Shown here: piece after piece, positions 1-64,000 of the stretch
Position numbering within the stretch: position 1 is the stretch's first letter
Layout: each line of letters opens with the position of its first letter
NCBI GenBank assembly: GCA_026394375.1
Contig: JAPKYJ010000027.1
Coordinates: forward strand, 1-64,000
From: Methanomassiliicoccales archaeon
Lineage (GTDB): Archaea; Thermoplasmatota; Thermoplasmata; Methanomassiliicoccales; UBA472
Length of the DNA stretch: 64,000 nucleotides
Reading direction: 5' to 3'
Translations under genes and position numbers: made by a program
Notes under the pieces: generated by a model
What the model saw: only the letters and a program-made list of their open reading frames with translations
Database searches by the model: none
What the model was told of the DNA's origin: nothing

Positions 1-13
1 TGGCAGATGCCAC

Positions 14-141
14 CCTGCCTTGCAGGCAGGAGTCAGCCGACCGAATGCGCTCCGTTCCCAGAAATGGGCGTCCTTCGCGGAACCAACCGCCAAACGAAAA
101 CTGGAAGTGCAAGCCCACGATATTAATCGTGGGTAGCTGAC
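14..141. other. Possibly structured, gene-free stretch
   Basis: No reading frame is convincing here. The sequence can form a 6-bp hairpin (14-19 with 25-30), a GAAA-capped hairpin (57-60 with 65-68), a perfect 8-bp hairpin (114-121 with 126-133), and a long-range 6-bp pairing GTCAGC/GCTGAC (32-37 with 136-141) that would enclose the last two. This could be a small noncoding RNA just upstream of the tRNA. I looked for RNase P, SRP and 5S signatures and did not find them. The pairings may be coincidental. Confidence 0.25.
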
Positions 142-173
142 ATGCGCACTGGAATTAACGGTGAATTGCATAA

Positions 174-248
174 GGGTCCGTAGCTTAGTCTGGCCAGAGC
201 GCCCGGCTCATAACCGGGCGGTCGTCGGTTCAAATCCGGCCGGGCCCA
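174..248 (+). tRNA. tRNA with CAU anticodon (Ile2 or Met)
   Basis: A complete intronless cloverleaf is visible. The acceptor arms 174-180 and 241-247 pair (one G-U), with discriminator A248. The anticodon stem CCCGG/CCGGG carries loop CTCATAA, so the anticodon is CAU. The T-arm has the TTCAAAT loop. CAU tRNAs can be initiator Met, elongator Met or Ile2 (with C34 modified to agmatidine). The acceptor beginning GGG, pairing to CCC, resembles archaeal tRNA-Ile2 more than tRNA-Met, so Ile2 is favoured by inference. CCA is not encoded. Confidence 0.93.
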
Positions 249-613
249 CTTCATCCGTATCCAGTAATGTCCTTAACAAGATGAATAACGGGCTTTTGTG
301 CATTTGTTGCGTTTTTTCACCCTATGAATATCCAGCGTTTTGGGCGAAAATCGGGTGTTTGCTTAACACATCGCGGAGCTGCCTGCCGGCGACGCCTTAT
401 TTGATTCATACGTAGTATTTCTCCGTCTCTCGATCTCCCAGCGTCCTCCGAGCCTATCAAAAGCTCCCCCAAGGTATTTCATATGAGAGGACGTGCCATT
501 CCCTGACGACGCCTGCTGGTCCGGTTCGCTTCCCTTCCTATTGTTAATAGGCACCAGGCCAGCCCCAGGGAATAATATTTGAGAGAGCAACCGTTTGCCT
601 GGTACCGAACGAC
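249..613. other. Intergenic region, no gene seen
   Basis: Between the tRNA and the flavodoxin gene. Short open frames on both strands overlap the tRNA or have no gene-like composition. The only recognisable element is the AT-rich promoter-like box at 571-580. Confidence 0.6.
571..580 (+). promoter_or_regulatory. TATA-like box of the flavodoxin gene
   Basis: AATAATATTT lies about 34-43 bases before the ATG at 614, in an otherwise GC-rich stretch. This predicts a start of transcription near 600-606 and a very short leader. Confidence 0.5.
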
Positions 614-1102
614 ATGAAGATCGAAATCTACTTCGAATCAAAGTTCGGCAACGGCAAGAAGGTCGTTGAGAAGCTCGCGGAGGATCTGACCTCCAAGGGG
701 TATGTTGTGGGACTGCACCCTATCAATGATGTCAGTCCGAAGGAGATGCCTCCGGCGGACGTATATGTGTTCAGCTCACCCACCAGGCTCGGAAAGCCGG
801 TGGGCAGTATGAGGCGCTTCACGAAGAAGGTCAAGGCACCCCAGGGAGCGAAGTACGCCCTCATCGCCACGCACGGCGCCGCCACGCCGAACAAGAAGAC
901 CGGCCTGATGCCAACTATCGAGGAGATCGAGAAGTGGCAGCGGACCCTCCCGATCATGGAGGAAATCCTGAACCAAAAGGGAATGGTGAAGATCGCGGAC
1001 CTGAAGGTCTATGTGCTCGACTTCAAGGGGCCGCTGGAAGAGGGCTGGGAGAATAAGGTGACAGGGTTCGCGGACCATATCCAAAGCAGGCTCACACAAT
1101 AG
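614..1102 (+). CDS. Flavodoxin domain protein
   Basis: A 162-residue protein with a flavodoxin-like alpha/beta pattern. The N-terminal strand and phosphate-loop region (MKIEIYFESKFGNGKKV) are where flavodoxins bind the FMN phosphate. A second loop, VYVFSSPTRLGKPVGSM (residues about 52-68), matches the 50s loop that packs on the flavin ring. It is probably a cytosolic one- or two-electron carrier or a small FMN-dependent quinone or menaquinone-type reductase; the partner cannot be told. The gene stands alone, with a TATA-like box 34 bases upstream and no clear Shine-Dalgarno site, consistent with a short leader. The family is clear; the specific role is not. Confidence 0.8.
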   Translation: MKIEIYFESKFGNGKKVVEKLAEDLTSKGYVVGLHPINDVSPKEMPPADVYVFSSPTRLGKPVGSMRRFTKKVKAPQGAKYALIATHGAATPNKKTGLMPTIEEIEKWQRTLPIMEEILNQKGMVKIADLKVYVLDFKGPLEEGWENKVTGFADHIQSRLTQ

Positions 1103-1439
1103 GCCCAGGCCGCTGATCCAGCTAGCCACGAACGGAGGCCGCCTCGGTGTCTGTCTTCTAGGCCGATCGGTGAGAATGCTCAGTTGGTCAGAGAGGGGAT
1201 TCTCGATGGATTGGGATCACTGCATTTGTTCAAGTCGATATGAAATGGCGAGAGGCATTTGAGCCAGATCGCTCTGGTATCAGAAGACACGGTGGTCGAC
1301 CGCTTCGACCAATCCATTCTCCATTTCGCCCATGTGCTCTCGAACCGCATTAAGCCAGATGAGATCCGGCTTTCGGACAACGTCCTGCAAAACGATTTAT
1401 CCGCACATCCCCATGCAAAAGCAGTGCTTGGGGGGAGCC
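1103..1439. other. Intergenic region upstream of guaA subunit B
   Basis: No gene is assigned. A plus-strand frame starting at 1259 reads like protein for about 60 codons before continuing antisense-like through the next gene, so it may be a gene remnant. A strong G-rich ribosome site (GGGGGGAG, about 1431-1438) sits just before the ATG at 1440. Confidence 0.4.
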
Positions 1440-2420
1440 ATGATGCAGAAACTTTCGGACATCAAGGAGATCAAGCTGGAGGACCTGAGACCAGACGCAT
1501 TCATCAAACGGCAGGTCAAGGAGATATCCGTTGCCGTGGGAAAGGGGGTGGCCATCAACGCCTTGTCGGGCGGCGTCGACTCGTCCGTCGTGACCATGCT
1601 TGGCCACCGAGCGCTAGGTCCCAGGCTGAGGACCGTTTTCGTCGAGAACGGCATCATGCGGGAAGGAGAGCCAGAGCGCGTCGTCAAGCTGTTCAAGGGG
1701 CTGGGGGTCAAGGTCGAGCTCGTGGACGCCAAGAGGGAGTTCTTCGGCGCCCTGAAGGGCCTCACCGATCCTGAGGAGAAGCGGGAGGCCATCACCCAGA
1801 CGTTCTACAAGACCGTCTTCGGCCGCATCGTCAGGGAGAGCAAGGCCAAGTATCTGCTCCAAGGCACGAACTACACGGACGTCGAGGAGACGGTGGCGGG
1901 CATCAAGAGGCAGCACAACATCCTGGAGCAGCTGGGCATCGACACCAAGAGGGAGTTCGGCTACCGGGTGCTCGAGCCCATCATCCAGCTCCGCAAGACT
2001 TCCGTCAGGAGGGTGGGAAAAGCTCTGGGAGTCCCGGAGGATATCTACAACCGTCCTCCGTTCCCCGGCCCCGCCCTGGCCGCACGGGTCATAGGCGAGG
2101 TCACCCCGAAACGAGTGGCGACGATCAGGAAGGCCACGGCCATAGTCGAGAAGGAGCTCCAGGGCACCAAGGCGTTCCAATGGCTTGCCATACTACATCA
2201 GGATAAAGTCACTGGGATACGAGCGAACAAGCGGGATTTCGGGCAACAGATAGAGGTACGGTGCTGGAATAGCACGGACGCGGTCACGGGCACACCGACG
2301 AAATTGCCTTTCGAAACGCTGACCCACCTCGCGGACCGGATCACCGCGGAGGTGCCGGGGGTGGTGAGCGTCACCTACAACGTCACCAAGAAGCCGCCCT
2401 CGACGATTGAAGCCATCTGA
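1440..2420 (+). CDS. guaAB: GMP synthetase, ATP-pyrophosphatase subunit B
   Basis: Catalyses the last step of GMP synthesis: XMP is adenylated with ATP and then aminated. The 326-residue protein contains only the synthetase half, as in archaea, where the glutaminase is a separate subunit (not in this window). The N-terminal PP-loop SGGVDSS is intact. The GMPS C-terminal dimerisation domain follows, with the NRPPFPGPALAARV motif and the closing KKPPSTIE signature that contacts XMP. An open frame extends to 1332, but the extra 36 residues are not conserved in type, and a strong G-rich ribosome site precedes the tandem ATGs at 1440/1443, so 1440 was chosen. Confidence 0.95.
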   Translation: MMQKLSDIKEIKLEDLRPDAFIKRQVKEISVAVGKGVAINALSGGVDSSVVTMLGHRALGPRLRTVFVENGIMREGEPERVVKLFKGLGVKVELVDAKREFFGALKGLTDPEEKREAITQTFYKTVFGRIVRESKAKYLLQGTNYTDVEETVAGIKRQHNILEQLGIDTKREFGYRVLEPIIQLRKTSVRRVGKALGVPEDIYNRPPFPGPALAARVIGEVTPKRVATIRKATAIVEKELQGTKAFQWLAILHQDKVTGIRANKRDFGQQIEVRCWNSTDAVTGTPTKLPFETLTHLADRITAEVPGVVSVTYNVTKKPPSTIEAI

Positions 2421-2541
2421 GCACCAGGACCTGCGGCCAGCAATAGGAGCGCCGGCGTTTCCGGAGTACTTGCCCTTGTGGGTTTCCTGCCGCCCCAGGT
2501 AACGAACCCATTGGCAGACCAGAGGGCGATATCGATAGAGG

Positions 2542-4071
2542 TCAGATACCGCGTCGGATGTCGTCGATGCCCGCTTCCACCCTTTCTTTGACGCCCGCCT
2601 GCAATTCGTTCAACCGATCGCGCACACGGACCTTGTACACCTCGTCCTTGATGGCTGAGAGATTGATCTCCACGTTGAGCGCCGCTCCCACCACACCTGA
2701 GTAGGCGGCCTGCAATCCCACGGCGACATCCGTGGCGGCGTTCTTGTTGCACTTTCCTGCAATCACCAGCAGCTCATCGATGACCTTCCTGCACAGCTCG
2801 ACCGTGGACAGAGGAATCTCTGCGGCGCATTTGTAGGCGTTTTGGATCCGCTGAGTGCGGAAGATCTTTTCCTCCTCGTTCTTCTTTGACAACTTAAATG
2901 CCTTCATGACGTCCTCGTAGGCATCAGCATCCAGATCGATCGCCAAGGTGAGCTTGGATCGCAGCTCGTCGAACAAGCGCGCCTTCTCTTCGAAGAGCGA
3001 CTGGACCGATTCGTATCCCTTCTTCCCGAGGGTCAGTCTGCTCGTCATCGCTCCTAGGGCTGCGCCCATGGCCCCGGACAAGCAAGCAGCGCTTCCTCCA
3101 CCAGGGGTCGGAGACCCGGATGCCAGGGTTTGAAGGAACTTGTCCATTCTCATCGATCTGAGCGTTGGCGACTGGGCATCCAACTCCTCCAATCTCTTTT
3201 CGATGATCTGGCTGCGCTCCCATCCGTCCGTCAGCTGGAGACAGTGCTCGGCCGCATCGAACAGCGCATCGGCTGGAACCACACCGTACACTTCGCTCCT
3301 GATGACCCTGACGCCCTTCCTCTCGGCTTCCTTGCGCACCGCCTCGAACACCGCCTGCATGGGGGTCTTCGTGAAATCGTTCAGATTGATGGACACCTGC
3401 ACGTGGGGCTTGGTCCGGAAGCCCATCGCCTTCACGTAGGGGAATCCTCCGTCCTTCTGCCGGATGCTCTTGGCTATGCTCTTGGCGACGTCGACATCGC
3501 TCGTATCCAAGTATATATTGTAGGCGATGAGGAACGCCCTGGCGCCGATGACGGTGGCACCGGCCTTCGGCAGTGCCGACGGCCCGAAATCCGGCTTGCG
3601 GTCCGGATCGGAGCGGATGGATTCCTTGAGCCCTTCATACTGCCCTTTGCGGATGTTGGCTAGATCCACACGATCCGACCGGCTGGCCGCCGCCTCGTAC
3701 AGATAGGTCGGGATGCCCAGCTCCCGGCCGACCTTCTCTGCCAGCCTTCGAGCCAGCTCGATACATCCCTTCAGATCGATGTCGCTGATCGGAACGAACG
3801 GTACAACATCCGTGGCACCGATCCTCGGATGTTCGCCCTTGTGCTGGTCCATGTCGATGAGCTCGGCCGCTTTCTTTATGCCAGCGAAGGCCGCGTCGAA
3901 CACCTCCGTCGGCTCTCCGACCATCGTCACCACGGTCCGATTATGATCAGGATCGCTCCGAGAGTCTAGAATCTTGACCGATCCACTCTCTCGCATCGCC
4001 TTCAGGATGGCGTCTACGACCTCCTTCCGCCTCCCTTCGCTGAAGTTGGGAACGCACTCCACCAGAGCCAT
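2542..4071 (-). CDS. ftcD: Formiminotransferase-cyclodeaminase, bifunctional
   Basis: Transfers the formimino group of N-formiminoglutamate to tetrahydrofolate, releasing glutamate, then deaminates formimino-THF to methenyl-THF and ammonia. The 509-residue protein has two parts: a formiminotransferase domain (about 1-295, starting MALVECVPNFSEGRR and containing HPRIGATDVVPFVP) and a helical cyclodeaminase domain (about 310-509, containing LASGSPTPGGGSAA). It is the last gene of the minus-strand operon after the urocanase and imidazolonepropionase genes, 28 bases from the latter. The fusion occurs in animals, some bacteria and Thermoplasma-type archaea. It implies that this organism uses a tetrahydrofolate-type C1 carrier. 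Confidence 0.95.
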   Translation of the reverse strand: MALVECVPNFSEGRRKEVVDAILKAMRESGSVKILDSRSDPDHNRTVVTMVGEPTEVFDAAFAGIKKAAELIDMDQHKGEHPRIGATDVVPFVPISDIDLKGCIELARRLAEKVGRELGIPTYLYEAAASRSDRVDLANIRKGQYEGLKESIRSDPDRKPDFGPSALPKAGATVIGARAFLIAYNIYLDTSDVDVAKSIAKSIRQKDGGFPYVKAMGFRTKPHVQVSINLNDFTKTPMQAVFEAVRKEAERKGVRVIRSEVYGVVPADALFDAAEHCLQLTDGWERSQIIEKRLEELDAQSPTLRSMRMDKFLQTLASGSPTPGGGSAACLSGAMGAALGAMTSRLTLGKKGYESVQSLFEEKARLFDELRSKLTLAIDLDADAYEDVMKAFKLSKKNEEEKIFRTQRIQNAYKCAAEIPLSTVELCRKVIDELLVIAGKCNKNAATDVAVGLQAAYSGVVGAALNVEINLSAIKDEVYKVRVRDRLNELQAGVKERVEAGIDDIRRGI

Positions 4072-4099
4072 CTTCTCTCCCCTAACATGGACCGGTCAG

Positions 4100-5359
4100 C
4101 TACATAACTCGATGTCCGCGGCAGACGACCAAGGAAGGATGGATAGCGCCCTGGCGATACAGTATCTCCTTGAAGCTCTCGCATGGAAAGCCGACCAGGT
4201 CCGCTACGAATCCCGGTTTGATCGTTCCTCGGTCTTCGAGACCGAGGGCTCTCGCCGCCCGATACGTGATACCGGCCAACGTCTCGGCCATGCTCAGCCT
4301 CTGGTCCGCTCCTAGCAAGGCGGCTTGGGTCAGTAGGTCGCCCATCGGAGCGGAGCCAGGGTTCCAATCGGAGGCAATGACGACGCTCAAACCCATATCC
4401 AGCATCTTCCGCACCGGAGCGAACGGCCCTCCCAGACCTAGAGAGGAACCGGGAAGGGCGATCGCCACCACACCTTTCTCGAGTAGAGCTCGCATCTCCC
4501 GCTCCGTGCTCTGCTCCAGATGGTCTGCGCTCATCGCTCCCACCTCGGCCGCCACCAAAGAACCGCCGACCGCGAACTGGTCCGCGTGCACCACCAGGCT
4601 GAATCCCACGGCCTTGGCCTTGGTCAGGAACTTCCTCCCTATCTCAGGAGCGAAGGCCCCCTCGTCGATGAAGATGTCCACCCGTTCCGTCAGGACCCCC
4701 GCCCTCACCCGGGGAAGGATCTCCTCCAGAACATATTCCAGATACTCTTCGTGCGAACTGAACTCCGGAGGAAGGACGTGGGCGGCGAGGCACGTAGGCA
4801 CCAAGGTGGGATAGATCCCCTCCAGCTCCTTCACCATACCAATGGCTCGGAGCATCTTTAGTTCGGATCTCACGTCGAGTCCATATCCGCTCTTGACCTC
4901 GCAGGTCGTTACCCCTCTCAACAGATGCTCCTTCGCCCTTTCGGCCAGCAGCTGAACCAACGTATCTTCCGAGGCTTCTCGGGTATGCTTGACGGTGCTC
5001 AGGATGCCGCCTCCACCTTCAGCAATCTGTTGGTAGGTCTCGCCGGCCAAGCGCCGGGCGTACTCCTCGGTCCGCGAACCGGCATAGCAGATGTGAGTGT
5101 GGGAATCGATGAAGCCCGGAAGCAGGACCGTGCTCTCGCGCACGGGGGAGATGGTCATGGGGAGAAAATCAGACCTTGCCTTCTCCCTCAGTTGCTGGAA
5201 TTGGTCTTTGCTCAGTACCTGCTTGATATGAACGCCCTCTAGCAGCAGCCCACCGCCTTCGACGACCTCCAGTCCATCGTCCTTGAGCGGACCGGTCGGG
5301 GATAGATGGTCCATGGTGACCATCTGTGAGAACGGACCCAATAGTTGCTGCCTGGTCAA
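4100..5359 (-). CDS. hutI: Imidazolonepropionase
   Basis: Hydrolyses imidazolone-5-propionate to N-formimino-L-glutamate, the third step of histidine breakdown. It is an amidohydrolase-fold metalloenzyme of about 420 residues, the usual size. Metal-binding features are visible: GFIDSHTH after the N-terminal beta-sandwich, VVHADQF in the middle, and SDWNPGS near the C-terminus, where the metal Asp is expected. The start is uncertain. TTG at 5359 is the first ordinary start, but the frame is open about 21 codons further upstream and reads like a plausible N-terminal strand (QVLLINF), so a non-standard start upstream is possible. It lies between the urocanase and FtcD genes. Confidence 0.93.
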   Translation of the reverse strand: MTRQQLLGPFSQMVTMDHLSPTGPLKDDGLEVVEGGGLLLEGVHIKQVLSKDQFQQLREKARSDFLPMTISPVRESTVLLPGFIDSHTHICYAGSRTEEYARRLAGETYQQIAEGGGGILSTVKHTREASEDTLVQLLAERAKEHLLRGVTTCEVKSGYGLDVRSELKMLRAIGMVKELEGIYPTLVPTCLAAHVLPPEFSSHEEYLEYVLEEILPRVRAGVLTERVDIFIDEGAFAPEIGRKFLTKAKAVGFSLVVHADQFAVGGSLVAAEVGAMSADHLEQSTEREMRALLEKGVVAIALPGSSLGLGGPFAPVRKMLDMGLSVVIASDWNPGSAPMGDLLTQAALLGADQRLSMAETLAGITYRAARALGLEDRGTIKPGFVADLVGFPCESFKEILYRQGAIHPSLVVCRGHRVM

Positions 5360-5433
5360 AGGGACTTCACCCGGAACGAAGTTGATGAGCAGGACTTGTG
5401 TGCCGGAGGTAATAATACTTCACCCGACGCCAG

Positions 5434-7464
5434 CTACTTCCTTTTCTTGTTCGTCCGATCGGAGACCAGGCGTTCCACCAATCCCTTCTCCGGAATGAAT
5501 GGCATCGTGATATGTCCCTCATGGGTGCGGTTCCATTCCTTTGCTGTATCAATGGCATTGGGGTTGCGGGCCCACGCTCTCCTGGCTATGCCGCAGTTCA
5601 CGTCCCAATCGAGAGCGGAGGATAGTATGCCCTCGACCCTCTCGCTGCCATCGAGCAGGAGGCCGAAGCCGCCGTTGATGGCTTTGCCGGTGCCGACCCC
5701 ACCCCCATTGGAGAGCACGGTCATGGTCATGCCTCGAGCGATGTTCCCGGCCCAGGACTGGTGGCTCATCTCCGCCATGATGTTGCTGCCATCCTTGATG
5801 TTCGCGGTCTCGCGAAACGGGCTGTCGGTGCCGCTGACGTCGTGGTGATCGCGACCGAGCATGACCGGCCCTATCTTCTTCTCGCGGACCATGTCGTTGA
5901 ACTTCTTTGCGATACGAACTCTCGCCAAAGCATCGGCGTAGAGTATTCTGGCTTGAGTGCCGACCACCAGTTGGTTGGATTTGGCGTCGCGCAGCCAGAC
6001 GTAATTGTCGTAGTCCTGCCCTCTCCTTTCCTTCCTTCCTTGCCAGATCTCGTGGACGATGTCTCGGGCCGCGACATCGGTCTTGTCCAGGTCCTCCGGA
6101 TCTCGGCTCAGGCACACCCAGCGGAACGGGCCGTAGCCGTAGTCGAAGCAGATCGGTCCGATGATGTCCTCCACGTAGGAGGGAAGGATGAAGCCGTTCT
6201 TCGGATCGCCGTCGATGGCTATGTCCCTGGCACCTGCGTCATAAACGGCCTTCAAGAACGAGTTGCCGTAGTCCCAGAACTTCGTTCCCTGCTCCCGCAT
6301 GATCTTTATCAGCTCATATTGGCGGAGGAGAGAGCTATCCACCAGCTCTCTGAATCTCTTTGGGTCGCTTCTGAGTAGTTGCCTTCCTTCCTCGAATTCC
6401 ACGCCTACGGGGGTGTATCCGCCCTCGTAGACGGCGTGGCAGGAGGTCTGATCGGAGGCCAGTTCGATGCGGATGTGGTGATCTGCCACGTATTGCCACA
6501 GATCGACCACGTTACCGTGGAAGCCGATGGAGATGCCTTTCTTCTCTTCTCGAAGCTCCTCCACCCAGGAGAAGACCTCGTCCAGATTGTCGGAGACGCG
6601 GCCGAGCCATCCTTGCTCTTTCCTGGTCTCGATGCGAGAGCGGTCCACTTCCGCAATGATGCCGATGCCGCCGGCGATCTCGATGGCCTTGGCCTGAGCG
6701 CCGCTCATGCCCCCAAGCCCGGAGCTCAGGTAGACGATCCCGGCCAGGTTGCCGCTCTGCTCGATGCTCAGGTACTTCCGGGCTGCATTCAGAAGAGTGA
6801 GGTACGTGCCGTGCACGATGCCCTGGGGGCCGATGTACATCCAACCTCCGGCGGTCATCTGGCCGTAGTTGCTGACGCCGAGCGCTTGAGCTTTCTGGAA
6901 TTCTAAAGGGTTGTCGAACATCCCCACCATCAGGCCGTTGGTGGAGATGACCCGGGGGGCGTCCCGCTTCGAGGGGAAGAGCCCTAGAGGATGTCCGGAC
7001 ATGACGACCAACGTCTGATCCTCCTTCATGACCTCCAGATACTTCTTGATCAGGCGGTACTGCATCCAGTTCTGGCAGACCTGGCCCGTTTCGCCGTACG
7101 TGACCAGCTCATAGGGATAGAGGGCGACCTCGAAATCCAGGTTGTTGTCTATCATGACCTGGATGGCCCTGGCCTCCGGGATGCCTTTGTATTCGTCAAT
7201 CGACCTGCCAAAGATGGCGCCAGCTGGGCGATAGCGGTATCCGTAGATCCTTCCGTAGGTAAGCAGCTCATTCAGCAACTCGGGAGCGAGGGTGCGGTGC
7301 AGTGAGCTGGGGACGTAGCGAAGGACATTCTCCACGGCTAGGATGATCTCCTTTTCCGTCAGATCGAGCGCACGCCTGGGAGCTCGGCGGTACTGAGGGT
7401 CGAAGGTCGGATCTGGAGGAAGGAGACTGTTCAATTGGACCGAGGGCGGGGAAGTTTTGCTCAT
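5434..7464 (-). CDS. hutU: Urocanate hydratase (urocanase)
   Basis: Adds water to urocanate to give imidazolone-5-propionate, using tightly bound NAD+ as an electrophile. The protein is 676 residues, about 120 more than typical bacterial urocanases and like the longer eukaryotic-type forms. Conserved stretches include GQMTAGGWMYIGPQGIVHGT, SGLGGMSGAQAKA (dinucleotide site) and HHDVSGTDSPFRETANI. First gene of the hut operon (then hutI and ftcD). A TATA-like box lies about 27-36 bases before the ATG, so the message is probably leaderless. No histidine ammonia-lyase is in the window; it must be elsewhere if the pathway is complete. Confidence 0.96.
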   Translation of the reverse strand: MSKTSPPSVQLNSLLPPDPTFDPQYRRAPRRALDLTEKEIILAVENVLRYVPSSLHRTLAPELLNELLTYGRIYGYRYRPAGAIFGRSIDEYKGIPEARAIQVMIDNNLDFEVALYPYELVTYGETGQVCQNWMQYRLIKKYLEVMKEDQTLVVMSGHPLGLFPSKRDAPRVISTNGLMVGMFDNPLEFQKAQALGVSNYGQMTAGGWMYIGPQGIVHGTYLTLLNAARKYLSIEQSGNLAGIVYLSSGLGGMSGAQAKAIEIAGGIGIIAEVDRSRIETRKEQGWLGRVSDNLDEVFSWVEELREEKKGISIGFHGNVVDLWQYVADHHIRIELASDQTSCHAVYEGGYTPVGVEFEEGRQLLRSDPKRFRELVDSSLLRQYELIKIMREQGTKFWDYGNSFLKAVYDAGARDIAIDGDPKNGFILPSYVEDIIGPICFDYGYGPFRWVCLSRDPEDLDKTDVAARDIVHEIWQGRKERRGQDYDNYVWLRDAKSNQLVVGTQARILYADALARVRIAKKFNDMVREKKIGPVMLGRDHHDVSGTDSPFRETANIKDGSNIMAEMSHQSWAGNIARGMTMTVLSNGGGVGTGKAINGGFGLLLDGSERVEGILSSALDWDVNCGIARRAWARNPNAIDTAKEWNRTHEGHITMPFIPEKGLVERLVSDRTNKKRK

Positions 7465-7490
7465 CGCATCTGTCTTCCCACGGGGGCGGC

Positions 7491-7500
7491 TTAAATGTTC
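7491..7500 (-). promoter_or_regulatory. TATA-like box of the hut operon
   Basis: On the minus strand this reads GAACATTTAA and sits about 27-36 bases before the hutU ATG at 7464. The spacing predicts transcription starting at or next to the start codon. Confidence 0.5.
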
Positions 7501-7562
7501 GCCTTGGGCTTAGGCCGGTGATTGAACAACGGTCCCACGTGGCAGTCGCCAATAGATTAACA

Positions 7563-7583
7563 TTCAGAGGCCCTGTTGCAAAA
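7563..7583 (+). repeat. Left target duplication and inverted end of IS remnant
   Basis: TTCAGA (7563-7568) is followed by GGCCCTGTTGCAAAA (7569-7583). The 15-base end matches the complement of the right end at 12 of 15 positions. Confidence 0.75.
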
Positions 7584-7880
7584 CTCTCATGACCAGAATT
7601 TCTTACGCATAGCCAGTTGAATTAGATTGAAGAGAGCGAGCTTGACCCGAACCTCATTTCTTCGACCGTTTTCCGACCGACATCGAAGACGATGTCAGAG
7701 AAGAGCGCCGATCATGCTGAAACGGTCTTCAGCATGATCCAGCGCCTCTTCGGTTACCGCTTGAGGTGCCGTTCCGAGAACGGCAGGAAGAATGAGGTCC
7801 AGGCGAAGCTCTCGATGTTCAACCTTTTCTTACTGGCTAGGAACGGTTTCCTTTGGAACGATTAGTTTAGCAACAAAGCC
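7569..7880 (+). mobile_element. Internally deleted insertion sequence (IS5-like ends)
   Basis: A 312-bp element bounded by 15-bp imperfect inverted repeats (consensus GGCYYTGTTGCWAAA) and flanked by direct repeats TTCAGA at 7563-7568 and 7881-7886, the expected target-site duplication. Inside, only the tail of a transposase frame remains, with stops upstream of it. The terminal pattern resembles IS5-family elements such as IS903, whose ends begin GGCTTTGTTG. The structure shows a former insertion that lost most of its interior, or a MITE-like derivative that could be mobilised by a full-length relative elsewhere. The family assignment is inference. Confidence 0.75.
7626..7865 (+). pseudogene. 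Transposase C-terminal remnant
   Basis: After a TAG at 7623-7625, an open frame runs to TAG at 7863-7865. Its end (from the ATG at 7692) includes HAETVFSMIQRLFG and KLSMFNLFLLARN. This matches the C-terminal pattern of DDE transposases (E-T-V-F-S-x-I-K/Q-R-x-F-G, then a helix ending YNLFL/FNLFL), including the final catalytic Glu region. The N-terminal two thirds, with the two catalytic Asp residues, is absent, so no active enzyme can be made. Confidence 0.7.
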
Positions 7881-7886
7881 TTCAGA
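7866..7886 (+). repeat. Right inverted end and target duplication of IS remnant
   Basis: TTTAGCAACAAAGCC (7866-7880) is the right inverted repeat, beginning directly after the transposase stop codon. It is followed by the second copy of TTCAGA (7881-7886). Confidence 0.75.
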
Positions 7887-7960
7887 GTTACAGGTGAATC
7901 TTCGGAGACCAGACGACTTGCAGCCAGCTTCCAAGGGTCATGGCTCGTCTTGGGGTGCAA

Positions 7961-8167
7961 CTAATTGATACAGGTCTTCACGGATTGGTCAGGTATTGAT
8001 TGTAATAAACCGGCCGGTTCTCCATTCATATCCGACCGAGCCCACCAATCCTCCAGCTCGGCATTGAGGTTGTCCAGAATGTCCACCTCGTCCACGATCC
8101 TCTTCGCGTTCTGTGTCTTGCCGCCCACCAGCCGAATGACCGATGTCACCTTTTCCCTTCTGTCCAT
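7961..8167 (-). CDS. Possible small protein, unknown
   Basis: A 68-codon frame starting MDRREKVTSVIRLVGG. The first 45 residues are charged and helical in pattern (EVDILDNLNAELEDWW), with codon use like the neighbouring genes; the tail is less gene-like. No ribosome site or family is recognised. It may be a real small gene or the remnant of one close to the IS insertion. Confidence 0.3.
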   Translation of the reverse strand: MDRREKVTSVIRLVGGKTQNAKRIVDEVDILDNLNAELEDWWARSDMNGEPAGLLQSIPDQSVKTCIN

Positions 8168-8287
8168 TCCAAGCCCGTCGCTAACAACCTAGCGATTTTC
8201 CTATGTCCTTTTCCATTCTCAAAGACAGGTCGACGCCACTATTTCCTTATAATCAAACCGCAGAGCAATGACAATGTTAAGGAGAGC

Positions 8288-9442
8288 GTGCTCACATTTG
8301 CCGTCGTGGAATCTAAAACGGAGGTTGAGGGCGACGGGTGCGCCAGCGCGGAGGACCCCCTCGCCTTCAGGAAGGAGGTGGCGGAACGCATCGCTCGCGA
8401 GGAAGCGATGCTGACCAAGGTGAGCCGGCCTCCGAGAGGCTTTTATCTGGCCAGCATCGTCACCTTCGCCCTCCTGACCATCATGATCTGCTTCTTTCTC
8501 CTCGATCCTCCAATCCTGCTTATCTGGCTGGTCATCGGCATCCTCCTCTATTCGTACAATTTCATCATCCTCCTCATACCCACCACCACCTCGAAGAAGA
8601 TAACGGCGAAAGCGCACCTGGACGTCGCCGGGCTGTACGATCAGTCCAAGGAGCTGGGGCAACACCTGATAACCAAGAACAAGAAGCTGGCGGTGGAGAT
8701 GGGGTTGACCGTCTTCCTGAGCGGGATGGTGCCCTTGGCACTCAGCTTCGGGGTCATCTTCGGGCTGGGCCTGGTCTTCGCCCTCTACTTCGGCTACGTG
8801 ACTCATTCTATCGGCAGCGACGTGGCTGGGGCCATGGTGCTCCAGATCCTCCTCATCTTCGGCTACTACATGCTCATCATCGTCCTCCGACCTCAAGCCC
8901 AGGGCATCACCAAGGTGGCCCGCTCATTCCGAGGCAAAGTGGGAAGAGCGCGGAACGAGGGACGATGGGCGCTCACCCTCATCGCGGTCATCATCGCCGG
9001 GGTGGTGAGCCTGATCACGATCCTTTTCTTCGGGGCGATCATCTTCCCGGGAAACACCTTGTTCAAGATCCTTTCTGATTTCGACGAGCTCGGATGGGTG
9101 AGGGTTCCAGGATTGATCGTCATGCTTGCCGTCCAGGTGGTCGTGATGCGACATTTCCAGGGCATAGCCAGCCGGATGATGGCCAAAGGACTGCTGCGCA
9201 TCCGAAGCCAGAGGCTGAGGAAAGAGGTCCTGGAGGAACTGGATCGCCGATTGGCTGGAATGAACGGTCCTGAGTTGGATAGCTGCCTCGTCGAGCTGGA
9301 CGAGATCAAAGTGCGATACTATTCGATAGCCATCTACGACATAGTGGAGCAGAACATCTTCGGCCGTTGGCCGATCTACTTGGTCACTCCCACCATGCGT
9401 TACGTCAAGGACGTGAACGCCCTAAAATACGTCGAGGTATGA
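8288..9442 (+). CDS. Multi-spanning membrane protein, unknown
   Basis: A 384-residue protein, GTG start with an AAGGAGA ribosome site just upstream. A charged cytoplasmic N-terminus (about 1-50) is followed by roughly six membrane segments: about 52-72, 75-98, 140-170, 182-200, 228-252 and 283-297. The last 85 residues are soluble and charged. The loop between segments 2 and 3 (KKITAKAHLDVAGLYDQSKELGQHLITKNKK) and the C-terminal part could face the cytoplasm. I recognise no transporter motif or named family. The gene is isolated, with the convergent phosphatase gene only 10 bases beyond its end. Confidence 0.75.
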   Translation: MLTFAVVESKTEVEGDGCASAEDPLAFRKEVAERIAREEAMLTKVSRPPRGFYLASIVTFALLTIMICFFLLDPPILLIWLVIGILLYSYNFIILLIPTTTSKKITAKAHLDVAGLYDQSKELGQHLITKNKKLAVEMGLTVFLSGMVPLALSFGVIFGLGLVFALYFGYVTHSIGSDVAGAMVLQILLIFGYYMLIIVLRPQAQGITKVARSFRGKVGRARNEGRWALTLIAVIIAGVVSLITILFFGAIIFPGNTLFKILSDFDELGWVRVPGLIVMLAVQVVVMRHFQGIASRMMAKGLLRIRSQRLRKEVLEELDRRLAGMNGPELDSCLVELDEIKVRYYSIAIYDIVEQNIFGRWPIYLVTPTMRYVKDVNALKYVEV

Positions 9443-9452
9443 GCGACGGAGC

Positions 9453-9830
9453 TCAATTCTTTCCGGACCCGAGCATCTCCACCCAATCCCAATAATAAGC
9501 GATCCGCGGCCGTTTTTCTTTGACGCGGGCGTAGGCGTCCCGGTAGCTCAGGCCGTACTTCTTGCTCACGTAGATCATGGCCAAGAAGAGGGTCCGGTCC
9601 TTTCCCTTGCGGCAGCGGATGAGGACTTTGGCGTCGAGGTCAGAAAGAGCCACGAGCATGTCCCCCGCCCGCAGCAGCTGCTCGATCCTTGGCGTGTGCT
9701 TGAGATCGCGGCCTCGGTCGAACAGCGTCCGGGCGTCGATGATCAGCTCAACGCCCTCCTCTTTCCTCCTGTGGACGGAGATGGCATCCATCCAACCTCC
9801 AACGGCCACGAAATCATCTATCCAGTCCAT
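9453..9830 (-). CDS. Dual-specificity/tyrosine phosphatase-like protein
   Basis: A 125-residue protein of the cysteine-dependent phosphatase type. The P-loop IRCRKGKDRT gives the C-x5-R signature (Cys73, Arg79) that makes the phosphocysteine intermediate. The usual His before the Cys is replaced by Arg, and the loop has two lysines. Small size and layout fit archaeal dual-specificity phosphatases, which act on phosphoproteins or small phosphorylated molecules; the substrate is unknown. It is convergent with the preceding membrane protein gene, with no obvious operon partner. Confidence 0.75.
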   Translation of the reverse strand: MDWIDDFVAVGGWMDAISVHRRKEEGVELIIDARTLFDRGRDLKHTPRIEQLLRAGDMLVALSDLDAKVLIRCRKGKDRTLFLAMIYVSKKYGLSYRDAYARVKEKRPRIAYYWDWVEMLGSGKN

Positions 9831-9962
9831 GCATGCCCTCCGCTTTCCTGACTCTAGGTAATGGACTAGGGAGGCGGATGGGTTTTAGGATGTTGGCTGA
9901 TGGCTCGGAGGAGCCGTCTCATGGAGCCGATCGACCTTGCTTGAACGTGCCAGGTCGAGAGC

Positions 9963-10358
9963 TCAAGCGATTTTGGTACCCGCCGTAGGACCCCACAGCG
10001 CATCGTATACCGCTTCGATCTTCACCACGACGGCCGCTTTCACGGGATTCTTGGGGTTCACGGCGTGCACCTGGGCCCTCAGGTCCTCGTGCACCTTGTC
10101 CCCCTTATGCACTTTGACGGAGCCCTTGATCTGGAACGATCTCTTTGTCTCCGAATCATAGCACAGGACGGAGATCTTCGGGTTCTCCTCCAGGTTCTTG
10201 GCCGTCTTGTAGAAGAAGTTGTCCGTTATCAACAGCGTCTCATCGTCCACGATCTTTAGCGAGCCGATGAAGACCACGTTCGGGGTCCCGTCCTTCGACG
10301 CTGTGGCGATGGGTATGGGCTTCTGCTTCTGCAATGTCTCCTTTACTTGAGTAGGCAT
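9963..10358 (-). CDS. FMN-binding split-barrel (PNPOx-like) protein
   Basis: About 131 residues with the pattern of the pyridoxamine-phosphate-oxidase-like split barrel: PIPIATASKDGTPNVVFIGSL (first strands with the flavin-phosphate region), LLITDNFFYKTAKNLEENPKI and a later strand SFQIKGSVKVHK. Such proteins bind FMN or F420 and act as small reductases; the cofactor here is unknown. The open frame begins at 10385 (TTG), but the ATG at 10358 (MPTQVKETL) fits the family start better and was chosen. Confidence 0.82.
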   Translation of the reverse strand: MPTQVKETLQKQKPIPIATASKDGTPNVVFIGSLKIVDDETLLITDNFFYKTAKNLEENPKISVLCYDSETKRSFQIKGSVKVHKGDKVHEDLRAQVHAVNPKNPVKAAVVVKIEAVYDALWGPTAGTKIA

Positions 10359-10612
10359 CTTGACCGTTTCGACCACCAAGCGCAATTAGAATCAACCCCG
10401 CTAATGAAGATGACGGTGCTCTGCAGGCGGCAGAAAGGCGAATATCGCTCTAGGTCGGCCTTCTGGCCTTCTCAACGACCTGCCTGTCCCGCCAGGATTC
10501 CACATGATGACCGGACATCATGAAGCGGCATACGATCGAGAAAAGGTCGGCTCCCGCCCTACGACGGCGGAAGCATGATGCCTTCCCCTGACATCCTCTT
10601 CGTGGGAATAAG

Positions 10613-11524
10613 ATGACGGCCAAGAAGATGCTGAAGGTGCTGGCGGACGGAGGATACCCGGCCAGGATAGTGCCTGTCTCCCGACTGGAAGATATCAAAC
10701 GGGACGTGGAAGGTCTGCGCGAACAGGGACTGTTGGACCCATTGCTGCACGAGACCTATCTGAAGGGTTACAGCTACCAGCCGCCGAAGGAGATGCCTGA
10801 TGCCAAGTACATCATCATACTCTCAGTGCCAAGGCCTCAGATCGAAGTGAGGTTCCACTGGAACGGGAGAGAGGTCAAGACCATCGTCCCTCCCACCTAC
10901 GCGAACACCCTGAACATCATCGCCAAGGCCAAGGAGACGCTGGAAAGGACCGTCGAGCACGGAGAAGGAAGATTCGTTCTGGCCCTGTTCCCGTACAAGA
11001 CCTTGGCCGTGCGCACTGGGCTCGCCTCCTACGGACGGAACAACATCAGTTACGTCGGGAAGCAAGGCAGCTTCCACCGCCTGACGGCTTTCTTCACAGA
11101 CCTCGAGCTGGGCGTGGATGACTGGGGAATGCGATCGGTCCTTCCCCGATGCACGAAATGCACCGCCTGCCTGAAGAGCTGCCCGACCAAGGCAATAGAC
11201 GAGGACCGCTTCCTCTTGCATGCGGAGAGATGCCTGACCTTCCTGAACGAGTTCCCATCGGACCGGTCTTTCCCCTCGTCCATCAAGCCTTCGATGCACA
11301 ACGCCATCGTCGGATGCATGCGGTGCCAGCATGTCTGTCCTTACAACAAAGAGGTTCGGGATTGGACCGTCAAGGGGGAGGATTTCTCAGAAGAGGAGAC
11401 GGGATATCTTCTGAAGGGCGAGTTCGTCGGCGACAAGGCCAAGGAGATGGAGGCCAAGCTCGGAAGGTCCGGGCTCGATCTCAGTGTGTTCCCCCGCAAC
11501 CTGAGAGCGTTGCTGGACGCCTGA
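10613..11524 (+). CDS. QueG-like double [4Fe-4S] protein
   Basis: A 303-residue protein similar to the epoxyqueuosine reductase/reductive-dehalogenase-like fold. The middle part has TGLASYGRNNISYVGKQGSF, which corresponds to the cobalamin-pocket motif of QueG. Two ferredoxin-type clusters follow: CTKCTACLKSCP (Cys180, 183, 186, 190) and CMRCQHVCP (Cys235, 238, 242) with Cys207 as a likely eighth ligand. Archaea generally make archaeosine rather than queuosine, so a different substrate is likely and the QueG name should not be transferred. It is a cytosolic redox enzyme, and no partner gene is adjacent. Confidence 0.8.
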   Translation: MTAKKMLKVLADGGYPARIVPVSRLEDIKRDVEGLREQGLLDPLLHETYLKGYSYQPPKEMPDAKYIIILSVPRPQIEVRFHWNGREVKTIVPPTYANTLNIIAKAKETLERTVEHGEGRFVLALFPYKTLAVRTGLASYGRNNISYVGKQGSFHRLTAFFTDLELGVDDWGMRSVLPRCTKCTACLKSCPTKAIDEDRFLLHAERCLTFLNEFPSDRSFPSSIKPSMHNAIVGCMRCQHVCPYNKEVRDWTVKGEDFSEEETGYLLKGEFVGDKAKEMEAKLGRSGLDLSVFPRNLRALLDA

Positions 11525-11709
11525 GGAGAGCCGCCATTGGGGATGCATTTACGACCATGGAGTGCATAGGTTCATATACTAGGATGCCGTCGGGTGGCTC
11601 ACTAGAATCGGTCCGTTCACTGTTTTCCTGAGAAGCATCACACGGAATCACAAGGGAAGAAGCGAAAGGCAGAGAAGCTAGAATAATTCACACGGAGGTG
11701 AACAATAGA

Positions 11710-11856
11710 ATGTACGACAGGGCACCCAGGGAAATGCACAAGGCCGTTTGCGCCGACTGCAAGAAGGAATGCGAAGTCCCCTTCAAGCCCACTGAGGGGC
11801 GACCAGTATATTGCCGCGACTGCTTCAGCAAGCACAAGCCGGCAAGGCGCTTCTAA
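11710..11856 (+). CDS. Small CxxC/CxxC zinc-ribbon protein
   Basis: A 48-residue protein preceded by an excellent ribosome site (GGAGGTGA, about 11694-11701). Two CxxC pairs (CADC at 14-17 and CRDC at 35-38) with a basic tail (KHKPARRF) form a typical zinc ribbon. Short proteins of this form (R/D-A-P-R-x-M then two knuckles ending RDCF) are common in archaea and bacteria and probably bind nucleic acid or ribosomes; the exact role is unknown. A T-rich terminator-like run follows 30 bases after the stop. Confidence 0.8.
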   Translation: MYDRAPREMHKAVCADCKKECEVPFKPTEGRPVYCRDCFSKHKPARRF

Positions 11857-11890
11857 AGGGACAGTGCTGCATAAAGCACAAATCCAATCC

Positions 11891-11912
11891 TTTTTTTCAT
11901 TTTTCTATTTTC
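11891..11912 (+). terminator. T-rich archaeal terminator
   Basis: Runs of 7, 5 and more T residues, interrupted by single bases, follow the zinc-ribbon gene. This is the usual form of an archaeal intrinsic terminator. Confidence 0.55.
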
Positions 11913-12025
11913 TCATGCACTCCTCGTAGCTGGTCGTATAGCTACTTCGCTTGGTTTGCAGGAGGAAGAATCCATATTCCCTTGTCTTCTAGTGTTCCAT
12001 TGCGGTGAAAGGCTCAGTGGAAACG

Positions 12026-12032
12026 CTTTAAT
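12026..12032 (+). promoter_or_regulatory. TATA-like box of the ABC-F gene
   Basis: CTTTAAT lies 22-28 bases before the GTG at 12054, which predicts a leaderless message. Confidence 0.45.
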
Positions 12033-12053
12033 CCGCGCGCATGATGGGTTGTC

Positions 12054-13847
12054 GTGCTCCTGTCCGCGAAAGGCATGACCAAGGCCTTCGGCGCCAAAGA
12101 GGTCCTCCGCAACGTGGACTTGGAGATCGAGGCAGGGGACCGCATCGGCCTGGTGGGTCCGAACGGCACAGGCAAAACCACGCTGCTCAAGATCCTTACG
12201 GGAGAGATCAAGCCGGACACCGGTGAGCTCACCGTCCGCACGGCGAAGATAGCATACCTTCCTCAGTTCCACGGATTGGACGATGAGACGTTGGACCAGG
12301 TTCTCAAGGACCCCTTCGCCCCGGCTGAATTGGCTCGGCTGGAAGAGCTGGAGCGGTTGATGTCCTCCGCCGGCGATGATCCGGAGGTCGATCTGAACGA
12401 GGTGGCCGCCGAGTACGCTCGCCTGCAGGAGGAGCTCACCTCCAAGAGAGGATACATCCAGGAAGAGAGGAAAGAGAAAGCCTTGGTCCGCTTGGGACTG
12501 ACCGACCGGCCCCAGGAGAGAAGGATCAACGAACTCAGTGGGGGCGAGGCGACCAGGGTCATGCTCGCCCGGGTCCTGGTGCAAGCGGACGAAGCGGAGA
12601 TGATGATCCTCGATGAACCGACAAGTCATCTGGACATCGAGACCACCGAATCGCTCGAGGACTTCCTGCGCCATTACCCCGGCGCGGTCCTGGTGGTCTC
12701 CCACGACCGCTATTTCCTGGACCGGGTGGTGAAGGAGATCTGGGACTTGGACTCAGGAACGCTGACGAAGTACCGGGGCAGCTACACGGAGTTCGCCAAG
12801 AAGAAGGAGCTGGAACTGGAGAAGCAGAGGATCGCCTACCACAAGAACCAGACGGAGAGGGAGAGGAATCTCAAGATCGCGGAGGAGCAGCACCTGCGCC
12901 TGAAGTATGCTACGACGCACAAGACCCGCTTGAAGATGGTCGACCGCATGGAGGAGGTCGATGCCCCTCGGAAAGAGAAGAAGCTGGACATCAGACTCCA
13001 GGCCGTGGCCAAGTCCGGCAAGAACGTCCTCACGGTCAAGGGATTCACGGTCAGAAGAGGAGGGAGGAGGGTCCTGGAGAACATCGACCTGGAGATCGTG
13101 CGGGGCGACCGGCTGGGCATCTTCGGTGCTAACGGATCTGGCAAAACGACGCTGCTTCTGGCATTGATAGGCGAGCTGGGCTTTGAGGGCGAATACTGGC
13201 TCGCTCCCGGCGCGCGGTGGGGCTACTTCGCCCAGGGACACGACGGCCTCGATTCGAACCTGACGCCGGAGCAGCAGCTGGAGCAGATGCTGAGCGAGGA
13301 GGAGAAGAGAAAGGCGAGGGGGATGTTGGCGCAGTTCCTCTTCACACCGCAGCAGGTCAAGACGCCGATCGCCAATCTGTCGGGGGGAGAGAGAGCGAAA
13401 GTGGCGCTGGCCATGCTCACCTCGGAGAAGAGCAACCTGCTCTTTCTGGACGAACCTACGAACTACCTCGACCTGCCTTCGAGGGAGGCGGTGGAACGAG
13501 CGCTCATAGGGTTCCCGGAGACGCTGGTCCTGGTCACGCACGACAGATATCTTCTTGATGTCGCATGCAATAAAGTGGCCGATCTTAGGAATGGCAGAAT
13601 GCGCCTGTTCAACGGCACCTACTCGGAGATGAAGAGGTCCTTGCCCCCCTCAGAGGTCATGGCCGAGGCGGGCATGTACCGGGTGGTGTCCGGATTCACC
13701 GACTGGGCCACGAGAACGAAGTATCGGCCGGGGGACAAGGTAGGCATCGCTCCCTCCGAGGTCGAGAGGTTCCGCTGGGCCCTGGACGCGGGAAAATTGA
13801 AGAAAGGGACGGGGAAAGAGCTGAAAAAGGTCCAGAGGAACATCTGA
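12054..13847 (+). CDS. ABC-F type ATPase
   Basis: A 597-residue soluble protein with two ABC ATPase domains and no membrane part. Domain 1 has Walker A GPNGTGKTT, signature LSGGEATR and Walker B LDEPTSHLD. Domain 2 has Walker A GANGSGKTT, LSGGERAK and LDEPTNYLD. Between them, at about 240-305, is the charged helical linker typical of ABC-F factors, which reaches into the ribosomal E site and regulates translation. ABC-F is a family assignment; whether it gives antibiotic protection or acts like EttA/Uup cannot be told. GTG start, with a TATA-like box 22 bases upstream. Confidence 0.93.
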   Translation: MLLSAKGMTKAFGAKEVLRNVDLEIEAGDRIGLVGPNGTGKTTLLKILTGEIKPDTGELTVRTAKIAYLPQFHGLDDETLDQVLKDPFAPAELARLEELERLMSSAGDDPEVDLNEVAAEYARLQEELTSKRGYIQEERKEKALVRLGLTDRPQERRINELSGGEATRVMLARVLVQADEAEMMILDEPTSHLDIETTESLEDFLRHYPGAVLVVSHDRYFLDRVVKEIWDLDSGTLTKYRGSYTEFAKKKELELEKQRIAYHKNQTERERNLKIAEEQHLRLKYATTHKTRLKMVDRMEEVDAPRKEKKLDIRLQAVAKSGKNVLTVKGFTVRRGGRRVLENIDLEIVRGDRLGIFGANGSGKTTLLLALIGELGFEGEYWLAPGARWGYFAQGHDGLDSNLTPEQQLEQMLSEEEKRKARGMLAQFLFTPQQVKTPIANLSGGERAKVALAMLTSEKSNLLFLDEPTNYLDLPSREAVERALIGFPETLVLVTHDRYLLDVACNKVADLRNGRMRLFNGTYSEMKRSLPPSEVMAEAGMYRVVSGFTDWATRTKYRPGDKVGIAPSEVERFRWALDAGKLKKGTGKELKKVQRNI

Positions 13848-13933
13848 ACCAAGCCATTGAAGGATGTCAGCGGAAGAGGAAGATAGAAGTTGAAGAACAA
13901 TGGAAATAGGTCTAATCTATACAGGCTGGAAAT

Positions 13934-14668
13934 ATGAATAAGTTTCACGAGATGCTACTGTATTTCATTCGAGGCGTACCAATGGACAGGGTTGTCAATC
14001 TAATGGGTATGAAATGGTACGTGCCACATGATTACGTCCTCCCTTTCGTAGGTAGGCTGACGATCCCCTTCGGTTTCTTGCCATTGTTTGAGGCAACGCA
14101 ACGTAATTGGATACGCCAGAACGTCCCTAAGGGGGGCGTGTTTGTGGACATCGGGGCGGCCTTCGGCCTCTATTCACACACCTTCGCTAACCATTTCGAT
14201 ATGGTCTATGCCATCGAGCCGCATCCAGTCAATCGCTTCATCCTCGGAGAGAACATCCGTTTGAACGGGCTGAACAACGTACAGGTCATACCCTATGCCA
14301 TATGGGATTCGCATACCGAGATTCGCCTCGGCCATCTAATCGAAAACGATTATTTCCGAGTGGGAATCCAGGAGAACCAAATCGAGGGCCTTCATACGTT
14401 CGATGAGGTACATATTCCAACGATAAGGCTCGACGACGTGTGCTTGGCTCCAGACTTTATCAAGATGGACATCGAAGGCGGAGAGTATATGGCCATAAGG
14501 GGAATGGAAGAGACACTCTCGACATATCGTCCTCTGCTTATGGTGGAGGTGCATGAGTTCCAGCACCCCGCTAAGGACTTCTTCGAAATAATGGGGGCAT
14601 TAGACTATCGTAGAATCTATTCTCATTGGACCAGTCACGTCTTCGCTCCGGACCGTGGACCGCAGTAG
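13934..14668 (+). CDS. FkbM-family SAM methyltransferase
   Basis: A 244-residue class I methyltransferase. Motif I VFVDIGAAFGLYS (about 71-83), followed by the acidic VYAIEPHP strand, binds SAM. The later PDFIKMDIEGGEYMAIRGM is the FkbM signature. FkbM enzymes usually O-methylate sugars or lipid/polyketide hydroxyls. The sequence is more AT-rich than flanking genes. Its 3' end lies on top of a truncated flavin-reductase pseudogene on the opposite strand, so the gene was probably brought in by recombination (inference). No glycan cluster is nearby. Confidence 0.85.
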   Translation: MNKFHEMLLYFIRGVPMDRVVNLMGMKWYVPHDYVLPFVGRLTIPFGFLPLFEATQRNWIRQNVPKGGVFVDIGAAFGLYSHTFANHFDMVYAIEPHPVNRFILGENIRLNGLNNVQVIPYAIWDSHTEIRLGHLIENDYFRVGIQENQIEGLHTFDEVHIPTIRLDDVCLAPDFIKMDIEGGEYMAIRGMEETLSTYRPLLMVEVHEFQHPAKDFFEIMGALDYRRIYSHWTSHVFAPDRGPQ

Positions 14669-14907
14669 TCGGTGGCCTGGGCCATGCTCGCACTGGGCAT
14701 GTTCACGCTGAAAGTGCCATTCTCCAGCATCCCGTCCTTCGTCCTCCGCTTCTTGCTTATCACCAGCCCGATCAGCGGCGGCTCGTTCTATATCATCGTC
14801 ACCCAGGCCAGGATACAGAAAGTCGCCTTGCCTTTCACGTTCGCTCCAACCAGGACTACCGGCATCGCCATCGGTGGCAGCTTCTTGCCCAGCTTCACCT
14901 TGCTCAT
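14635..14907 (-). pseudogene. Broken flavin-reductase-like (flavoredoxin) gene
   Basis: On the minus strand, the ATG at 14907 opens a frame whose start (MSKVKLGKKLPPMAMPVVLVG) and later parts (EPPLIGLVISKKR, ENGTFSVNMPSASM, TDYCG) closely follow the FMN-binding split-barrel flavin reductases. The frame is interrupted by TAG at 14788-14790 (codon 40). After TDYCG it diverges into eight unrelated codons and stops, exactly where the FkbM gene's 3' end begins. About half of the normal 170-190 residues is gone, so it is a dead fragment. Read-through of TAG as pyrrolysine would not rescue the missing C-terminal half. Confidence 0.75.
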
Positions 14908-15090
14908 GTTCCCCTCATCGAACTGATTCGTGCCCAGGCTTATCAGGCTTCACTTTCTCTTTGCTCCGATAGCTCCCAGGAGAGCGGTTGTGCTCCAGTT
15001 GGGGAGAGCGGAAGGAAAAGGCATTAATACTTGCGTGGTATGTCGTGGCATAGCACGGCTGACCGTGCAACCACAAAAAGGAGGTTGAAA

Positions 15091-15678
15091 ATGGCTGGAG
15101 CGAACCTTGAGCTATCGTCTTCGCAGACGAGCGTCCCGCATTCGAGCACCATCGCCACGCAGCATAGCGCTGCACTGGAACCGGGGACGTCGGAGTACTA
15201 TTCGCTCCAGCAGGCGGTCTTTGAGGCGGGCAAGATGTTCCTCGTGCATGGGGGCCGGGTGGTCGTTCTCCGCTGCGACGGCGGCAGATGGATCTCGCCG
15301 CTGATCCAGTGGGCCCGCGGCAATTGCCAGTTCATTGCGCTTGACGACACGCAAGAGAGCGTGGAGGAGTGCATCGACCGGCACAAAATGTGCGTCCACC
15401 TAGGATTCGTCGAAGCGGGGCAGATGGACCTGAACGAGCGGTTCCCTGAAACGACGAGCGTGCTCACCTTAGGCATTGAATCGATGAGCAGACTGCAAGA
15501 CGAGCGCAGAGGAGAGGTGCTGCGATCGATCCGCAGACATCTGGAACGAGGTGGCGGTTTCATCATGATGGAGCACGCCGACCGGGATTGGGAGACGGAA
15601 CTCAGGGAAGCGGGCTTTCATGAGATCAGGCGCATCTGGCGCCGCGGGACGTTCATAGCCTGGTTGGCACTTCGCTGA
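15091..15678 (+). CDS. Methyltransferase-like protein, degenerate SAM motif
   Basis: About 195 residues. The frame is open from 15031, but a strong AAAGGAGGTTG ribosome site places the start at ATG 15091. The order of secondary structure follows class I methyltransferases: a strand at VVVLRCDGG where motif I should be, an acidic strand end FIALDDTQESVEEC, then VLTLGIESMSRL and the GGGFIMMEHA loop. It recalls CmoA-type enzymes. Motif I lacks the usual glycine-rich loop, so SAM binding is uncertain. The substrate is unknown and there is no operon partner. Confidence 0.65.
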   Translation: MAGANLELSSSQTSVPHSSTIATQHSAALEPGTSEYYSLQQAVFEAGKMFLVHGGRVVVLRCDGGRWISPLIQWARGNCQFIALDDTQESVEECIDRHKMCVHLGFVEAGQMDLNERFPETTSVLTLGIESMSRLQDERRGEVLRSIRRHLERGGGFIMMEHADRDWETELREAGFHEIRRIWRRGTFIAWLALR

Positions 15679-15811
15679 ACTCGTCGAGGTTGCCTACGAC
15701 AAGGACGACGGTGTCGCCAGAAATGGCTGGCGTTGGAAACGCCCCCAAGCTTATGCCCTTCGCGCAGTTGCGTTCAACGGACCCGGCGCTTAATGCAACT
15801 GCCCGCCATGC

Positions 15812-16306
15812 CTAGAGCATCTGGTCCGTGGCCCTCAGGCTCAGAGTGTCGCAGATCTCCTCCACGAAACGCAAGAGATCCTCGCGGCCGCAGGCAACGG
15901 CGCCCTTGACCAAATAGGGTGAGAGATCGTGGTCCATCGCGCCGAGGTACGTAGCCAGGATGCATCCCGTCGCGCTCAACCCCTCGATGATGACGGTGTC
16001 GCATTTCTGCTTGAGCAGTATATCTGCCAGATTGGTTTTGTTGAAGGCGTTGGGGTAGTTCTTCGTCACCTTGATGTCGGAGTCCCGGACGTGGATGCCA
16101 TCCGCGAATTCGAACGATCTCGTTCCAGGCTCCGGGCCTTTCCCCTTGTCGGTATGGTAGATGAATATGATGGGCAACCCCTTCTCGCGGAAGATGCGGA
16201 TGCCTTCGTTGATCTCCTCCGCACGCATCTCCACGGACCTCTTCAGTTCGGGGCTCATCTCCAACCAGGCATTCTGGATGTCCACCACTAGCAACGCGGG
16301 CTTCAT
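15812..16306 (-). CDS. Isochorismatase-family cysteine hydrolase
   Basis: A 164-residue alpha/beta hydrolase of the nicotinamidase/isochorismatase superfamily. The catalytic triad is visible: Asp9 in LLVVDIQNAW, Lys82 in IKVTKNYPNAF and Cys115 in GLSATGCILATY. Such enzymes cleave amides (nicotinamide, N-carbamoyl compounds) or vinyl ethers. The metal-site His pattern of true nicotinamidases (D-x-H) is not evident, so the substrate is open. Single gene with a convergent neighbour. Confidence 0.85.
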   Translation of the reverse strand: MKPALLVVDIQNAWLEMSPELKRSVEMRAEEINEGIRIFREKGLPIIFIYHTDKGKGPEPGTRSFEFADGIHVRDSDIKVTKNYPNAFNKTNLADILLKQKCDTVIIEGLSATGCILATYLGAMDHDLSPYLVKGAVACGREDLLRFVEEICDTLSLRATDQML

Positions 16307-16499
16307 GTTCTCATCCTTTGGTAGGGGTGCAATTCCATTGGCAGATAATGAGGATTGGTGTCGCGCATGTCGAAGTGGTTCGATGGCTCGTCAGCCCCCT
16401 CCGCGCTCGTTCGTTCCGGGATAAGGCAGTGACCGCATCGCGACCACTAGTGCCCGCATCCCCCAAGTAACGTGACCAGAATAGGAGGGAACGAGGAAC

Positions 16500-16694
16500 A
16501 TGATATCCAATGCCCAGATCTACGAGAACAGCGAGATGAGAATGACGCTCCGACGCCTTGAGGACGACAGAAGCTGGAGGCTGTGTGTTTCGGCACGATC
16601 GCTCTTGAGCGGGAACGGAGGAACGATAAATGGCGCAGCGGATGCCTTTCACAAAGAGCCGGCTTGCTACCCGAACGAGGGGGTGAGATGGTGA
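16500..16694 (+). CDS. Possible small protein, unknown
   Basis: A 64-codon frame from ATG 16500, preceded by a purine-rich GGGAACGAGG stretch. The N-terminus (MISNAQIYENSEMRMTLRRL) looks gene-like; the rest is less so. Its stop overlaps the start of the next small frame by 7 bases, as in translationally coupled pairs. No family is recognised. Confidence 0.3.
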   Translation: MISNAQIYENSEMRMTLRRLEDDRSWRLCVSARSLLSGNGGTINGAADAFHKEPACYPNEGVRW

Positions 16695-16849
16695 GCGCCG
16701 CCAATCCCCTAATGGCGCTAACGGAACTGCTGGTAGCGGTGACCGTATTGATCACGCTCTGGCGATTCCTCAACTCCCCGGGAGTAGGAGGAACGGAGAG
16801 TGGGGAAGGAGAGCAACAGCACCCCGACGACTCAAGGAGCTCGGGCTAG
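16688..16849 (+). CDS. Possible small single-span membrane protein
   Basis: A 53-residue frame from ATG 16688 with a G-rich ribosome site just before it. Residues about 7-27 (PLMALTELLVAVTVLITLWRF) form one membrane helix, followed by an acidic soluble tail. It overlaps the stop of the preceding small frame. Function unknown. Confidence 0.4.
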   Translation: MVSAANPLMALTELLVAVTVLITLWRFLNSPGVGGTESGEGEQQHPDDSRSSG

Positions 16850-17000
16850 GGAACGCTGCTAGATGGCGATATCATCTCATGATTGGCGGCTTGAGGAGAA
16901 CGCCTGCAACTGAGCGGAGATTCTTTGATGCAGACCTTTTCCCGATTTCTCATTTCTTGATGGCGACATCTTGAAGCCGAGGAGCGCACAAGCTCGATGC

Positions 17001-17861
17001 ATGAAAGCGCGCTCGGTCACGAGAGTGCTGACCGGAAGGCCAACCTTGGAAGGGGCGGGAGTGCACCTGTTCCGGGTCTTTGGATATGGAGAGGTCAAGC
17101 TCATGGACCCCTTCCTGATGCTGGACGATTTCCACTCCTCCAATCCAGATGACTACCTGGCAGGCTTCCCGATTCACCCGCATCGGGGCATGGAGACGGT
17201 CACATACATCATCTCTGGTAAGGTGGAGCATCAGGATTCGCTAGGCAATCGCGGCGAGATCGGTTCGGGCGATCTGCAATGGATGACCGCTGGGTCCGGC
17301 ATCATGCACCAGGAGATGCCCCGCCGATGGGAGGGGTTCATGCAGGGATTCCAGCTCTGGGTGAACCTACCTCGCAAGCACAAGATGATGCAGCCCCGCT
17401 ATCGAGATGTCAAGAAGGAGAGCATTCCCCTCCTCGAACCGGAGAAAGGGGTGGAGATCAAACTAATCGCCGGCGAGCTCCAGGGGATGAAGGGACCGGT
17501 GCAGGACCTGGTCGTGCCAGTGGAGTGCCTCGACGTCCGATTGTCCAAGGATGCACACTTCTCCCACGACATCGCCCCAGAGCACAACGCCTTCGCATAC
17601 GTGTTCGAGGGAAGCGGAATTTTCTCTGTGGACGAGGGAAGGGGCATCAGGACCGGCCAGGCAGTGGTCTTTGGAGAAGGGGACCATGTCCATGTCAGCG
17701 CTGCGGACGGAGGTGTTCGTTTCCTCTTAGCCTCCGGCCATGCGCTGCACGAGCCGATTGCCTGGAACGGCCCCATCGTCATGAACACTTCTGAGGAGCT
17801 GGAACTTGCTTCCAGCGAGCTGCGCGCCGGCACGTTCGTCAAGGCCCACCCTCAGAGATGA
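17001..17861 (+). CDS. Pirin-family cupin protein
   Basis: About 286 residues, two cupin barrels. The N-terminal barrel carries the metal site: FPIHPHRGMETVTY (two His) and SGIMHQE (third His and Glu). The second barrel starts near residue 170. Pirins bind Fe or Mn and include quercetin 2,3-dioxygenases and redox-sensing regulators; the role in archaea is not established. The frame is open from a TTG at 16971, but the ATG at 17001 fits the family start. It partly overlaps the earliest possible start of the downstream Lon-like gene. Confidence 0.92.
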   Translation: MKARSVTRVLTGRPTLEGAGVHLFRVFGYGEVKLMDPFLMLDDFHSSNPDDYLAGFPIHPHRGMETVTYIISGKVEHQDSLGNRGEIGSGDLQWMTAGSGIMHQEMPRRWEGFMQGFQLWVNLPRKHKMMQPRYRDVKKESIPLLEPEKGVEIKLIAGELQGMKGPVQDLVVPVECLDVRLSKDAHFSHDIAPEHNAFAYVFEGSGIFSVDEGRGIRTGQAVVFGEGDHVHVSAADGGVRFLLASGHALHEPIAWNGPIVMNTSEELELASSELRAGTFVKAHPQR

Positions 17862-20325
17862 TCTAGAATCGGATGGCCGCAAGAACCTGGCAAGCTTAAG
17901 TAGCGCCTGGAGCAATAATTGGACGCTACAAGGGGGTCTAGGAACGGTCAAAGAACTCAAATACGGCCAATGCCGCAATTTCAGTCCAGAAGTCGATTTC
18001 AAGTGCCAGTCGACGGCCGAGCTGGAGCCGCTGACGGAGATCATCGGGCAGGACCGGGCGGTCAAGGCGCTGCAGTTCGGACTGCGCATCAAGGACAAGG
18101 GCTTCAACGTTTTCGTGGCGGGCATGCCCGGCACGGGAAGAAAGACCGCCATCATCAACTTCATCAAACAGCTGGCCAAGGAAGCGCCCACGCCGCCGGA
18201 CTGGTGCTATGTCAACAATTTCAAGGACCAGGCCAGGCCGAAGGCCCTCCAGCTTCCTCCGGGGAGGGGAGCGAGCTTCAAGAAGGAGATGGAGAAGTTC
18301 GTTTCCGGTCTGGCCAAGGCCCTCCAGGATGCCTTCGAATCCAACGACTACGTACAGCGCCGCACCTCCAGCCTCAAGTCCATCGACGAGAAGAGGCAGG
18401 AATACAACGCCAAGATGACCAAGATGATCGCCGATGCCAAGTTTCAGCTGGTGCAATCCCCCGTGGGCGTGGCATTGGTGCCTCTCATCGATGGCCAGCA
18501 GTACACCGAGGACATGCTTGCTCAGATGCCAGCTAGGGTGCACAAGCAAATCGATGCCAAGCGCGACGAGTTGCAGGTAGAAGTGCAGAAGACCTTCGTA
18601 CAGCTGCGGGACCTGGACCGCGAAGCAGAGGAGAAGGTCAACAAGCTCAACCGGGAGATCGTCACTTTCGTGATTGAACCTCGCCTGGCACCCATGCGGG
18701 ATCAGTTCAAAGAATCGCCACAGGTATTGGAGTACCTGGCGGACGTGCAAGAGGACGTCCTGCAGAACGTGCCCCTCATCATCCAAGGAGCGAGGAAGGT
18801 GGATGGGCCGATGGGGCTGCCCATATCCATAGACTCGCCGGCCAAGAACTACCAAGTGAACCTGATCGTGGACAACTCCAAGCTGGAAGGTGCTCCGGTG
18901 GAGATCGAGCTCAACCCCACCTACTTCCGTCTGTTCGGCGCCACGGAGAAGGAGGCGAAGTTCGGCGCTCTGTTCACGGACTTCACCATGATCCGGGCAG
19001 GCTCCGCCCACAAGGCGAACGGCGGCTATCTGGTGGTGCCGGTGGAAGGCCTGTTCCAGGATCCGCTCACCTGGCCTTCGCTCAAGCAGACCCTCTCCTC
19101 AGACATGCTGGAGATCGAGGAGCAAGCGGCCCGCATGGGCTACATGGTCACCCGCTCCCTGCGGCCGGAGCCGATACCTTTCAACACCAAGGTCGTCATC
19201 ATCGGCGATCCGTACGCATTCGATGTCCTGTACGCGGCGGACAAGGACTTCCGCGGACTCTTCAAGGTGAAGGCGGACTTCGATACCACCATGCCGCGCA
19301 ACAAGGACAATGTGGAGCAGTACGCGGCCTTCGTATGCACGCTGTGCAACAAGGAGAGCTTGCTGCATTTGGACGCAGGTGCGATGTCCGAAGTGGTGGA
19401 GCTCTCCTCCCGCATGGTGGAGGACCAGAACAAGCTCAGCACGCACTTCGCGGAGATAGCGAACGTCGTCCGCGAGGCCAACTTCTACGCCCGCCAGGAG
19501 AAGGCGGCGGAGATAGCGCGCAAGCACGTCGTGAGGACCATCGAGGAAAAGGTGTACCGCTCCAACATGATCCAAAAGAAGATGGAAGAGATGGTGCAGA
19601 AGGGCATGGTGCTCCTGGAGACCAAAGGCGAGAAAGTGGGGCAGGTGAACGGGCTCTCGGTTATCTCCCTCGGTGACTACGCCTTCGGAAGGCCATCGCG
19701 GATAACCGCCTCTGTGGGCGTGGGGAAGGAGGGGGTCATCGACATCGAGCGCGAGGCGCAAATGAGCGGCCCCACCCATCACAAGGGCGTGCTCATCCTG
19801 GGCGGATACCTCAATGGCACCTACGCCACCGAGAGGCCGCTCTCCCTCACCGCCAGGCTGGTGTTCGAGCAGTCGTACTCGGGCGTGGACGGGGACTCGG
19901 CTTCCTCCACCGAGCTGTACTGCATCCTATCCGCCCTCTCGGACAAGCCGATCAAGCAGTATCTGGCCGTCACGGGCAGCGTCAACCAGAAGGGCGAGGT
20001 GCAAGCCATAGGCGGCGTCAACGAGAAGATCGAGGGCTTCTTCGAGACCTGCAAGATCTCCGGCATCAGCGGCAAGCAGGGCGTGCTCATACCGCGAAGC
20101 AACGTGCAGAACCTCATGCTCAAGCAAGAAGTACTGGACGCCATCAAGCGGGGCAAGTTCCACATCTATCCGATCAAGGTCATCAGCGAGGGGATTGAGG
20201 TCCTGACCGGTGTGAGGGCGGGCGAACGTCGTCCGGATGGCAGCTTCGAGAAAGGCACCATCAACGACCTGGTGCAAAGGCGCCTGAACGATATGGCGGA
20301 CCGTATCAAGGAGTTCCGCAGCTGA
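17806..20325 (+). CDS. Lon-like protease with AAA_32-type ATPase domain
   Basis: Up to 839 residues. An N-terminal region aligned by TAELEPL and IIGQDRAVKAL leads into an AAA_32-type domain with a long helical insertion (about 150-320), then a C-terminal Lon protease domain. The proteolytic dyad is present: Ser in DGDSASST and Lys in IGGVNEKIEGFF. The P-loop reads GMPGTGRKT, with Arg where Walker A has Lys, and the Walker B region (GGYLVVPVEGLF) lacks the acidic pair, so ATP hydrolysis may be lost, as in LonC-type proteases. The start is uncertain. The first standard start (TTG 17806) overlaps the pirin gene, and recognisable homology begins only near 17947. Confidence 0.9.
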   Translation: MLPASCAPARSSRPTLRDDLESDGRKNLASLSSAWSNNWTLQGGLGTVKELKYGQCRNFSPEVDFKCQSTAELEPLTEIIGQDRAVKALQFGLRIKDKGFNVFVAGMPGTGRKTAIINFIKQLAKEAPTPPDWCYVNNFKDQARPKALQLPPGRGASFKKEMEKFVSGLAKALQDAFESNDYVQRRTSSLKSIDEKRQEYNAKMTKMIADAKFQLVQSPVGVALVPLIDGQQYTEDMLAQMPARVHKQIDAKRDELQVEVQKTFVQLRDLDREAEEKVNKLNREIVTFVIEPRLAPMRDQFKESPQVLEYLADVQEDVLQNVPLIIQGARKVDGPMGLPISIDSPAKNYQVNLIVDNSKLEGAPVEIELNPTYFRLFGATEKEAKFGALFTDFTMIRAGSAHKANGGYLVVPVEGLFQDPLTWPSLKQTLSSDMLEIEEQAARMGYMVTRSLRPEPIPFNTKVVIIGDPYAFDVLYAADKDFRGLFKVKADFDTTMPRNKDNVEQYAAFVCTLCNKESLLHLDAGAMSEVVELSSRMVEDQNKLSTHFAEIANVVREANFYARQEKAAEIARKHVVRTIEEKVYRSNMIQKKMEEMVQKGMVLLETKGEKVGQVNGLSVISLGDYAFGRPSRITASVGVGKEGVIDIEREAQMSGPTHHKGVLILGGYLNGTYATERPLSLTARLVFEQSYSGVDGDSASSTELYCILSALSDKPIKQYLAVTGSVNQKGEVQAIGGVNEKIEGFFETCKISGISGKQGVLIPRSNVQNLMLKQEVLDAIKRGKFHIYPIKVISEGIEVLTGVRAGERRPDGSFEKGTINDLVQRRLNDMADRIKEFRS

Positions 20326-20438
20326 TACCTCGACCTACGATCAACTTGAATCGAACGGCGACTGACAAGCAACGACTCAATGGATCATGAGCAGTGGCGC
20401 CGAAGAACATAGCTGAGGTGGAAGTGATAGAGAGCGAT

Positions 20439-21665
20439 CTACCTTCTCGCCGTCGTGGTGGCAGCTGACTGTCCTTCGGGCCGCAGGTCCTTGAACATGA
20501 GGAAGAACGCCGCGATGGCGAAGATGTAGAGCATTGCTGCCAGATAGAACGGCAGGTCGTAGATACCTGCAGCCAGCAAGGCGCCACCGAAGAAAGTGGT
20601 GACGCTGTTCGGAAGGCGCCAGACGATGTTGTTGACCGCGCTCGCCAGCCCTCGCTCCTCTTTGGAAATGATGCTCATCATGTATGAGTCGCCCAGTGGG
20701 CCAGCCATGTTCATGAGGACCGAGCGCACCAAGAACACGACCGCCGCCAGTGCGGCGCCGGGCATGAGGGGGATAAGGACCATGAAGATGGTGGAAGTTC
20801 CCTGGCACAGAACGATGGCACGCACCGATCCGAACCTCTTCCCCAGCCTGGTGGAGACGATGGTGGCAATCCCTATGGTGATGCCAGAGACCGCCAGCAG
20901 GGGGCCGCTCCAGGTGTCAGGGATGGAGTACCGTAGCCAGAGCCAAGTGGGGATCAGGGGTATGATCAATCCCGCCCCCAGGCCGATGAGGGCGTTGCAG
21001 CCGGAGAAGCGCAGGATCCGCCCCATGTTCTTTCCTCGCTTCAGCCCCTGCTTCGGTCTCTTGTGTTCGTGGTAGTCGCGCAACAGCCTTGACAGGGCAA
21101 AAGGCGATACTATGCTCAAGATCGCCATCAGCAGGAAGGTGTAGGAGTGGATCTGGGCGGAGCTGATGTTGAGCACGTCCTGCAGAGCGGGGAAGAAGAA
21201 CGGCAGGGCAGCGCCAACCGACATGGCGGTGCCATTGACGATGAATGATACGACGAAGGCTCCATCCCGATTCTCCAGGGTGGTCATGTCCGCGATCATG
21301 GCGTTCCAGGTGGCCATGTAGGCCCCTTCGCCGATGCCCCCCAGCATTGCGGCCAACATCAGGACCGTGAAGTCTGTGGTGACGCCAAATGCGAGCATCA
21401 CGGGGGCCATGACCAGCAAGCCCGCCAGCAGGATGCGCTTCCTCCCGATGCGGTCAGAAAGGAGACCGATGGGCACTGCCACCACGACCAGGGCAAGGCC
21501 GGTGACGCCCATGATGGCGCCCACCTGTCCCGAGGAGAGTCCGACCTCGGGCAGATAGGCCGCGACGATCGTGAGCAGGTAGCCGTACCCTACGCTCGAG
21601 AAGACCGTGAGGTAGATGAGCCACTTCACGGTGCGGGGAACATGTGGGGAGATGCCCTTTCTCAT
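20439..21665 (-). CDS. MFS transporter
   Basis: A 408-residue major facilitator with about 12 membrane helices in two halves. The loop 2-3 motif GLLSDRIGRKR (motif A) and the acidic/Gly-rich helices LGGIGEGAYMATW are typical, and a weaker repeat occurs in the second half (TRLGKRFGS). The central loop (about 195-215) is Lys/Arg-rich and cytoplasmic. The pattern fits the drug or sugar efflux branch, but no substrate can be inferred. Single gene. Confidence 0.9.
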   Translation of the reverse strand: MRKGISPHVPRTVKWLIYLTVFSSVGYGYLLTIVAAYLPEVGLSSGQVGAIMGVTGLALVVVAVPIGLLSDRIGRKRILLAGLLVMAPVMLAFGVTTDFTVLMLAAMLGGIGEGAYMATWNAMIADMTTLENRDGAFVVSFIVNGTAMSVGAALPFFFPALQDVLNISSAQIHSYTFLLMAILSIVSPFALSRLLRDYHEHKRPKQGLKRGKNMGRILRFSGCNALIGLGAGLIIPLIPTWLWLRYSIPDTWSGPLLAVSGITIGIATIVSTRLGKRFGSVRAIVLCQGTSTIFMVLIPLMPGAALAAVVFLVRSVLMNMAGPLGDSYMMSIISKEERGLASAVNNIVWRLPNSVTTFFGGALLAAGIYDLPFYLAAMLYIFAIAAFFLMFKDLRPEGQSAATTTARR

Positions 21666-21724
21666 GGCGCGCCTCGGCGAGCGCGAGATTCCGCCCCATC
21701 CATATCAAGGCTGCGTCGCGGCCC

Positions 21725-21835
21725 TTAAACCACCGAGGCCACGCCCAGAACGATGGTGATCAGAAGAAGCGGATATGCCTCCAGGATCGAGATTGCCAAC
21801 AACAATACTACGCCCGTCCCCTTGGAGGACCTCAT
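21725..21835 (-). CDS. Possible 36-residue membrane peptide
   Basis: The ATG at 21835 opens a frame with a basic start (MRSSKGTG) and a hydrophobic stretch of about 28 residues ending in VASVV, enough for one membrane helix. There is no ribosome site. Its position between the MFS and thioredoxin genes on the same strand makes it plausible, but it could be chance. Confidence 0.25.
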   Translation of the reverse strand: MRSSKGTGVVLLLAISILEAYPLLLITIVLGVASVV

Positions 21836-21887
21836 CTTGGTCAAACGTCTCAGTCAAGAAGAGATAGTCGTTGCGCCTCTCGCCCTC

Positions 21888-22238
21888 TCAAAGGCAGCCT
21901 TTGATCTCTGAGCGCAGCTCCTCCTTGACCCGCTCCCCGACCACGGCCTTTGCCAGCTCTCCGCCCTTGAAAATGAGGAAGGTGGGCGTTCCACTGACAT
22001 CGTACCGCCGAGCGATGACTATATTGGCGGGAGCGTTTAAGCGACCGAATATCACCGTACCGGTCATCTCCTCGCACAGCTCTTGGAAGGCCGGCTCCAT
22101 GCGCTTGCAGTGACCGCACCCCGACATATAGACCATGACCACTGCCGTTCCGCCCTTGGAGAGGAAGTCGCCGAAGCTCTTCTCGCTGAGCTCTGCAGGC
22201 CCGCCCGTCTTCTGATCATCGCTGCTGAAGAAGCCCAT
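21888..22238 (-). CDS. Thioredoxin-like protein (CGHC)
   Basis: A 116-residue thioredoxin fold with active site MSGCGHCKRMEP, followed by the cis-Pro motif SGTPTFLIFKGG. CGHC is the motif of protein disulfide isomerases, more oxidising than CGPC thioredoxins, so it may be an isomerase or a general cytosolic reductant. The ATG at 22238 is preceded by AAAGGAGA, a good ribosome site, and was preferred over the upstream TTG at 22253. No reductase gene is adjacent. Confidence 0.9.
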   Translation of the reverse strand: MGFFSSDDQKTGGPAELSEKSFGDFLSKGGTAVVMVYMSGCGHCKRMEPAFQELCEEMTGTVIFGRLNAPANIVIARRYDVSGTPTFLIFKGGELAKAVVGERVKEELRSEIKGCL

Positions 22239-22554
22239 GTTCTCCTTTGACAATTGTGAGGTCGGGCTATAATACCTTACCAGAACGGAATTCGTTCACT
22301 TGCGAAAGAGGGGAGAATAGAAATGAAGGGGGGGCCGTCCCCTTCCCCAAAGGGCCATGCGGCGGCTCTTCCCTTCAGCGGAAAGCATGCCCGCTCGAGA
22401 TAAATAAGGCTTTGCTGACTGGAGAACTATTTCGAATTTCTACCATGCGAGAATCACTCAATGTTCGTGTATCGCTAGCCGACCAAGCCAGTCGCAGTAG
22501 GGTCGCAACTTATATATCCAACGTCGGACAACTGTCATACATAGGGATGCACTT
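22239..22554. other. Intergenic region with divergent promoters
   Basis: Separates the divergent thioredoxin and ftsZ genes. No gene is seen. It holds the ftsZ TATA box at 22510-22517 and a long leader or upstream region with no recognised element. Confidence 0.5.
22510..22517 (+). promoter_or_regulatory. TATA box of ftsZ
   Basis: TTATATAT lies 38-45 bases before the ATG at 22555, predicting a transcript start near 22540 and a leader of roughly 15 bases. Confidence 0.7.
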
Positions 22555-23730
22555 ATGCCAAACTCATTGGTCAAGAGCGCTCTCGAGAGCGTGAAGAATC
22601 AGGCTGAGCCGCCTGGACAAGCGAACATGGGAGTATCTGCCGCCGACGAAGAGATCAAGAGGATCGCGGCGCAGCTCGAGGTCAGTATCAAGATCGTGGG
22701 CTGCGGGGGCGGTGGTTCGAACACCATCAATCGATGCGTTGACGCCGGAATAAGCGGAGCGCAACTTTGTGCCTTGAACACCGATGCCAAGCACCTGCTG
22801 ACCGTGATCGCGCCGACCAAGATACTCATAGGCAAGGTGACTACGCGAGGCCTTGGAGCGGGAGCGATCCCGGAAGTGGGAGAGCAAGCCGCGCGCGAGA
22901 ACGAGATGGAGATCCGCAAGTTCCTGGAAGGCTCGAACATCGTCTTCGTCACCGCGGGAATGGGGGGCGGAACCGGCACGGGTTCGGCGCACTTCGTGGC
23001 CGGCATCGCCAAGGAGAGGATCAGGGCGCTGACCATCGGAGTGGTCACGTTGCCATTCAAGTCCGAGGGAACGGTCCGAATGGAGAATGCTCTCGACGGG
23101 CTGGATAAGCTCCGCCGGGTCACCGACACCACCATCGTGGTCCCGAACGACAAGCTGCTCGAGATGGTACCGAAGCTGCCAGTGCAGGCGGCCTTCAAAG
23201 TGGCGGACGAAGTGCTCATGCAGACGATCAAAGGGCTGACCGAGATCATCACCAAGCCCGGCCTGGTCAACCTGGACTACGCAGACATACTCACCATCAT
23301 GAACGAAGGAGGAGTAGCGTTCGTGGGAATGGGCGAGTCGGACAAGGACAGCTCCGACGACCGCGTCAAGGACGCGGTGCACGAAGCGCTCACCTCCCCG
23401 TTGCTGGGGGACATCAATGTGAAGCAGTCGAAGGGCGCACTTGTGAGAGTGGTGGGCGGGCCGGACATGACTGTCGACGAAGCCCAGAGAGCTGCGGACA
23501 TCGTGGGTAAGAGCGTCGATCCCCGCGCGAGGATCATCTGGGGATGCTCGATCGAGCCGGAGAACGAGGGCAAGGTGCAGGTACTGGTCATCTTCACCGG
23601 GGCAAAGAGCAAGTTCATGCTGGACGGAGCGAGCGACGACGTGGCCGCCAGGCTGGGCATCAGGGAGCAGAAGCTGGGGGCGGTGGCCACGGGCCACGGA
23701 GGAAACGAAGGCATCGACTTCGTGCACTGA
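22555..23730 (+). CDS. ftsZ: Cell division GTPase FtsZ
   Basis: The tubulin-like GTPase that forms the cytokinetic ring. A 391-residue protein with a 40-residue N-terminal extension, the nucleotide-loop KIVGCGGGGSNTINR, the tubulin signature GGGTGTG (137-143) and the T7 synergy region around NLDYADILTIMNEGG. The C-terminus ends in EGIDFVH, like the short conserved tail of archaeal FtsZ1 proteins that binds membrane anchors. Monocistronic, with its own TATA box. No sepF-type anchor gene is next to it. Confidence 0.97.
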   Translation: MPNSLVKSALESVKNQAEPPGQANMGVSAADEEIKRIAAQLEVSIKIVGCGGGGSNTINRCVDAGISGAQLCALNTDAKHLLTVIAPTKILIGKVTTRGLGAGAIPEVGEQAARENEMEIRKFLEGSNIVFVTAGMGGGTGTGSAHFVAGIAKERIRALTIGVVTLPFKSEGTVRMENALDGLDKLRRVTDTTIVVPNDKLLEMVPKLPVQAAFKVADEVLMQTIKGLTEIITKPGLVNLDYADILTIMNEGGVAFVGMGESDKDSSDDRVKDAVHEALTSPLLGDINVKQSKGALVRVVGGPDMTVDEAQRAADIVGKSVDPRARIIWGCSIEPENEGKVQVLVIFTGAKSKFMLDGASDDVAARLGIREQKLGAVATGHGGNEGIDFVH

Positions 23731-23933
23731 TCCGACCCACTCCAAACCTCTTCTTCCTTCTTCTTTCAGTCTCGGCCTTCGACGGTGATCCTGAGACGGT
23801 TCGCCCACGTGCCTGAGACTGCAGCGGAACAAACACCCGTCTGAATCGGCGCGGCTTAGTGGTGCATCCTAAGCTACAAGCTCCTGAAGCGCGGATTGAT
23901 TAACGAAGGGCGCGTTCGGTCGAGGTCGAGAGC

Positions 23934-24914
23934 ATGGACGGTCGGAAGAGAAGGGAGAAGACAACGATCGAGGGAGCGATGGTCCTGGCCCTCGCCAAGA
24001 AGGAAAGGAGCGCAGAGGAGCTGGTATCGTTGTTCTTGACCGATGCTGAGCAAAGCCGGGCCCGGGCAACGCTGCACTCTCTCGTCGAGACCGGCATCGT
24101 GACCAAGGGCGTGGATGAGGGACCGTGCGCGCTGGCACAGACCATCGAGGCGATGAGGGGGGCGTTCTGGCTCGCCGACCGCGAAGGTTTGGGAGGAGAT
24201 TTCCTCTCCTCGGCCTACATGCAGAAGTTGATCCACGAGAGATTCCTGGATGAGATGACACGAGAGCTTGTGTACTCCTCCATCCTCTCGATCCTGAGCA
24301 TCATCACTTCGAACCCCGGGGAGAGGGAGCGGGACCCGACCATGAGCTCGTTGACAGAACGCCTCATCGAGGATGAGGAGAGCATGCTCGGCATGAGCGC
24401 CATCGCCGGCCTACTAGAGGAGGTCGGTTTCCGAGAGTTCCTGGCATTCAATCTCGGCGACTGTGCGGATGAAGAGGAGCGCTCGAGCAGAAAGCGGGAG
24501 GTCCTGGAGAGCATGGCCGAGAGGGACATCGTCATGTTCTTCGGCAAGGAACCGGTCCTGGATCCAGCCGCTGAGGTGTTGAGGGACGCGCTCTTTCCCG
24601 CTGAGAGGAGAGAAGAGGTCCTGGTGCTCCTGCGTTCGTCTTCCGCCGCAATGCGAGCGGTCCTCACGACCGCGGAAGGACGGTCGTCCGCTCTGCTTTC
24701 GGAGGCCATCGGTTCGCTCCTTCCCCTCCTAGAACATTTGTTTGCAGTCTTCGTGCACGCGGACCTCGTCCGCTGCGACGTCGCAAGCAAGGCCAAGGCC
24801 GAGGGTGAGCTTCTGGCCGTGGCTGAAGAATGCGCTAGACGATGGAGGGGAGAGCCGCCTTTTCTCCTAGCTCTTCAGCAGAGGGCGAGGGACGAGTTGA
24901 AGAAGGAAAGATGA
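23934..24914 (+). CDS. Helical protein with possible winged-helix start, unknown
   Basis: A 326-residue, strongly helical, acidic protein. The first 60 residues (IEGAMVLALAKKERSAEELVSLFL, then SLVETGIVTKG) look like a winged-helix DNA- or protein-binding domain. The rest is Glu/Arg/Leu-rich, with repeated helical hairpins that could be an oligomerisation or scaffold region. No catalytic motif, membrane segment or named family is recognised. The gene lies alone downstream of ftsZ; a link to cell division is possible but not supported by sequence. Confidence 0.7.
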   Translation: MDGRKRREKTTIEGAMVLALAKKERSAEELVSLFLTDAEQSRARATLHSLVETGIVTKGVDEGPCALAQTIEAMRGAFWLADREGLGGDFLSSAYMQKLIHERFLDEMTRELVYSSILSILSIITSNPGERERDPTMSSLTERLIEDEESMLGMSAIAGLLEEVGFREFLAFNLGDCADEEERSSRKREVLESMAERDIVMFFGKEPVLDPAAEVLRDALFPAERREEVLVLLRSSSAAMRAVLTTAEGRSSALLSEAIGSLLPLLEHLFAVFVHADLVRCDVASKAKAEGELLAVAEECARRWRGEPPFLLALQQRARDELKKER

Positions 24915-24924
24915 TGAGAGGCGT

Positions 24925-25326
24925 TCAGTCCAGGAGTCGCTTCTCTCCCTGCAATGCCTGTATCTCGGTGATGTCCTGAGTGGCCTCCAGGCAACCGAGG
25001 TACTTGCCCGAAGGACCGCGCAACGCGTGGTACTCGATCATGATCTTCCTCTTCCCCCTCCCTTCCATATGCAGATCGATCCAGAAGCGCGCCCCCTCCC
25101 TCTTGCCCTGCTTCATCTCCTCTAGGATGGCCTCCACCTTGTCCAGCGATCTTTTTGGATGGCAATTGCGCACATCCCGCCCCACCACCGCCGCTGGCCG
25201 CTTGAAGATGCGGCTCTCATGTCGGTTCCACGCTACCACCTTGTCCTTGGAGTCTAAGACCGAGAACTCCACTGGCACCGTTTCCAGGACCGCCTGCAAC
25301 AGCTCACCTTCGAGTTTACCGATCAT
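24925..25326 (-). CDS. PAS domain protein (DUF438 C-terminal type)
   Basis: A 133-residue protein made of a single PAS fold. It matches the C-terminal sensor half of DUF438 proteins: PVEFSVLDSKDKVVAWNRHESRIFKR, VVGRDVRNCHP and a closing YLGCLEATQDITEIQALQG. The conserved NCHP motif includes Cys-His residues that could bind heme or a metal. The normal N-terminal hemerythrin-like half is absent. An upstream start at 25458 gives an unlikely N-terminus; the ATG at 25326 has a purine-rich ribosome site. Probably a stand-alone redox or ligand sensor. Confidence 0.8.
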   Translation of the reverse strand: MIGKLEGELLQAVLETVPVEFSVLDSKDKVVAWNRHESRIFKRPAAVVGRDVRNCHPKRSLDKVEAILEEMKQGKREGARFWIDLHMEGRGKRKIMIEYHALRGPSGKYLGCLEATQDITEIQALQGEKRLLD

Positions 25327-25608
25327 CCTCTTATCACCTTCGACTAGAATCGTGCCAGCGGTAGATGAGCCAATCGGTGCTCCCATCGACACAAAGAAGA
25401 AGCACTGTCGGTATCGGCGGCGGAGGAGCTTTCGACCAACGGCCACGTCCTGATACACCAGGACGACGGATTGATGCTCGCCGAGAAGTCGGTCGACCGG
25501 GACCGTCTGGAGGACGAGTTTCGACCGCTCCCGGAATCGTTGGAAAAAGCACGGAGGGCGTGAGCGATGGAAGCCGTGTAAAGATTAATTACCGGCACCT
25601 CGGTAGTA

Positions 25609-26163
25609 TTGGCCGTGACCGAATCATTGCAGTACACGGTGGAGAATCATATTGGGAACGTGGAGATCCGTCGCTATCCCACCATCGTCCTGGCGACCGT
25701 GACCGGATTGACCGATAATGCTGCCTTTCGCGTCCTCTTCCGCTATATCACAGGCGACAATCGCACCCGGACGGACGTGGCGATGACCGTTCCCGTGATC
25801 TCCAATGGACCGACCTCCGAGGAACTTGCCATGACCAGACCGGTGGTCTCGGACAACACGACCTTCTCCTTTGCCATGCCCCCTATGTACTCCATCAGCA
25901 CCATCCCAGAGCCGCTTGATGACAGGGTGAAGATGGTAGAGATCAAGTCAAGGAGAATGGCAGTGCTGCGCTTCTCTGGGCGAGCGGGGGCGGAGAGCGT
26001 GAAGAAGCTAGAAGATGAGTTGCTCCATACGCTGAAGGAGAATGGAATGCGGACAAGAGGCACCCCGGTCCTGATGCGATATAATGGACCTGGTACTCCC
26101 GGCTTCTTGCGCCATAATGAGGTGGCGGTGGAGATCGAGGACCTGGCGCCTATCCAGAAATGA
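25609..26163 (+). CDS. SOUL heme-binding family protein
   Basis: A 184-residue protein with the SOUL/HBP barrel pattern: an N-terminal YTVENHIGNVEIRRYP, a middle MTVPVI strand, MPPMYSISTIPEP, the RRMAVLRFSG strand and a C-terminal NEVAVEI. Family members bind heme or other tetrapyrroles; the role in archaea is not known. Start at TTG 25609 or GTG 25615. A 65-codon open frame upstream (25369-25563) reads like protein but has no ordinary start, so it is not listed as a gene. Confidence 0.88.
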   Translation: MAVTESLQYTVENHIGNVEIRRYPTIVLATVTGLTDNAAFRVLFRYITGDNRTRTDVAMTVPVISNGPTSEELAMTRPVVSDNTTFSFAMPPMYSISTIPEPLDDRVKMVEIKSRRMAVLRFSGRAGAESVKKLEDELLHTLKENGMRTRGTPVLMRYNGPGTPGFLRHNEVAVEIEDLAPIQK

Positions 26164-26204
26164 TAGGGAGCGGCCAAGTGTTATATCGCTGAGGCGCACA
26201 ATCG

Positions 26205-27617
26205 ATGGCAGTGGACCCCACGCCCCCAGATCAGTCGCCCTCCAACGGAGGTTCGGACACCGGCGTTGTCGCTCCAGCCCCAGCTCCACCAAATGTCAGA
26301 GGGCCTTCTGCCCTGAAGGTCGCAGGGGCAGTGGCGGTGGTCGCCATCTTGGTCTTCTCTGTTCTGGGAGCGGTGGTGGTCTTGGGCAACATGGGAGGGG
26401 GTCTGTTCCACTTCGGACCTCCGGACCGAGACCATGATGGCGTTCCCGACTCGGAAGATGCTTTCCCCGATGATTTCAACGAATGGAGAGATACGGACGG
26501 GGACGGCATGGGCGACAACGGCGATCCTTTTCCCAACGACGGCGACAATGACGGCTATGCCGACCCAGTGGACCTCGTTCCTGGTTACGATGCGGGAGTG
26601 AGGGTGGACCTGGACCAGGTACGCGTCCTAGACGGCGTTGACCCTCTGGACATCTATGCAGAGGGATACTTCATCATCTCGGTAGAGGGCCAACAGGATG
26701 TCAGAGTGGACGACGAAGGACAGACATATTCATTCGAAGTGGGCCAGACCTATACGCTGAACAAAAGTCTGCGTTTCAATGTGGACGATGACGAACGCAA
26801 CATCTCCGTTTCCATCGCCCTGTTCGACCAGGATGCCGGGTCCTCCGACGATCGCATCGACATCGACCCTTCGTCCACCGCCAACAGGGTGCTGGATCTG
26901 GTCTTTGATATGCTCACTGGCAACTGGACCGGCGATGATCGCACCGGGCTAGCTGACGGCTCTCTGGACGGAACGCAGACCATCGATGACGACGATGGCA
27001 TGCTCTGGTATGATCTGTCGCGATGCGAGATGCAGGCCTCTAAGACCTATCACTGGTACTTCGAAGGATGCAGCTTCACCCTGGACCTCAACCTCTCAGC
27101 CCAGAAGTACTGGCAATACTGGATTATGGACGTAGACCGCAGCCCCATCTCTAATTCTCAGATGGCGGCTTTCGTGACCTCCACTGACGCGGTAGTTGCG
27201 GATCTGGCTAACAGGTTGGGGGCCATGGCCTCAGCCCGCGGATATGATCGACTGCGCACCGCCGATCTCGTTCTGGCCTTCGTGCAGAGCATCGATTACT
27301 CCTTTGACAATCAGTCAACTGGACAGAGCGACTACTGGCGTTTCAGCGTGGAGACCCTCTACGACCAGACTGGCGACTGCGAGGACACCTCCATTCTCTA
27401 CGCCTCCATTATTGAGGCCATGTCCTACGACGCCACATTGCTGCTACTTCCCGCGCACATGGCCGTGGGACTGGCATGCCTTGGCGCCAGCGGAACGCAC
27501 TACAGATATCAATCGGTGGACTACTATTATTGCGAGACCACCGGAGAGGGGTGGCGCATCGGCGACGTCCCGCCGGATATGCAGGACCAGTCTGCGAATG
27601 TCATCCAGGTCTCCTAA
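26205..27617 (+). CDS. Membrane-anchored transglutaminase-like surface protein
   Basis: A 470-residue protein. A short Pro-rich cytoplasmic N-terminus is followed by one membrane helix (about 38-62), an extracellular calcium-binding segment with repeated DxDxDG units (about 72-118, thrombospondin type 3-like), an acidic beta-rich region, and a C-terminal transglutaminase-like domain. The putative catalytic Cys is in TGDCEDTSILYAS and the His in PAHMAVGLAC, with YYYCETTGEGW carrying the third polar position. It is probably a secreted protease or crosslinking enzyme at the cell surface; the substrate is unknown. Confidence 0.8.
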   Translation: MAVDPTPPDQSPSNGGSDTGVVAPAPAPPNVRGPSALKVAGAVAVVAILVFSVLGAVVVLGNMGGGLFHFGPPDRDHDGVPDSEDAFPDDFNEWRDTDGDGMGDNGDPFPNDGDNDGYADPVDLVPGYDAGVRVDLDQVRVLDGVDPLDIYAEGYFIISVEGQQDVRVDDEGQTYSFEVGQTYTLNKSLRFNVDDDERNISVSIALFDQDAGSSDDRIDIDPSSTANRVLDLVFDMLTGNWTGDDRTGLADGSLDGTQTIDDDDGMLWYDLSRCEMQASKTYHWYFEGCSFTLDLNLSAQKYWQYWIMDVDRSPISNSQMAAFVTSTDAVVADLANRLGAMASARGYDRLRTADLVLAFVQSIDYSFDNQSTGQSDYWRFSVETLYDQTGDCEDTSILYASIIEAMSYDATLLLLPAHMAVGLACLGASGTHYRYQSVDYYYCETTGEGWRIGDVPPDMQDQSANVIQVS

Positions 27618-27642
27618 AGAAAGCTAGGCAAACTATATTGCC

Positions 27643-28362
27643 TTGGACAGAATAATATTCGACATGCGCCTCATCACTATGTACAAGAAGGTGGGCGAAG
27701 CCAAACTGGAATTCTTCGGTTGCCCCCTGGCCTGTAAGTTCTGCTCCCATCGCATGCAAGAGAGAAGGGACATGAGCCTGGACCAGGTGGTGAGCTATCT
27801 CTCGGAGTACGAGGTCAAGCGGGTGTTCCTAGGAGGAGCGGAACCGGTGCTGCAGAAGCGCGAGCTGGGGGAGCTCATCCGCACTCTGAAGAAGAGGGGA
27901 AAGGAGATCACGCTGAAGACGACGGGGTTCGACCCCGCTTTCCTGAGGGAGACCTTGGGATTGGTGCAAAGCTACATTGTGGAGGTCAAGGGCGATCTGG
28001 ACGACGTCGCCGGCACATCCAGACTGGTGAACATGCCCGAGGACAGCGTGCGCGCATACCTCTCCAATCTTCGGCAGAGCCTGGAAGTGCTCAAGGGACA
28101 GAAGGTGCGCATCCTGTTGCGGGTCATCCCGCCATACGTCAACAAGGATAGCATCGAACGCCTGGGTCAGCAGATCCAGGGCTATGCGAGCGAGATGCAC
28201 CTGGTGCAGTTCATGAGCTCTACCTCCGACACGCCCTTCGAAGGGATCACCGAGCCTTCTCCTCCCCTAGAGCAGGTGATCGAGATGGGGGATGCGCTCT
28301 TGAAGTACGTCCCGGTCGTCCGGGTGCAGGGCGATGGTATGGACAGCGTGCTACGAGCCTGA
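27643..28362 (+). CDS. Radical SAM protein
   Basis: A 239-residue protein with the radical SAM cluster motif C-x3-C-x2-C in FGCPLACKFC (about residues 26-35) and a GGAEPVLQ stretch corresponding to the SAM-binding GGEP motif. The short TIM-barrel length resembles pyruvate-formate-lyase-activating and anaerobic-reductase-activating enzymes, which make a glycyl radical. The second Fe-S cluster of some members is absent. No glycyl-radical enzyme gene is in the window. TTG start at 27643; the ATG seven codons later is an alternative. Confidence 0.85.
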   Translation: MDRIIFDMRLITMYKKVGEAKLEFFGCPLACKFCSHRMQERRDMSLDQVVSYLSEYEVKRVFLGGAEPVLQKRELGELIRTLKKRGKEITLKTTGFDPAFLRETLGLVQSYIVEVKGDLDDVAGTSRLVNMPEDSVRAYLSNLRQSLEVLKGQKVRILLRVIPPYVNKDSIERLGQQIQGYASEMHLVQFMSSTSDTPFEGITEPSPPLEQVIEMGDALLKYVPVVRVQGDGMDSVLRA

Positions 28363-28388
28363 AACTGGACGAACCAACCTCCGTCACC

Positions 28389-28396
28389 CTTTATCT
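28389..28396 (+). promoter_or_regulatory. TATA-like box of the peroxiredoxin gene
   Basis: CTTTATCT sits 25-32 bases before the GTG at 28421, which suggests a leaderless transcript. Confidence 0.45.
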
Positions 28397-28420
28397 ACGA
28401 GAGATGAGTGAGGTCAGAAC

Positions 28421-28942
28421 GTGGTGGGGATTGACCTGGCGGCGGGTATGCGCGCTCCCGACTTCCGATTGAGCGAGGCGTCGGAGGAACCGTTCCAGCT
28501 GCACGAAGAGCTGAAGAACAATCCCGTACTGCTCCTGTTCTATCCCAACGACTTCGGCATCATATGCTCTCTGGAGATGAGGACCGTCCATTCCATGTGC
28601 TCCGAGATATCAGCAAAGGGCATCAGAGTGGTCGGGGTCTCCCGCAACTCTCCTTACACTCACAGGCAGTGGAAGGAGAACCTGGGCATTCCGTTCCGTC
28701 TGTTGGCGGATGAGGATGGGAGCGTGAGCAGACAATATGCCGGGTTGCTGGAGGATGGGCTGCTGAAGGGTTTGACCAGGAGGGCGGTGTTCCTAGTGGA
28801 CCGAGACGCCAGGGTCCAGTATCTCTGGGTCTCGCATGAGGAGGCCTTGCCACCTCCTTTCGAGAAGATACGGGAGGCGGTGTCCCGCTTCCAGGACGAC
28901 CCCAACACAACCGTGAAAGAGGTCTGTCCGCCGTCACCTTAA
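28421..28942 (+). CDS. Peroxiredoxin (AhpC/TSA family)
   Basis: A 173-residue thioredoxin-fold peroxidase of the BCP/AhpC type. The peroxidatic Cys is in LLLFYPNDFGIICSLEM (Cys49). The usual Thr three residues before it (P-x3-T-x2-C) is replaced by Gly, which may weaken peroxide catalysis. Later features (RVVGVSRNSPYTHRQW, FRLLADEDG, FLVDRDARVQY) fit the family. A second Cys in HSMCSEI could be the resolving residue. Likely removes peroxides using thioredoxin. Confidence 0.85.
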   Translation: MVGIDLAAGMRAPDFRLSEASEEPFQLHEELKNNPVLLLFYPNDFGIICSLEMRTVHSMCSEISAKGIRVVGVSRNSPYTHRQWKENLGIPFRLLADEDGSVSRQYAGLLEDGLLKGLTRRAVFLVDRDARVQYLWVSHEEALPPPFEKIREAVSRFQDDPNTTVKEVCPPSP

Positions 28943-28992
28943 GCCTTCTTGGCCCCTACCTGGCCTGCTCGGATGATCCACCCAGGGAGACT

Positions 28993-29000
28993 CATTATAT
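28993..29000 (+). promoter_or_regulatory. TATA-like box of the aldo/keto reductase gene
   Basis: CATTATAT lies 34-41 bases before the ATG at 29034. Confidence 0.5.
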
Positions 29001-29033
29001 CCAGGTTGCTCCAAACGTGCCTCGGACATACAA

Positions 29034-29861
29034 ATGAAGCTCACCATCGGCACCCGGTTCAAGTTGAACAATGGAGTGGAGATGCCCTGCCTCGGGCTGG
29101 GAACATGGAAGATGACCGAGGGAAAGGAAACCAGGGAGGCGGTGTTGCAGGCCTTCGCCGCCGGCTACCGCATGATCGACACCACCAAGGTCTATGGCAA
29201 CGAGAAGGAGGTGGGCGAGGCCTTCAGGCAAAGCGGACTGCCGCGAGAAGAGGTCTTCATTACCACCAAGGTCTGGAACTCGGACCATGGATACCAAGAA
29301 ACGCTAAATGCTTGCCAGAGAAGCCTACGCGCCCTGGGCATGGAGTATGTAGATCTCTATCTTGTGCACTGGCCTGGCGGAGGAAGGCGGCCGGAGACGT
29401 GGAAAGCCATGGAATGGCTGCTCAAGGAAGGCAAATGTCGGGCTGTGGGCGTGAGCAATTACACCATCCGCCACTTGGAGGAGATGAGCGGGTACGCAGA
29501 GATCGTACCGACGGTGAACCAGGTGGAGTTCACTCCTTTCCTCTACCAGAAGGACCTTCTCGACTACTGTTCCGCAAAGAGGATCCAGGTCGAAGCTTAC
29601 TCGCCATTGACACACGGCAAGTATCTCGAGAACACCAGCTTGAAGAGCATTGCCATTCACTATCGTAAGAGCGTGGCCCAGGTGCTGATCCGTTGGGGGT
29701 TGCAGCACGGCACGGTGGAGATTCCCAAGTCCAAGCGTCGGAATCGGATCATCGAGAACGCGGGCGTCTTCGATTTCCAGATCTCCGCGAGGGACATGAG
29801 AACGCTGGATCTGTTGGATGCAGGCATGAGGACCGCCTGGAATCCTGAGGAGATACCGTGA
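29034..29861 (+). CDS. Aldo/keto reductase
   Basis: A 275-residue TIM-barrel NADPH-dependent carbonyl reductase. The catalytic tetrad is visible: Asp in RMIDTTKVYGNE with its Tyr, Lys in FITTKVW and His in YLVHWPG. Cofactor-binding SPLTHGK and the PKSKRRNRIIENAGVFDF loop follow. It is of the 2,5-diketogluconate reductase-like branch, with broad sugar or aldehyde substrates. Probably co-transcribed with the arsenate reductase gene 9 bases downstream. Confidence 0.93.
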   Translation: MKLTIGTRFKLNNGVEMPCLGLGTWKMTEGKETREAVLQAFAAGYRMIDTTKVYGNEKEVGEAFRQSGLPREEVFITTKVWNSDHGYQETLNACQRSLRALGMEYVDLYLVHWPGGGRRPETWKAMEWLLKEGKCRAVGVSNYTIRHLEEMSGYAEIVPTVNQVEFTPFLYQKDLLDYCSAKRIQVEAYSPLTHGKYLENTSLKSIAIHYRKSVAQVLIRWGLQHGTVEIPKSKRRNRIIENAGVFDFQISARDMRTLDLLDAGMRTAWNPEEIP

Positions 29862-29870
29862 GATAAGGAA

Positions 29871-30284
29871 TTGAAGAAGAAGACCAGAGTGCTTTTCATT
29901 TGCACGCACAATGCCGCCCGCTCGCAGATGGCGGAGGGCATCGCCAACCACATGTTCGGGGAGAGGGTCGAAGCGAGCAGTGCGGGAACCCAACCCGGGA
30001 AGGTGCATCCCTTGGCCATCAAGGTGATGAAGGAGATCGGCATCGACATCCCTGGCCAGAGACCGAAGCACCTGAAGCAGTTCGAGGGACAGCATTTCGA
30101 CTACGCCATCACGCTCTGCTCGGACGCCGAGGATATCTGTCCGTTCTTTCCGGAGGCGAAGGAGCACTTGCACCACGGCGTCAACAACCCGCCGAGCATG
30201 CATGGCAGCGATGAGCAGCAATTGAACGCCTTCCGCATCATGCGGGACGATATCCTGGCTTTCATCGAGAGCATGTTCTCCTAG
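29871..30284 (+). CDS. arsC: Thioredoxin-coupled arsenate reductase
   Basis: A 137-residue protein of the low-molecular-weight tyrosine phosphatase fold. The P-loop FICTHNAARS has Cys11 and the conserved Arg, and the redox pair Cys83/Cys90 in LCSDAEDICPFF matches the catalytic relay of thioredoxin-coupled arsenate reductases (three Cys in all). It reduces arsenate to arsenite in the cytosol. No arsenite exporter or ArsR gene is adjacent. TTG start 9 bases after the aldo/keto reductase stop. Confidence 0.9.
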   Translation: MKKKTRVLFICTHNAARSQMAEGIANHMFGERVEASSAGTQPGKVHPLAIKVMKEIGIDIPGQRPKHLKQFEGQHFDYAITLCSDAEDICPFFPEAKEHLHHGVNNPPSMHGSDEQQLNAFRIMRDDILAFIESMFS

Positions 30285-30488
30285 GTTTTGCGGCGCAGGT
30301 CTCGAAGTGCAATGCCCGGGCAATGTCGAATCCTCACGGGTTCCTAGAGCGCAAGGATTAGACATAAGTCACGTTCAGATGACGGCCCTTCGTCGACACC
30401 AAGCAAGTGTTTGGCTTCGTTGCCCTTGTCCTAGTGCAATTCATCCCCATGGGAGCCTTCGAAATTCAGGCAAGGGACGAGGAGAGGA

Positions 30489-30497
30489 CTTATCTAT
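30489..30497 (+). promoter_or_regulatory. TATA-like box of the HNH nuclease gene
   Basis: CTTATCTAT lies 23-31 bases before the ATG at 30520. This supports that internal ATG as the start and a leaderless message. Confidence 0.5.
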
Positions 30498-30519
30498 CCT
30501 CCCCGTCGCTTCCGTTCGG

Positions 30520-31146
30520 ATGGGTTCTGTGAAAGGGTGCCACTACCAGGACGAGCCATGCCGTTGCGGTCTTTGCCTGAGAGAACACCATCTCTGGATG
30601 ACCTCGGATGGCGAAGGCGATAGACCCTGCCCCCCACTGTGTGATGAGACCATAGCGGAGGTTTGCCAGCACCGTGCCTGGAATCACGAGCTTAGCCTTG
30701 CGATCATTCGCTCCCGGTCCAAGCTCATCGACCGCTGCCCGACGTGCGGAAAACGCCATCCGACCCTCAAAGATAGCATACGTTGCGAGTTGGAAGGCAC
30801 CATAGATGCAGCTTTTGCGAGCACAAAGTCCTGGCATGAGGAGGGCAGTGCCGAGAATCTTCTTGACCCGCACATCCCGGATGGCATGGCGAGAATCGCG
30901 TGGACGAAAGTGAGACGGCGCGTTCTGGAACGGGATGGTTTCCGCTGCCAGGAATGCCGCCGAGACCTCCAAACCTTGCCTGGGTGGTTCACGGAGGTGC
31001 ACCACATCCTGCCGAGGACCAGGGGCGGGACCGATCATCCGGCGAACCTGGTGACGCTCTGCGCCTCCTGTCACAAGCGAAAGACCGAGACCCTGCTTTG
31101 GGAGAAGGCGTGGGAGAAAGGCTTCGGCCTGAAGGAGGAAGCATGA
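30520..31146 (+). CDS. HNH endonuclease
   Basis: About 208 residues. The N-terminal half has Cys clusters likely to bind zinc (GCHYQDEPCRCGLC and a later CPTCGKRHP). The C-terminal HNH domain has CQEC, EVHHILPRTRGG, the Asn in DHPANLVTLC and CASCHKR. This is the full beta-beta-alpha metal site with its zinc-binding Cys frame. Without restriction or homing partners its role is open; such proteins include McrA-like nucleases. The open frame reaches back to 30307, but a TATA box 23 bases before ATG 30520 supports this start. It overlaps the acetyltransferase start by 4 bases. Confidence 0.85.
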   Translation: MGSVKGCHYQDEPCRCGLCLREHHLWMTSDGEGDRPCPPLCDETIAEVCQHRAWNHELSLAIIRSRSKLIDRCPTCGKRHPTLKDSIRCELEGTIDAAFASTKSWHEEGSAENLLDPHIPDGMARIAWTKVRRRVLERDGFRCQECRRDLQTLPGWFTEVHHILPRTRGGTDHPANLVTLCASCHKRKTETLLWEKAWEKGFGLKEEA

Positions 31147-31595
31147 CGCCGTCTCCTCGCAGAAAAGTCACAATCCGCGATCTCCATGCGGAGGATTATG
31201 ACGAGCTAGTAAGGCTTTGGGATGCGGCCGAGCTTCCTTTTCATCCGGAGGGAAGGGATTCCAGAGAGAACGTCGAGCGTGAGCTTGGTTCCGGCCAGGC
31301 GGATTTCTTCGTCTTGGAGATCGGTGGCAAGATGGTCGGGGCCGCCCTCTGCACCAACGACGGCCGGAAAGGATGGATTAACCGGCTGGCAGTCCGTCCA
31401 GAGCACCGCAGGACCGGGATCGCTTCCATGCTCGTGATGGAAGCTGAAAGACGGTTTGATGCACGTGGTCTGGGAATCAGCGCCTGCCTGGTGCATGGTG
31501 ACAACCAATCTTCCAGGACGCTGTTCGAGAACCTTGGCTACACTCTGGACAGCCGGGTCTTGTACTATTCCAAGAGAAAGAGCGACCGCATCTGA
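31143..31595 (+). CDS. GNAT-family N-acetyltransferase
   Basis: A 150-residue acetyltransferase. KVTIRDLHAEDYDELVRLWD starts the fold. The central VGAALCTNDGRKGWINRLAV strand and V-R-P-E-H-R-R-T-G-I-A (acetyl-CoA pyrophosphate loop, the R/Q-x2-G-x-G/A motif) follow, and the end is LFENLGY. Resembles RimI-like or ribosomal-protein acetyltransferases; substrate unknown. Its ATG overlaps the stop of the HNH gene (ATGA), so the two are translationally coupled. Confidence 0.9.
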   Translation: MTPSPRRKVTIRDLHAEDYDELVRLWDAAELPFHPEGRDSRENVERELGSGQADFFVLEIGGKMVGAALCTNDGRKGWINRLAVRPEHRRTGIASMLVMEAERRFDARGLGISACLVHGDNQSSRTLFENLGYTLDSRVLYYSKRKSDRI

Positions 31596-31614
31596 AGGGA
31601 CGAAGGCGGTCATC

Positions 31615-31734
31615 TCAACGATTTCCTTCCCTGCGGGGGCCTAGAGCCCAGATCGCCGCGGCGGAAGCCAGCAATGCGACAACAATCGTCGCCGCCGTCA
31701 AAATGGAATATCCACCTGCTCCCCCCTTGCTCAC
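31615..31734 (-). CDS. Small single-span membrane protein, unknown
   Basis: A 39-residue frame starting at a GTG that shares its first base with the TAG stop of the upstream gene (TAGTG). That overlap suggests coupled translation. Residues about 9-31 (YSILTAATIVVALLASAAAIWAL) form one membrane helix, followed by a basic tail (GPRREGNR). Third gene of a minus-strand trio of small genes. No family is recognised. Confidence 0.5.
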   Translation of the reverse strand: MSKGGAGGYSILTAATIVVALLASAAAIWALGPRREGNR

Positions 31735-31883
31735 TACGTACAGGGATAGAAGATGTCTAGTGTGCCATCTGTATTGTCCATTATGAACACCGAGATGAGA
31801 CGGGAAGGTCCGTCGCGATCCATCTTCTCCAGTTTGGCCCTCAAATCGATCTTCGATGACTTCTCGCCTACACCCGCCGCCAT
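31734..31883 (-). CDS. Small protein, unknown
   Basis: A 49-residue protein, ATG 31883, three bases after the stop of the 102-residue gene upstream. The sequence (KIDLRAKLEKMDRDGPSRL then ISVFIMDNTDGTLDIF) looks like an alpha-helix plus two beta strands and has codon use like true genes. Middle member of the trio; unrecognised. Confidence 0.55.
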   Translation of the reverse strand: MAAGVGEKSSKIDLRAKLEKMDRDGPSRLISVFIMDNTDGTLDIFYPCT

Positions 31884-31886
31884 TCC

Positions 31887-32195
31887 TCAATGCCCACTCG
31901 TCTTGCCCTCGCTATCGAGACGAGTATACTTCTCCCGCTGATGCTTCCCCCGCCCCTTTGCATTAGGCCAGTAGACGTCGTGGATGTCCTTGTGGTCCAT
32001 CAGCCCGGTCTCCAGGTAGGTTCGCTCGTGTTCCTCCAGCTTATCCGCGAATCCTTTCAAACGTCGGAGCACCTCTTCCGCATGCTTCGACTCCTCTGAC
32101 TCCTCATCATACAGGAGCTTGAGCTCCGCCTCCTTGTTCATCAGGTCGACGATCTCATCCAGTTGTTTCCTTCGTAGGTCGGTCATCTCGATCAT
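31887..32195 (-). CDS. Charged helical small protein, unknown
   Basis: A 102-residue protein, almost entirely charged helix (RRKQLDEIVDLMNKEAELKLLY, ESKHAEEVLRRLKGFADKLEE), ending in a basic Gly/Lys-rich tail. The start could be at residue 1 or 4 (both ATG). It is the first of three closely spaced minus-strand genes (gap 3 bases, then a 1-base overlap). The pattern suggests a coiled-coil partner for the two small downstream proteins. Function unknown. Confidence 0.65.
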   Translation of the reverse strand: MIEMTDLRRKQLDEIVDLMNKEAELKLLYDEESEESKHAEEVLRRLKGFADKLEEHERTYLETGLMDHKDIHDVYWPNAKGRGKHQREKYTRLDSEGKTSGH

Positions 32196-32301
32196 GGTCT
32201 CACCCCGTGGTCCGGTTCCGGACCAGTATCCTTTGTCCCCGCGCCTGCCTCCAATTCCTTACCCTCGATTTCCACTTGCCGGTGTCCTGCACTCTGGTTC
32301 G

Positions 32302-32487
32302 GTGGTGCAGAAGGATGCCGTCATTGCCAACTACTACGAGTTCTTGGGCACCGAGGCGGCGAAGGTCAAATCGCAGGCCTACGCGCACAAATCTCTAGGA
32401 GAGGACCTCTACCTGAGCTTCGATTGGCAATCCTCTTCCACCGGCTTGGTTCAGATGAAGATCGTGCCCCTCATCAACCTGCTGTGA
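32302..32487 (+). CDS. Short open frame, possible gene remnant
   Basis: From GTG 32302 a 61-codon frame reads like protein (VVQKDAVIANYYEFLGTEA and later LSFDWQSSSTGLVQMKIVPL), whereas the open frame upstream of it does not. No ribosome site or promoter is seen. It could be a small gene or the 3' fragment of a lost gene. The rest of 32196-32648 shows nothing else. Confidence 0.3.
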   Translation: MVQKDAVIANYYEFLGTEAAKVKSQAYAHKSLGEDLYLSFDWQSSSTGLVQMKIVPLINLL

Positions 32488-32648
32488 ACTGGTCTCGTTC
32501 TGCTGATGGTGGGCGGGGCTATACGCATCTTCGCCTTGCCTTCCAAAGATGCAATCTCATCAGGCCAGACATACCAAAGATGAATGCTGGTTCGGGAAAA
32601 CCTTAATGGGAAGGGAGAGATATCACCCGCTAGAAGGCTGGTGCCGCG

Positions 32649-33038
32649 ATGAACGTGCTCCTGGCAACCGACGGAAAACAGCATTCGGAGAAGGCGGTCA
32701 ACTACGCGTTCGAACACGCTTCGCTCCACAAGGCTCACTTGTACGTCGTCTTCGTGGTCAGCCCCAAAGCCGAGGAGGATAAGGAGAAGATCATCCAGTT
32801 CGGCCGGAACGAACTGGAGAAACTGAAGACTGCGGCGGCGAAGCATGGGGTGCAAGTGACGACGCTGCTGGAGGCCGGCAATCCTTACGAGACTGTTCTT
32901 GGCGTATCGGAACGAATAAACGCCAACGCGATCATCGTCGGCACGTCGGGCAAGACAGCCATCGACCGCGTGCTCATCGGATCGGTGTCCGAGTATATCG
33001 TGCGCAACGCTAAATGCACAGTCATCGTGGTGAAGTGA
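32649..33038 (+). CDS. Universal stress protein (UspA family)
   Basis: A 129-residue Usp fold: MNVLLATDGKQHSEKAVNYAF at the start, and the ATP-binding G-x2-G-x9-G-S pattern near the end (GTSGKTAIDRVLIGSVSEYI). It binds ATP or AMP and probably acts as a stress or energy-state signalling protein. It lies convergent with the last gene of the hydrogenase-like operon. Confidence 0.93.
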   Translation: MNVLLATDGKQHSEKAVNYAFEHASLHKAHLYVVFVVSPKAEEDKEKIIQFGRNELEKLKTAAAKHGVQVTTLLEAGNPYETVLGVSERINANAIIVGTSGKTAIDRVLIGSVSEYIVRNAKCTVIVVK

Positions 33039-33060
33039 CTCACGGGGGTAAGACACGATT

Positions 33061-33543
33061 TCAGCGGCTGGCCTGCCCTTTCTCCGATCTGTCCATCGCC
33101 AGTAAGAAGGCGCTGATCAATGCTCCGGGCGTGGGCGGACATCCTGGCACGTAGACGTCCACCGGCAAGATCTTGTCCACGCCGTCGGCGGTGGCATAGC
33201 AGTTCCTAAAGATCCCGCCCGAACAAGCGCAGGCGCCCATGGCGATGACCATCTTGGGCGACGGCGTCGCCTTGTAGGTCTGGAGCAAAGCGTGCTCCAT
33301 GTTCCTCGTCACTGGACCGGTGACCAGGAGGACGTCCGCATGCCGCGGCGAGGCCACGATGTACAGCCCGAAGCGCTCTATGTCGTAGATGGGATTGGTG
33401 AGCGAGTTCACCTCCACCTCGCAGCCGTTGCATGAACCTGCGTCCACCTCTCTCACCGCCAGGGAACGGCCGAAAGCCTTCTTGATGCGTTTCTGCAACT
33501 GCCGCCCCAGCTCTTCAATGCTAGGCTCAGATACGGATGTCAT
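33061..33543 (-). CDS. Hydrogenase-like small subunit (NuoB/HyfI-like)
   Basis: A 160-residue subunit that holds the proximal [4Fe-4S] cluster (N2 in complex I). All ligands are visible: Cys38 and Cys41 in GSCNGCEVE, Cys105 (with Cys107) in GACACSGG and Cys135 in GCPPTPG. It sits at the membrane-extrinsic junction and passes electrons to or from the large subunit's catalytic pocket. Last gene of the operon; it overlaps the ferredoxin subunit gene by 17 bases. The intact cluster site shows that the complex still transfers electrons although the Ni site of its partner is lost. Confidence 0.93.
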   Translation of the reverse strand: MTSVSEPSIEELGRQLQKRIKKAFGRSLAVREVDAGSCNGCEVEVNSLTNPIYDIERFGLYIVASPRHADVLLVTGPVTRNMEHALLQTYKATPSPKMVIAMGACACSGGIFRNCYATADGVDKILPVDVYVPGCPPTPGALISAFLLAMDRSEKGQASR

Positions 33544-33856
33544 AGGTCCTCACCGTCCCCTCCTTCGTCTTGCAAGAAAGCTGGTATTCCCCGGTCATGA
33601 TGATAGCCTTCTCTGGACAGATACGTGCACATTCGCCGCAGAACTGGCATCGACCGAGATCGATCCTCCACTGAACTGGGGTGACCTCGATTGCCTCGGA
33701 CGGGCAGACCCGGGCGCAGTCTTTGTGGGCGAAGCACTTGCTCTGGTCCAGGAAGGGCATGCCCAGGTGACCTTCATGAGCGATGACGCTTTCCTCCGTA
33801 TGCTTGTTGGTCACCACCCCCTTGCGCCTAACACCCTTGTCGATGATGCGGAACAT
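33527..33856 (-). CDS. 2[4Fe-4S]-type ferredoxin subunit (NuoI/HyfH-like)
   Basis: A 109-residue polyferredoxin that links a soluble donor to the small subunit. The second motif is complete (Cys70, 73, 76, 80 in CQFCGECARICP). The first is CFAHKDCARVCP: Cys41, 47 and 51 are present, but the second Cys of C-x2-C-x2-C-x3-C is His44. This cluster would thus have a His ligand or become a [3Fe-4S] type. It lies between the large- and small-subunit genes, in the order usual for Hyf/Ech-like operons. The operon has no NuoEFG-like input module, so ferredoxin is a plausible donor (inference). Confidence 0.92.
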   Translation of the reverse strand: MFRIIDKGVRRKGVVTNKHTEESVIAHEGHLGMPFLDQSKCFAHKDCARVCPSEAIEVTPVQWRIDLGRCQFCGECARICPEKAIIMTGEYQLSCKTKEGTVRTYDIRI

Positions 33857-33865
33857 GACGCCACC

Positions 33866-35455
33866 TCAGAGATCATTGCCCGAATAGGATAGGTTGAAGG
33901 ATTTATTCACCAACGGGAAGTCCGGCACGATGTTGCCCAGCACCGCCACCTCCATCGCCCGCCAGTTGTGGAACGAAGCATCCCGGATCTTGTGCCGGAA
34001 AGGCCTTTGTTCCGGTCCAGCGATCATCCAATGCACCAACTCGCCTCTGGGCGACTCGACCAAGCCCATGCCCGTCATGCCCTCCGGGACTTCCACCGAA
34101 CGAACGGAAACATCTCCCCCGGGCAGATTGCCCAGGACCTGTTCGATCATGCTTATTGATTCGTAGACCTCGTCGATCTTGACCCGCATGCGCGCGTCCA
34201 CGTCGCCTTGCTTGTACACCGGCACCTTGAAGCTCAAGCAGCGGTAGGCGGCGTAGGGATGGTCCCTGCGCACGTCCCGGTCCACGCCGCTAGCTCTGGC
34301 CCCCGGACCGACCACGTTCAGGTCCTTGGCCGCCTCCAGCGACAGGACGCCCGTGGCCTCCGTTCGATCCAGGAGAGAGGGCGTGCCCACGATCAGGTCC
34401 GCGAACTCCTTGAACTCCAGCTTAAGGTCGATCAGCGAAGAGGATAAGATGTCCACATCCTCCTTCATCAGGTCCCTCCTCACCCCGCCCAGGCAGTTGA
34501 CGGAACGTAGCAGGCGGCTGCCTATGATTTGGTCGTTGAGGCTGAGCATTCTTTCGCGGAGGATGTGGGCGTGGGCCGCGCCGACGTTGAAGGCCGTGTC
34601 CAGAGCGATGCCCCCCAGATCACCGAGATGGTTGTAGATACGCTCCATCTCCGCGTACGCGCTCCTTAGGTAGAGGGCGCGTTCCGGCACCTGCACTTCG
34701 GCCATCATTTCCACCGCCTGGCAATAGGCGAGCGAATGCGCGTAGCTGTTGTCCCCCGAGACTCGCTCCGCCAGATACACGCCCTTCTGATACCGCATGC
34801 CCTCGGACAGCTTCTCGATCCCCTTGTGAGTGTAACCCAGGCGCACCTCTAGGGCCAGGATGGGCTCCCCGGCCACGCTGAAGCGGAAATGCCCCGGCTC
34901 GATCACGCCGGCGTGCACCGGGCCCACCGGTATCTCGAACACGCCCTCGCCCTCGACCTGGCGGAATGGGTATTTGGTGGGAACGCGGGGTACTCGTGTC
35001 CGCACATCGAAATCCTTGCGCAGCGGGTAGATTCCAGTGGGCCAGTCGTCATACAGCACCAGGGGCCTCAGCTCTGGATGTCCTAACGGCGTTATTCCGA
35101 AGAAATCGTGGATCTCACGTTCGTACCAGTCGGCACAGAGGATTTCCGAGGTGAGCGAATCGAACTCCGGTCGCTCCCGGTCCACGCTGGCGAGCAGAGT
35201 GACGAACTCCTCCTCCCCCTTGAGCCCTAGGACCACGATGACCTTGAAATCGTTCGTGGCAGAGCGATTGTCGACGGCATGCATGGTGATCAGGTTCGCT
35301 CCCCAGAGGTTGTGGATGTGGGCGGCCACCTCTCGCAGTCGAGAGCGGTCGATCTCCATCCAGATGTTCTCATCCTTCACGTTGGTCGAGATGACGGCGG
35401 CGGCGAGCCCCTCCGGCATGGAATCGATGATCTCCCGCAGACGGTTCTCCGTCAA
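33866..35455 (-). CDS. Hydrogenase-like large subunit without Ni ligands (NuoCD-like)
   Basis: A 529-residue fusion: an N-terminal NuoC-like 30-kDa domain (about 1-160, with ADWYEREIHDFFGI) and a NuoD/HycE-like large subunit (about 170-529). In [NiFe] hydrogenases two CxxC pairs bind nickel. Here the first motif, E-R-x-C-G-x-C-x3-H, reads ERVSGDNSYAH (230-240), and the C-terminal DPCxxC region reads NLSYSG (521-526), so all four Cys are gone. The protein also lacks the cleaved C-terminal extension. It therefore cannot be a hydrogenase. It resembles the Ehr-type, nickel-less relatives of group 4 hydrogenases. Overlaps the next upstream gene by 4 bases. Confidence 0.93.
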   Translation of the reverse strand: MTENRLREIIDSMPEGLAAAVISTNVKDENIWMEIDRSRLREVAAHIHNLWGANLITMHAVDNRSATNDFKVIVVLGLKGEEEFVTLLASVDRERPEFDSLTSEILCADWYEREIHDFFGITPLGHPELRPLVLYDDWPTGIYPLRKDFDVRTRVPRVPTKYPFRQVEGEGVFEIPVGPVHAGVIEPGHFRFSVAGEPILALEVRLGYTHKGIEKLSEGMRYQKGVYLAERVSGDNSYAHSLAYCQAVEMMAEVQVPERALYLRSAYAEMERIYNHLGDLGGIALDTAFNVGAAHAHILRERMLSLNDQIIGSRLLRSVNCLGGVRRDLMKEDVDILSSSLIDLKLEFKEFADLIVGTPSLLDRTEATGVLSLEAAKDLNVVGPGARASGVDRDVRRDHPYAAYRCLSFKVPVYKQGDVDARMRVKIDEVYESISMIEQVLGNLPGGDVSVRSVEVPEGMTGMGLVESPRGELVHWMIAGPEQRPFRHKIRDASFHNWRAMEVAVLGNIVPDFPLVNKSFNLSYSGNDL

Positions 35456-36915
35456 GGCGTCGCCCCCTGGAACAGGTGGACGATCGAGTTCAAGGCATGG
35501 CTCATGAAATTGGGGATATAGACGCCCAGCCCGAGCACGAGGACGAAGAGCACGGAAATGACCGCCAGGTTCAGGCGGCTCACCTCCCCCTTCGGCTCAG
35601 ATCTCGTTCCGTTCCCGAAAACCATTCGCATGACGTGCCAAAGGAAGGCGGCGAATATCACCGCCAGGAAGAGGAGCAGCAGGCCGCTGACCAGCCACTG
35701 CCCCTGCTCGATGCCCGCGTAGAGCACCGTGAACTCGGAGATGAAAACGCCGAACGGGGGAGATCCCGTGATCGCCAGAGCGCCCAGCACTAGGAAGAGG
35801 GCGGTGTATGGCATGCTCGATGACAGCCCCCGCACCTCTTCCATGGTCTTGGTCTTGAAGCGAAGCAGGATGTTGCCGGAGGTGAAGAAGAGCATGGATT
35901 TGGTGACGGCATGGTTCAGCATGTGCAGCAGCCCGCCCAGCACGCCTATCGGTCCCCCGAGCCCGAAGCCGATGGCGATGATGCCCATGTGCTCGATGCT
36001 GGAATAGGCCAGCAGGCGCTTGTAGTCCCGGGCCAGGATGATGAAGGCCGCCGCCACTGCCAGGGAAAGGACGCCGAAGAGCAGCAGCAACGATCCGCTG
36101 AAGCCCGGACCCAGGGCGGCGGAGGAGACCATATGCATTCTAATGATCCCGTACATTGCGCAGTTCAGCAGCACCCCCGAGAGCAACGCGGAGATAGGGG
36201 TCGGAGCTTGCGAGTGAGCATCGGGCAGCCAAGTGTGCATCGGTGCCAATCCTACCTTGGTGCCGTATCCGACCAAGACGAGGATGAAGGCCACCTTGAG
36301 CAAGGTCGGGTCGAGCTGGTTCGCGACGGACATCAGGGTGGTCCAATCCAGACCCGTTGCTTCCGTCCCAGGAATTCTGGTGGATGAGGCATAGGCCAGG
36401 ATGATGCCCAGTAGGGCCAGGGTGATGCCCACGGAACAGATGATGATGTACTTCCAGGCCGCTTCCAAGGAGGTCTCGCGATTGTAGAAGCCTACCAGGA
36501 AGGCGGAGGCCAGGGTGGTGGCCTCGATGGCGATCCACATGATGCCCAGGTTGTTCGAGACGCACACCAGCACCATGGTGAAGATGAAGATGTGAAGCAG
36601 AGCGTAGTAGTAGCGCAACCGCCCCAGTCCGAACTCCTTCTCCCGGTACTCGGTGCCCATGTACCCTATGGAGTAGAGGGAGGTCATGAAGCCGATGAAG
36701 GTGACGAGGAGCAGGACGTAGGCGGAGAACTGGTCGAGGAACAGGGCGCCTTCGTATCTAGCACCGTTCCCGAAGGCGTCGTAGGCGAAAGCGAGAGCGA
36801 AAGCGAACAGCACACCGGAGCCGACGGCGCTGGCCAGCTCCAACAGCCGATGGCCATTGCACAGGTAGCAGAGCATGGCGGTGACCAGAGGAATGGCCAA
36901 GAGCAGTTCTATCAT
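35452..36915 (-). CDS. Antiporter-like membrane subunit (NuoN/HyfF-like)
   Basis: A 487-residue subunit with about 14 membrane helices, a member of the Mrp-antiporter/complex I proton-channel family. The hallmark is the helix around GYGTKVGLAPMHTWLPDAHSQAP (a conserved Lys) followed by SALLSGVLLNC, with another conserved Glu in WIAIEATTLASAFLVGFYNR and LLAYSSIEHMG further on. It should translocate H+ or Na+ in step with electron transfer. Second antiporter-like subunit of the operon, together with the 659-residue one. Confidence 0.93.
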   Translation of the reverse strand: MIELLLAIPLVTAMLCYLCNGHRLLELASAVGSGVLFAFALAFAYDAFGNGARYEGALFLDQFSAYVLLLVTFIGFMTSLYSIGYMGTEYREKEFGLGRLRYYYALLHIFIFTMVLVCVSNNLGIMWIAIEATTLASAFLVGFYNRETSLEAAWKYIIICSVGITLALLGIILAYASSTRIPGTEATGLDWTTLMSVANQLDPTLLKVAFILVLVGYGTKVGLAPMHTWLPDAHSQAPTPISALLSGVLLNCAMYGIIRMHMVSSAALGPGFSGSLLLLFGVLSLAVAAAFIILARDYKRLLAYSSIEHMGIIAIGFGLGGPIGVLGGLLHMLNHAVTKSMLFFTSGNILLRFKTKTMEEVRGLSSSMPYTALFLVLGALAITGSPPFGVFISEFTVLYAGIEQGQWLVSGLLLLFLAVIFAAFLWHVMRMVFGNGTRSEPKGEVSRLNLAVISVLFVLVLGLGVYIPNFMSHALNSIVHLFQGATP

Positions 36916-37563
36916 CTAATCCCTCAGCCTCCTCAGGAACGCAGTGTCCAGGGTGTCGAAGGTGCGATTGATGCGGAAGGCGAAGACCCCCATGATCAGC
37001 ACCGCCACCAGGATGTCGAAGAAGATGCCCAGCTCCACGATGAGCGGCATGCCGTAGGTGGCGGAGATGGCGGCCATGAACAGCCCGTTCTCCATGCAAA
37101 GCAGGCCGATGACCTGGGTGATGGCCTTCCAGCGAGAGATCATGATGAAGAAGCCGATGAGCACCACTCCCAAGGAAAGGGCCATGGCGTTGCGAGTGAT
37201 GACCGTGCCCTGCTCGATGATCGGCGCTGCCACGTGGTAGGCGAGCACGGCCAGTCCGGCCGAGACCAGGAGGGAGGAGGGCGTGTTCAGCAGCGGCTCC
37301 ACCTCATTCTCCACCTTGATGCGCTTCATGACGTAGGAAAGGATGCGGGGGATGAGGAGGGCCTTGATACCTATTGTGAGCCCGGCCACTAGATAGATGT
37401 GCTCGGAGCCAGTGAGGTAGGCCACGCTGGCCGCTAGCGCACCCAATGCAAGCGACTGCAGGGCAAAGATGCGGACCATGGTCTGCATTCTGGAGCTGGC
37501 CACGAGCATGAACGCTGACAGCATGACCAGGGTCGCCAGCCCATTCACCATGTTGATCTCCAC
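36916..37563 (-). CDS. Membrane subunit HyfE-like (NuoK-like C-terminal half)
   Basis: A 215-residue protein with about six membrane helices. The C-terminal half carries the NuoK/MrpC-type stretch KAITQVIGLLCMENGLFMA, with the Glu needed for proton passage; the N-terminal half is the extra part typical of HyfE/HycD-group subunits. Its start abuts the HyfC-like gene and its stop abuts the NuoN-like gene. Confidence 0.88.
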   Translation of the reverse strand: MEINMVNGLATLVMLSAFMLVASSRMQTMVRIFALQSLALGALAASVAYLTGSEHIYLVAGLTIGIKALLIPRILSYVMKRIKVENEVEPLLNTPSSLLVSAGLAVLAYHVAAPIIEQGTVITRNAMALSLGVVLIGFFIMISRWKAITQVIGLLCMENGLFMAAISATYGMPLIVELGIFFDILVAVLIMGVFAFRINRTFDTLDTAFLRRLRD

Positions 37564-37584
37564 CAGGCTCGCCGTCTTCTCACC

Positions 37585-38520
37585 TCACAGCACGTAGTAT
37601 GACATGACCGCGAGGAACGCCAGCATGAAGGAGCCGGTGAGTAGGTTGGGCAGTCGGAACAACCTCATCTTCGACATCGAGGATTCGAGCAGCGCTATGG
37701 CGAACGCCATCACGAGGATCTTGGCCACGAACACCAAGATGCCCAGAACGATCGGCAGTGGGGCGACCTCCGTCGCTATCCCCCAGGGCAGGAAGGCGTT
37801 CCAGGCGATGGTCATGAACAGAATTAGCTTAGTCATGCTCGACCACTCCATGAGCGCCAGCTGCTTGCCCGAGTACTCGAGGAGCATGCCCTCGTGGATC
37901 ATGGTGAGCTCGAGATGCGTGGCCGGGTTGTCCACCGGGACCCGGGCGTTCTCCGCCAGGATAGCAATGAAGAACGCCGCAAAGGCCAGGAAGAGGGAGG
38001 GGCGTACCAGGTCGAGCCCCGAGGTCGCCAGGTCCCGCGATATCCCGGCCAGGTTCGTGGTGCCTGTCAGCAGGGCGGTGGTGAAGATGGCCAGGAGGAT
38101 GGTGGGCTCGATGATCGAGGAAACGAGCATCTCCCGACTCGAGCCCATACCGCCGAATGTGCTCCCTGCATCCAAAGCGGCCAGGGCCATGAACAACCTC
38201 GCCATGGCCAGCAGATAGACGATCACGATGAGATCGCCCATGAACCCCATGGACTCGGACACGAACACTGGTATGAGCAGGGCGGCGGCCAGAACGGCCA
38301 ACACGCACACATAAGGGGCAATGGTGGTGACCCAGGAGGCCTCCTTGGAGACCACTGAATCCTTCTGGAAGAGCTTTGCTAGATCGTAGTAGGGCTGCAG
38401 CACCGGCGGGCCACGGCGGCTCTGCATCCAGGCCTTGAGCTTGCGTATGATGCCCGTTACCAGCGGTGCCAGGAGCAGCAGCGACAGGGACTGGATAATG
38501 GAGAGGAGCACGTCGTTCAT
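37585..38520 (-). CDS. Membrane subunit HyfC-like (NuoH-like)
   Basis: A 311-residue, eight-helix subunit that anchors the peripheral arm. Recognisable features are SRRGPPVLQPYYDLAKLFQKD near the N-terminus, ARVPVDNPATHLELTMIHEGM (the acidic loop facing the quinone-like cavity of complex I) and EYSGKQLALMEW. It transmits the redox step to the antiporter-like subunits. Positioned between the 659-residue and 215-residue membrane subunits, as in hyf operons. Confidence 0.93.
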   Translation of the reverse strand: MNDVLLSIIQSLSLLLLAPLVTGIIRKLKAWMQSRRGPPVLQPYYDLAKLFQKDSVVSKEASWVTTIAPYVCVLAVLAAALLIPVFVSESMGFMGDLIVIVYLLAMARLFMALAALDAGSTFGGMGSSREMLVSSIIEPTILLAIFTTALLTGTTNLAGISRDLATSGLDLVRPSLFLAFAAFFIAILAENARVPVDNPATHLELTMIHEGMLLEYSGKQLALMEWSSMTKLILFMTIAWNAFLPWGIATEVAPLPIVLGILVFVAKILVMAFAIALLESSMSKMRLFRLPNLLTGSFMLAFLAVMSYYVL

Positions 38521-38524
38521 GGCA

Positions 38525-40504
38525 TCACCGGAAGATGAGCAGCAGTATCACCAGGGTGGCGAAGATGTACGCCAGGTATGCCTGGATGCTGCCTGTCTGG
38601 ATCACCCCGACGCGCCTGGCCAGCCCCGTGGCCAGTTTGACGGTCGGCTCGTAGAGATAGCGTTCGAAGATCGGCTGCACGGATGTGGAATAGGAGAGCC
38701 TGCGGAGGTAAGCGGAGCGCTCTTCCAGCACTGTGGTTCTGGACTGGGAGCGGAAGATGGAGTTGAAGACACGATTAATGGGCTGCGAATAGCCAGTGGC
38801 CGTGTACTCGTTCCTTGGACCCAGGGGCGTGCCGCAATCCCAGGTATCGCCTTCGACGGTCCTCGTCCTGCCTCCGAAGATGCGAGAGAAGGCGACCACC
38901 AGCGCCAGAAGTGCGATCAAGGCCAAGCCGAGCAGCGCCGGCGACATGGCTGAGAATCCTGAGGTCGGGGTCTCTAGCACCAGACCATCGATCAGCGTGG
39001 AGGCGATGCTCACGTGCAGGACACTGGCGCTGACCGAATCCACCGTGGGAATGTAGAAGGTGGAGAGCACCCCCGCGCCCACGCACAGTACCGCCAATAC
39101 CGACATCCCAAACAGCATCGTGCCTGACACCTCGTGCGCCTTAGCCGCCTTCTCGCTCCTAGGTCGGGCCAGGAAGGCGATCCCATAGACCCGCACGAAG
39201 CAAGCTGCGGCCAAAGCGCCGGTCAGCGCCAGCGTGCCAAGCGCGACGGCCAGAAGGATGTTGACCACCACGTCGTTGAGGCTGAAGGAGAGAAGGAGCG
39301 ACTGGAAGATGAGCCACTCGCTGACGAAGCCATTGAAGGGAGGGATGGCGGCGATGGAGAGCACGCCCACAAAGAACAGCACGCCCGTCCACTTCATCCT
39401 CTTGGCCAGGCCGCCCATGAGCTCAATGTTCTTGGTGCCCGTGGCGTACGCCAGAGCTCCCGCGCCCAGGAACAGCAACCCCTTGAAGAGGGCGTGATTG
39501 AAGGAGTGGAGCAGGGCGGCGATGAGCGCCAATGCTGCGAGCTGCTTCAAGCCGTAGGCGTCGAAGACGATCGACGAACCAAGGGCGATGAAGACTATGC
39601 CTATGTTCTCGATGCTTGAGAAGGCAAGGATGCGCTTGATGTCCTTCTCCATGAGGGCGTAGAGTACCCCTAGGAGCGCGGAGATGGAGCCGACGAGAAG
39701 CAGGAGCAACCCCCACCACGCCTCTACGGTTCCCAGGAGCTCGAAGGTGCAGCGGATGAGCATGAACACTGCGGTCTTGATCATGATGCCGGACATGAGC
39801 GCGGAGACGCTCGAGGGGGCGGCGGGGTGGGCCTGCGGCAGCCAGACGTGCAGAGGGACTATCCCGGCCTTGGTCCCGAAGCCCAGGAAAAGGAGGACGA
39901 AAACGACCGAACGCAGGGTTGGGTCCATGAGAGCACCGGCATTGTGCATCGAACCGAACTCAAGAGAATGCGCCTGCAGGGAGATGATGATCAGGGCGGT
40001 GGTGATCAAGGCCGTTCCGATGTGCGTCATCACCAGGTAGAGGAGGCCGGACGAGAGCACGCCCTCGCGTCCATGTTCGTAGATGACCAAGAAGTAGGAG
40101 GAAAGGGACATCAGCTCCCAGGCCACCAGGAAAAGGACCAGGTTGGAGGCGGTGAACACCAACACCAGGGAGAGAAGGAAGAGGTTGAAGAGCGCCCCGA
40201 ACCGCCCGACGCTGTAGTGGCCCGAATACTCCCGAGCGTAGCCGATAGAATAGAAGGAGGCCGCCACCCCGATCAGGCCGAGGGCCACCAGGAAGAAGGC
40301 GGACAGCTTGTCCACGTGCAGATGAATTATCGGAACGGTGAGTAGTGTCGTTCCTTGTTCTAGAAACAGGTCCAGGTCGCCTCCCAACAGGACGTCGACG
40401 CCCACCAGGGTCAGAAGGAAGCTCGCCACGGCCGCCGATCCGAACGAGATGCACCGACAGGCATGCTCCTTTCGGTCCAGCAATACCGCTGCCAAGGCGC
40501 CCAC
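38525..40504 (-). CDS. Antiporter-like membrane subunit (NuoL/HyfB-like)
   Basis: A 659-residue subunit, first in the operon. About 14-15 helices are visible, with the proton-channel helix GFGTKAGIVPLHVWLPQAHPAAP (a conserved Lys) and MEKDIKRILAFSSIENIGIV. A C-terminal lateral region (after about 560, including YSQPINRVF and YEPTVKLATGLARRVG) ends in a final helix, as in HyfB/HycC. GTG 40504 is the first ordinary start, but the frame continues upstream in a hydrophobic run (ELLLPAVFIAAS), so the true start may lie up to about 45 bases earlier with an unusual start codon. Confidence 0.92.
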   Translation of the reverse strand: MGALAAVLLDRKEHACRCISFGSAAVASFLLTLVGVDVLLGGDLDLFLEQGTTLLTVPIIHLHVDKLSAFFLVALGLIGVAASFYSIGYAREYSGHYSVGRFGALFNLFLLSLVLVFTASNLVLFLVAWELMSLSSYFLVIYEHGREGVLSSGLLYLVMTHIGTALITTALIIISLQAHSLEFGSMHNAGALMDPTLRSVVFVLLFLGFGTKAGIVPLHVWLPQAHPAAPSSVSALMSGIMIKTAVFMLIRCTFELLGTVEAWWGLLLLLVGSISALLGVLYALMEKDIKRILAFSSIENIGIVFIALGSSIVFDAYGLKQLAALALIAALLHSFNHALFKGLLFLGAGALAYATGTKNIELMGGLAKRMKWTGVLFFVGVLSIAAIPPFNGFVSEWLIFQSLLLSFSLNDVVVNILLAVALGTLALTGALAAACFVRVYGIAFLARPRSEKAAKAHEVSGTMLFGMSVLAVLCVGAGVLSTFYIPTVDSVSASVLHVSIASTLIDGLVLETPTSGFSAMSPALLGLALIALLALVVAFSRIFGGRTRTVEGDTWDCGTPLGPRNEYTATGYSQPINRVFNSIFRSQSRTTVLEERSAYLRRLSYSTSVQPIFERYLYEPTVKLATGLARRVGVIQTGSIQAYLAYIFATLVILLLIFR

Positions 40505-40729
40505 GGATGCTGCGATGAATACGGCCGGCAGGAGGAGCTCAGCGAGCGTTCGACTCGCCTCCAGACGCCGGCCACGGCCCGATGCCTACGGTCAGAAACC
40601 GAATCGACTTCGTCGCCAAGACCTGCCTGTCCTTCGTTTGGCTGGCAAACGATAGCTGTTATTAAATGTTTCGAGTCCAGCGCAGACTAATTTTACGAAA
40701 ACGAGTTCCCTCAGGACTCAACTGAGTTA

Positions 40730-40999
40730 TCAGGCCATCAGCGACCTCAGGCCCCGATCCTCCTCGTAGCGACGGGCGACCCTCTCCGCCCATCTCTCAT
40801 CGAGGCCGTGGTGCTCGCGTAGGTACCTGACCGCGTGCGAATGCCCCTTCTCCTCAACACCCAGCTCGTCCAGGATGGCGAACCATTCCGCCCATCCCTT
40901 GCCGGTGGCGTTCTGCACCGCCTCGTCGCTAATCAAGCGAACGTCCTCCTTGCCCTTGGGCGCGCAGTTCGGTCTCTCTGCCACGCATGCATATCTCAC
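40730..40999 (-). CDS. DUF4287-like small protein
   Basis: An 89-residue protein whose body (ISDEAVQNATGKGWAEWFAI, then AVRYLREHHGLDERWAERVARRYEEDRGLR) follows the DUF4287 pattern, a helical domain of unknown function found alone or fused to START-like domains. GTG start, without a clear ribosome site. It is upstream of the hydrogenase-like operon on the same strand but 225 bases away, so probably separate. Confidence 0.75.
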   Translation of the reverse strand: MRYACVAERPNCAPKGKEDVRLISDEAVQNATGKGWAEWFAILDELGVEEKGHSHAVRYLREHHGLDERWAERVARRYEEDRGLRSLMA

Positions 41000-41109
41000 C
41001 CCGGCCTAGAAAGCGTTTGCCCCGCGAAGCGCCAGACGAATCGGGAAGGAAGACCGAGACAACGAGATAATATACCAGCGGATGGCTCTTTGACGCGGAG
41101 GGCGAAAGC

Positions 41110-41637
41110 GTGCAGGAAAATGGCTCCGACACGGAGGGCGACCAAAGCGTGGCCGTGCTCAAGACAGCGCTGGAGATCGAGGAGTTCGGCATCCAGTTCT
41201 ATTCCTCCCTGGCCAAGTGCGTCACCGATCAGAAGGGAGCGGCGCTATTGCGCAGCCTTGGCAACGACGAGAGGGAGCACAAGGCCATCGTGGAGAAGGA
41301 GATCGCGCGCCTGGCGCAGACGCGCGACGTCACCTGGGTGCAGCCCTTGCGCGAGTACCTGCGCATCTTGCCTGAGCGAATTTTCGCGCCCCCTCCCGAC
41401 AGCTGCCTCACGCTGAACGACGAGATGCGCGCATTGGGGATCGGCATCGAGGTGGAGGAGAACTCCATCCGCATGTACTCTGAGTCGTTGAGCAAAGTGC
41501 AAGAGGCCGGGGTCAAACGCACCTTGGAGACGTTGGCGAATTGGGAAGGCACGCATAAGAAGCTGCTTGAAGAGAACCTGCGCCTGCTCAAGCTTGAAGG
41601 CTCCTGGTACGGCTATGGACCGATACTCGAAGGCTGA
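41110..41637 (+). CDS. Rubrerythrin-like ferritin-fold protein
   Basis: A 175-residue four-helix-bundle protein with diiron-type ligands: ALEIEEFGIQFY, DEREHKAIV (E-x2-H), GIEVEENSIRMY and NWEGTHKKLLEE (the second E-x2-H-like pair). The rubredoxin domain of classical rubrerythrin is missing and the spacer between helix pairs is long. Probably a peroxide- or oxygen-reducing protein that takes electrons from another carrier. GTG start with a GGAGGG ribosome site. It precedes the HdrD-like gene. Confidence 0.82.
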   Translation: MQENGSDTEGDQSVAVLKTALEIEEFGIQFYSSLAKCVTDQKGAALLRSLGNDEREHKAIVEKEIARLAQTRDVTWVQPLREYLRILPERIFAPPPDSCLTLNDEMRALGIGIEVEENSIRMYSESLSKVQEAGVKRTLETLANWEGTHKKLLEENLRLLKLEGSWYGYGPILEG

Positions 41638-41712
41638 AGAGGTTTTGGCAAGGGTTATTAAGGGCGTTAGGTTTTGGCATCTGAAACATACCAGTTCCGC
41701 TGTGTGAGAAGG

Positions 41713-41738
41713 AATAAATACCTAGGTTTCATGCCTAG
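41713..41738 (+). promoter_or_regulatory. TATA box with adjacent palindrome, HdrD-like gene
   Basis: AATAAATA (41713-41720) is followed at once by the inverted repeat CTAGG-N7-CCTAG (41722-41738). A dyad between the TATA box and the expected transcript start is a usual place for an archaeal repressor to bind. The ATG is at 41803, leaving a leader of roughly 55-60 bases. Confidence 0.5.
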
Positions 41739-41802
41739 TCCAATCTTCGCCCTCAATGGGGCAAGGGACCGCGCGCGCTGAGCTAGTTATGAGGTACGTC
41801 CG

Positions 41803-42996
41803 ATGGTGCGAATGCCAAGGATCAACCGGGAATTGTCGGCATGTCTGCAGTGTGGCTATTGCGTCAGGGTGTGCGATACCTATGACCAGGAGCCTTGGGA
41901 ATCTATCAGTCCGAGGGGCAAGGTCTTCTACCTGAGGCAACTGCAGAACAAGACCCCCCTGGATGCCATTCTCGGCCGCAAGGTGGAGGTGGACGACGAG
42001 TTCGTCGACGCCCTGTTCCGCTGCACGGGCTGCGCCGCCTGCTGGTCCGTGTGCCACGTGAGCATCGAGTTCGCCGAGTTCTGGGAGAAGGTGCGCGAAT
42101 GGGTAGTGGAGCAGGGCAAGGGGCCCATGCCCGCGCACAAGAAGATACGCGAGCGCATCCTGGCGTCCAACAACCCTTATGGAGAGCCGCCAGAGAAGAG
42201 AGGAGCCTGGTTCCCTGAAGGCATCAAGCGCGTGGAATCCAACCCGGATGCGGTCTTCTTCGCCGGCTGCACCGCCTCCTACAGGATGACTAGCATTCCC
42301 AAGGCGGCCGTCACCGTCATGGACCGGGCGGGAGTGAAACAGAACATCATGGGCAGTGAGGAGTATTGTTGCACCTCCCCCATGCTGCGCACTGGCCAGA
42401 TCGATGCCTCCCGCAGATCCGCGGAGAACAACATCCTGCAGACGGAGAAGATGGGCGCCAAGGCCATGGTCACCGCCTGCGCCGGCTGCTTCAAGACCAC
42501 CACTCACGATTACGGCCGCTTCTACTCCAATCCCTCCTTCGAGGTCTACCACTTCTCGCAATATGCCCAGAAGCTGATCAAGGAGAAGAAGCTCAAGTTG
42601 ACCAAGGAGATCAAGGCCAAGGTGACCTACCACGACCCGTGCCACCTGGGAAGGCACTCGGGCGTCTTCGAGCCTCCGCGCGAGGTCATCAAGGCGATTC
42701 CGGGGATGGAATTGGTGGAGATGCCGCACAACCGCATGAGCTCACAATGCTGCGGAGCTGGTGGCGGCTACAAGTCCCAATACAACGAGCTGGCAGTGAA
42801 CATCGCCGCTAAACGCGTCAAAGAAGCGCTTTCCACGGGAGCTGAGCGGATCGTCACCACCTGCCCATTCTGCGTGCTCAACCTCCAGGCCGGGGCGAAG
42901 CAGCTGAATGCCAATATCAAGGTGATGGACCTGGCGGAGCTGCTGATGGAGGCCACCGAACCAGCGCCGGCGGCAGCTCCGGAAGCGAAGAAGTGA
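41803..42996 (+). CDS. HdrD-like Fe-S oxidoreductase
   Basis: A 397-residue protein combining two ferredoxin motifs (Cys14/17/20/24 in CLQCGYCVRVC and Cys74/77/80/84 in CTGCAACWSVC) with two CCG domains. In the first CCG domain the CC pair is followed by Thr (EYCCTSPMLRTG); the second is canonical (SSQCCGAGGG, with CPFC later). The architecture matches HdrD/GlpC/LldE-type subunits that carry a noncubane or ordinary [4Fe-4S] centre. Without HdrE or FAD partners it may be a general thiol-disulfide or dehydrogenase electron carrier. The Ala/Pro/Lys-rich tail is soluble. It may link cytosolic disulfide chemistry with the membrane complex nearby (inference). Confidence 0.9.
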   Translation: MVRMPRINRELSACLQCGYCVRVCDTYDQEPWESISPRGKVFYLRQLQNKTPLDAILGRKVEVDDEFVDALFRCTGCAACWSVCHVSIEFAEFWEKVREWVVEQGKGPMPAHKKIRERILASNNPYGEPPEKRGAWFPEGIKRVESNPDAVFFAGCTASYRMTSIPKAAVTVMDRAGVKQNIMGSEEYCCTSPMLRTGQIDASRRSAENNILQTEKMGAKAMVTACAGCFKTTTHDYGRFYSNPSFEVYHFSQYAQKLIKEKKLKLTKEIKAKVTYHDPCHLGRHSGVFEPPREVIKAIPGMELVEMPHNRMSSQCCGAGGGYKSQYNELAVNIAAKRVKEALSTGAERIVTTCPFCVLNLQAGAKQLNANIKVMDLAELLMEATEPAPAAAPEAKK

Positions 42997-43329
42997 TCAG
43001 GCCGAATCGAAGCGCACTTCGAACACCTCTGCCGGGCCCACATCCATCTCCCAGGAACGCTTGAGTTCCAGTCTGAGCGCCTCCGAGCCGCTGCGTACCA
43101 CTAGGAAGCGGATCGTCGTCCGGCCGCCGCTGCCGATGCGACGAGGCTCGTCCGGAACGTACTCGCTGCTCTTCAGCTCGAGCGTGCTCGGCTGGTGAGC
43201 CGCCTCCCAGCGGAAACCGGTGGTCGGGTTCTCGTCCAGCACCACCTCTACGATCTCGCCGACGGCAACCCATACCGACCTTCCCGAATCGCGCGCTCGC
43301 AGGTGCACGTGCATGAATGGCCCGAACAC
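42997..43329 (-). CDS. Chagasin-like (I42) cysteine protease inhibitor
   Basis: A 110-residue beta-rich protein with the three loops of chagasin-type inhibitors: NPTTGFRW (34-41), GSGG (66-69) and RSW near 91-93 in place of RPW. These loops plug the active-site cleft of papain-family proteases. No signal peptide is evident, so it may act inside the cell, unless the true start differs (ATG also at residue 6). Convergent with the HdrD-like gene and divergent from the helicase gene. Confidence 0.85.
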   Translation of the reverse strand: MFGPFMHVHLRARDSGRSVWVAVGEIVEVVLDENPTTGFRWEAAHQPSTLELKSSEYVPDEPRRIGSGGRTTIRFLVVRSGSEALRLELKRSWEMDVGPAEVFEVRFDSA

Positions 43330-43379
43330 CGTTTAGCGCTTACCATCGCCTCACTTTCACGCCGTAGCGCGATAGGTTA

Positions 43380-46154
43380 ATGTACCCCGAAGCGCTCGAT
43401 TCGCAGCCCATCATGGTCTTCGAACTCCTCGATCCCCGGATCCAGAAGGTCCTGAAGGACAAGGACATCCACGAGCCGACCGGCCCCCAGCGGCAGGCAA
43501 TCCCTCACATCATGAAAGGCGAGCATCTTCTGCTGGTCGCTCCCACGGGAATAGGCAAGACCGAAGCGGCCATGCTGCCGATCCTGCACCAAATACTCCA
43601 GACCCAAAGGCAGGGGATCAGGTGCATCTATGTCACGCCGCTACGTGCTTTGAACCGTGATCTGCTGCGCAGGCTGGAGGAGTTCGGCAAGGCGCTGGAT
43701 CTGGATGTGGCTGTGCGGCACGGAGACACCTCTCAATCCGAGCGTTCCAGGCAATCGCGAAAGGCACCGGACGTGCTCATCACTACTCCAGAGACGCTGC
43801 AGGTCATGTTCGCGGGCAAGAGGCTGCGCACGCACCTGGCCAACGTGCGCTTCTTCGTGGTGGACGAGATCCACGAACTGGCCGAGGATGAAAGAGGGGC
43901 ACAGCTGGCCATCGCCATGGAACGTCTTGTGAACGAGGCGGGCGAGTTCCAACGCATAGGCCTCTCCGCCACAGTGGGAAGCGTGCAGGAGGTGGCCAAC
44001 TTCCTGGGCGGTTCGAAGAGAAACGTGACCGTGGTCCGGACGCACGTGGCCAAGGACATGAGCCTGAGCGTGCAGGCGCCTCAGGTCGCAGAGGAAGACC
44101 GTGATCTGGCCGGGACCTTGCAGAGCGACCCCCAGCTGGTCGCGTGCATGCGCCGCTGCCGTCAGATCATCGAATCCCACCGTTCCACGCTGCTCTTCGT
44201 CAACACCCGGGACACCGCCGAGGCATTGGCGGCGAGATACCACATCTGGGACGAGAAGTTCCCCGTCGGCGTTCATCACGGCTCCCTTTCAAAGGAGATA
44301 CGCATCGAGATGGAGGAGGCCTTCAAGAAAGAGGCCATTAAAGGGCTCATCTGCACCTCCTCGTTGGAACTGGGCATTGACATAGGGAGCGCGGACTTCG
44401 CCATCCAGTACAACTCGCCCAGGCAGGTGGCCCGTCTGATACAGAGAATGGGACGGGCCGGTCACCAGGTCGGTGCCAAGTCCAAGGGAGCAATCGTTGC
44501 TTCTACGGCCGACGAGGTCGCAGAGAGCCTGGTCATCACCAGAAAGGCGTTGCACGAAGAGCTCGAACCTCTTCGGGTGCGGGAGAACCCCTTGACCGTC
44601 CTGGCCAATCAGATCGTGGCCATGGCCATGATGGGACCGGTGAACACCGAGCAGGCTTATTTGACCGTCGTCCGCTCCTACGCCTTCCGCAATCTGACCC
44701 GGGAGAAGTTCGAATCGGTGCTGGACCAGCTTTCGCGGATAGGGCTGGTGTTCGTCGCTCCCGAGGACTATCGCCGCTCCAGCCGGGGAATGCGCTACTT
44801 CTATGACAACCTGTCCATGATCCCGGACGAGCGCTCCTTCAAGATACGAGAGCTTTCTTCCCGGCGCATCGTCGGGCAGCTGGACGAATCGTTCGTGGCC
44901 TCGTTCGCAGAACCCTATGCCACCTTCATCACCCGCGGCCGCTCCTGGCGTATCATCGAGGTGAAGGACGACGAGCTGCTGGTGGAACAGGTGAAGGAGC
45001 TCGGCTCAATCCCGTCCTGGGTGGGAGAGGATATCCCCGTTCCCTATGACGTGGCCATGGAGGTGGGCCGACTGCGCCGCTTGGAGAACTATGCTGAGTA
45101 TCAGGGCGACCAGGAGGCGATCTGCACCCTCCGCGCCTATCTGCAAGAGCAACGGTCCGAGTCTAAGATGCCAACGGATCAGTTGATCACTTTGGAAGTG
45201 GGGCGGAAATTGGTCATCCTCAACGTCTGCTTCGGTTCCAAGGTGAATGAGACCCTTTCCCGATTGCTCTCCGTCCTACTGTCGGCCAGGATAGGGGAGA
45301 GTGTGGGCGTGCACACCGACCCCTATCGCATCATGCTCGAGCTTCCCCGAGACCTCAAGCCCTCCCTGATCATGGATACGCTGAAGGGCATTCGATCGGA
45401 GAACGTCGAGGGCTTGGTGAGATTGGTGATCAAGAACTCCTCCCATCTGCGCTGGCGCTTCGTGCACGTGGCCAAGAAGTTCGGGGCGGTGGAGAAGGAG
45501 GCGGACTACCGGAGCATCAACTTCGGCCGGCTTTTCGACGCCTACGAGGACTCGCCCCTCTTCCAGGAGGCGGTGGACCGGGTGCTGTGGGAGGACCTGG
45601 ACCTCGTGGGAACGGTCAAAGTTGTCCAGGACATCTCCGACGGGAAGGTGGAGTTCGAGATCTGCCCTTTGACCCCCATCGGTCGGGCGGGACTGCAGCA
45701 CTCCAAGGAGCTGATTGCCCCTCAACGCGCGGATCATCGTATCCTCATGGCCCTCAAGGATCGTCTGGAGGATGAGACGATGCACATGACCTGTCTCAAC
45801 TGTCGGACGCAATGGCGTCTGAGGGTGCGCGATTCTCCTCGCACCATCACCTGCCAGAAGTGCGGCGGGCGCATGATCGCCGCCTTGCCGCCCTATGCCC
45901 GGGAGCAGGGCAAGCTGCTGAAGAAGGAGCGGCTTGCTGAGGAAGAGGAGAAGGCGGTCAAGCGCATCTACAAGAATGCTAGCTTGGTGAACGAGCACGG
46001 CCGCAAGGCCCTTCTTGCTCTCGCTGGAAGAGGCGTGGGCCCAGACACCGCCGCCCGCGTCCTCTCTGGCCTCTACGACAACGAGGACGAGTTCCTCCGC
46101 GATATCCTCAGTGCCGAGATCACGTATGCCCGGACGAAGAAGTTCTGGGACTGA
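43380..46154 (+). CDS. Lhr-type superfamily 2 helicase
   Basis: A 924-residue helicase. RecA domain 1 has APTGIGKTE (54-61), TPLRALNRDL, DEIH (162-165) and SATV. RecA domain 2 has VHHGSLSKEIR, TSSLELGIDIG and QRMGRAGHQ. Winged-helix and Lhr-specific beta-barrel/helical regions follow, then a C-terminal four-Cys zinc knuckle (CLNC and CQKC) and a helix-hairpin-like end (GRGVGPDTAARVLSGL). It is the archaeal Lhr2/ASH-Ski2-like class used in DNA or RNA unwinding, repair and possibly ribosome-linked RNA processing. ATG at 43380 or residue 12 (43413). Confidence 0.94.
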   Translation: MYPEALDSQPIMVFELLDPRIQKVLKDKDIHEPTGPQRQAIPHIMKGEHLLLVAPTGIGKTEAAMLPILHQILQTQRQGIRCIYVTPLRALNRDLLRRLEEFGKALDLDVAVRHGDTSQSERSRQSRKAPDVLITTPETLQVMFAGKRLRTHLANVRFFVVDEIHELAEDERGAQLAIAMERLVNEAGEFQRIGLSATVGSVQEVANFLGGSKRNVTVVRTHVAKDMSLSVQAPQVAEEDRDLAGTLQSDPQLVACMRRCRQIIESHRSTLLFVNTRDTAEALAARYHIWDEKFPVGVHHGSLSKEIRIEMEEAFKKEAIKGLICTSSLELGIDIGSADFAIQYNSPRQVARLIQRMGRAGHQVGAKSKGAIVASTADEVAESLVITRKALHEELEPLRVRENPLTVLANQIVAMAMMGPVNTEQAYLTVVRSYAFRNLTREKFESVLDQLSRIGLVFVAPEDYRRSSRGMRYFYDNLSMIPDERSFKIRELSSRRIVGQLDESFVASFAEPYATFITRGRSWRIIEVKDDELLVEQVKELGSIPSWVGEDIPVPYDVAMEVGRLRRLENYAEYQGDQEAICTLRAYLQEQRSESKMPTDQLITLEVGRKLVILNVCFGSKVNETLSRLLSVLLSARIGESVGVHTDPYRIMLELPRDLKPSLIMDTLKGIRSENVEGLVRLVIKNSSHLRWRFVHVAKKFGAVEKEADYRSINFGRLFDAYEDSPLFQEAVDRVLWEDLDLVGTVKVVQDISDGKVEFEICPLTPIGRAGLQHSKELIAPQRADHRILMALKDRLEDETMHMTCLNCRTQWRLRVRDSPRTITCQKCGGRMIAALPPYAREQGKLLKKERLAEEEEKAVKRIYKNASLVNEHGRKALLALAGRGVGPDTAARVLSGLYDNEDEFLRDILSAEITYARTKKFWD

Positions 46155-46781
46155 TCAGAGGAAACGCACTGGATTGCTGACCTTGCCCACGCCCTCGATG
46201 CTCGCTTCGACAAGATCGCCGTTCCCGATCGGTCCGACGCCTTCCGGGGTGCCGGTGGCGATGACGTCACCTGGCTCAAGCGTCATGAACCTCGAGATGT
46301 ACGCGATCCGCTCCTCCACCGGGAAGATCATGTCCTTGGTGAAGCCGTTCTGACGCAGCTCGCCGTTCAATCGCAATCGCACGTTTAGATCGTGCATATC
46401 TGGTACGTCTGAGATAGCTTTGGGTTCGGACATCGGGGCAAATGTATCCATGCCCTTTGCCAAAGCCCATGGCAGGCCAGCCTTGCGCGCCTTGCCCTGG
46501 ACGTCGCGAGCGGTAACATCGTTGAAAACGGCAGCCCGGTCGATGTATGCATAGGCCTTGGACACCGTGACGTTCTTGCATCTCTTGCCTATAATCAACG
46601 CCAGCTCCGCCTCGTAATCCACCCGGCCCAAGTTCGCCGGGACAAGGATCTCTTCCCCGTCCCCGATAAGTGCGCTCGCTGGCTTCAGGAAGATCACCGG
46701 TTCCTCGGGCACCTCTGACCTCAGCTCCTTGATATGGGCACGGTAGTTCTGCCCGATGCACACGATCTTGCCCGGACGCAT
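46155..46781 (-). CDS. Fumarylacetoacetate hydrolase-family protein
   Basis: A 208-residue single-domain FAH-fold enzyme: IVCIGQNYRAHIKEL at the start, the acidic metal ligands in DYEAELALIIGK, and the AAVFNDVTARDVQ motif, followed by FMTLEPGDVIATGTPEGVGP. Members hydrolyse or decarboxylate beta-diketo acids (acylpyruvate hydrolase, oxaloacetate decarboxylase). The exact substrate is unclear. Minus-strand group with the next two genes. Confidence 0.92.
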   Translation of the reverse strand: MRPGKIVCIGQNYRAHIKELRSEVPEEPVIFLKPASALIGDGEEILVPANLGRVDYEAELALIIGKRCKNVTVSKAYAYIDRAAVFNDVTARDVQGKARKAGLPWALAKGMDTFAPMSEPKAISDVPDMHDLNVRLRLNGELRQNGFTKDMIFPVEERIAYISRFMTLEPGDVIATGTPEGVGPIGNGDLVEASIEGVGKVSNPVRFL

Positions 46782-46801
46782 CCAGTCACCCTGATGAAAG
46801 A

Positions 46802-47053
46802 TCAGTCCTCTTCTTCTCTGCGCCCGTTATTGCCCACGGTCTCCAGCTTGACCAGCACGCCCATGCCTTTTAGGGTGACGATCACCTTGTCCGCCAGCGA
46901 TATGGCATCGTCCAGGGTGGCCTTCTTGTCCCAGGTGTACTCGGCATCGTAGTTGCCGGTGGTGGGTCTGAAGCCCATGTTGTTCAGGGCGTCGAAGACC
47001 TTGGATGGCTTGGCTCCTTCCGAGCTGAACATGACCGTGATGTAGGTTATCAT
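46802..47053 (-). CDS. Small conserved-looking protein, unknown
   Basis: An 83-residue protein from ATG 47053 (MITYITVMFSSEGAKPSKVF), with an alternating strand-helix-strand pattern resembling a ferredoxin-like fold: strand, helix (KPSKVFDALNNMG), middle loop, helix (TLDDAISLADKVIVTL) and a final strand (MGVLVKLETVG). The open frame starts seven codons earlier at 47074. The fold hint is inference; no function is recognised. Confidence 0.65.
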   Translation of the reverse strand: MITYITVMFSSEGAKPSKVFDALNNMGFRPTTGNYDAEYTWDKKATLDDAISLADKVIVTLKGMGVLVKLETVGNNGRREEED

Positions 47054-47130
47054 CGCACGGGGAATTCGCGTCAATCGATTAAACCTTTACATGAATCCCT
47101 GCGACGATCGACGAAGTGGCTGCCTCTGAA

Positions 47131-47736
47131 CTACTTCTGGACGTATCCCTTGGCCACGATGTAGATCTCCGATGAAGAGGAGCGCGAAGCGTCCGGAGCG
47201 CCCAACCTGACCTCTTTGAACTTGCTCTTCACCAGCTTCAGGAAATCCTGCATCATGTCCCCTTCGAATATCTTCATGACCAGCGATCCGTGCGGCTTGA
47301 GCACCTTCTCTGCGAATTCCAGCGCGTGCTCGCAAAGGTCCACCGAACGGGCTTGGTCCATGGAATAGTTGCCTGAGATACTGGGCGACATGTCCGAGAG
47401 CACGACATCGGCCTTGCCTCCGAGCGCTTCCAGCATCTCCGCTACGGTCTCATCCTTGCGCATGTCGCCCCGGACCGTGATCACATCCTCGATGGGCTCG
47501 ATCCCTTGCAGGTCCACGCCCACGATCTTGCCTCGGGCGCCCACCCTTTCCTTGGCCACCTGGAGCCAGCCACCCGGTGCCGCTCCGAGGTCGGCGACGA
47601 TGGCTCCCGGCCTCAGAAGACGGAACTTGTCATCGAGCTGTATCAACTTGAAGGAGGCGCGGCTGCGGTAGTCCATCTGCTTCGCTTTCCTGTAATAGGG
47701 ATCACGACGGCGCTCGTCCAGCCATCGCTTTGACAT
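47131..47736 (-). CDS. rlmE: 23S rRNA 2'-O-methyltransferase RlmE (FtsJ)
   Basis: A 201-residue Rossmann-fold methyltransferase acting on 23S rRNA or tRNA. The catalytic K-D-K-E tetrad is visible: Lys in SRASFKLIQL, Asp in VVLSDMSPSISG, Lys in GSLVMKIFEG and Glu in SSEIYIVAKG. SAM motif I is ADLGAAPGGWLQV. The first residues (MSKRWLDERRRDPYYRKAK) are the usual basic start. The open frame extends 22 codons upstream, but ATG 47736 fits the family. Divergent from purM. Confidence 0.94.
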   Translation of the reverse strand: MSKRWLDERRRDPYYRKAKQMDYRSRASFKLIQLDDKFRLLRPGAIVADLGAAPGGWLQVAKERVGARGKIVGVDLQGIEPIEDVITVRGDMRKDETVAEMLEALGGKADVVLSDMSPSISGNYSMDQARSVDLCEHALEFAEKVLKPHGSLVMKIFEGDMMQDFLKLVKSKFKEVRLGAPDASRSSSSEIYIVAKGYVQK

Positions 47737-47829
47737 CGTGCCTCCCATTTTTCGCCATCCCAATAAAGCTTTGCAGGATGCCCCAGTCCCCCCCCCCACC
47801 ATCCGACCAGCCTCCCCCGCCGGCGAAGA

Positions 47830-47838
47830 ATATTTTAT
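47830..47838 (+). promoter_or_regulatory. TATA box of purM
   Basis: ATATTTTAT lies 30-38 bases before the ATG at 47868, a spacing that makes the purM message nearly leaderless and supports that start. Confidence 0.55.
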
Positions 47839-47867
47839 CTAGCCTCCGTCTACACCATTCGATACTC

Positions 47868-48893
47868 ATGCGCAAGTCCCGAATGACCTACGCGAAGGCT
47901 GGCGTGAACATCGACGCTAAGTCGCAGGCCATTGCCTCCCTGGTCAAGCAGCTCAAGTACCGAAGGAAGGGCAGAGGTGGGAACATGGATATCAAAGGGC
48001 AGTTCACATCGCTCATCGACTTCGGTGAGGTAGCGCTAACGCTCTGCACGGACGGGGTGGGCACCAAGCTGTTGATCGCGGAGGCCCTGGACAGATGGGA
48101 CACGGTAGGCATCGATTGCATGGCCATGAACGTCAACGACACGATCTGCGTGGGCGCCGAGCCCTTCGCTTTCGTGGACTACATCGCCGTCGACAAGCCG
48201 AACGCTCGGGTGACCGAGCAGATCGGTGTTGGTCTGAACGAAGGCGCTAGGATGGCGAACGTGGACCTGGTGGGAGGGGAGATCGCCGTCCTTCCTGAGA
48301 TCGTGAAAGGCGTGGACCTATCAGGAAGCTGCTTGGGTTTCGTTGAGAAGGAGGATATCGTCGATGGCTCCAAGGTCAAGGTGGGCGACGTGATCATCGG
48401 ACTGCCTTCTTCCGGCGTGCACTCCAACGGACTCACCCTGGCGCGGAAGATCCTGGAAAGAAATGAGATTGGGCTCGATCAGAAGTTCGCGAAGCTTGGC
48501 AGGAGCATCGGGCTTGAGCTCCTCACCCCCACCTCGATCTACGTCAGGCCCGTTCTGAGGATGCTAGAGAAATGCCAGGTCACTGGCATGGTGGACGTGA
48601 CCGGGGGTGGGCTGCGCAACTTCGTCCGCTTGAAGAGGGGCGTGCGCTTTGAGATATCGAATCCTCTCGATCACCCGCCGGTGTTCGGGATCCTGCAGGA
48701 GCTAGGCGAAGTCGAGGACATGGAGATGTACCAGACCTTCAACATGGGGATGGGGTTCGCAGTCGTTTGCCGGGATGACCAGGCGAAGGAAACGGTCAAG
48801 GCGCTTGGCGGTGGCGCAAAAGTCGTGGGCCACGTGGTGAACGGCGAAGGAGTAGGTTCGGAGCCGCTCGGCTTGGACTATTGCCAGTACTAG
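47868..48893 (+). CDS. purM: Phosphoribosylformylglycinamidine cyclo-ligase (AIR synthase)
   Basis: Closes the imidazole ring of purines, converting FGAM plus ATP to AIR. A 341-residue PurM-fold protein: MTYAKAGVNIDAKSQAI at the start, CTDGVGTKLLIA, the MAMNVNDTICVGAEP ATP-binding stretch, LPSSGVHSNGLTLAR and DVTGGGLRNFVRL. The open frame starts at 47730, but the TATA box at 47830-47838 would put the transcript start after that, so ATG 47868 is preferred. Stand-alone, divergent from rlmE. Confidence 0.95.
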   Translation: MRKSRMTYAKAGVNIDAKSQAIASLVKQLKYRRKGRGGNMDIKGQFTSLIDFGEVALTLCTDGVGTKLLIAEALDRWDTVGIDCMAMNVNDTICVGAEPFAFVDYIAVDKPNARVTEQIGVGLNEGARMANVDLVGGEIAVLPEIVKGVDLSGSCLGFVEKEDIVDGSKVKVGDVIIGLPSSGVHSNGLTLARKILERNEIGLDQKFAKLGRSIGLELLTPTSIYVRPVLRMLEKCQVTGMVDVTGGGLRNFVRLKRGVRFEISNPLDHPPVFGILQELGEVEDMEMYQTFNMGMGFAVVCRDDQAKETVKALGGGAKVVGHVVNGEGVGSEPLGLDYCQY

Positions 48894-48907
48894 TCAAAGG
48901 ATCAGGG

Positions 48908-49597
48908 TCAAGAGGCGAACCCAAATAGCATTGTTGAAAGTATCAGGATGAACGGCACGAAGAACATGGACAATACCGCGACCACGGCCCACACGGGCCT
49001 GAGCCTCCGTCTGCCCGTTGCGTCGGCCCATTTCGGCGGTGCGAGCGCAGTCTCCCAGAAGAGCGCGACCGTCGCTCCGGACAGCGCAATGGCCGTCCCT
49101 TGGCTGAAGTTCGAAAAGTAACTTCGCTCCGAGAAAACAAGCATGAGGACCAGGCCCGTGAAGAGGCTTGCGATTGCGGCCATGGCCATCACGCCCGAGG
49201 TCACTGCTTTGTCTGTCCGTCGGATAGCGACCTGCCACATCATGGACACAGTGAACGCGAAAGAACCGAAGGCGGGGGCGAATTGCGGTATTTCTATCGT
49301 GCGAGCGGAATACAGGCTGACCTTGCCCAGAGTGACCGCAAAGAAGAATGCCAGCGGGACCAAGATGAAGAGCAGGTCTGTTTCCCGCGGGGTTTTGCTC
49401 ACCAGAACGCCTAGCTCTGCACCGGAGAGTGCGAGCAGATAGGCGCCCGCCCAGAAGGCCAAACCCGCCAGCTGGTCATCGTCCAGCCTTCCAGGGAAAT
49501 GCTGTGAGAAATTGGGATCGGTGGCGCTGAGGAACGAGATGAGGTGGGCTACCATCCCGAGACCACCCAGAAGCGCGAACCCGAGCCATCTCTTCAT
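48908..49597 (-). CDS. Membrane protein, about seven helices, unknown
   Basis: A 229-residue hydrophobic protein. Helices are visible at about 5-22, 44-66, 74-92, 105-125, 133-155, 167-185 and 203-225, with short loops. The start is MKRWLGFALLGGLGMVAHL. No transport motif or charged pore residues stand out. Convergent with purM; function unknown. Confidence 0.75.
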   Translation of the reverse strand: MKRWLGFALLGGLGMVAHLISFLSATDPNFSQHFPGRLDDDQLAGLAFWAGAYLLALSGAELGVLVSKTPRETDLLFILVPLAFFFAVTLGKVSLYSARTIEIPQFAPAFGSFAFTVSMMWQVAIRRTDKAVTSGVMAMAAIASLFTGLVLMLVFSERSYFSNFSQGTAIALSGATVALFWETALAPPKWADATGRRRLRPVWAVVAVLSMFFVPFILILSTMLFGFAS

Positions 49598-49657
49598 GGC
49601 GCTGACACACCAGGTCGATATTCGCCGCCCGGTTCTTTAATTCGCTCACCCCAGGGG

Positions 49658-50218
49658 TCAAGCCTCGGACCTTCCGCCCTTCACCTTATGCGCGATGACC
49701 CCGACCACGGCGCCTAAGGCGGTGCAAGTCTCTAGCGAGTACCCTCCGAATGTTATGTCCAGGTGATGCTGTGCGATGTCGAACAAGCCTTTGGGCACGC
49801 CCTTAGGCCCGGTTCCGAAGATGAGCGCCATGCTCCTGCCATCCCTCAGCATCTGCGCCACCTCGTCCGCGCTCCTCTTCTTCCTCGCTTCGGCATTGCA
49901 GGTAGTGAGCACCGATTCTCCTAGCTGCGGCGGAAAGCCCTTCTCCATATAGGGGAATGTGGAGAAGCGGCCTTTGGCGGTGAGCTCCTTGAGGTACGCA
50001 CCGTCCTCGCCTATGGAGGTCGTGGTCGCCACCCAGTCCGCGATTTTCTGCGGCGTCGTCAGCTCCGGAGGGAAAGGAAAACCGAAGGTGGCTAGGTTGA
50101 GGTCGAAAGCCAGGGCAAGGGGACCAGCTCGGGCCAGGATGCGCCGGTGCGCCTCCCGGAAGGTCTTGGGATCGTAGGAGTTCCAGAGGGCGATGGTCGC
50201 CCGGCCCTGTCTCGCCAT
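49658..50218 (-). CDS. DUF531-family protein
   Basis: A 186-residue archaeal protein. The start, ALWNSYDPKTFREAHRRILARA, followed by LAFDLNLATFGFPF, then LIFGTGPKGVPKGL and DITFGGYSLETCTALGAVVGVIAH, matches the DUF531 family. The GTGPKG and C-terminal knot-like segment (SLETCTALGAV) resemble SPOUT methyltransferases, so an RNA-methylation role is possible but unproven. It is the gene downstream of deoxyhypusine synthase on the same strand, 48 bases away. Confidence 0.8.
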   Translation of the reverse strand: MARQGRATIALWNSYDPKTFREAHRRILARAGPLALAFDLNLATFGFPFPPELTTPQKIADWVATTTSIGEDGAYLKELTAKGRFSTFPYMEKGFPPQLGESVLTTCNAEARKKRSADEVAQMLRDGRSMALIFGTGPKGVPKGLFDIAQHHLDITFGGYSLETCTALGAVVGVIAHKVKGGRSEA

Positions 50219-50266
50219 TGCACACCCGTCGGACGAGAAGGCAAATGAGGGTAAGGAGTTTTGCGC

Positions 50267-51331
50267 CTACTCGATCTTCAAAGGCACCTGCTTGATGCTC
50301 TTCAGCTCATCGCCCTGCCAATCGTATCTCAGGCGCTTGCGACCCTTCCACAGCTTCTTCTGCAGGATGTAGCCGGCCATGAGGCTCAGGCCGATGGACG
50401 CTTCCACATACGCCACGGCCTTGGTCGCATCCCGGTTGACCTTGCCCCATGACTGTGCCTCCTCGAAGGTGCAGCCGGACAGCCCGCCCCACTGCGGCGC
50501 GTCCGTGGTTATTTGGATGGCGTAATGATGCCCGCCCCTGTCGTAGCCCAGGGTCTCGGCGATGACCTCGGTCTGCTGGATGTAGTTCTTCGGCACCCCG
50601 CCCCCGATGTAGATGACCGCCGTCTTCTCGGAGTGGATCTTAATCTGGGTTAGCTCCCAGTTGTCGCGGATGGGGTCGATGCTCATGAACTCCTCGCCCT
50701 TCTTGCACCTCTCCACATAAAGGCCGGTGAGACCGATCCCAATGGAGGAATCGTTCAGCGCCGGTACGAATATCGGCACTCCGAACCTATAGGCGATGCC
50801 CAGTATGGAGCTCTCGTCCTTGGCGCAATGTGAACCGAGGATCTGCATGAACTCGCGACTGGAATAGCTCCGAGGCTCCAGCTCCCCAGCTATCTTACCG
50901 ATGGCGGCATCGGTCTCGCGGAACTTGTTCTCGTCCACCAGAGTGTCGTAGATGCGGTCGATGAAGAACTCGCGCAGCTTCAGATCGTCTATGCGCGGAG
51001 AGCATTTGTAGTGGCTGTAGCCCTTCGCCTGGTAGAAGTCCTGGTAGGGTATTGCCCCGATGGACACCACTGCGTCCACGATGCCGTAGCGGATCAGGTC
51101 CGCGATGACCTTCCTCAGACCGGCGGCTACCAGCGGACCGGCCAGCCCGAGCACTATCGTCGGACGGGCCTCGTCCTTCATGGCATTCTCCAATGCGATG
51201 GCGCAGGTGGCCAATGCGCGGCTCTGCACCGAGCTGTCCTTATAGGCATCCACCAGGTCGGCGACCGTCGAGATCTGGTCGAAATCGATGGCCTTGACCT
51301 TCTCCTTCATGATATCTGATTTCTTGACCAT
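50267..51331 (-). CDS. dys: Deoxyhypusine synthase
   Basis: Transfers an aminobutyl group from spermidine to a lysine of translation factor aIF5A. A 354-residue NAD+-dependent enzyme. The catalytic Lys is in YIGGGVPKNYIQQ, with supporting VPALNDSSIGIG, an NAD-site AGPLVAAG region and TTDAPQWGGLSG. Length and motifs fit DHS. Some archaeal members make other products (homospermidine), so the name is by family. Preceded by a small unknown gene, with a hairpin between them. Confidence 0.92.
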   Translation of the reverse strand: MVKKSDIMKEKVKAIDFDQISTVADLVDAYKDSSVQSRALATCAIALENAMKDEARPTIVLGLAGPLVAAGLRKVIADLIRYGIVDAVVSIGAIPYQDFYQAKGYSHYKCSPRIDDLKLREFFIDRIYDTLVDENKFRETDAAIGKIAGELEPRSYSSREFMQILGSHCAKDESSILGIAYRFGVPIFVPALNDSSIGIGLTGLYVERCKKGEEFMSIDPIRDNWELTQIKIHSEKTAVIYIGGGVPKNYIQQTEVIAETLGYDRGGHHYAIQITTDAPQWGGLSGCTFEEAQSWGKVNRDATKAVAYVEASIGLSLMAGYILQKKLWKGRKRLRYDWQGDELKSIKQVPLKIE

Positions 51332-51381
51332 GCTAACTGCAAGAGGTATCGGAGTCTAGTATTTCCATTTTACTTGTGAAG

Positions 51382-51401
51382 GGGCGGTCCCAGAACCGCC
51401 C
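51382..51401 (-). terminator. GC-rich hairpin between two minus-strand genes
   Basis: A perfect 7-bp stem (GGGCGGT at 51382-51388 with ACCGCCC at 51395-51401) and a 6-base loop lie just after the small gene's stop and 50 bases before the deoxyhypusine synthase start. No T run follows on the minus strand, so it may be a weak terminator, an RNA-stability hairpin or a leader element. Confidence 0.4.
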
Positions 51402-51407
51402 TAGACC

Positions 51408-51584
51408 TTAGGCCCTCTGCTTCTCCGCCGCCTTCTTGGGCCTAGAGCATATAGCATAGAGGTCGCCGTCGAAGAAAACGTCGAGGTCAGGGTTCTCCGC
51501 TTGTATCTCCTGTATCTTCTTCAGGACCTCTCGGAGAGTCAGGTCGCTCTTCTTGTCGATCTTGACGTGCACCCTGGTCTCCAT
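51408..51584 (-). CDS. Small conserved-looking protein, unknown
   Basis: A 58-residue protein from ATG 51584. A beta strand (TRVHVKIDKKSDL), a helix (TLREVLKKIQEIQAE) and another strand (DVFFDGDLYAICS), then a basic tail. Codon use is like true genes, and a TATA-like run (AATATATATG on this strand, about 51634-51643) precedes it. Function unknown. Confidence 0.65.
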   Translation of the reverse strand: METRVHVKIDKKSDLTLREVLKKIQEIQAENPDLDVFFDGDLYAICSRPKKAAEKQRA

Positions 51585-51813
51585 CGCTCGAACTCCTGGC
51601 TGACGGCCGATTCCTTAGTAAGGCTTTATCCAACATATATATTCTTTTTTACGGTGTGGACCGTCCCCTGATGGGTGAGAGCGGCCATTCTGGACTGTGC
51701 CCTATCCCTTTCATCCCCTTGTTGGGAGCTTCATCCAGAAGTCGCTGACAGCTACGAAATGTTAAAATAGCATGCTGGTCAGTCGGAGAGGATAGCCGGG
51801 TCAAGACGTAGGT

Positions 51814-53757
51814 GTGGACGTGAGTTCGAAACGGAAGGTCACAGGTGAGGACACGGGCAGCGTTCGCTCTGAAGCATCGATGCCCCCCGCTGACCGTTCC
51901 CAGCAGACCGGCGGGGACAAGATGGATGATCTGCGCCGGTGGCTCGCCGGGGAGGAGGCGGGCTTGCTTGATTGGCTGAACGAAGAGGACGAGGCGGGCC
52001 CAGCGGCCTTGGCCGCTCCGAGAGAGGCCAGGCCAGAATCGGAGGAGCTTGCCGTCACTCGCCAGCGGGCGGAGAAGTCCAAGGCGGAGCTCGTCAAGCT
52101 CCGCGCGCTGGTCATGGAAGAGTTGAAATCGCCTCCTGCCCAGCTGAGCGAGAAGGAGACCGCCGAACTCTCGGAGCACCTAAAGAGCATCTTCGAGCAG
52201 ACTGACATCCTACGAGGGCAGTTCGACCTGCTGGCCAAACTCAATCACGATTCGCGGCTGGAGACGGAGAGCGCTTTGGCAGGGCTGCCGAAGGACCAGG
52301 AGGAGCTGGTTCGCAAGCAGATCGAGCTGCGAGAGCGCGAGAGCCTGTTCGAGAACCGGGAAACGGAGCGTTCTTCCGTGAACGAGCTCTCCCAAGAAAT
52401 CGGCGGAGTGGGCGAAGGGGAGCTTGAGAAACGCTTCCGGATGGAGCTCTTGGACAAGGAGACCGAATACCGCGAGAAAGAGAAGGAGTACCATTCCAAG
52501 GTCGACTATCTAGCCGAGGAGCTCAAGAGCAAGAGCCTGGAAATCCAGCAGCTGAAGGAAGAGCTCAATATCGTGCGTATGGGGGCAAAGAACGGCAGCG
52601 CCGTCGTCGAGGGAAGGCTGCGCGAACTGCAGCTCAAGGAGAAGCGCATCGCCCTCATGGAAGAAGAGGCGGCACGCCTTAAGATTGAGATCCGAGAGCG
52701 CGATGATGAGCTGAAGAAGATCAAGGAGGTCGTCGGCTACAAGCAACAGGAGATGATGCGGAGGGAGGAGGACCTCGATTACCGGGAGAAGCTTCTCACC
52801 AATGAGAGGGGCAAGTTCGACGACGTCAAGAAGGATGTCACTGGCGTGGAGGAGGTCGAGCTCAAGAGGCGCATAGAGGAGCTGAAGGCCGAGGTGCAAC
52901 AGAAGGAAGAGGAGCTGCTCATCAAGGAGAAGTACCTCAACGCCAAAGCGGAGGATCTCCGCCTGCGCGAGCAGGGTGTGATCGATGACGAGATCCAGCA
53001 ACGGGAGGAAGAGCGCACCTTGGAGATCCAAGTAGCCAAGGCCAAGACCGGCAACAACCGTTTCGATGATCTGCTCCTGGGTGGCATTCCTTTCGGTTCA
53101 AATGTGCTCATCCATGGCCCTCCGTTCGTAGGTAAGGAGATGATGATGGCGCAGTTCGTAGCCGAGGGCCTGAAGAAGGGTGTGCCAGCCATCTGGGTCA
53201 TCACCGACAAGACGGCCAGGGATACACGAACGGATATGGAATCCGTGCTATCTGGCTATGAGGAGTACGAGCGCCGTGGCCTGGTGAAGTACGTCGACGC
53301 CTATTCTAAGAGCATGGGCGAGGTGACCGACGACCCCTATACCAGCTACATCGACGAACCGACGGACCATGACATGATCATGGAGGCCACCGAGAAGATC
53401 GCTAAGGAGTTCAAGGAGAAGCACAAATACTACCGTCTGGCGTTCCGCTCCCTGTCCACGCTCATCGCCTATTCGGACCCTACCACCGCATTCCGCTTCC
53501 TCAGCCCATTCTGCGGCCGACGCAAGCGCGATGGAGCGGTGTCCATGTACTCCATCGAGAAGGGAGTGCATGGGGAGCAGGAGATCCAGATGCTCGGCTC
53601 CATCATGGACGGCATGATCGATTTCAAGCTGGACCAGCTGAAGAACTTCTTCTCTGTGCAGGGGGTGTGCGACGTGCAATCCCGTTCCTACATCCGATAC
53701 ACGGTGGGCAAGCACGGCCTGAGCATCGGTTCGTTCTCCCTGGACCATATCAGGTGA
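51814..53757 (+). CDS. Coiled-coil protein with RecA/KaiC-like domain
   Basis: A 647-residue protein. After a disordered N-terminus, residues about 75-405 are almost continuous Glu/Lys/Leu-rich coiled coil. Residues about 412-647 form a RecA/KaiC-like domain (NNRFDDLLLGGIPFGSNVLI). The P-loop is GPPFVGKE (435-442), with Glu in place of the Ser/Thr that normally binds magnesium, and a region VDAYSKSMGE follows. Archaeal RAD55/KaiC relatives often act in signalling or motility. GTG start. It is the first plus-strand gene before the pilus operon, 1.1 kb upstream, so a functional link is possible but not shown. Confidence 0.85.
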   Translation: MDVSSKRKVTGEDTGSVRSEASMPPADRSQQTGGDKMDDLRRWLAGEEAGLLDWLNEEDEAGPAALAAPREARPESEELAVTRQRAEKSKAELVKLRALVMEELKSPPAQLSEKETAELSEHLKSIFEQTDILRGQFDLLAKLNHDSRLETESALAGLPKDQEELVRKQIELRERESLFENRETERSSVNELSQEIGGVGEGELEKRFRMELLDKETEYREKEKEYHSKVDYLAEELKSKSLEIQQLKEELNIVRMGAKNGSAVVEGRLRELQLKEKRIALMEEEAARLKIEIRERDDELKKIKEVVGYKQQEMMRREEDLDYREKLLTNERGKFDDVKKDVTGVEEVELKRRIEELKAEVQQKEEELLIKEKYLNAKAEDLRLREQGVIDDEIQQREEERTLEIQVAKAKTGNNRFDDLLLGGIPFGSNVLIHGPPFVGKEMMMAQFVAEGLKKGVPAIWVITDKTARDTRTDMESVLSGYEEYERRGLVKYVDAYSKSMGEVTDDPYTSYIDEPTDHDMIMEATEKIAKEFKEKHKYYRLAFRSLSTLIAYSDPTTAFRFLSPFCGRRKRDGAVSMYSIEKGVHGEQEIQMLGSIMDGMIDFKLDQLKNFFSVQGVCDVQSRSYIRYTVGKHGLSIGSFSLDHIR

Positions 53758-53838
53758 CCGGCACCTTTGACCTTGTCCTGTTCCGGACGTCACTTAGGCA
53801 GTGCAACTAGAAAAGGGACTACATCCAGATGGTTTCCC

Positions 53839-54270
53839 TCAGGCAACTTCCACGCCGCTCGAATCGCCACGACGCTTCGGCTGCTGTTGCTGGATGTTAA
53901 TGTGAGGCATGGGGACCGGTGGAGGCAGACGAATGTCGCGCGCCACCAGCATGGTCGTGGGAATGCAGCTCGGCACCACGGTGTTGTGCACCAGGTTCGC
54001 CACCTCGGGCGGCATGGAGCTCTGGCGCTGCCATTCCCCTACCACGTTCGCCACGTCCCCAGAGAGCATGACCTGGCCCTCTATCTTGACGTACCCAAGG
54101 CCGACGTAGTTGGCGGTGAAGCGGAAGTCCACCACCGCCGTATCGTCGGACACGCGGGAGATCTGGGTCACGGTGCTGTTGTGGTCGATGCGGATGTTGT
54201 TCACCTTCTCCCCCTGCTTGGAGAACCGCTTCGCCTCGATGCCCGTAATCTCAAAGCCCTTGACCTGCAT
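53839..54270 (-). CDS. Conserved archaeal beta-rich protein, unknown
   Basis: A 143-residue protein: an N-terminal mixed region, strands DDTAVVDFRFTANYVGLGYV and IEGQVMLSG, then a helix PPEVANLVHNTVVPSC and a proline-rich LPPPVPMP stretch before a polar tail. This order of strands followed by a long helix with HN-x-V resembles SecB-like small chaperones, which is only a suggestion. No signal peptide or catalytic motif. It lies beside the tRNA-Phe gene on the same strand. Confidence 0.65.
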   Translation of the reverse strand: MQVKGFEITGIEAKRFSKQGEKVNNIRIDHNSTVTQISRVSDDTAVVDFRFTANYVGLGYVKIEGQVMLSGDVANVVGEWQRQSSMPPEVANLVHNTVVPSCIPTTMLVARDIRLPPPVPMPHINIQQQQPKRRGDSSGVEVA

Positions 54271-54340
54271 GCCGACCGCCCGGTAATCAAGAACTGTGCT
54301 AATAGATGTTTGCCAATGGTAGCATGGGAAGAAAAGCGAG

Positions 54341-54437
54341 TGCCGCAGGCCGGGCTCGAACCAGCGACTTCAAGATATCGGCTGCCCCCGCGGGAGCAAC
54401 TTCAGTCTTGCACTCTCCCAAACTGAGTTACTGCGGC
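54341..54437 (-). tRNA. tRNA-Phe (GAA) with intron
   Basis: The minus strand folds into a full cloverleaf: acceptor GCCGCAG/CTGCGGC with discriminator A, D-arm ACTC/GAGT, anticodon stem CAAGA/TCTTG and T-arm GCTGG/CCGGC. The anticodon loop CTGAAGA is split after position 37 by a 23-base intron at about 54377-54399 that can itself form a hairpin (TGCTCC with GGGGCA), as expected of a bulge-helix-bulge substrate for the archaeal splicing endonuclease. The exact intron ends may shift by a base. The mature tRNA is 74 bases; CCA is not encoded. Confidence 0.93.
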
Positions 54438-54463
54438 GCGCTTACCGGAGAAAGCGCCCCAGT

Positions 54464-54474
54464 CTAATATACTT
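54464..54474 (-). promoter_or_regulatory. TATA box of tRNA-Phe
   Basis: On the minus strand this reads AAGTATATTAG, about 27-37 bases before the tRNA 5' end at 54437. Confidence 0.6.
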
Positions 54475-54527
54475 TGTTGGCGAGGTGGCCATTCGGCCAC
54501 GTGCCCCGATGCCAGGACGGATGAGGG

Positions 54528-54765
54528 CTAGCGGAAGGACTTCAAACGCCCCTCGGTCCCCATCGAGTGTCCGCCCAGACCGATGACGAAGGCCAACTTG
54601 GGGTAGACGGTCATGCGCTCCATGCCCCCCACCCCTAGGTCAAAGAAGGCCCCGCTGATCTCCAGAACGAACGCCAGTAGTGCGAACCCTCCTCGCGAGG
54701 CAGATGAGCATTCCCTCCGAGGTTAGACAAAGCCCCATCATGACCAGGTGAGGAGGACGATGCAT
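54528..54765 (-). pseudogene. Frameshifted small membrane-protein gene
   Basis: On the minus strand, the ATG at 54765 opens a frame (MHRPPHLVMMGLCLTSEGML) that is continued, one base out of phase near a GAGGAGGG run at about 54690-54700, by GGFALLAFVLEISGAFFDLG and MTVYPKLAFVIGLGGHSMGTE to a TAG at 54528-54530. Both parts are hydrophobic and gene-like, together about 80 residues with two or so membrane segments. It is either a recent frameshift or an error in the sequence at the G-rich run. Confidence 0.55.
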
Positions 54766-54853
54766 CGACGCGAAGTTGAGGTCCTCTTAAAGGATGGCGG
54801 CCCCTCCGGAGAATATTGTGAGATTTTCAAGCTTAGCCAGCAAGTGCAATACG

Positions 54854-54862
54854 TTTATATAT
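54854..54862 (+). promoter_or_regulatory. TATA box of the pilus operon
   Basis: TTTATATAT lies 20-28 bases before ATG 54882 and 47-55 bases before ATG 54909. The first spacing fits a leaderless transcript; the second fits a short leader containing GGAGG. Confidence 0.65.
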
Positions 54863-54881
54863 CTACGAACCGCTCAATCGA

Positions 54882-55874
54882 ATGACTTATTGGAGGACTG
54901 GTCAGCAGATGCTAGCGCCGCGAGAGTGTCGCCTCTTCAGCAAAAAAGACAAGGGCCGCCTTCTCCACCGGGAAAGGGACGAGCGAGGAGTGGCCTCCAC
55001 TGTGGGCACCATCATGGCCCTCCTGGTCTTCCTCACTTTCCTCACCCTATTCACTAATTCATACGTCCCAGTCTGGATGACGGACAACGAACGGACACAC
55101 ATGAACACGGTCTTCAATCAGTTCGGGGACCTCAAGGGCAAAGTGGACAACCTTGTGGTCATGGCCCAGGTGACTGGATCCACGGACATGAGCCTCTACG
55201 CGCCCATCACTCTGGGAGCGGCCGGCATTCCGGTGTTCGCTTCGCCCACCGCGGGGCAGCTGAACTACATGCCGCTCAACCAAGAGAAGAGCACCGTTCG
55301 GATCAAGTTCAGCTACGGTCTGGATATCAACCATCAAACCCTAATGGTCGATTCGCAGGGCGGGGGCATGGTCGAGCTCTACGCTCCCAATCGCTACTAC
55401 GTGGAGCAACGCATCGCCTATGAGAACGGAGCCATATTGGTGAAGCAGAACGATGGGCAACTGATAAGGGCGTTCCCCAGCTTCGAGGTGAACAAGGAAG
55501 GCAGCAATGTGTCATTCTCCTTCACCGAGATAGACTTCGTGGGCAAGAACGCCTCAATGGCCGGGACGGGTATCACTGGGCTGAACATCGACCTCATCTA
55601 CCTGGACCGACAGACCTACACCAACCTCTCTTTTCCGTCTGGCAATCAGGTGCAGGTGAGTCTCAACATAGCCATCACTCTTCACACCCTATATGGAAAG
55701 GCCTGGTACAGCTATCTTAACGAGACCCTCCACGACTCGGGATTGGTGAACAATACCGATTATAGTATGCAGGTGATGAAGGCGGACTACTCCGTCATAG
55801 CGCTGAACCTGAAGACCGTGAGCACTTTCGTTTACAACAAAGCGACGGTGGAGGTCGCCGTCCAGAACGCCTAG
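54882..55874 (+). CDS. Type IV pilin-like secreted protein
   Basis: A 330-residue protein. A basic N-terminus (to about 36) ends at DERG-VASTVGTIMALLVFLTFLTLF, a prepilin-like cleavage context (charged residues, Gly, then a long hydrophobic helix at about 40-62). The rest is an extracellular beta-rich domain with several N-glycosylation sequons (NKEGSNVS, NLSF, NNT). It could be a major pilin or a minor tip protein of the filament. Start: ATG 54882 suits a leaderless message; ATG 54909 has GGAGG 12 bases upstream. First gene of the operon, 8 bases before ATPase 1. Confidence 0.75.
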   Translation: MTYWRTGQQMLAPRECRLFSKKDKGRLLHRERDERGVASTVGTIMALLVFLTFLTLFTNSYVPVWMTDNERTHMNTVFNQFGDLKGKVDNLVVMAQVTGSTDMSLYAPITLGAAGIPVFASPTAGQLNYMPLNQEKSTVRIKFSYGLDINHQTLMVDSQGGGMVELYAPNRYYVEQRIAYENGAILVKQNDGQLIRAFPSFEVNKEGSNVSFSFTEIDFVGKNASMAGTGITGLNIDLIYLDRQTYTNLSFPSGNQVQVSLNIAITLHTLYGKAWYSYLNETLHDSGLVNNTDYSMQVMKADYSVIALNLKTVSTFVYNKATVEVAVQNA

Positions 55875-55882
55875 GTGAGGGG

Positions 55883-57646
55883 ATGAAGACCATCAAGAAG
55901 GACCGGGGGGCCGGTGAGGCCCAGGCGGACGCCCAAGAGCAGGCTGTGGACGTTGATGTGCCAGCCGGAAGGGCGACCGATAGGGTCCGCGATTCCTATC
56001 TGAAGCTTCTGCGCAAGATGGTACCGAACCGGGCCACCCGGGTCCGCCTCCCTGCTGGGCAGGTGGCGCAACGCGTCGAATGGTCCAAGGGACGAGGCTC
56101 GGGAATTACCGAGATCCCCAAGATCGAGGACCCCCAAATCGATGTGGTGGAGGTCTACCCGGTGATGGAGCCCTACAGTTACATCCGGGTCACCTTCAAC
56201 AACGAGAACTCTGAGTATCTGCTAGAGACCATAGAACCGCTTTTGGACGAGAAGGAACAGAAGCTGCTGGAGCTCGTCCGCGACACCATGCAACGCACCC
56301 TTGGCTATGAGTGGGAGAAGCTCACCGAGCTCGACAAGGAGGAATACTTGCGGGAAAGCGTGGAGTCCTTCATTCGCACCCGGGGCATTCGGGTAGACCC
56401 TGTGGCCAAGAAGAAGATCGGATACTACATCATCCGCGATTATATGGGCTATGGCCCCATCGATCCGCTCATCAGAGATGAGGGCATAGAGGACGTTTCC
56501 TGCGACGGGGTCAACGTCTTTCTCTTCACATTCCATCGCAAGTACGAGAGCATCAGGACGCAACTGAAGTTCGACTCGGAGGATAAACTGAACTCGTTCG
56601 TCGTCGCTTTGGCTCAGAGATGCGGCAAGCAGATCTCCGTATCCAATCCTATCCTGGACGGCACGACCCCGGAAGGCCACCGCGTGCAGGCGACCTATTC
56701 TCGCGAGGTGACCACCAGAGGAGGCACCTTCACCATCCGCCGGTTCAAGGAGAAGCCTTTCACGCCCGTGGACCTTATCAAGTACGGCACCGCCAGCCCG
56801 GAGATGATCGCCTACTTCTGGCTTGGTGTGGAGCATGGGGAATCGATGATCATCTGCGGGGGCACCGCTTCGGGCAAGACGGCCACCCTCAACTCCATCG
56901 CTCTCTTCATCCCTCCCGGGGCGAAGATCGTCACCATGGAGGACACGCGCGAGATCAACCTGCCGCACGAGAACTGGATCCCTGGCACGACCCGCTCGGG
57001 GGTGGGGGAGAAGGAGGCCTCGGGCAAGTCACCGGGTGAGATCGACATGTACGATCTTGTTCGCGCGGCGTTGCGACAGAGGCCCAACTACATCATCGTG
57101 GGCGAGGTGCGTGGCAAGGAGACATACATCATGTTCCAGGCCATGGCCACCGGCCACACCACCTATTCCACCATGCACGCCGATTCGGTCAAGAGCATGG
57201 TCAACCGCCTGGAGAACCCACCTATCAACTGCCCCAGGATATTGCTCACTGCGCTGAGGAACGTGATCATCCAGACCCACGCACGCGTGGGCACGGAGCT
57301 GGTCCGACGGATCAAGCAGGTCATCGAGATCGTCGGCTTCGAGCCGGAGACCAACGAGCTCATCACCAATACCGTGTATGAGTGGGACCAGGCCACTGAC
57401 CGGTTCATGTACAAGGGCCATTCCTTCCTTTTCGATAAGATCATGGAGATGAAATCCATGACCCATGAGCAGATGCTGACGGAGTTCAATCGCCGAGTGG
57501 ACATCGTGCGCTACATGGTGTACCGCGACATCACCGACCACCGTAAGATCTGGTCCCTGATCAACTCCTACTACAAGGAGGGGGATAAGACGATCGTACG
57601 CGTGCGCAAGGAGCTACAGGAAGGGGGTCTGGAAGTTGGCGCCTGA
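55883..57646 (+). CDS. Type II/IV secretion ATPase 1 (TadA/GspE-like)
   Basis: A 587-residue hexameric motor ATPase for pilus assembly. The N-terminal domain (about 90-220, with MEPYSYIRVTF and the DYMGYGPIDPLI stretch) is followed by a RecA core: Walker A CGGTASGKT (P-loop 326-333), an Asp-box MEDTREINLPHENW, Walker B region YIIVGEVRGKE and the His box ATGHTTYSTMHAD. All catalytic residues are intact. It overlaps the TadB-like gene by 11 bases. The second, related ATPase in the operon is about 45-50% similar by eye in the core. Confidence 0.93.
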   Translation: MKTIKKDRGAGEAQADAQEQAVDVDVPAGRATDRVRDSYLKLLRKMVPNRATRVRLPAGQVAQRVEWSKGRGSGITEIPKIEDPQIDVVEVYPVMEPYSYIRVTFNNENSEYLLETIEPLLDEKEQKLLELVRDTMQRTLGYEWEKLTELDKEEYLRESVESFIRTRGIRVDPVAKKKIGYYIIRDYMGYGPIDPLIRDEGIEDVSCDGVNVFLFTFHRKYESIRTQLKFDSEDKLNSFVVALAQRCGKQISVSNPILDGTTPEGHRVQATYSREVTTRGGTFTIRRFKEKPFTPVDLIKYGTASPEMIAYFWLGVEHGESMIICGGTASGKTATLNSIALFIPPGAKIVTMEDTREINLPHENWIPGTTRSGVGEKEASGKSPGEIDMYDLVRAALRQRPNYIIVGEVRGKETYIMFQAMATGHTTYSTMHADSVKSMVNRLENPPINCPRILLTALRNVIIQTHARVGTELVRRIKQVIEIVGFEPETNELITNTVYEWDQATDRFMYKGHSFLFDKIMEMKSMTHEQMLTEFNRRVDIVRYMVYRDITDHRKIWSLINSYYKEGDKTIVRVRKELQEGGLEVGA

Positions 57647-58676
57647 GGTTTCCGACATATTTGCCAGGATGGAATCGTCCAAGAAGGGCTACCTGAAGAC
57701 GAAGACCTCTGAGGATGTGGCCGAACATTGGGGACCGCATATGGTTCGACTACCGCAGGGTGCAGTCCCGGAATATGTCAAGCTCACCAAGTATCAGGAG
57801 TTCTCCTGGCGCACCGTGGGCAAGATGGTCAAGGTGCGCGCGAAGCCCAACCCCAAGCTCGAGCTGAGCCTGCTGCAAGCGCATATGCGAATGCGACAGG
57901 AGGAGTTCGTGGCCTATGTCTGGATGAGCGTCATCCTGGTATTGGTTGTGGCTGCGGTCATCGCGCTGACCCTGGGTGGGGTGTTCATCGCCTTCTTGAA
58001 CATCCAGGCCGCCTATGTGTTGATGTTCTCTCTCCTCATCGTGATCATACCCCCGGTCATGGCCTACGTCTTGCTCATGTCCACTCCCGGAAGCAAGGCC
58101 AAGCGCAGATCCCGGGACATAGACAAGCGCATCGGACCGGCCATGAGCTTCATCTCAGCCATGGCCAGCGCGGACGTGAACGTGGATGTCATATTCAAAG
58201 AACTTTCCCGGCAGTCGATTTACGGGGAGATCAAGACCGAGGCGGAATGGATCACTCGAGATACGGAACTATTGGGCATAGATATCCTCACTGCCATCAA
58301 CAAGGCGGCTCAGAGGACGCCCTCATCGAAGTTCCAGGAGTTCCTGCAAGGTGTCGTGACCACCTCCACCTCTGGTGGGCAGCTCAAGCCCTACTTCCTG
58401 CAGAAGGCGGAGCAGTTCGAGAAGGAATCGAAGCTGGACATGCGACAGCAGTTGGAGAGCTTGGGGCTCATGGCGGAGACCTTCGTCACCGTCGTGGTGG
58501 CCTTCCCCCTGTTCCTGGTGGTCATCATGGCCATCATGGCCATCGTGCCAGGCGGCGGAGGGAGTTCGAGTACTACGGTGATGCTGCTCTGGGCGGTGGT
58601 GGGACTGATGATACCATTCTCGCAGTTCGGGTTCATTTTCTTCATCTGGAACTCGACCAAGGAGTCGTCCATATAG
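57636..58676 (+). CDS. Pilus assembly membrane protein 1 (TadB-like)
   Basis: A 346-residue type II secretion F-domain protein. A cytoplasmic N-terminus (about 1-85) is followed by two helices (about 92-118 and 125-145), then the cytoplasmic T2SSF helical domain (ISAMASADVNVDVIFKELSRQ and the later FQEFLQGVVTTSTSGG) and two C-terminal helices (about 280-310 and 315-340). It forms the platform on which the ATPase turns pilin monomers into a filament. TTG start inside the end of the ATPase gene. Confidence 0.9.
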   Translation: MAPEVSDIFARMESSKKGYLKTKTSEDVAEHWGPHMVRLPQGAVPEYVKLTKYQEFSWRTVGKMVKVRAKPNPKLELSLLQAHMRMRQEEFVAYVWMSVILVLVVAAVIALTLGGVFIAFLNIQAAYVLMFSLLIVIIPPVMAYVLLMSTPGSKAKRRSRDIDKRIGPAMSFISAMASADVNVDVIFKELSRQSIYGEIKTEAEWITRDTELLGIDILTAINKAAQRTPSSKFQEFLQGVVTTSTSGGQLKPYFLQKAEQFEKESKLDMRQQLESLGLMAETFVTVVVAFPLFLVVIMAIMAIVPGGGGSSSTTVMLLWAVVGLMIPFSQFGFIFFIWNSTKESSI

Positions 58677-58686
58677 GGTGGTTACC

Positions 58687-59592
58687 ATGGCAGAGAAAGA
58701 CCTATTGGACCTGAGTGAGCTGGAACGGAGCAAGAAGGACCTGAGCCGCACATTGCTCCTTGGCGGCCTGGTGATTGCGATAATCTTCTTCTTCATAGGG
58801 GCCTTGGAAGCCATCGGCGGCATCAACACCGGCCTGCTATCGATCGACTACATGGCCATCGGCTTGATGGCCCTCTGCGGACCATATGGATTCTACACCA
58901 CCTATCGCTACAATAAGGTGAAGGCGATCGAGTCTCGCCTGCCGGATTTCCTGAGGGATGTGGCCGAGGCTGGCCGCTTCGGCATGACCCTGGCGGAGGC
59001 CATCAAGGTCGCCAGCCGAGGCCGCTATGGTGGATTGACGACCGAGATCAGGCGCATGGCGGCTCAGATCGACTGGGGAGTGCCCGCCGCCGAGGCGATA
59101 AGGTTGTTCTCTGAGCGCGTCGACACCCCTCTGGTTCGAAGGATGATGGCCATCATCATCAAGGCCAACGACGCGGGGGGAAACGTGGCGGACGTCCTTA
59201 CCATGGTCGCCCACGATTCCCGTGAGGCGATGCTCGCCCAGGAGGAGCGCAGGATCGCCATGGCCACCTACACGGTCGTCATCTATGTCTCGTTCATGGT
59301 GTTCATCGCCACCATATTCATCCTCAACACCACCTTTCTGCCCAAGATGCTGGAAGCGGGCAGTCAAGTGTCGAAGGGGGCGGAGGCAGCGGGCATCACC
59401 AACATGCCGGCCACCATCAAGACCGACATCATCCCTACCGTCCAGTTCATATTCGTGGTCGCGGTGATAATCCATGCCTTCGGTGACGGCATCCTGGCAG
59501 GGGTTTTGCAGGATGGCAGGATACAGAACGGCATGAGACATAGTTTCATCATGCTGCTGGTGGGCTTGATTGGCACACGGTTGATAGGGTGA
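58687..59592 (+). CDS. Pilus assembly membrane protein 2 (TadC-like)
   Basis: A 301-residue F-domain protein, paired with the TadB-like one. Two N-terminal helices (about 25-48 and 52-70), a cytoplasmic domain (FLRDVAEAGRFGMTLAEAIK, then MMAIIIKANDAGGNVADVL) and three helices at the end. The open frame begins at GTG 58678; ATG 58687 has AGGGTGG before it. It ends 4 bases before the second ATPase gene. Confidence 0.9.
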   Translation: MAEKDLLDLSELERSKKDLSRTLLLGGLVIAIIFFFIGALEAIGGINTGLLSIDYMAIGLMALCGPYGFYTTYRYNKVKAIESRLPDFLRDVAEAGRFGMTLAEAIKVASRGRYGGLTTEIRRMAAQIDWGVPAAEAIRLFSERVDTPLVRRMMAIIIKANDAGGNVADVLTMVAHDSREAMLAQEERRIAMATYTVVIYVSFMVFIATIFILNTTFLPKMLEAGSQVSKGAEAAGITNMPATIKTDIIPTVQFIFVVAVIIHAFGDGILAGVLQDGRIQNGMRHSFIMLLVGLIGTRLIG

Positions 59593-59596
59593 TTGA

Positions 59597-61273
59597 ATGG
59601 CAGTGAGCGAGAAGGAACGGGCCATGGCCGCGGACGCGGGTTTGGAGGAACGCAGGTCAGAGCTCAAGGCCGGCTATATGAAACTCCTCCTGCGGATGAA
59701 GAAGAAGCCCATGAAAGTGCGCGTCGCCAGCAAGGTGACGACCGAAACGGACGTGATCACCGATATCCCCCCGATCTCCGACCCCAACATCGACGAGGTG
59801 GAGATCAACGCCGTCCTCGACCCCTACAGCTTCGTCAGGATCAAATACGACAACATGGCCTCGGAGTACCTCTACGAGGTCATAGAACCCACGCTCTCTG
59901 AGGACGAACGCTCCTTGCTAGATGTGCTGAAGAGCGCCCTAATAATGACCCTGAACCTGACCCCGCTGAGCACGCCCAAGGAGAAAGAGGTCATCGTCAA
60001 GGAAGGCACGGAGGAGCTTATGCGCAAATTCGGCATAAGCCTCAACCCGATATCAAAGGAGCGCATCTTCTACTACCTGCGCCGAGATTTCATCGGGTAT
60101 GGGGTCATCGACCCGATGATGGTCGATCCCAACGTGGAGGATTGCTCCTGTGATGGGGTGGACATTCCGTTCTTCATCTTCCATCGGAAATATGGCTCGA
60201 TCCGCAGCAACATCAGGTTCGAGAAGGAGAACGAGCTTGATTCTTTCGTGATCTGGCTGGCGCAGAAGTGCGGCAAGCACATCTCCGTGGCCGATCCGCT
60301 GCTCGATGCCACCATACCTGACGGTTCGAGGCTGAACGCCACTCTAGGCAAGCACGTGACCAAGCGGGGTTCCTCTTTCACCATCAGGCGCTTCAAGGAG
60401 AACCCGTTCACTCCCATCGACCTGCTCAAGTTCAAGACCATGAGCACCGACATGATGGCCTACTTGTGGACCGCTACCGAGTACGGCAGCTCGATGCTGG
60501 TCTGCGGCGGCACCGCATCGGGCAAGACCACCACTTTGAACGCGGTATTGCTCTTCATCCCTCCGCAGATGAAGATCGTGAGCATCGAGGACACCCGTGA
60601 GCTGAACCTGCCGCACGAGAACTGGATCCCGGCGCTGACCAGGGAGGGCTTCGGCGGCAAGAAATCGTCTTCGACCGGAGGCATCGACATGTTCGACCTC
60701 CTCACCTCCGCCTTGAGGCAAAGGCCGCAGTACCTGATGGTCGGCGAGGTCCGAGGCAAGGAGGCCTATGTGGTGTTCCAGGCCATGGCCACGGGCAAGA
60801 CCGCCTATTCCACTTTCCACGCAGAGGATGTGCAGGCGATGGTGCACCGCATGGAGAACGATCCTATAAATCTGCCCCGTGCTCTCTTGACCGCCCTGGA
60901 CATCGTGCTGTTGCAGGCGCAGGTGAAGGTGGGCACCAAGATGACCCGGCGGGTGAAATCGCTCACGGAGATCGTGGGCATGGACCCGGAGACCGGCGAG
61001 CTGATCACCAACTCCGTCTATACTTGGAACCCGGCGGACGACACCTTCAACTTCTCCGGCCACTCCTACGTTTACGAGAAAGTGCGCACCATCCGCAACT
61101 GGTCGCCCAGGGAGATGGAGCGCGAGGTGAAACGCCGGGTGGACATCTTGGAATACATGAAGAAGTCCGGGTTCGACAACTATCGGCAGGTGGCCAAGAT
61201 CATCTCCGCCTACTACAAGGACCCGGAGAAATTGGGCAAGGAGATACGAGAGAAACTGCAGCAGATGGGCTGA
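59597..61273 (+). CDS. Type II/IV secretion ATPase 2 (TadA/GspE-like)
   Basis: A 558-residue motor ATPase, a paralogue of ATPase 1. It has the same order: an N-terminal domain with DPYSFVRIKYDN and FIGYGVIDPMM, Walker A CGGTASGKT (P-loop 304-311), IEDTRELNLPHENW, LMVGEVRGKE and ATGKTAYSTFHAE. The His-box residue after ATG is Lys here where ATPase 1 has His. Fully intact. The N-terminal 80 residues differ from ATPase 1, as would be needed for a different partner. Last gene before a terminator, so the two motors flank one membrane-platform pair. Confidence 0.93.
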   Translation: MAVSEKERAMAADAGLEERRSELKAGYMKLLLRMKKKPMKVRVASKVTTETDVITDIPPISDPNIDEVEINAVLDPYSFVRIKYDNMASEYLYEVIEPTLSEDERSLLDVLKSALIMTLNLTPLSTPKEKEVIVKEGTEELMRKFGISLNPISKERIFYYLRRDFIGYGVIDPMMVDPNVEDCSCDGVDIPFFIFHRKYGSIRSNIRFEKENELDSFVIWLAQKCGKHISVADPLLDATIPDGSRLNATLGKHVTKRGSSFTIRRFKENPFTPIDLLKFKTMSTDMMAYLWTATEYGSSMLVCGGTASGKTTTLNAVLLFIPPQMKIVSIEDTRELNLPHENWIPALTREGFGGKKSSSTGGIDMFDLLTSALRQRPQYLMVGEVRGKEAYVVFQAMATGKTAYSTFHAEDVQAMVHRMENDPINLPRALLTALDIVLLQAQVKVGTKMTRRVKSLTEIVGMDPETGELITNSVYTWNPADDTFNFSGHSYVYEKVRTIRNWSPREMEREVKRRVDILEYMKKSGFDNYRQVAKIISAYYKDPEKLGKEIREKLQQMG

Positions 61274-61279
61274 AAGCCC

Positions 61280-61298
61280 CCCTTTTCATTTCTTTTAC
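61280..61298 (+). terminator. T-rich terminator of the pilus operon
   Basis: A pyrimidine tract with several T runs (CTTTTCATTTCTTTTACTT) begins within 10 bases of the ATPase 2 stop. Confidence 0.5.
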
Positions 61299-61378
61299 TT
61301 CAGGCGACTTCACAGGCTCGGTCAGAGTAACAATAGACTTAGATCGCTCCTTCGACGGAGCGTCGACGGACGCTCAAG

Positions 61379-61420
61379 GTCAAAAAGAAATAGAGAATAA
61401 AGATGAAAGGAAAAGGGTTT
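61379..61420 (-). terminator. T-rich terminator of the CARDB gene
   Basis: On the minus strand this stretch, 14 bases past the CARDB stop, contains many T runs (CTTTTCCTTTC and TTCTTTTT). The two T-rich tracts separate the convergent transcripts. Confidence 0.45.
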
Positions 61421-61433
61421 GGGATCTCTGCGC

Positions 61434-64000
61434 TCAGCCCGACGGGGGCGCCTGGTCGCTCGGTCCTTCGGTCGAGGGTTGCTCGGGCAGCTCTTCCTCG
61501 GATTTGGGCTCCTCCGGCTTCGCCTCCTTCTTGGGGATGAGCTTCTTCTCCGCCGGCCGCCTGACGATGCGGCGCATCGGCTTCTGCTCCCCTTCCGTCG
61601 GCGACTCCACGCCCTCGACCTTCTGATCGAAGACCGTCCCGCACTTGTGGCACACCGTCGAGCCCTTGGGGTTCAAGGTGCCGCAGACCGGGCAGGGGAA
61701 GGCGGTGGCACCGGTGGCGGTCTTGCGCTTCTCCTCTTCCTGGGAGAGCCACTTCTCGAAGCTCACGTAGGTGGGCTGCTTCTTCCACCACTCCATGAAC
61801 CGGGACTCGTTGTACTTCTTGCCCAGGGCCGCCTTGCCTTGCTCGCGGAACGTGTCCACGTGGGCTCCATACTGCTGGCGCATGCCGCGGATGAACTCGT
61901 CCTCTTCCTCCGCCAATGGTTCGGTGACGAACCGGGCCCCGCACTCCGGACACTCGGCTGCGGTGACGGGGATCCAGGCTCCGCACTGGCTGCACTTCGC
62001 CGTTCCGGTCTCGAACTCGGTGCCGCACTTGGGGCACTTCTTCGAGCTCTCAGGTATCAGCGCGCCGCACTCACCGCACTCCACCATCTTGCCCAGTCCG
62101 TACCGGTACAGATAGATGGAGAAGGCGATGATGATCGCCAGGACGAACAGGATGATGAGGATCCAGACCCAGAATGGCATGCTGGTCTCGCCCGCCTGCG
62201 CTGTGACTTTGATGTCCTGATGGTTCTCGTACGGCTGGCCGCCCAGAGTCACCTGGATGTAGACGCGGTAATCGCCTTGCAGGTTCGCTAGCACGTGCAC
62301 CGTCACCGAGTAGTAGCCGTTCGCTGCGGTGGTCTGGGTCACACCGATGACCAGGGTCTGACCGGCCATGTCCCTCAGTATGGCGGTGACCTGAGCGCCT
62401 TGCAACGGCTGCGGGTCGGCGGTTGACTTCTTGACGTACCCATAGATCGATATGTCCACGTCCGGTTTGTACTCAGAGCCAGAAGGCAGATTTATCTCGA
62501 TGACCGGGGTGGCTTGCTTGACCTGGAACAACCTATCTACCTGGTTGTTCAGCTCCGATACTTCCAGTATCTGGTTCAACGGGTCGATGGCCGCCCTGAG
62601 GGTGTAGTTGCCCTTGGTAACGGTGACGCGCCAGGTCAACTGGAGTACCTTCGATTCGTTAGGCAGGAACGTGCTCGTCACATTGCCGAGGCTCCACAGT
62701 ACGCCATCGGTACCGTTGATCCTGAACTGCACGCGCACGTTAGGAGCGCCCGAATAGCCGTCATTCTTGACGGTCACCCAGAGCACCAGCGTCTGGCCTT
62801 CGGTGGTGTTGTTCACGCTTTGACCGCCGGAGGTGACGTCGATGCCGCCCACGAATTGCAGGTCCGGCCGCATGTCGATGACCCGGACCGAGGCGCTGAA
62901 CGTTCCGCTGGCATGCCCGATCTTCCGCACCTGGTTCAGCGGGTCCACCTGCACGGTTATGGTGCGGTCCTGGACCTTGCCGGCGGTGTTGGGGGTGACC
63001 TGCCACTGGCCGCGCTTGATGATCGTCTGTTGCGGATCTATCTGGCCTATGATCTCTTGGTCGATGAGCGTACCCGTGCCCGCCGCTCCGAGCCAGTAGT
63101 AGACCAGCACCTGGGTGGCCGTCGTTTCGCCAACGTTGGTCACGGTGGCGTCTATGTAGAGCAGATCGCCAACATGAGGTGTGTTGGGAGTGAACTGCAG
63201 GCCCGTGGCGGAGAAGTCAGCGTAGTTGCGCACCGTCACTGGGTAGGAAACATTGTTGTTCGAATGGATGTGCTCAGGGATTGGCGGGATGCCCACGTTC
63301 AGCTTGATTAGCATGGTGTGCGCACCCGGCACGGTCGGCGTCCAGCTCACCGCTGCGCTCGCAGTGCCTCCAGCGGCCACCTTGGTTATCATGAAGTAGC
63401 GAATCGCTGGCTGCGGTCCGATCGGCACGATGTCGGTCAGGCTCCAGTTCAGGCTGTTTGCGTCCTTATCCCCGATGTTGTGCACCACGATGCTGATGGA
63501 TGAGCTGGTGTTCGTAGTAGGAGATAGCGGCACGACCGTCACATCGATCATAGATATGGACAGCTCGGCGATGCCCCATACGTTCACAGTGGTCCAGTTC
63601 TCATTGTTGTGCTTGTTCATCTCCGGGATGGCGCCCTCCGGGTCCAGTATCACGGATAGATTGTGCTTGCCCGGATTGACAGCGGTCCAAACGGTCTGCA
63701 ACTGCACCGTCTGGTGCGGCACGATCTTGGGGATTATGATGTCTATGATCGTGGCCATGTTGTCACTGAAGTTGTCCCTGAAGCGCACCAGGACGTTGTT
63801 GGCCGGGACCACTCCTATGTTGGAGACATAGGTGGTCAGCGTGACCAGATCTCCCCGATTGGGATTGGTGCCGTTGGGGCTTGTCACGTAGAAAGGCGGG
63901 TCCAGGTCCGGCAGCGCTCCTGCGACGAGGAGCTGCACGAACTTGTCGTTCTGCAACAGTGGCTCGCTATAGGGCGCCAATGATGCGGGCGTGTACCTTA
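61434..64000 (-). CDS. CARDB-repeat surface protein with cytoplasmic zinc ribbons (partial)
   Basis: At least 850 residues; the frame is open through the window end, so the N-terminus is missing. About 600 residues are repeated CARDB/Ig-like adhesion domains (TYVSNIGVVPANNVLVRF, VHNIGDKDANSLNW, VTNVGETTATQVLV and VKNDGYSGAPNVRVQF are repeat starts). One membrane helix follows (WVWILIILFVLAIIIAFSIYL). The roughly 200-residue tail lies inside the cell and has three zinc ribbons (CGECG/CPKCG, CSQCG/CPECG, CPVCG/CHKCG) and a charged end. An adhesin-like protein with inner regulatory or anchoring ribbons; its convergence with the pilus operon suggests but does not prove a link. Confidence 0.85.
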   Translation of the reverse strand, partial: RYTPASLAPYSEPLLQNDKFVQLLVAGALPDLDPPFYVTSPNGTNPNRGDLVTLTTYVSNIGVVPANNVLVRFRDNFSDNMATIIDIIIPKIVPHQTVQLQTVWTAVNPGKHNLSVILDPEGAIPEMNKHNNENWTTVNVWGIAELSISMIDVTVVPLSPTTNTSSSISIVVHNIGDKDANSLNWSLTDIVPIGPQPAIRYFMITKVAAGGTASAAVSWTPTVPGAHTMLIKLNVGIPPIPEHIHSNNNVSYPVTVRNYADFSATGLQFTPNTPHVGDLLYIDATVTNVGETTATQVLVYYWLGAAGTGTLIDQEIIGQIDPQQTIIKRGQWQVTPNTAGKVQDRTITVQVDPLNQVRKIGHASGTFSASVRVIDMRPDLQFVGGIDVTSGGQSVNNTTEGQTLVLWVTVKNDGYSGAPNVRVQFRINGTDGVLWSLGNVTSTFLPNESKVLQLTWRVTVTKGNYTLRAAIDPLNQILEVSELNNQVDRLFQVKQATPVIEINLPSGSEYKPDVDISIYGYVKKSTADPQPLQGAQVTAILRDMAGQTLVIGVTQTTAANGYYSVTVHVLANLQGDYRVYIQVTLGGQPYENHQDIKVTAQAGETSMPFWVWILIILFVLAIIIAFSIYLYRYGLGKMVECGECGALIPESSKKCPKCGTEFETGTAKCSQCGAWIPVTAAECPECGARFVTEPLAEEEDEFIRGMRQQYGAHVDTFREQGKAALGKKYNESRFMEWWKKQPTYVSFEKWLSQEEEKRKTATGATAFPCPVCGTLNPKGSTVCHKCGTVFDQKVEGVESPTEGEQKPMRRIVRRPAEKKLIPKKEAKPEEPKSEEELPEQPSTEGPSDQAPPSG

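Follow-up and report, generated by a model that had tools for sequence, protein, structure and literature searches.

Gene content of the operon

Five head-to-tail genes lie at positions 54882-61273 of the plus strand of the window, the 64,000-nucleotide stretch of Methanomassiliicoccales DNA analyzed here. The open reading frame (ORF) listing gives a pilin-like protein, a motor ATPase (E1), two platform proteins (Fa and Fb), and a second motor ATPase (E2):

54882..55874, + strand: pilin-like protein, probably a minor pilin; ORF with the GVASTVGTIMALLVF segment conserved class-wide and a weak DUF7289 match
55883..57646, + strand: motor ATPase E1, 587 aa, first motor position, HIS box with His; T2SSE 3.5e-34, 2OAP as best PDB match, Foldseek 2oap E=1.5e-57
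57636..58676, + strand: platform half Fa, one T2SSF domain (6.2e-13); matches ArlJ positions 15-244/555
58678..59592, + strand: platform half Fb, one T2SSF domain (3.2e-18); matches ArlJ positions 262-541/555 and 169-447/465
59597..61273, + strand: motor ATPase E2, 558 aa, final gene, Lys in the HIS box; T2SSE 4.2e-33, PilB3_C above cut-off, 2OAP 4.4e-134, Foldseek 2oap E=2.1e-58

The five-gene order, with junctions of fewer than 12 bases, had been proposed in the initial annotation and is borne out by the ORFs and the junction sequences (1-11 bases). An 8-base gap separates the pilin-like gene from E1, E1 and Fa overlap by 11 bases with Fa read from TTG at 57636, and gaps of 1 and 4 bases precede Fb (GTG start at 58678) and E2, respectively. 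An alternative start for Fa is possible at ATG 57669. McrA is encoded by this genome and by almost every other genome of its order, which indicates a methanogenic order and, in this group, suggests Methanomassiliicoccales.

The pilin-like protein carries a class III-type signal peptide, with the boundary falling between ...DERG and VASTVGTIMALLVFLTFL, and its true start may be internal to the annotated frame. The GVASTVGTIMALLVF segment, of the class III signal-peptide type, is strongly conserved in this protein across the class. A PibD/FlaK-type archaeal prepilin peptidase is encoded outside the operon (C22:44226-44471; PF06847 match above cut-off). A PF01478 search of the genome gave no match to an A24 prepilin peptidase of the TadV/CpaA type.

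By sequence, both motors are closest to the euryarchaeal PilB3/GspE-type ATPases. The closest solved relative of each in sequence searches was Archaeoglobus fulgidus GspE (2OAP), and the PilB3_C domain was matched by E2 at 30.9 bits (cut-off 27) and by E1 at 25.6 bits, just below it. Foldseek comparison of AlphaFold single-chain models (pLDDT 78 for E1 and 80 for E2) placed A. fulgidus GspE first and Sulfolobus acidocaldarius FlaI next, with CpaF, VirB11, PilB, and PilT farther away. The two motors are 49% identical. An earlier statement that they differ in their first 80-100 residues was only partly right, as BLASTP aligns the pair from E1 residue 18; both have a predicted N-terminal helix with Y(L/M)KLL, and apart from one helix the N-termini are modeled with low confidence. 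Only one other T2SSE protein is present in the genome and is distant, so the operon appears to be the sole pilus motor system of its host.

Profile searches aligned Fa with the N-terminal half and Fb with the C-terminal half of a FlaJ/ArlJ-type platform. The platform is therefore read as a single protein divided over two genes and not as a duplicated one, and the earlier description of the pair as TadB-like followed by TadC-like was loose.

Other assignments of the system were tried and rejected. The Tad framing of the initial annotation did not hold: E1 and E2 scored 143.9 and 148.6 bits against TIGR03819 (cut-off 373.15), the genome search found no A24 peptidase, and split platforms are also found in many single-motor archaeal systems. 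An archaellum was rejected on NF058587 scores of 413.8 and 443.5 bits (ArlI cut-off 550) and on the split platform. No archaellum-type motor was found in the genome, and a KaiC-like gene upstream of the operon matched ArlH at 26.5 bits (cut-off 215). Homology to the PilT/PilU retraction motors was also rejected at family level (TIGR01420, 48.2 bits for E1 and 43.2 for E2; cut-off 319.1).

Distribution and age of the two-motor layout

Archaeal pili and archaella are each assumed to be driven by a single multifunctional ATPase. Two ATPases were noted in one Aciduliprofundum locus (Makarova et al., 2016; PMC4858521). This type IV pilus (T4P) locus of Aciduliprofundum boonei likewise holds two distinct ATPases, with a single PilA-like pilin gene, and is the subject of a census remark in a main text that gives no functional or residue-level analysis of it (PMC4858521). 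A 2016 paper on the Cuniculiplasmataceae described an ATPase, two platform genes, and an ATPase in Cuniculiplasma divulgatum and likened them to Aciduliprofundum (PMC5155288). The genes were named in a 2025 ISME J paper, whose account calls the two ATPases "unique" and the need for them enigmatic, and states that twitching was not seen (PMC12448462).

Compared by its published description, the CdiP system of C. divulgatum (cdiPE1, cdiPE2, cdiPFa, cdiPFb; CSP5_0712-0715), also from the class Thermoplasmata, has the same flanking ATPases and N/C-split platform, and its host is described as lacking an archaellum, like the host here (PMC12448462, PMC5155288). The two differ in their pilins, since a pilin-like gene precedes E1 in the window whereas those of C. 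divulgatum are described as lying about 500 kb away. The window operon has two T2SSE ATPases and a split platform in the order ATPase-platform-platform-ATPase, and is a further member of the Aciduliprofundum/Cuniculiplasma two-ATPase layout, which is already published. The published accounts, supplements aside, appear not to cover the class-wide spread of the pair, its age, or the residue differences fixed between its two members.

Single-motor systems share some of these features. Euryarchaeal clade-2 T4P (Haloferax PilB3/PilB4; A. fulgidus GspE, 2OAP) have the PilB3_C domain and an ATPase adjoining the platform, but one ATPase instead of two, and in the Archaeoglobi loci examined the platform is unsplit. 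Tad/Epd systems (CpaF, CpaG, CpaH) resemble the window operon in combining a VirB11-type motor with two platform proteins of one domain each; they differ in relying on one bifunctional motor, and E2 is matched by CpaF at 147 bits as against 451 bits for GspE.

Examination of related genomes, as the initial annotation had suggested, found the five genes in the same order in 20 of 20 order-level operons. A class-wide ATPase search covered 200 genomes and gave matches in 156, with E1-Fa-Fb-E2 intact in 97 operons across the class. About 100 class operons were examined, and all those not broken by a contig end were E1-Fa-Fb-E2; a decayed version was found in genus g49. Because loci were picked by ATPase matches, this count is biased when taken alone. 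When class genomes of at least 95% completeness were counted by hand, only four had a single match (E<=1e-50), all from g49 and all with archaellum-type scores. The pair is carried by family f19 (probably Thermoplasmatales), although it is absent in some of its genera and in most of family f2. The conservation of gene order in the order and the class is beyond chance.

The majority of loci outside the class combine one ATPase with a split platform. The order is E-Fa-Fb-E in families f34 and f47 and E-E-Fa-Fb in f39, f45, and f41, while in the Archaeoglobi loci one ATPase adjoins an unsplit platform (about 620 aa). A separate observation was of archaellum loci that have two ArlI-type motors in tandem and an unsplit platform. 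Since split platforms occur with one ATPase and tandem ATPases occur with an unsplit platform, splitting and duplication do not always go together. Read most simply, the data place the platform split before the motor duplication.

The E1 and E2 sequences of the core class were separated by both FastTree and IQ-TREE. In the IQ-TREE analysis, core E1 formed one clade (SH-aLRT/UFBoot 94.7/96) with core E2 separate, so that the pair is not a recent duplicate; the old, separate clades rule out a strain-level duplication. The fast-evolving copies of f19 and f30 fell at the base of the tree, the E1s together and the E2s apart from them, a deep placement that is probably due to long-branch attraction. 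Forcing these copies into the core E1 and E2 clades cost 4.4 log units and was not rejected (AU p=0.555), and the trees are thus compatible with one class-wide duplication. Forcing the f34/f47 and f39/f45 pairs into the same duplication was not rejected at the 5% level either (AU p=0.089); recurrent duplication or gene conversion is possible. The f41 tandem pair grouped with single-motor sequences in IQ-TREE and looks like an independent duplication.

Catalytic-site asymmetry of E1 and E2

The Walker A motif, Asp box, and VGEVRG were correctly noted earlier in both motors, and the second HIS-box His is present in both as well. Across the class, all 97 pairs retain the second HIS-box His together with the Walker A Lys, the Asp-box Glu, and the Walker B Glu, which rules out a dead copy. 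Differences between the two motors were found at the following positions:

56678..56680, + strand: E1 His266 of PEGHR; His in 77/77 core E1, whereas Ser is found in 77/77 core E2 and in almost every single-motor relative
56882..56884, + strand: E1 Ala334, right after the Walker A GKT; Ser/Ala in E1 and Thr in E2
57155..57157, + strand: E1 His425, first His of the HIS box; H in 77/77 core E1
60797..60799, + strand: E2 Lys401, replacing the first HIS-box His; K in 63, T in 9, and H in 5 of 77 core E2, R in f19

The difference between His and Lys in the HIS box, already pointed out in the initial annotation, proved to be a real and conserved asymmetry (H425 in E1, K401 in E2). The residue after GKT is Ser or Ala in 77/77 core E1 and Thr in 76/77 core E2. 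The PDGSR motif is kept in all 77 core E2 and is PEGHR in all 77 core E1, His replacing Ser. The sites at which E1 and E2 differ are nearly invariant in the wider family.

At the first HIS-box position, K401 is not universal, with T or H in 14/77 core E2. The E1/E2 combination is His/Arg in 12 of 15 f19/f30 pairs and His/Lys in 5/5 of the f34/f47 and f39/f45 pairs, and both members of the f41 tandem pair have His. Among the single-motor relatives, 53 of 58 sequences show His. Archaellum-type motors of relatives have Ile here, and the first His is therefore not essential in all motors. Covariation of E2 position 401 with other sites gave only weak associations that follow clades.

In PilB, the HIS-box residue H420 contacts the gamma-phosphate and Thr411 of the neighboring packing unit (PMC5424180). 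Counting from the catalytic Glu, H420 would correspond to the second HIS-box His and Thr411 to the T of TGH/TGK. On this correspondence, the site that is H in E1 and K401 in E2 would adjoin the inter-subunit catalytic interface. By their position, the Arg of the PDGSR motif and the Arg of FTIRRF are candidate arginine fingers. The central (pore) loop exceeds that of Archaeoglobi in length, with about 19-20 aa in most copies of both motors; it is more acidic in E1 and is not decisive.

One explanation for the pair would be dosage or redundancy, with copies that are recent or interchangeable, or of which one is inactive. The common fold and 49% identity of E1 and E2 agree with this, but it is hardly credible given their old separate clades, the fixed differences in 77 core pairs, and core catalytic residues that are intact in every class pair. 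The two circumstances that would have undone the initial annotation, a strain-level duplicate and an inactive copy, thus do not apply according to the trees and the catalytic residues. Its description of two intact, distinct motors beside one platform pair stands, with the addition that they diverged anciently. That the operon holds an ancient, asymmetric pair can be stated with high confidence.

Models for the use of two motors

Distance correlations were calculated for 97 operons and for the 77 core operons alone. In both sets the strongest partial correlation was between E1 and E2 distances (0.67 in the core, 5-95% range 0.63-0.71), followed by that between Fa and Fb (0.48). Mean divergence is equal (E1 0.80, E2 0.79). 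Links between the ATPase and platform distances were weak, and neither ATPase preferred Fa or Fb; the earlier idea that each motor docks to a different platform subunit thus found no support in rate covariation. The E1-E2 link may come partly from membership in one protein family.

The operon is best explained as encoding an archaeal type IV pilus system of the euryarchaeal PilB3/GspE type with its platform split into Fa and Fb, and with two dedicated, asymmetric motor paralogs that stem from an ancient duplication. E1 and E2 look like needed parts of one machine, since they are encoded together, are not reduced to one in near-complete genomes outside g49, and are equally constrained. They would act jointly in the same machine and not as alternatives.

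A division of labor by direction was suggested in the initial annotation. Separate E1 and E2 homohexamers would alternate on Fa/Fb, one extending and the other retracting the filament, in an independently evolved parallel to PilB and PilT. Bacteria do have separate extension and retraction motors, both motors here are intact with conserved catalytic-site differences, and the same idea is raised in the Cuniculiplasma study (PMC12448462). However, the two ATPases do not resemble PilT (48 and 43 bits, cut-off 319), and the suggestion was not confirmed. Archaeal Aap and bacterial Tad pili retract on a single ATPase, so a second motor is not required for retraction. Moreover, C. divulgatum carries the pair and is described as showing no twitching, although retraction without twitching is possible (PMC12448462). 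A split by direction is on balance unlikely.

Alternatively, E2 could be a PilU-like accessory that works only through E1, forming an additional ring to boost or regulate the main motor. PilU works only with PilT (PMC6762196), and the first HIS-box His is lost in E2 of most lineages. Nevertheless, E2 is as strongly constrained as E1 and retains more ancestral residues at the diagnostic sites. Outside g49, near-complete class genomes have not lost one member of the pair. PilU is often dispensable and E2 does not look so. An accessory role for E2 is accordingly considered quite improbable.

Joint action of E1 and E2 in one mixed ring is put forward tentatively, as a proposal somewhat short of probable. 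E1 and E2 would alternate in a hexamer of three-fold symmetry with each Fa:Fb heterodimer on one E1:E2 pair, and an (E1E2)3 ring would fit an (Fa:Fb)3 platform one to one. E1 sites and E2 sites would have different catalytic roles, comparable to the situation in other paralog-based rings. The PibD/FlaK-type peptidase encoded outside the operon would process the pilins, and the moving platform would extract them from the membrane. In favor of this proposal are the conserved gene order, the old separate clades, the equal divergence and linked distances of E1 and E2, and the His/Lys difference near a probable inter-subunit catalytic interface. To our knowledge, the solved motors of this superfamily are all homohexamers. 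In the Tad motor, CpaG/CpaH heterodimers were modeled as bridging two neighboring ATPase subunits in a 6:3:3 arrangement (PMC11300603), which may serve as a geometric model for a mixed ring on Fa:Fb. PilU and PilT were argued not to form mixed assemblies (PMC6762196), which counts against a mixed ring, and rate covariation inside one protein family is a weak argument in its favor. The loose connection between platform splitting and motor duplication, the variability of K401 in core E2, and the Ile at this position in archaellum-type motors also speak against it. The fuller claim is doubtful: that a type IV filament motor is here, for the first time, heteromeric by nature, with an alternating E1/E2 hexamer that has two kinds of catalytic site and sits on a heterodimeric split platform, class-wide since one ancient duplication.

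While the 2025 view treats Cuniculiplasma as a unique outlier, the two-motor operon is the rule for a large class and is old. The fixed catalytic-site differences give concrete residues to mutate, and the question of why there are two motors becomes a testable one, namely how direction and symmetry come about in motors of this family.

Genes flanking the pilus operon

In the window, the operon is flanked by the following genes:

51814-53757, + strand: KaiC-like ATPase upstream of the operon, predicted to contain a long coiled coil
53839-54270, - strand: 143-aa protein, upstream of the operon
61434-63980, - strand: large surface protein, convergent with the operon, that carries zinc ribbons as well as CARDB repeats

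The upstream position of the KaiC-like ATPase, possibly a FlaH-like regulator, and of the 143-aa protein is kept in most Methanomassiliicoccales loci and is likewise found in families f8 and f21. The CARDB/zinc-ribbon surface protein adjoins the operon in many loci of the class Thermoplasmata.

A decayed set and matches with in-frame stops

The E-Fa-Fb-E set (two motor ATPases around the platform halves) was found to be strongly decayed in locus L138 (genome G097, genus g49). Its first ATPase aligns poorly and, judging tentatively from sequence, appears to have lost catalytic residues. One match to the second ATPase (E2) in genome G106 (contig C50, 8854-10446) and one in genome G101 (contig C1, 110137-111615) each carry a single in-frame stop, reflecting either sequencing error or a pseudogene.

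Paired motors in other arrangements

In family f41, the pilus ATPases of loci L184 and L185 lie in tandem (E-E-Fa-Fb), and both copies have His in the HIS box. This tandem appears to be an independent duplication.

Two tandem ArlI-type motor ATPases also precede one unsplit ArlJ-type platform in four archaellum-type loci:

11013-16145: L223, genome G069
5428-10532: L219, genome G230
4104-9258: L220, genome G251
7544-12545: L221, genome G237

The five ATPases tested from these loci scored 671-740 bits against the ArlI equivalog cut-off of 550, and the two of L219 share 61% identity. ArlG- and ArlH-like genes were found upstream of the tandem motors in L219 and L223, accompanied in L223 by archaellins.
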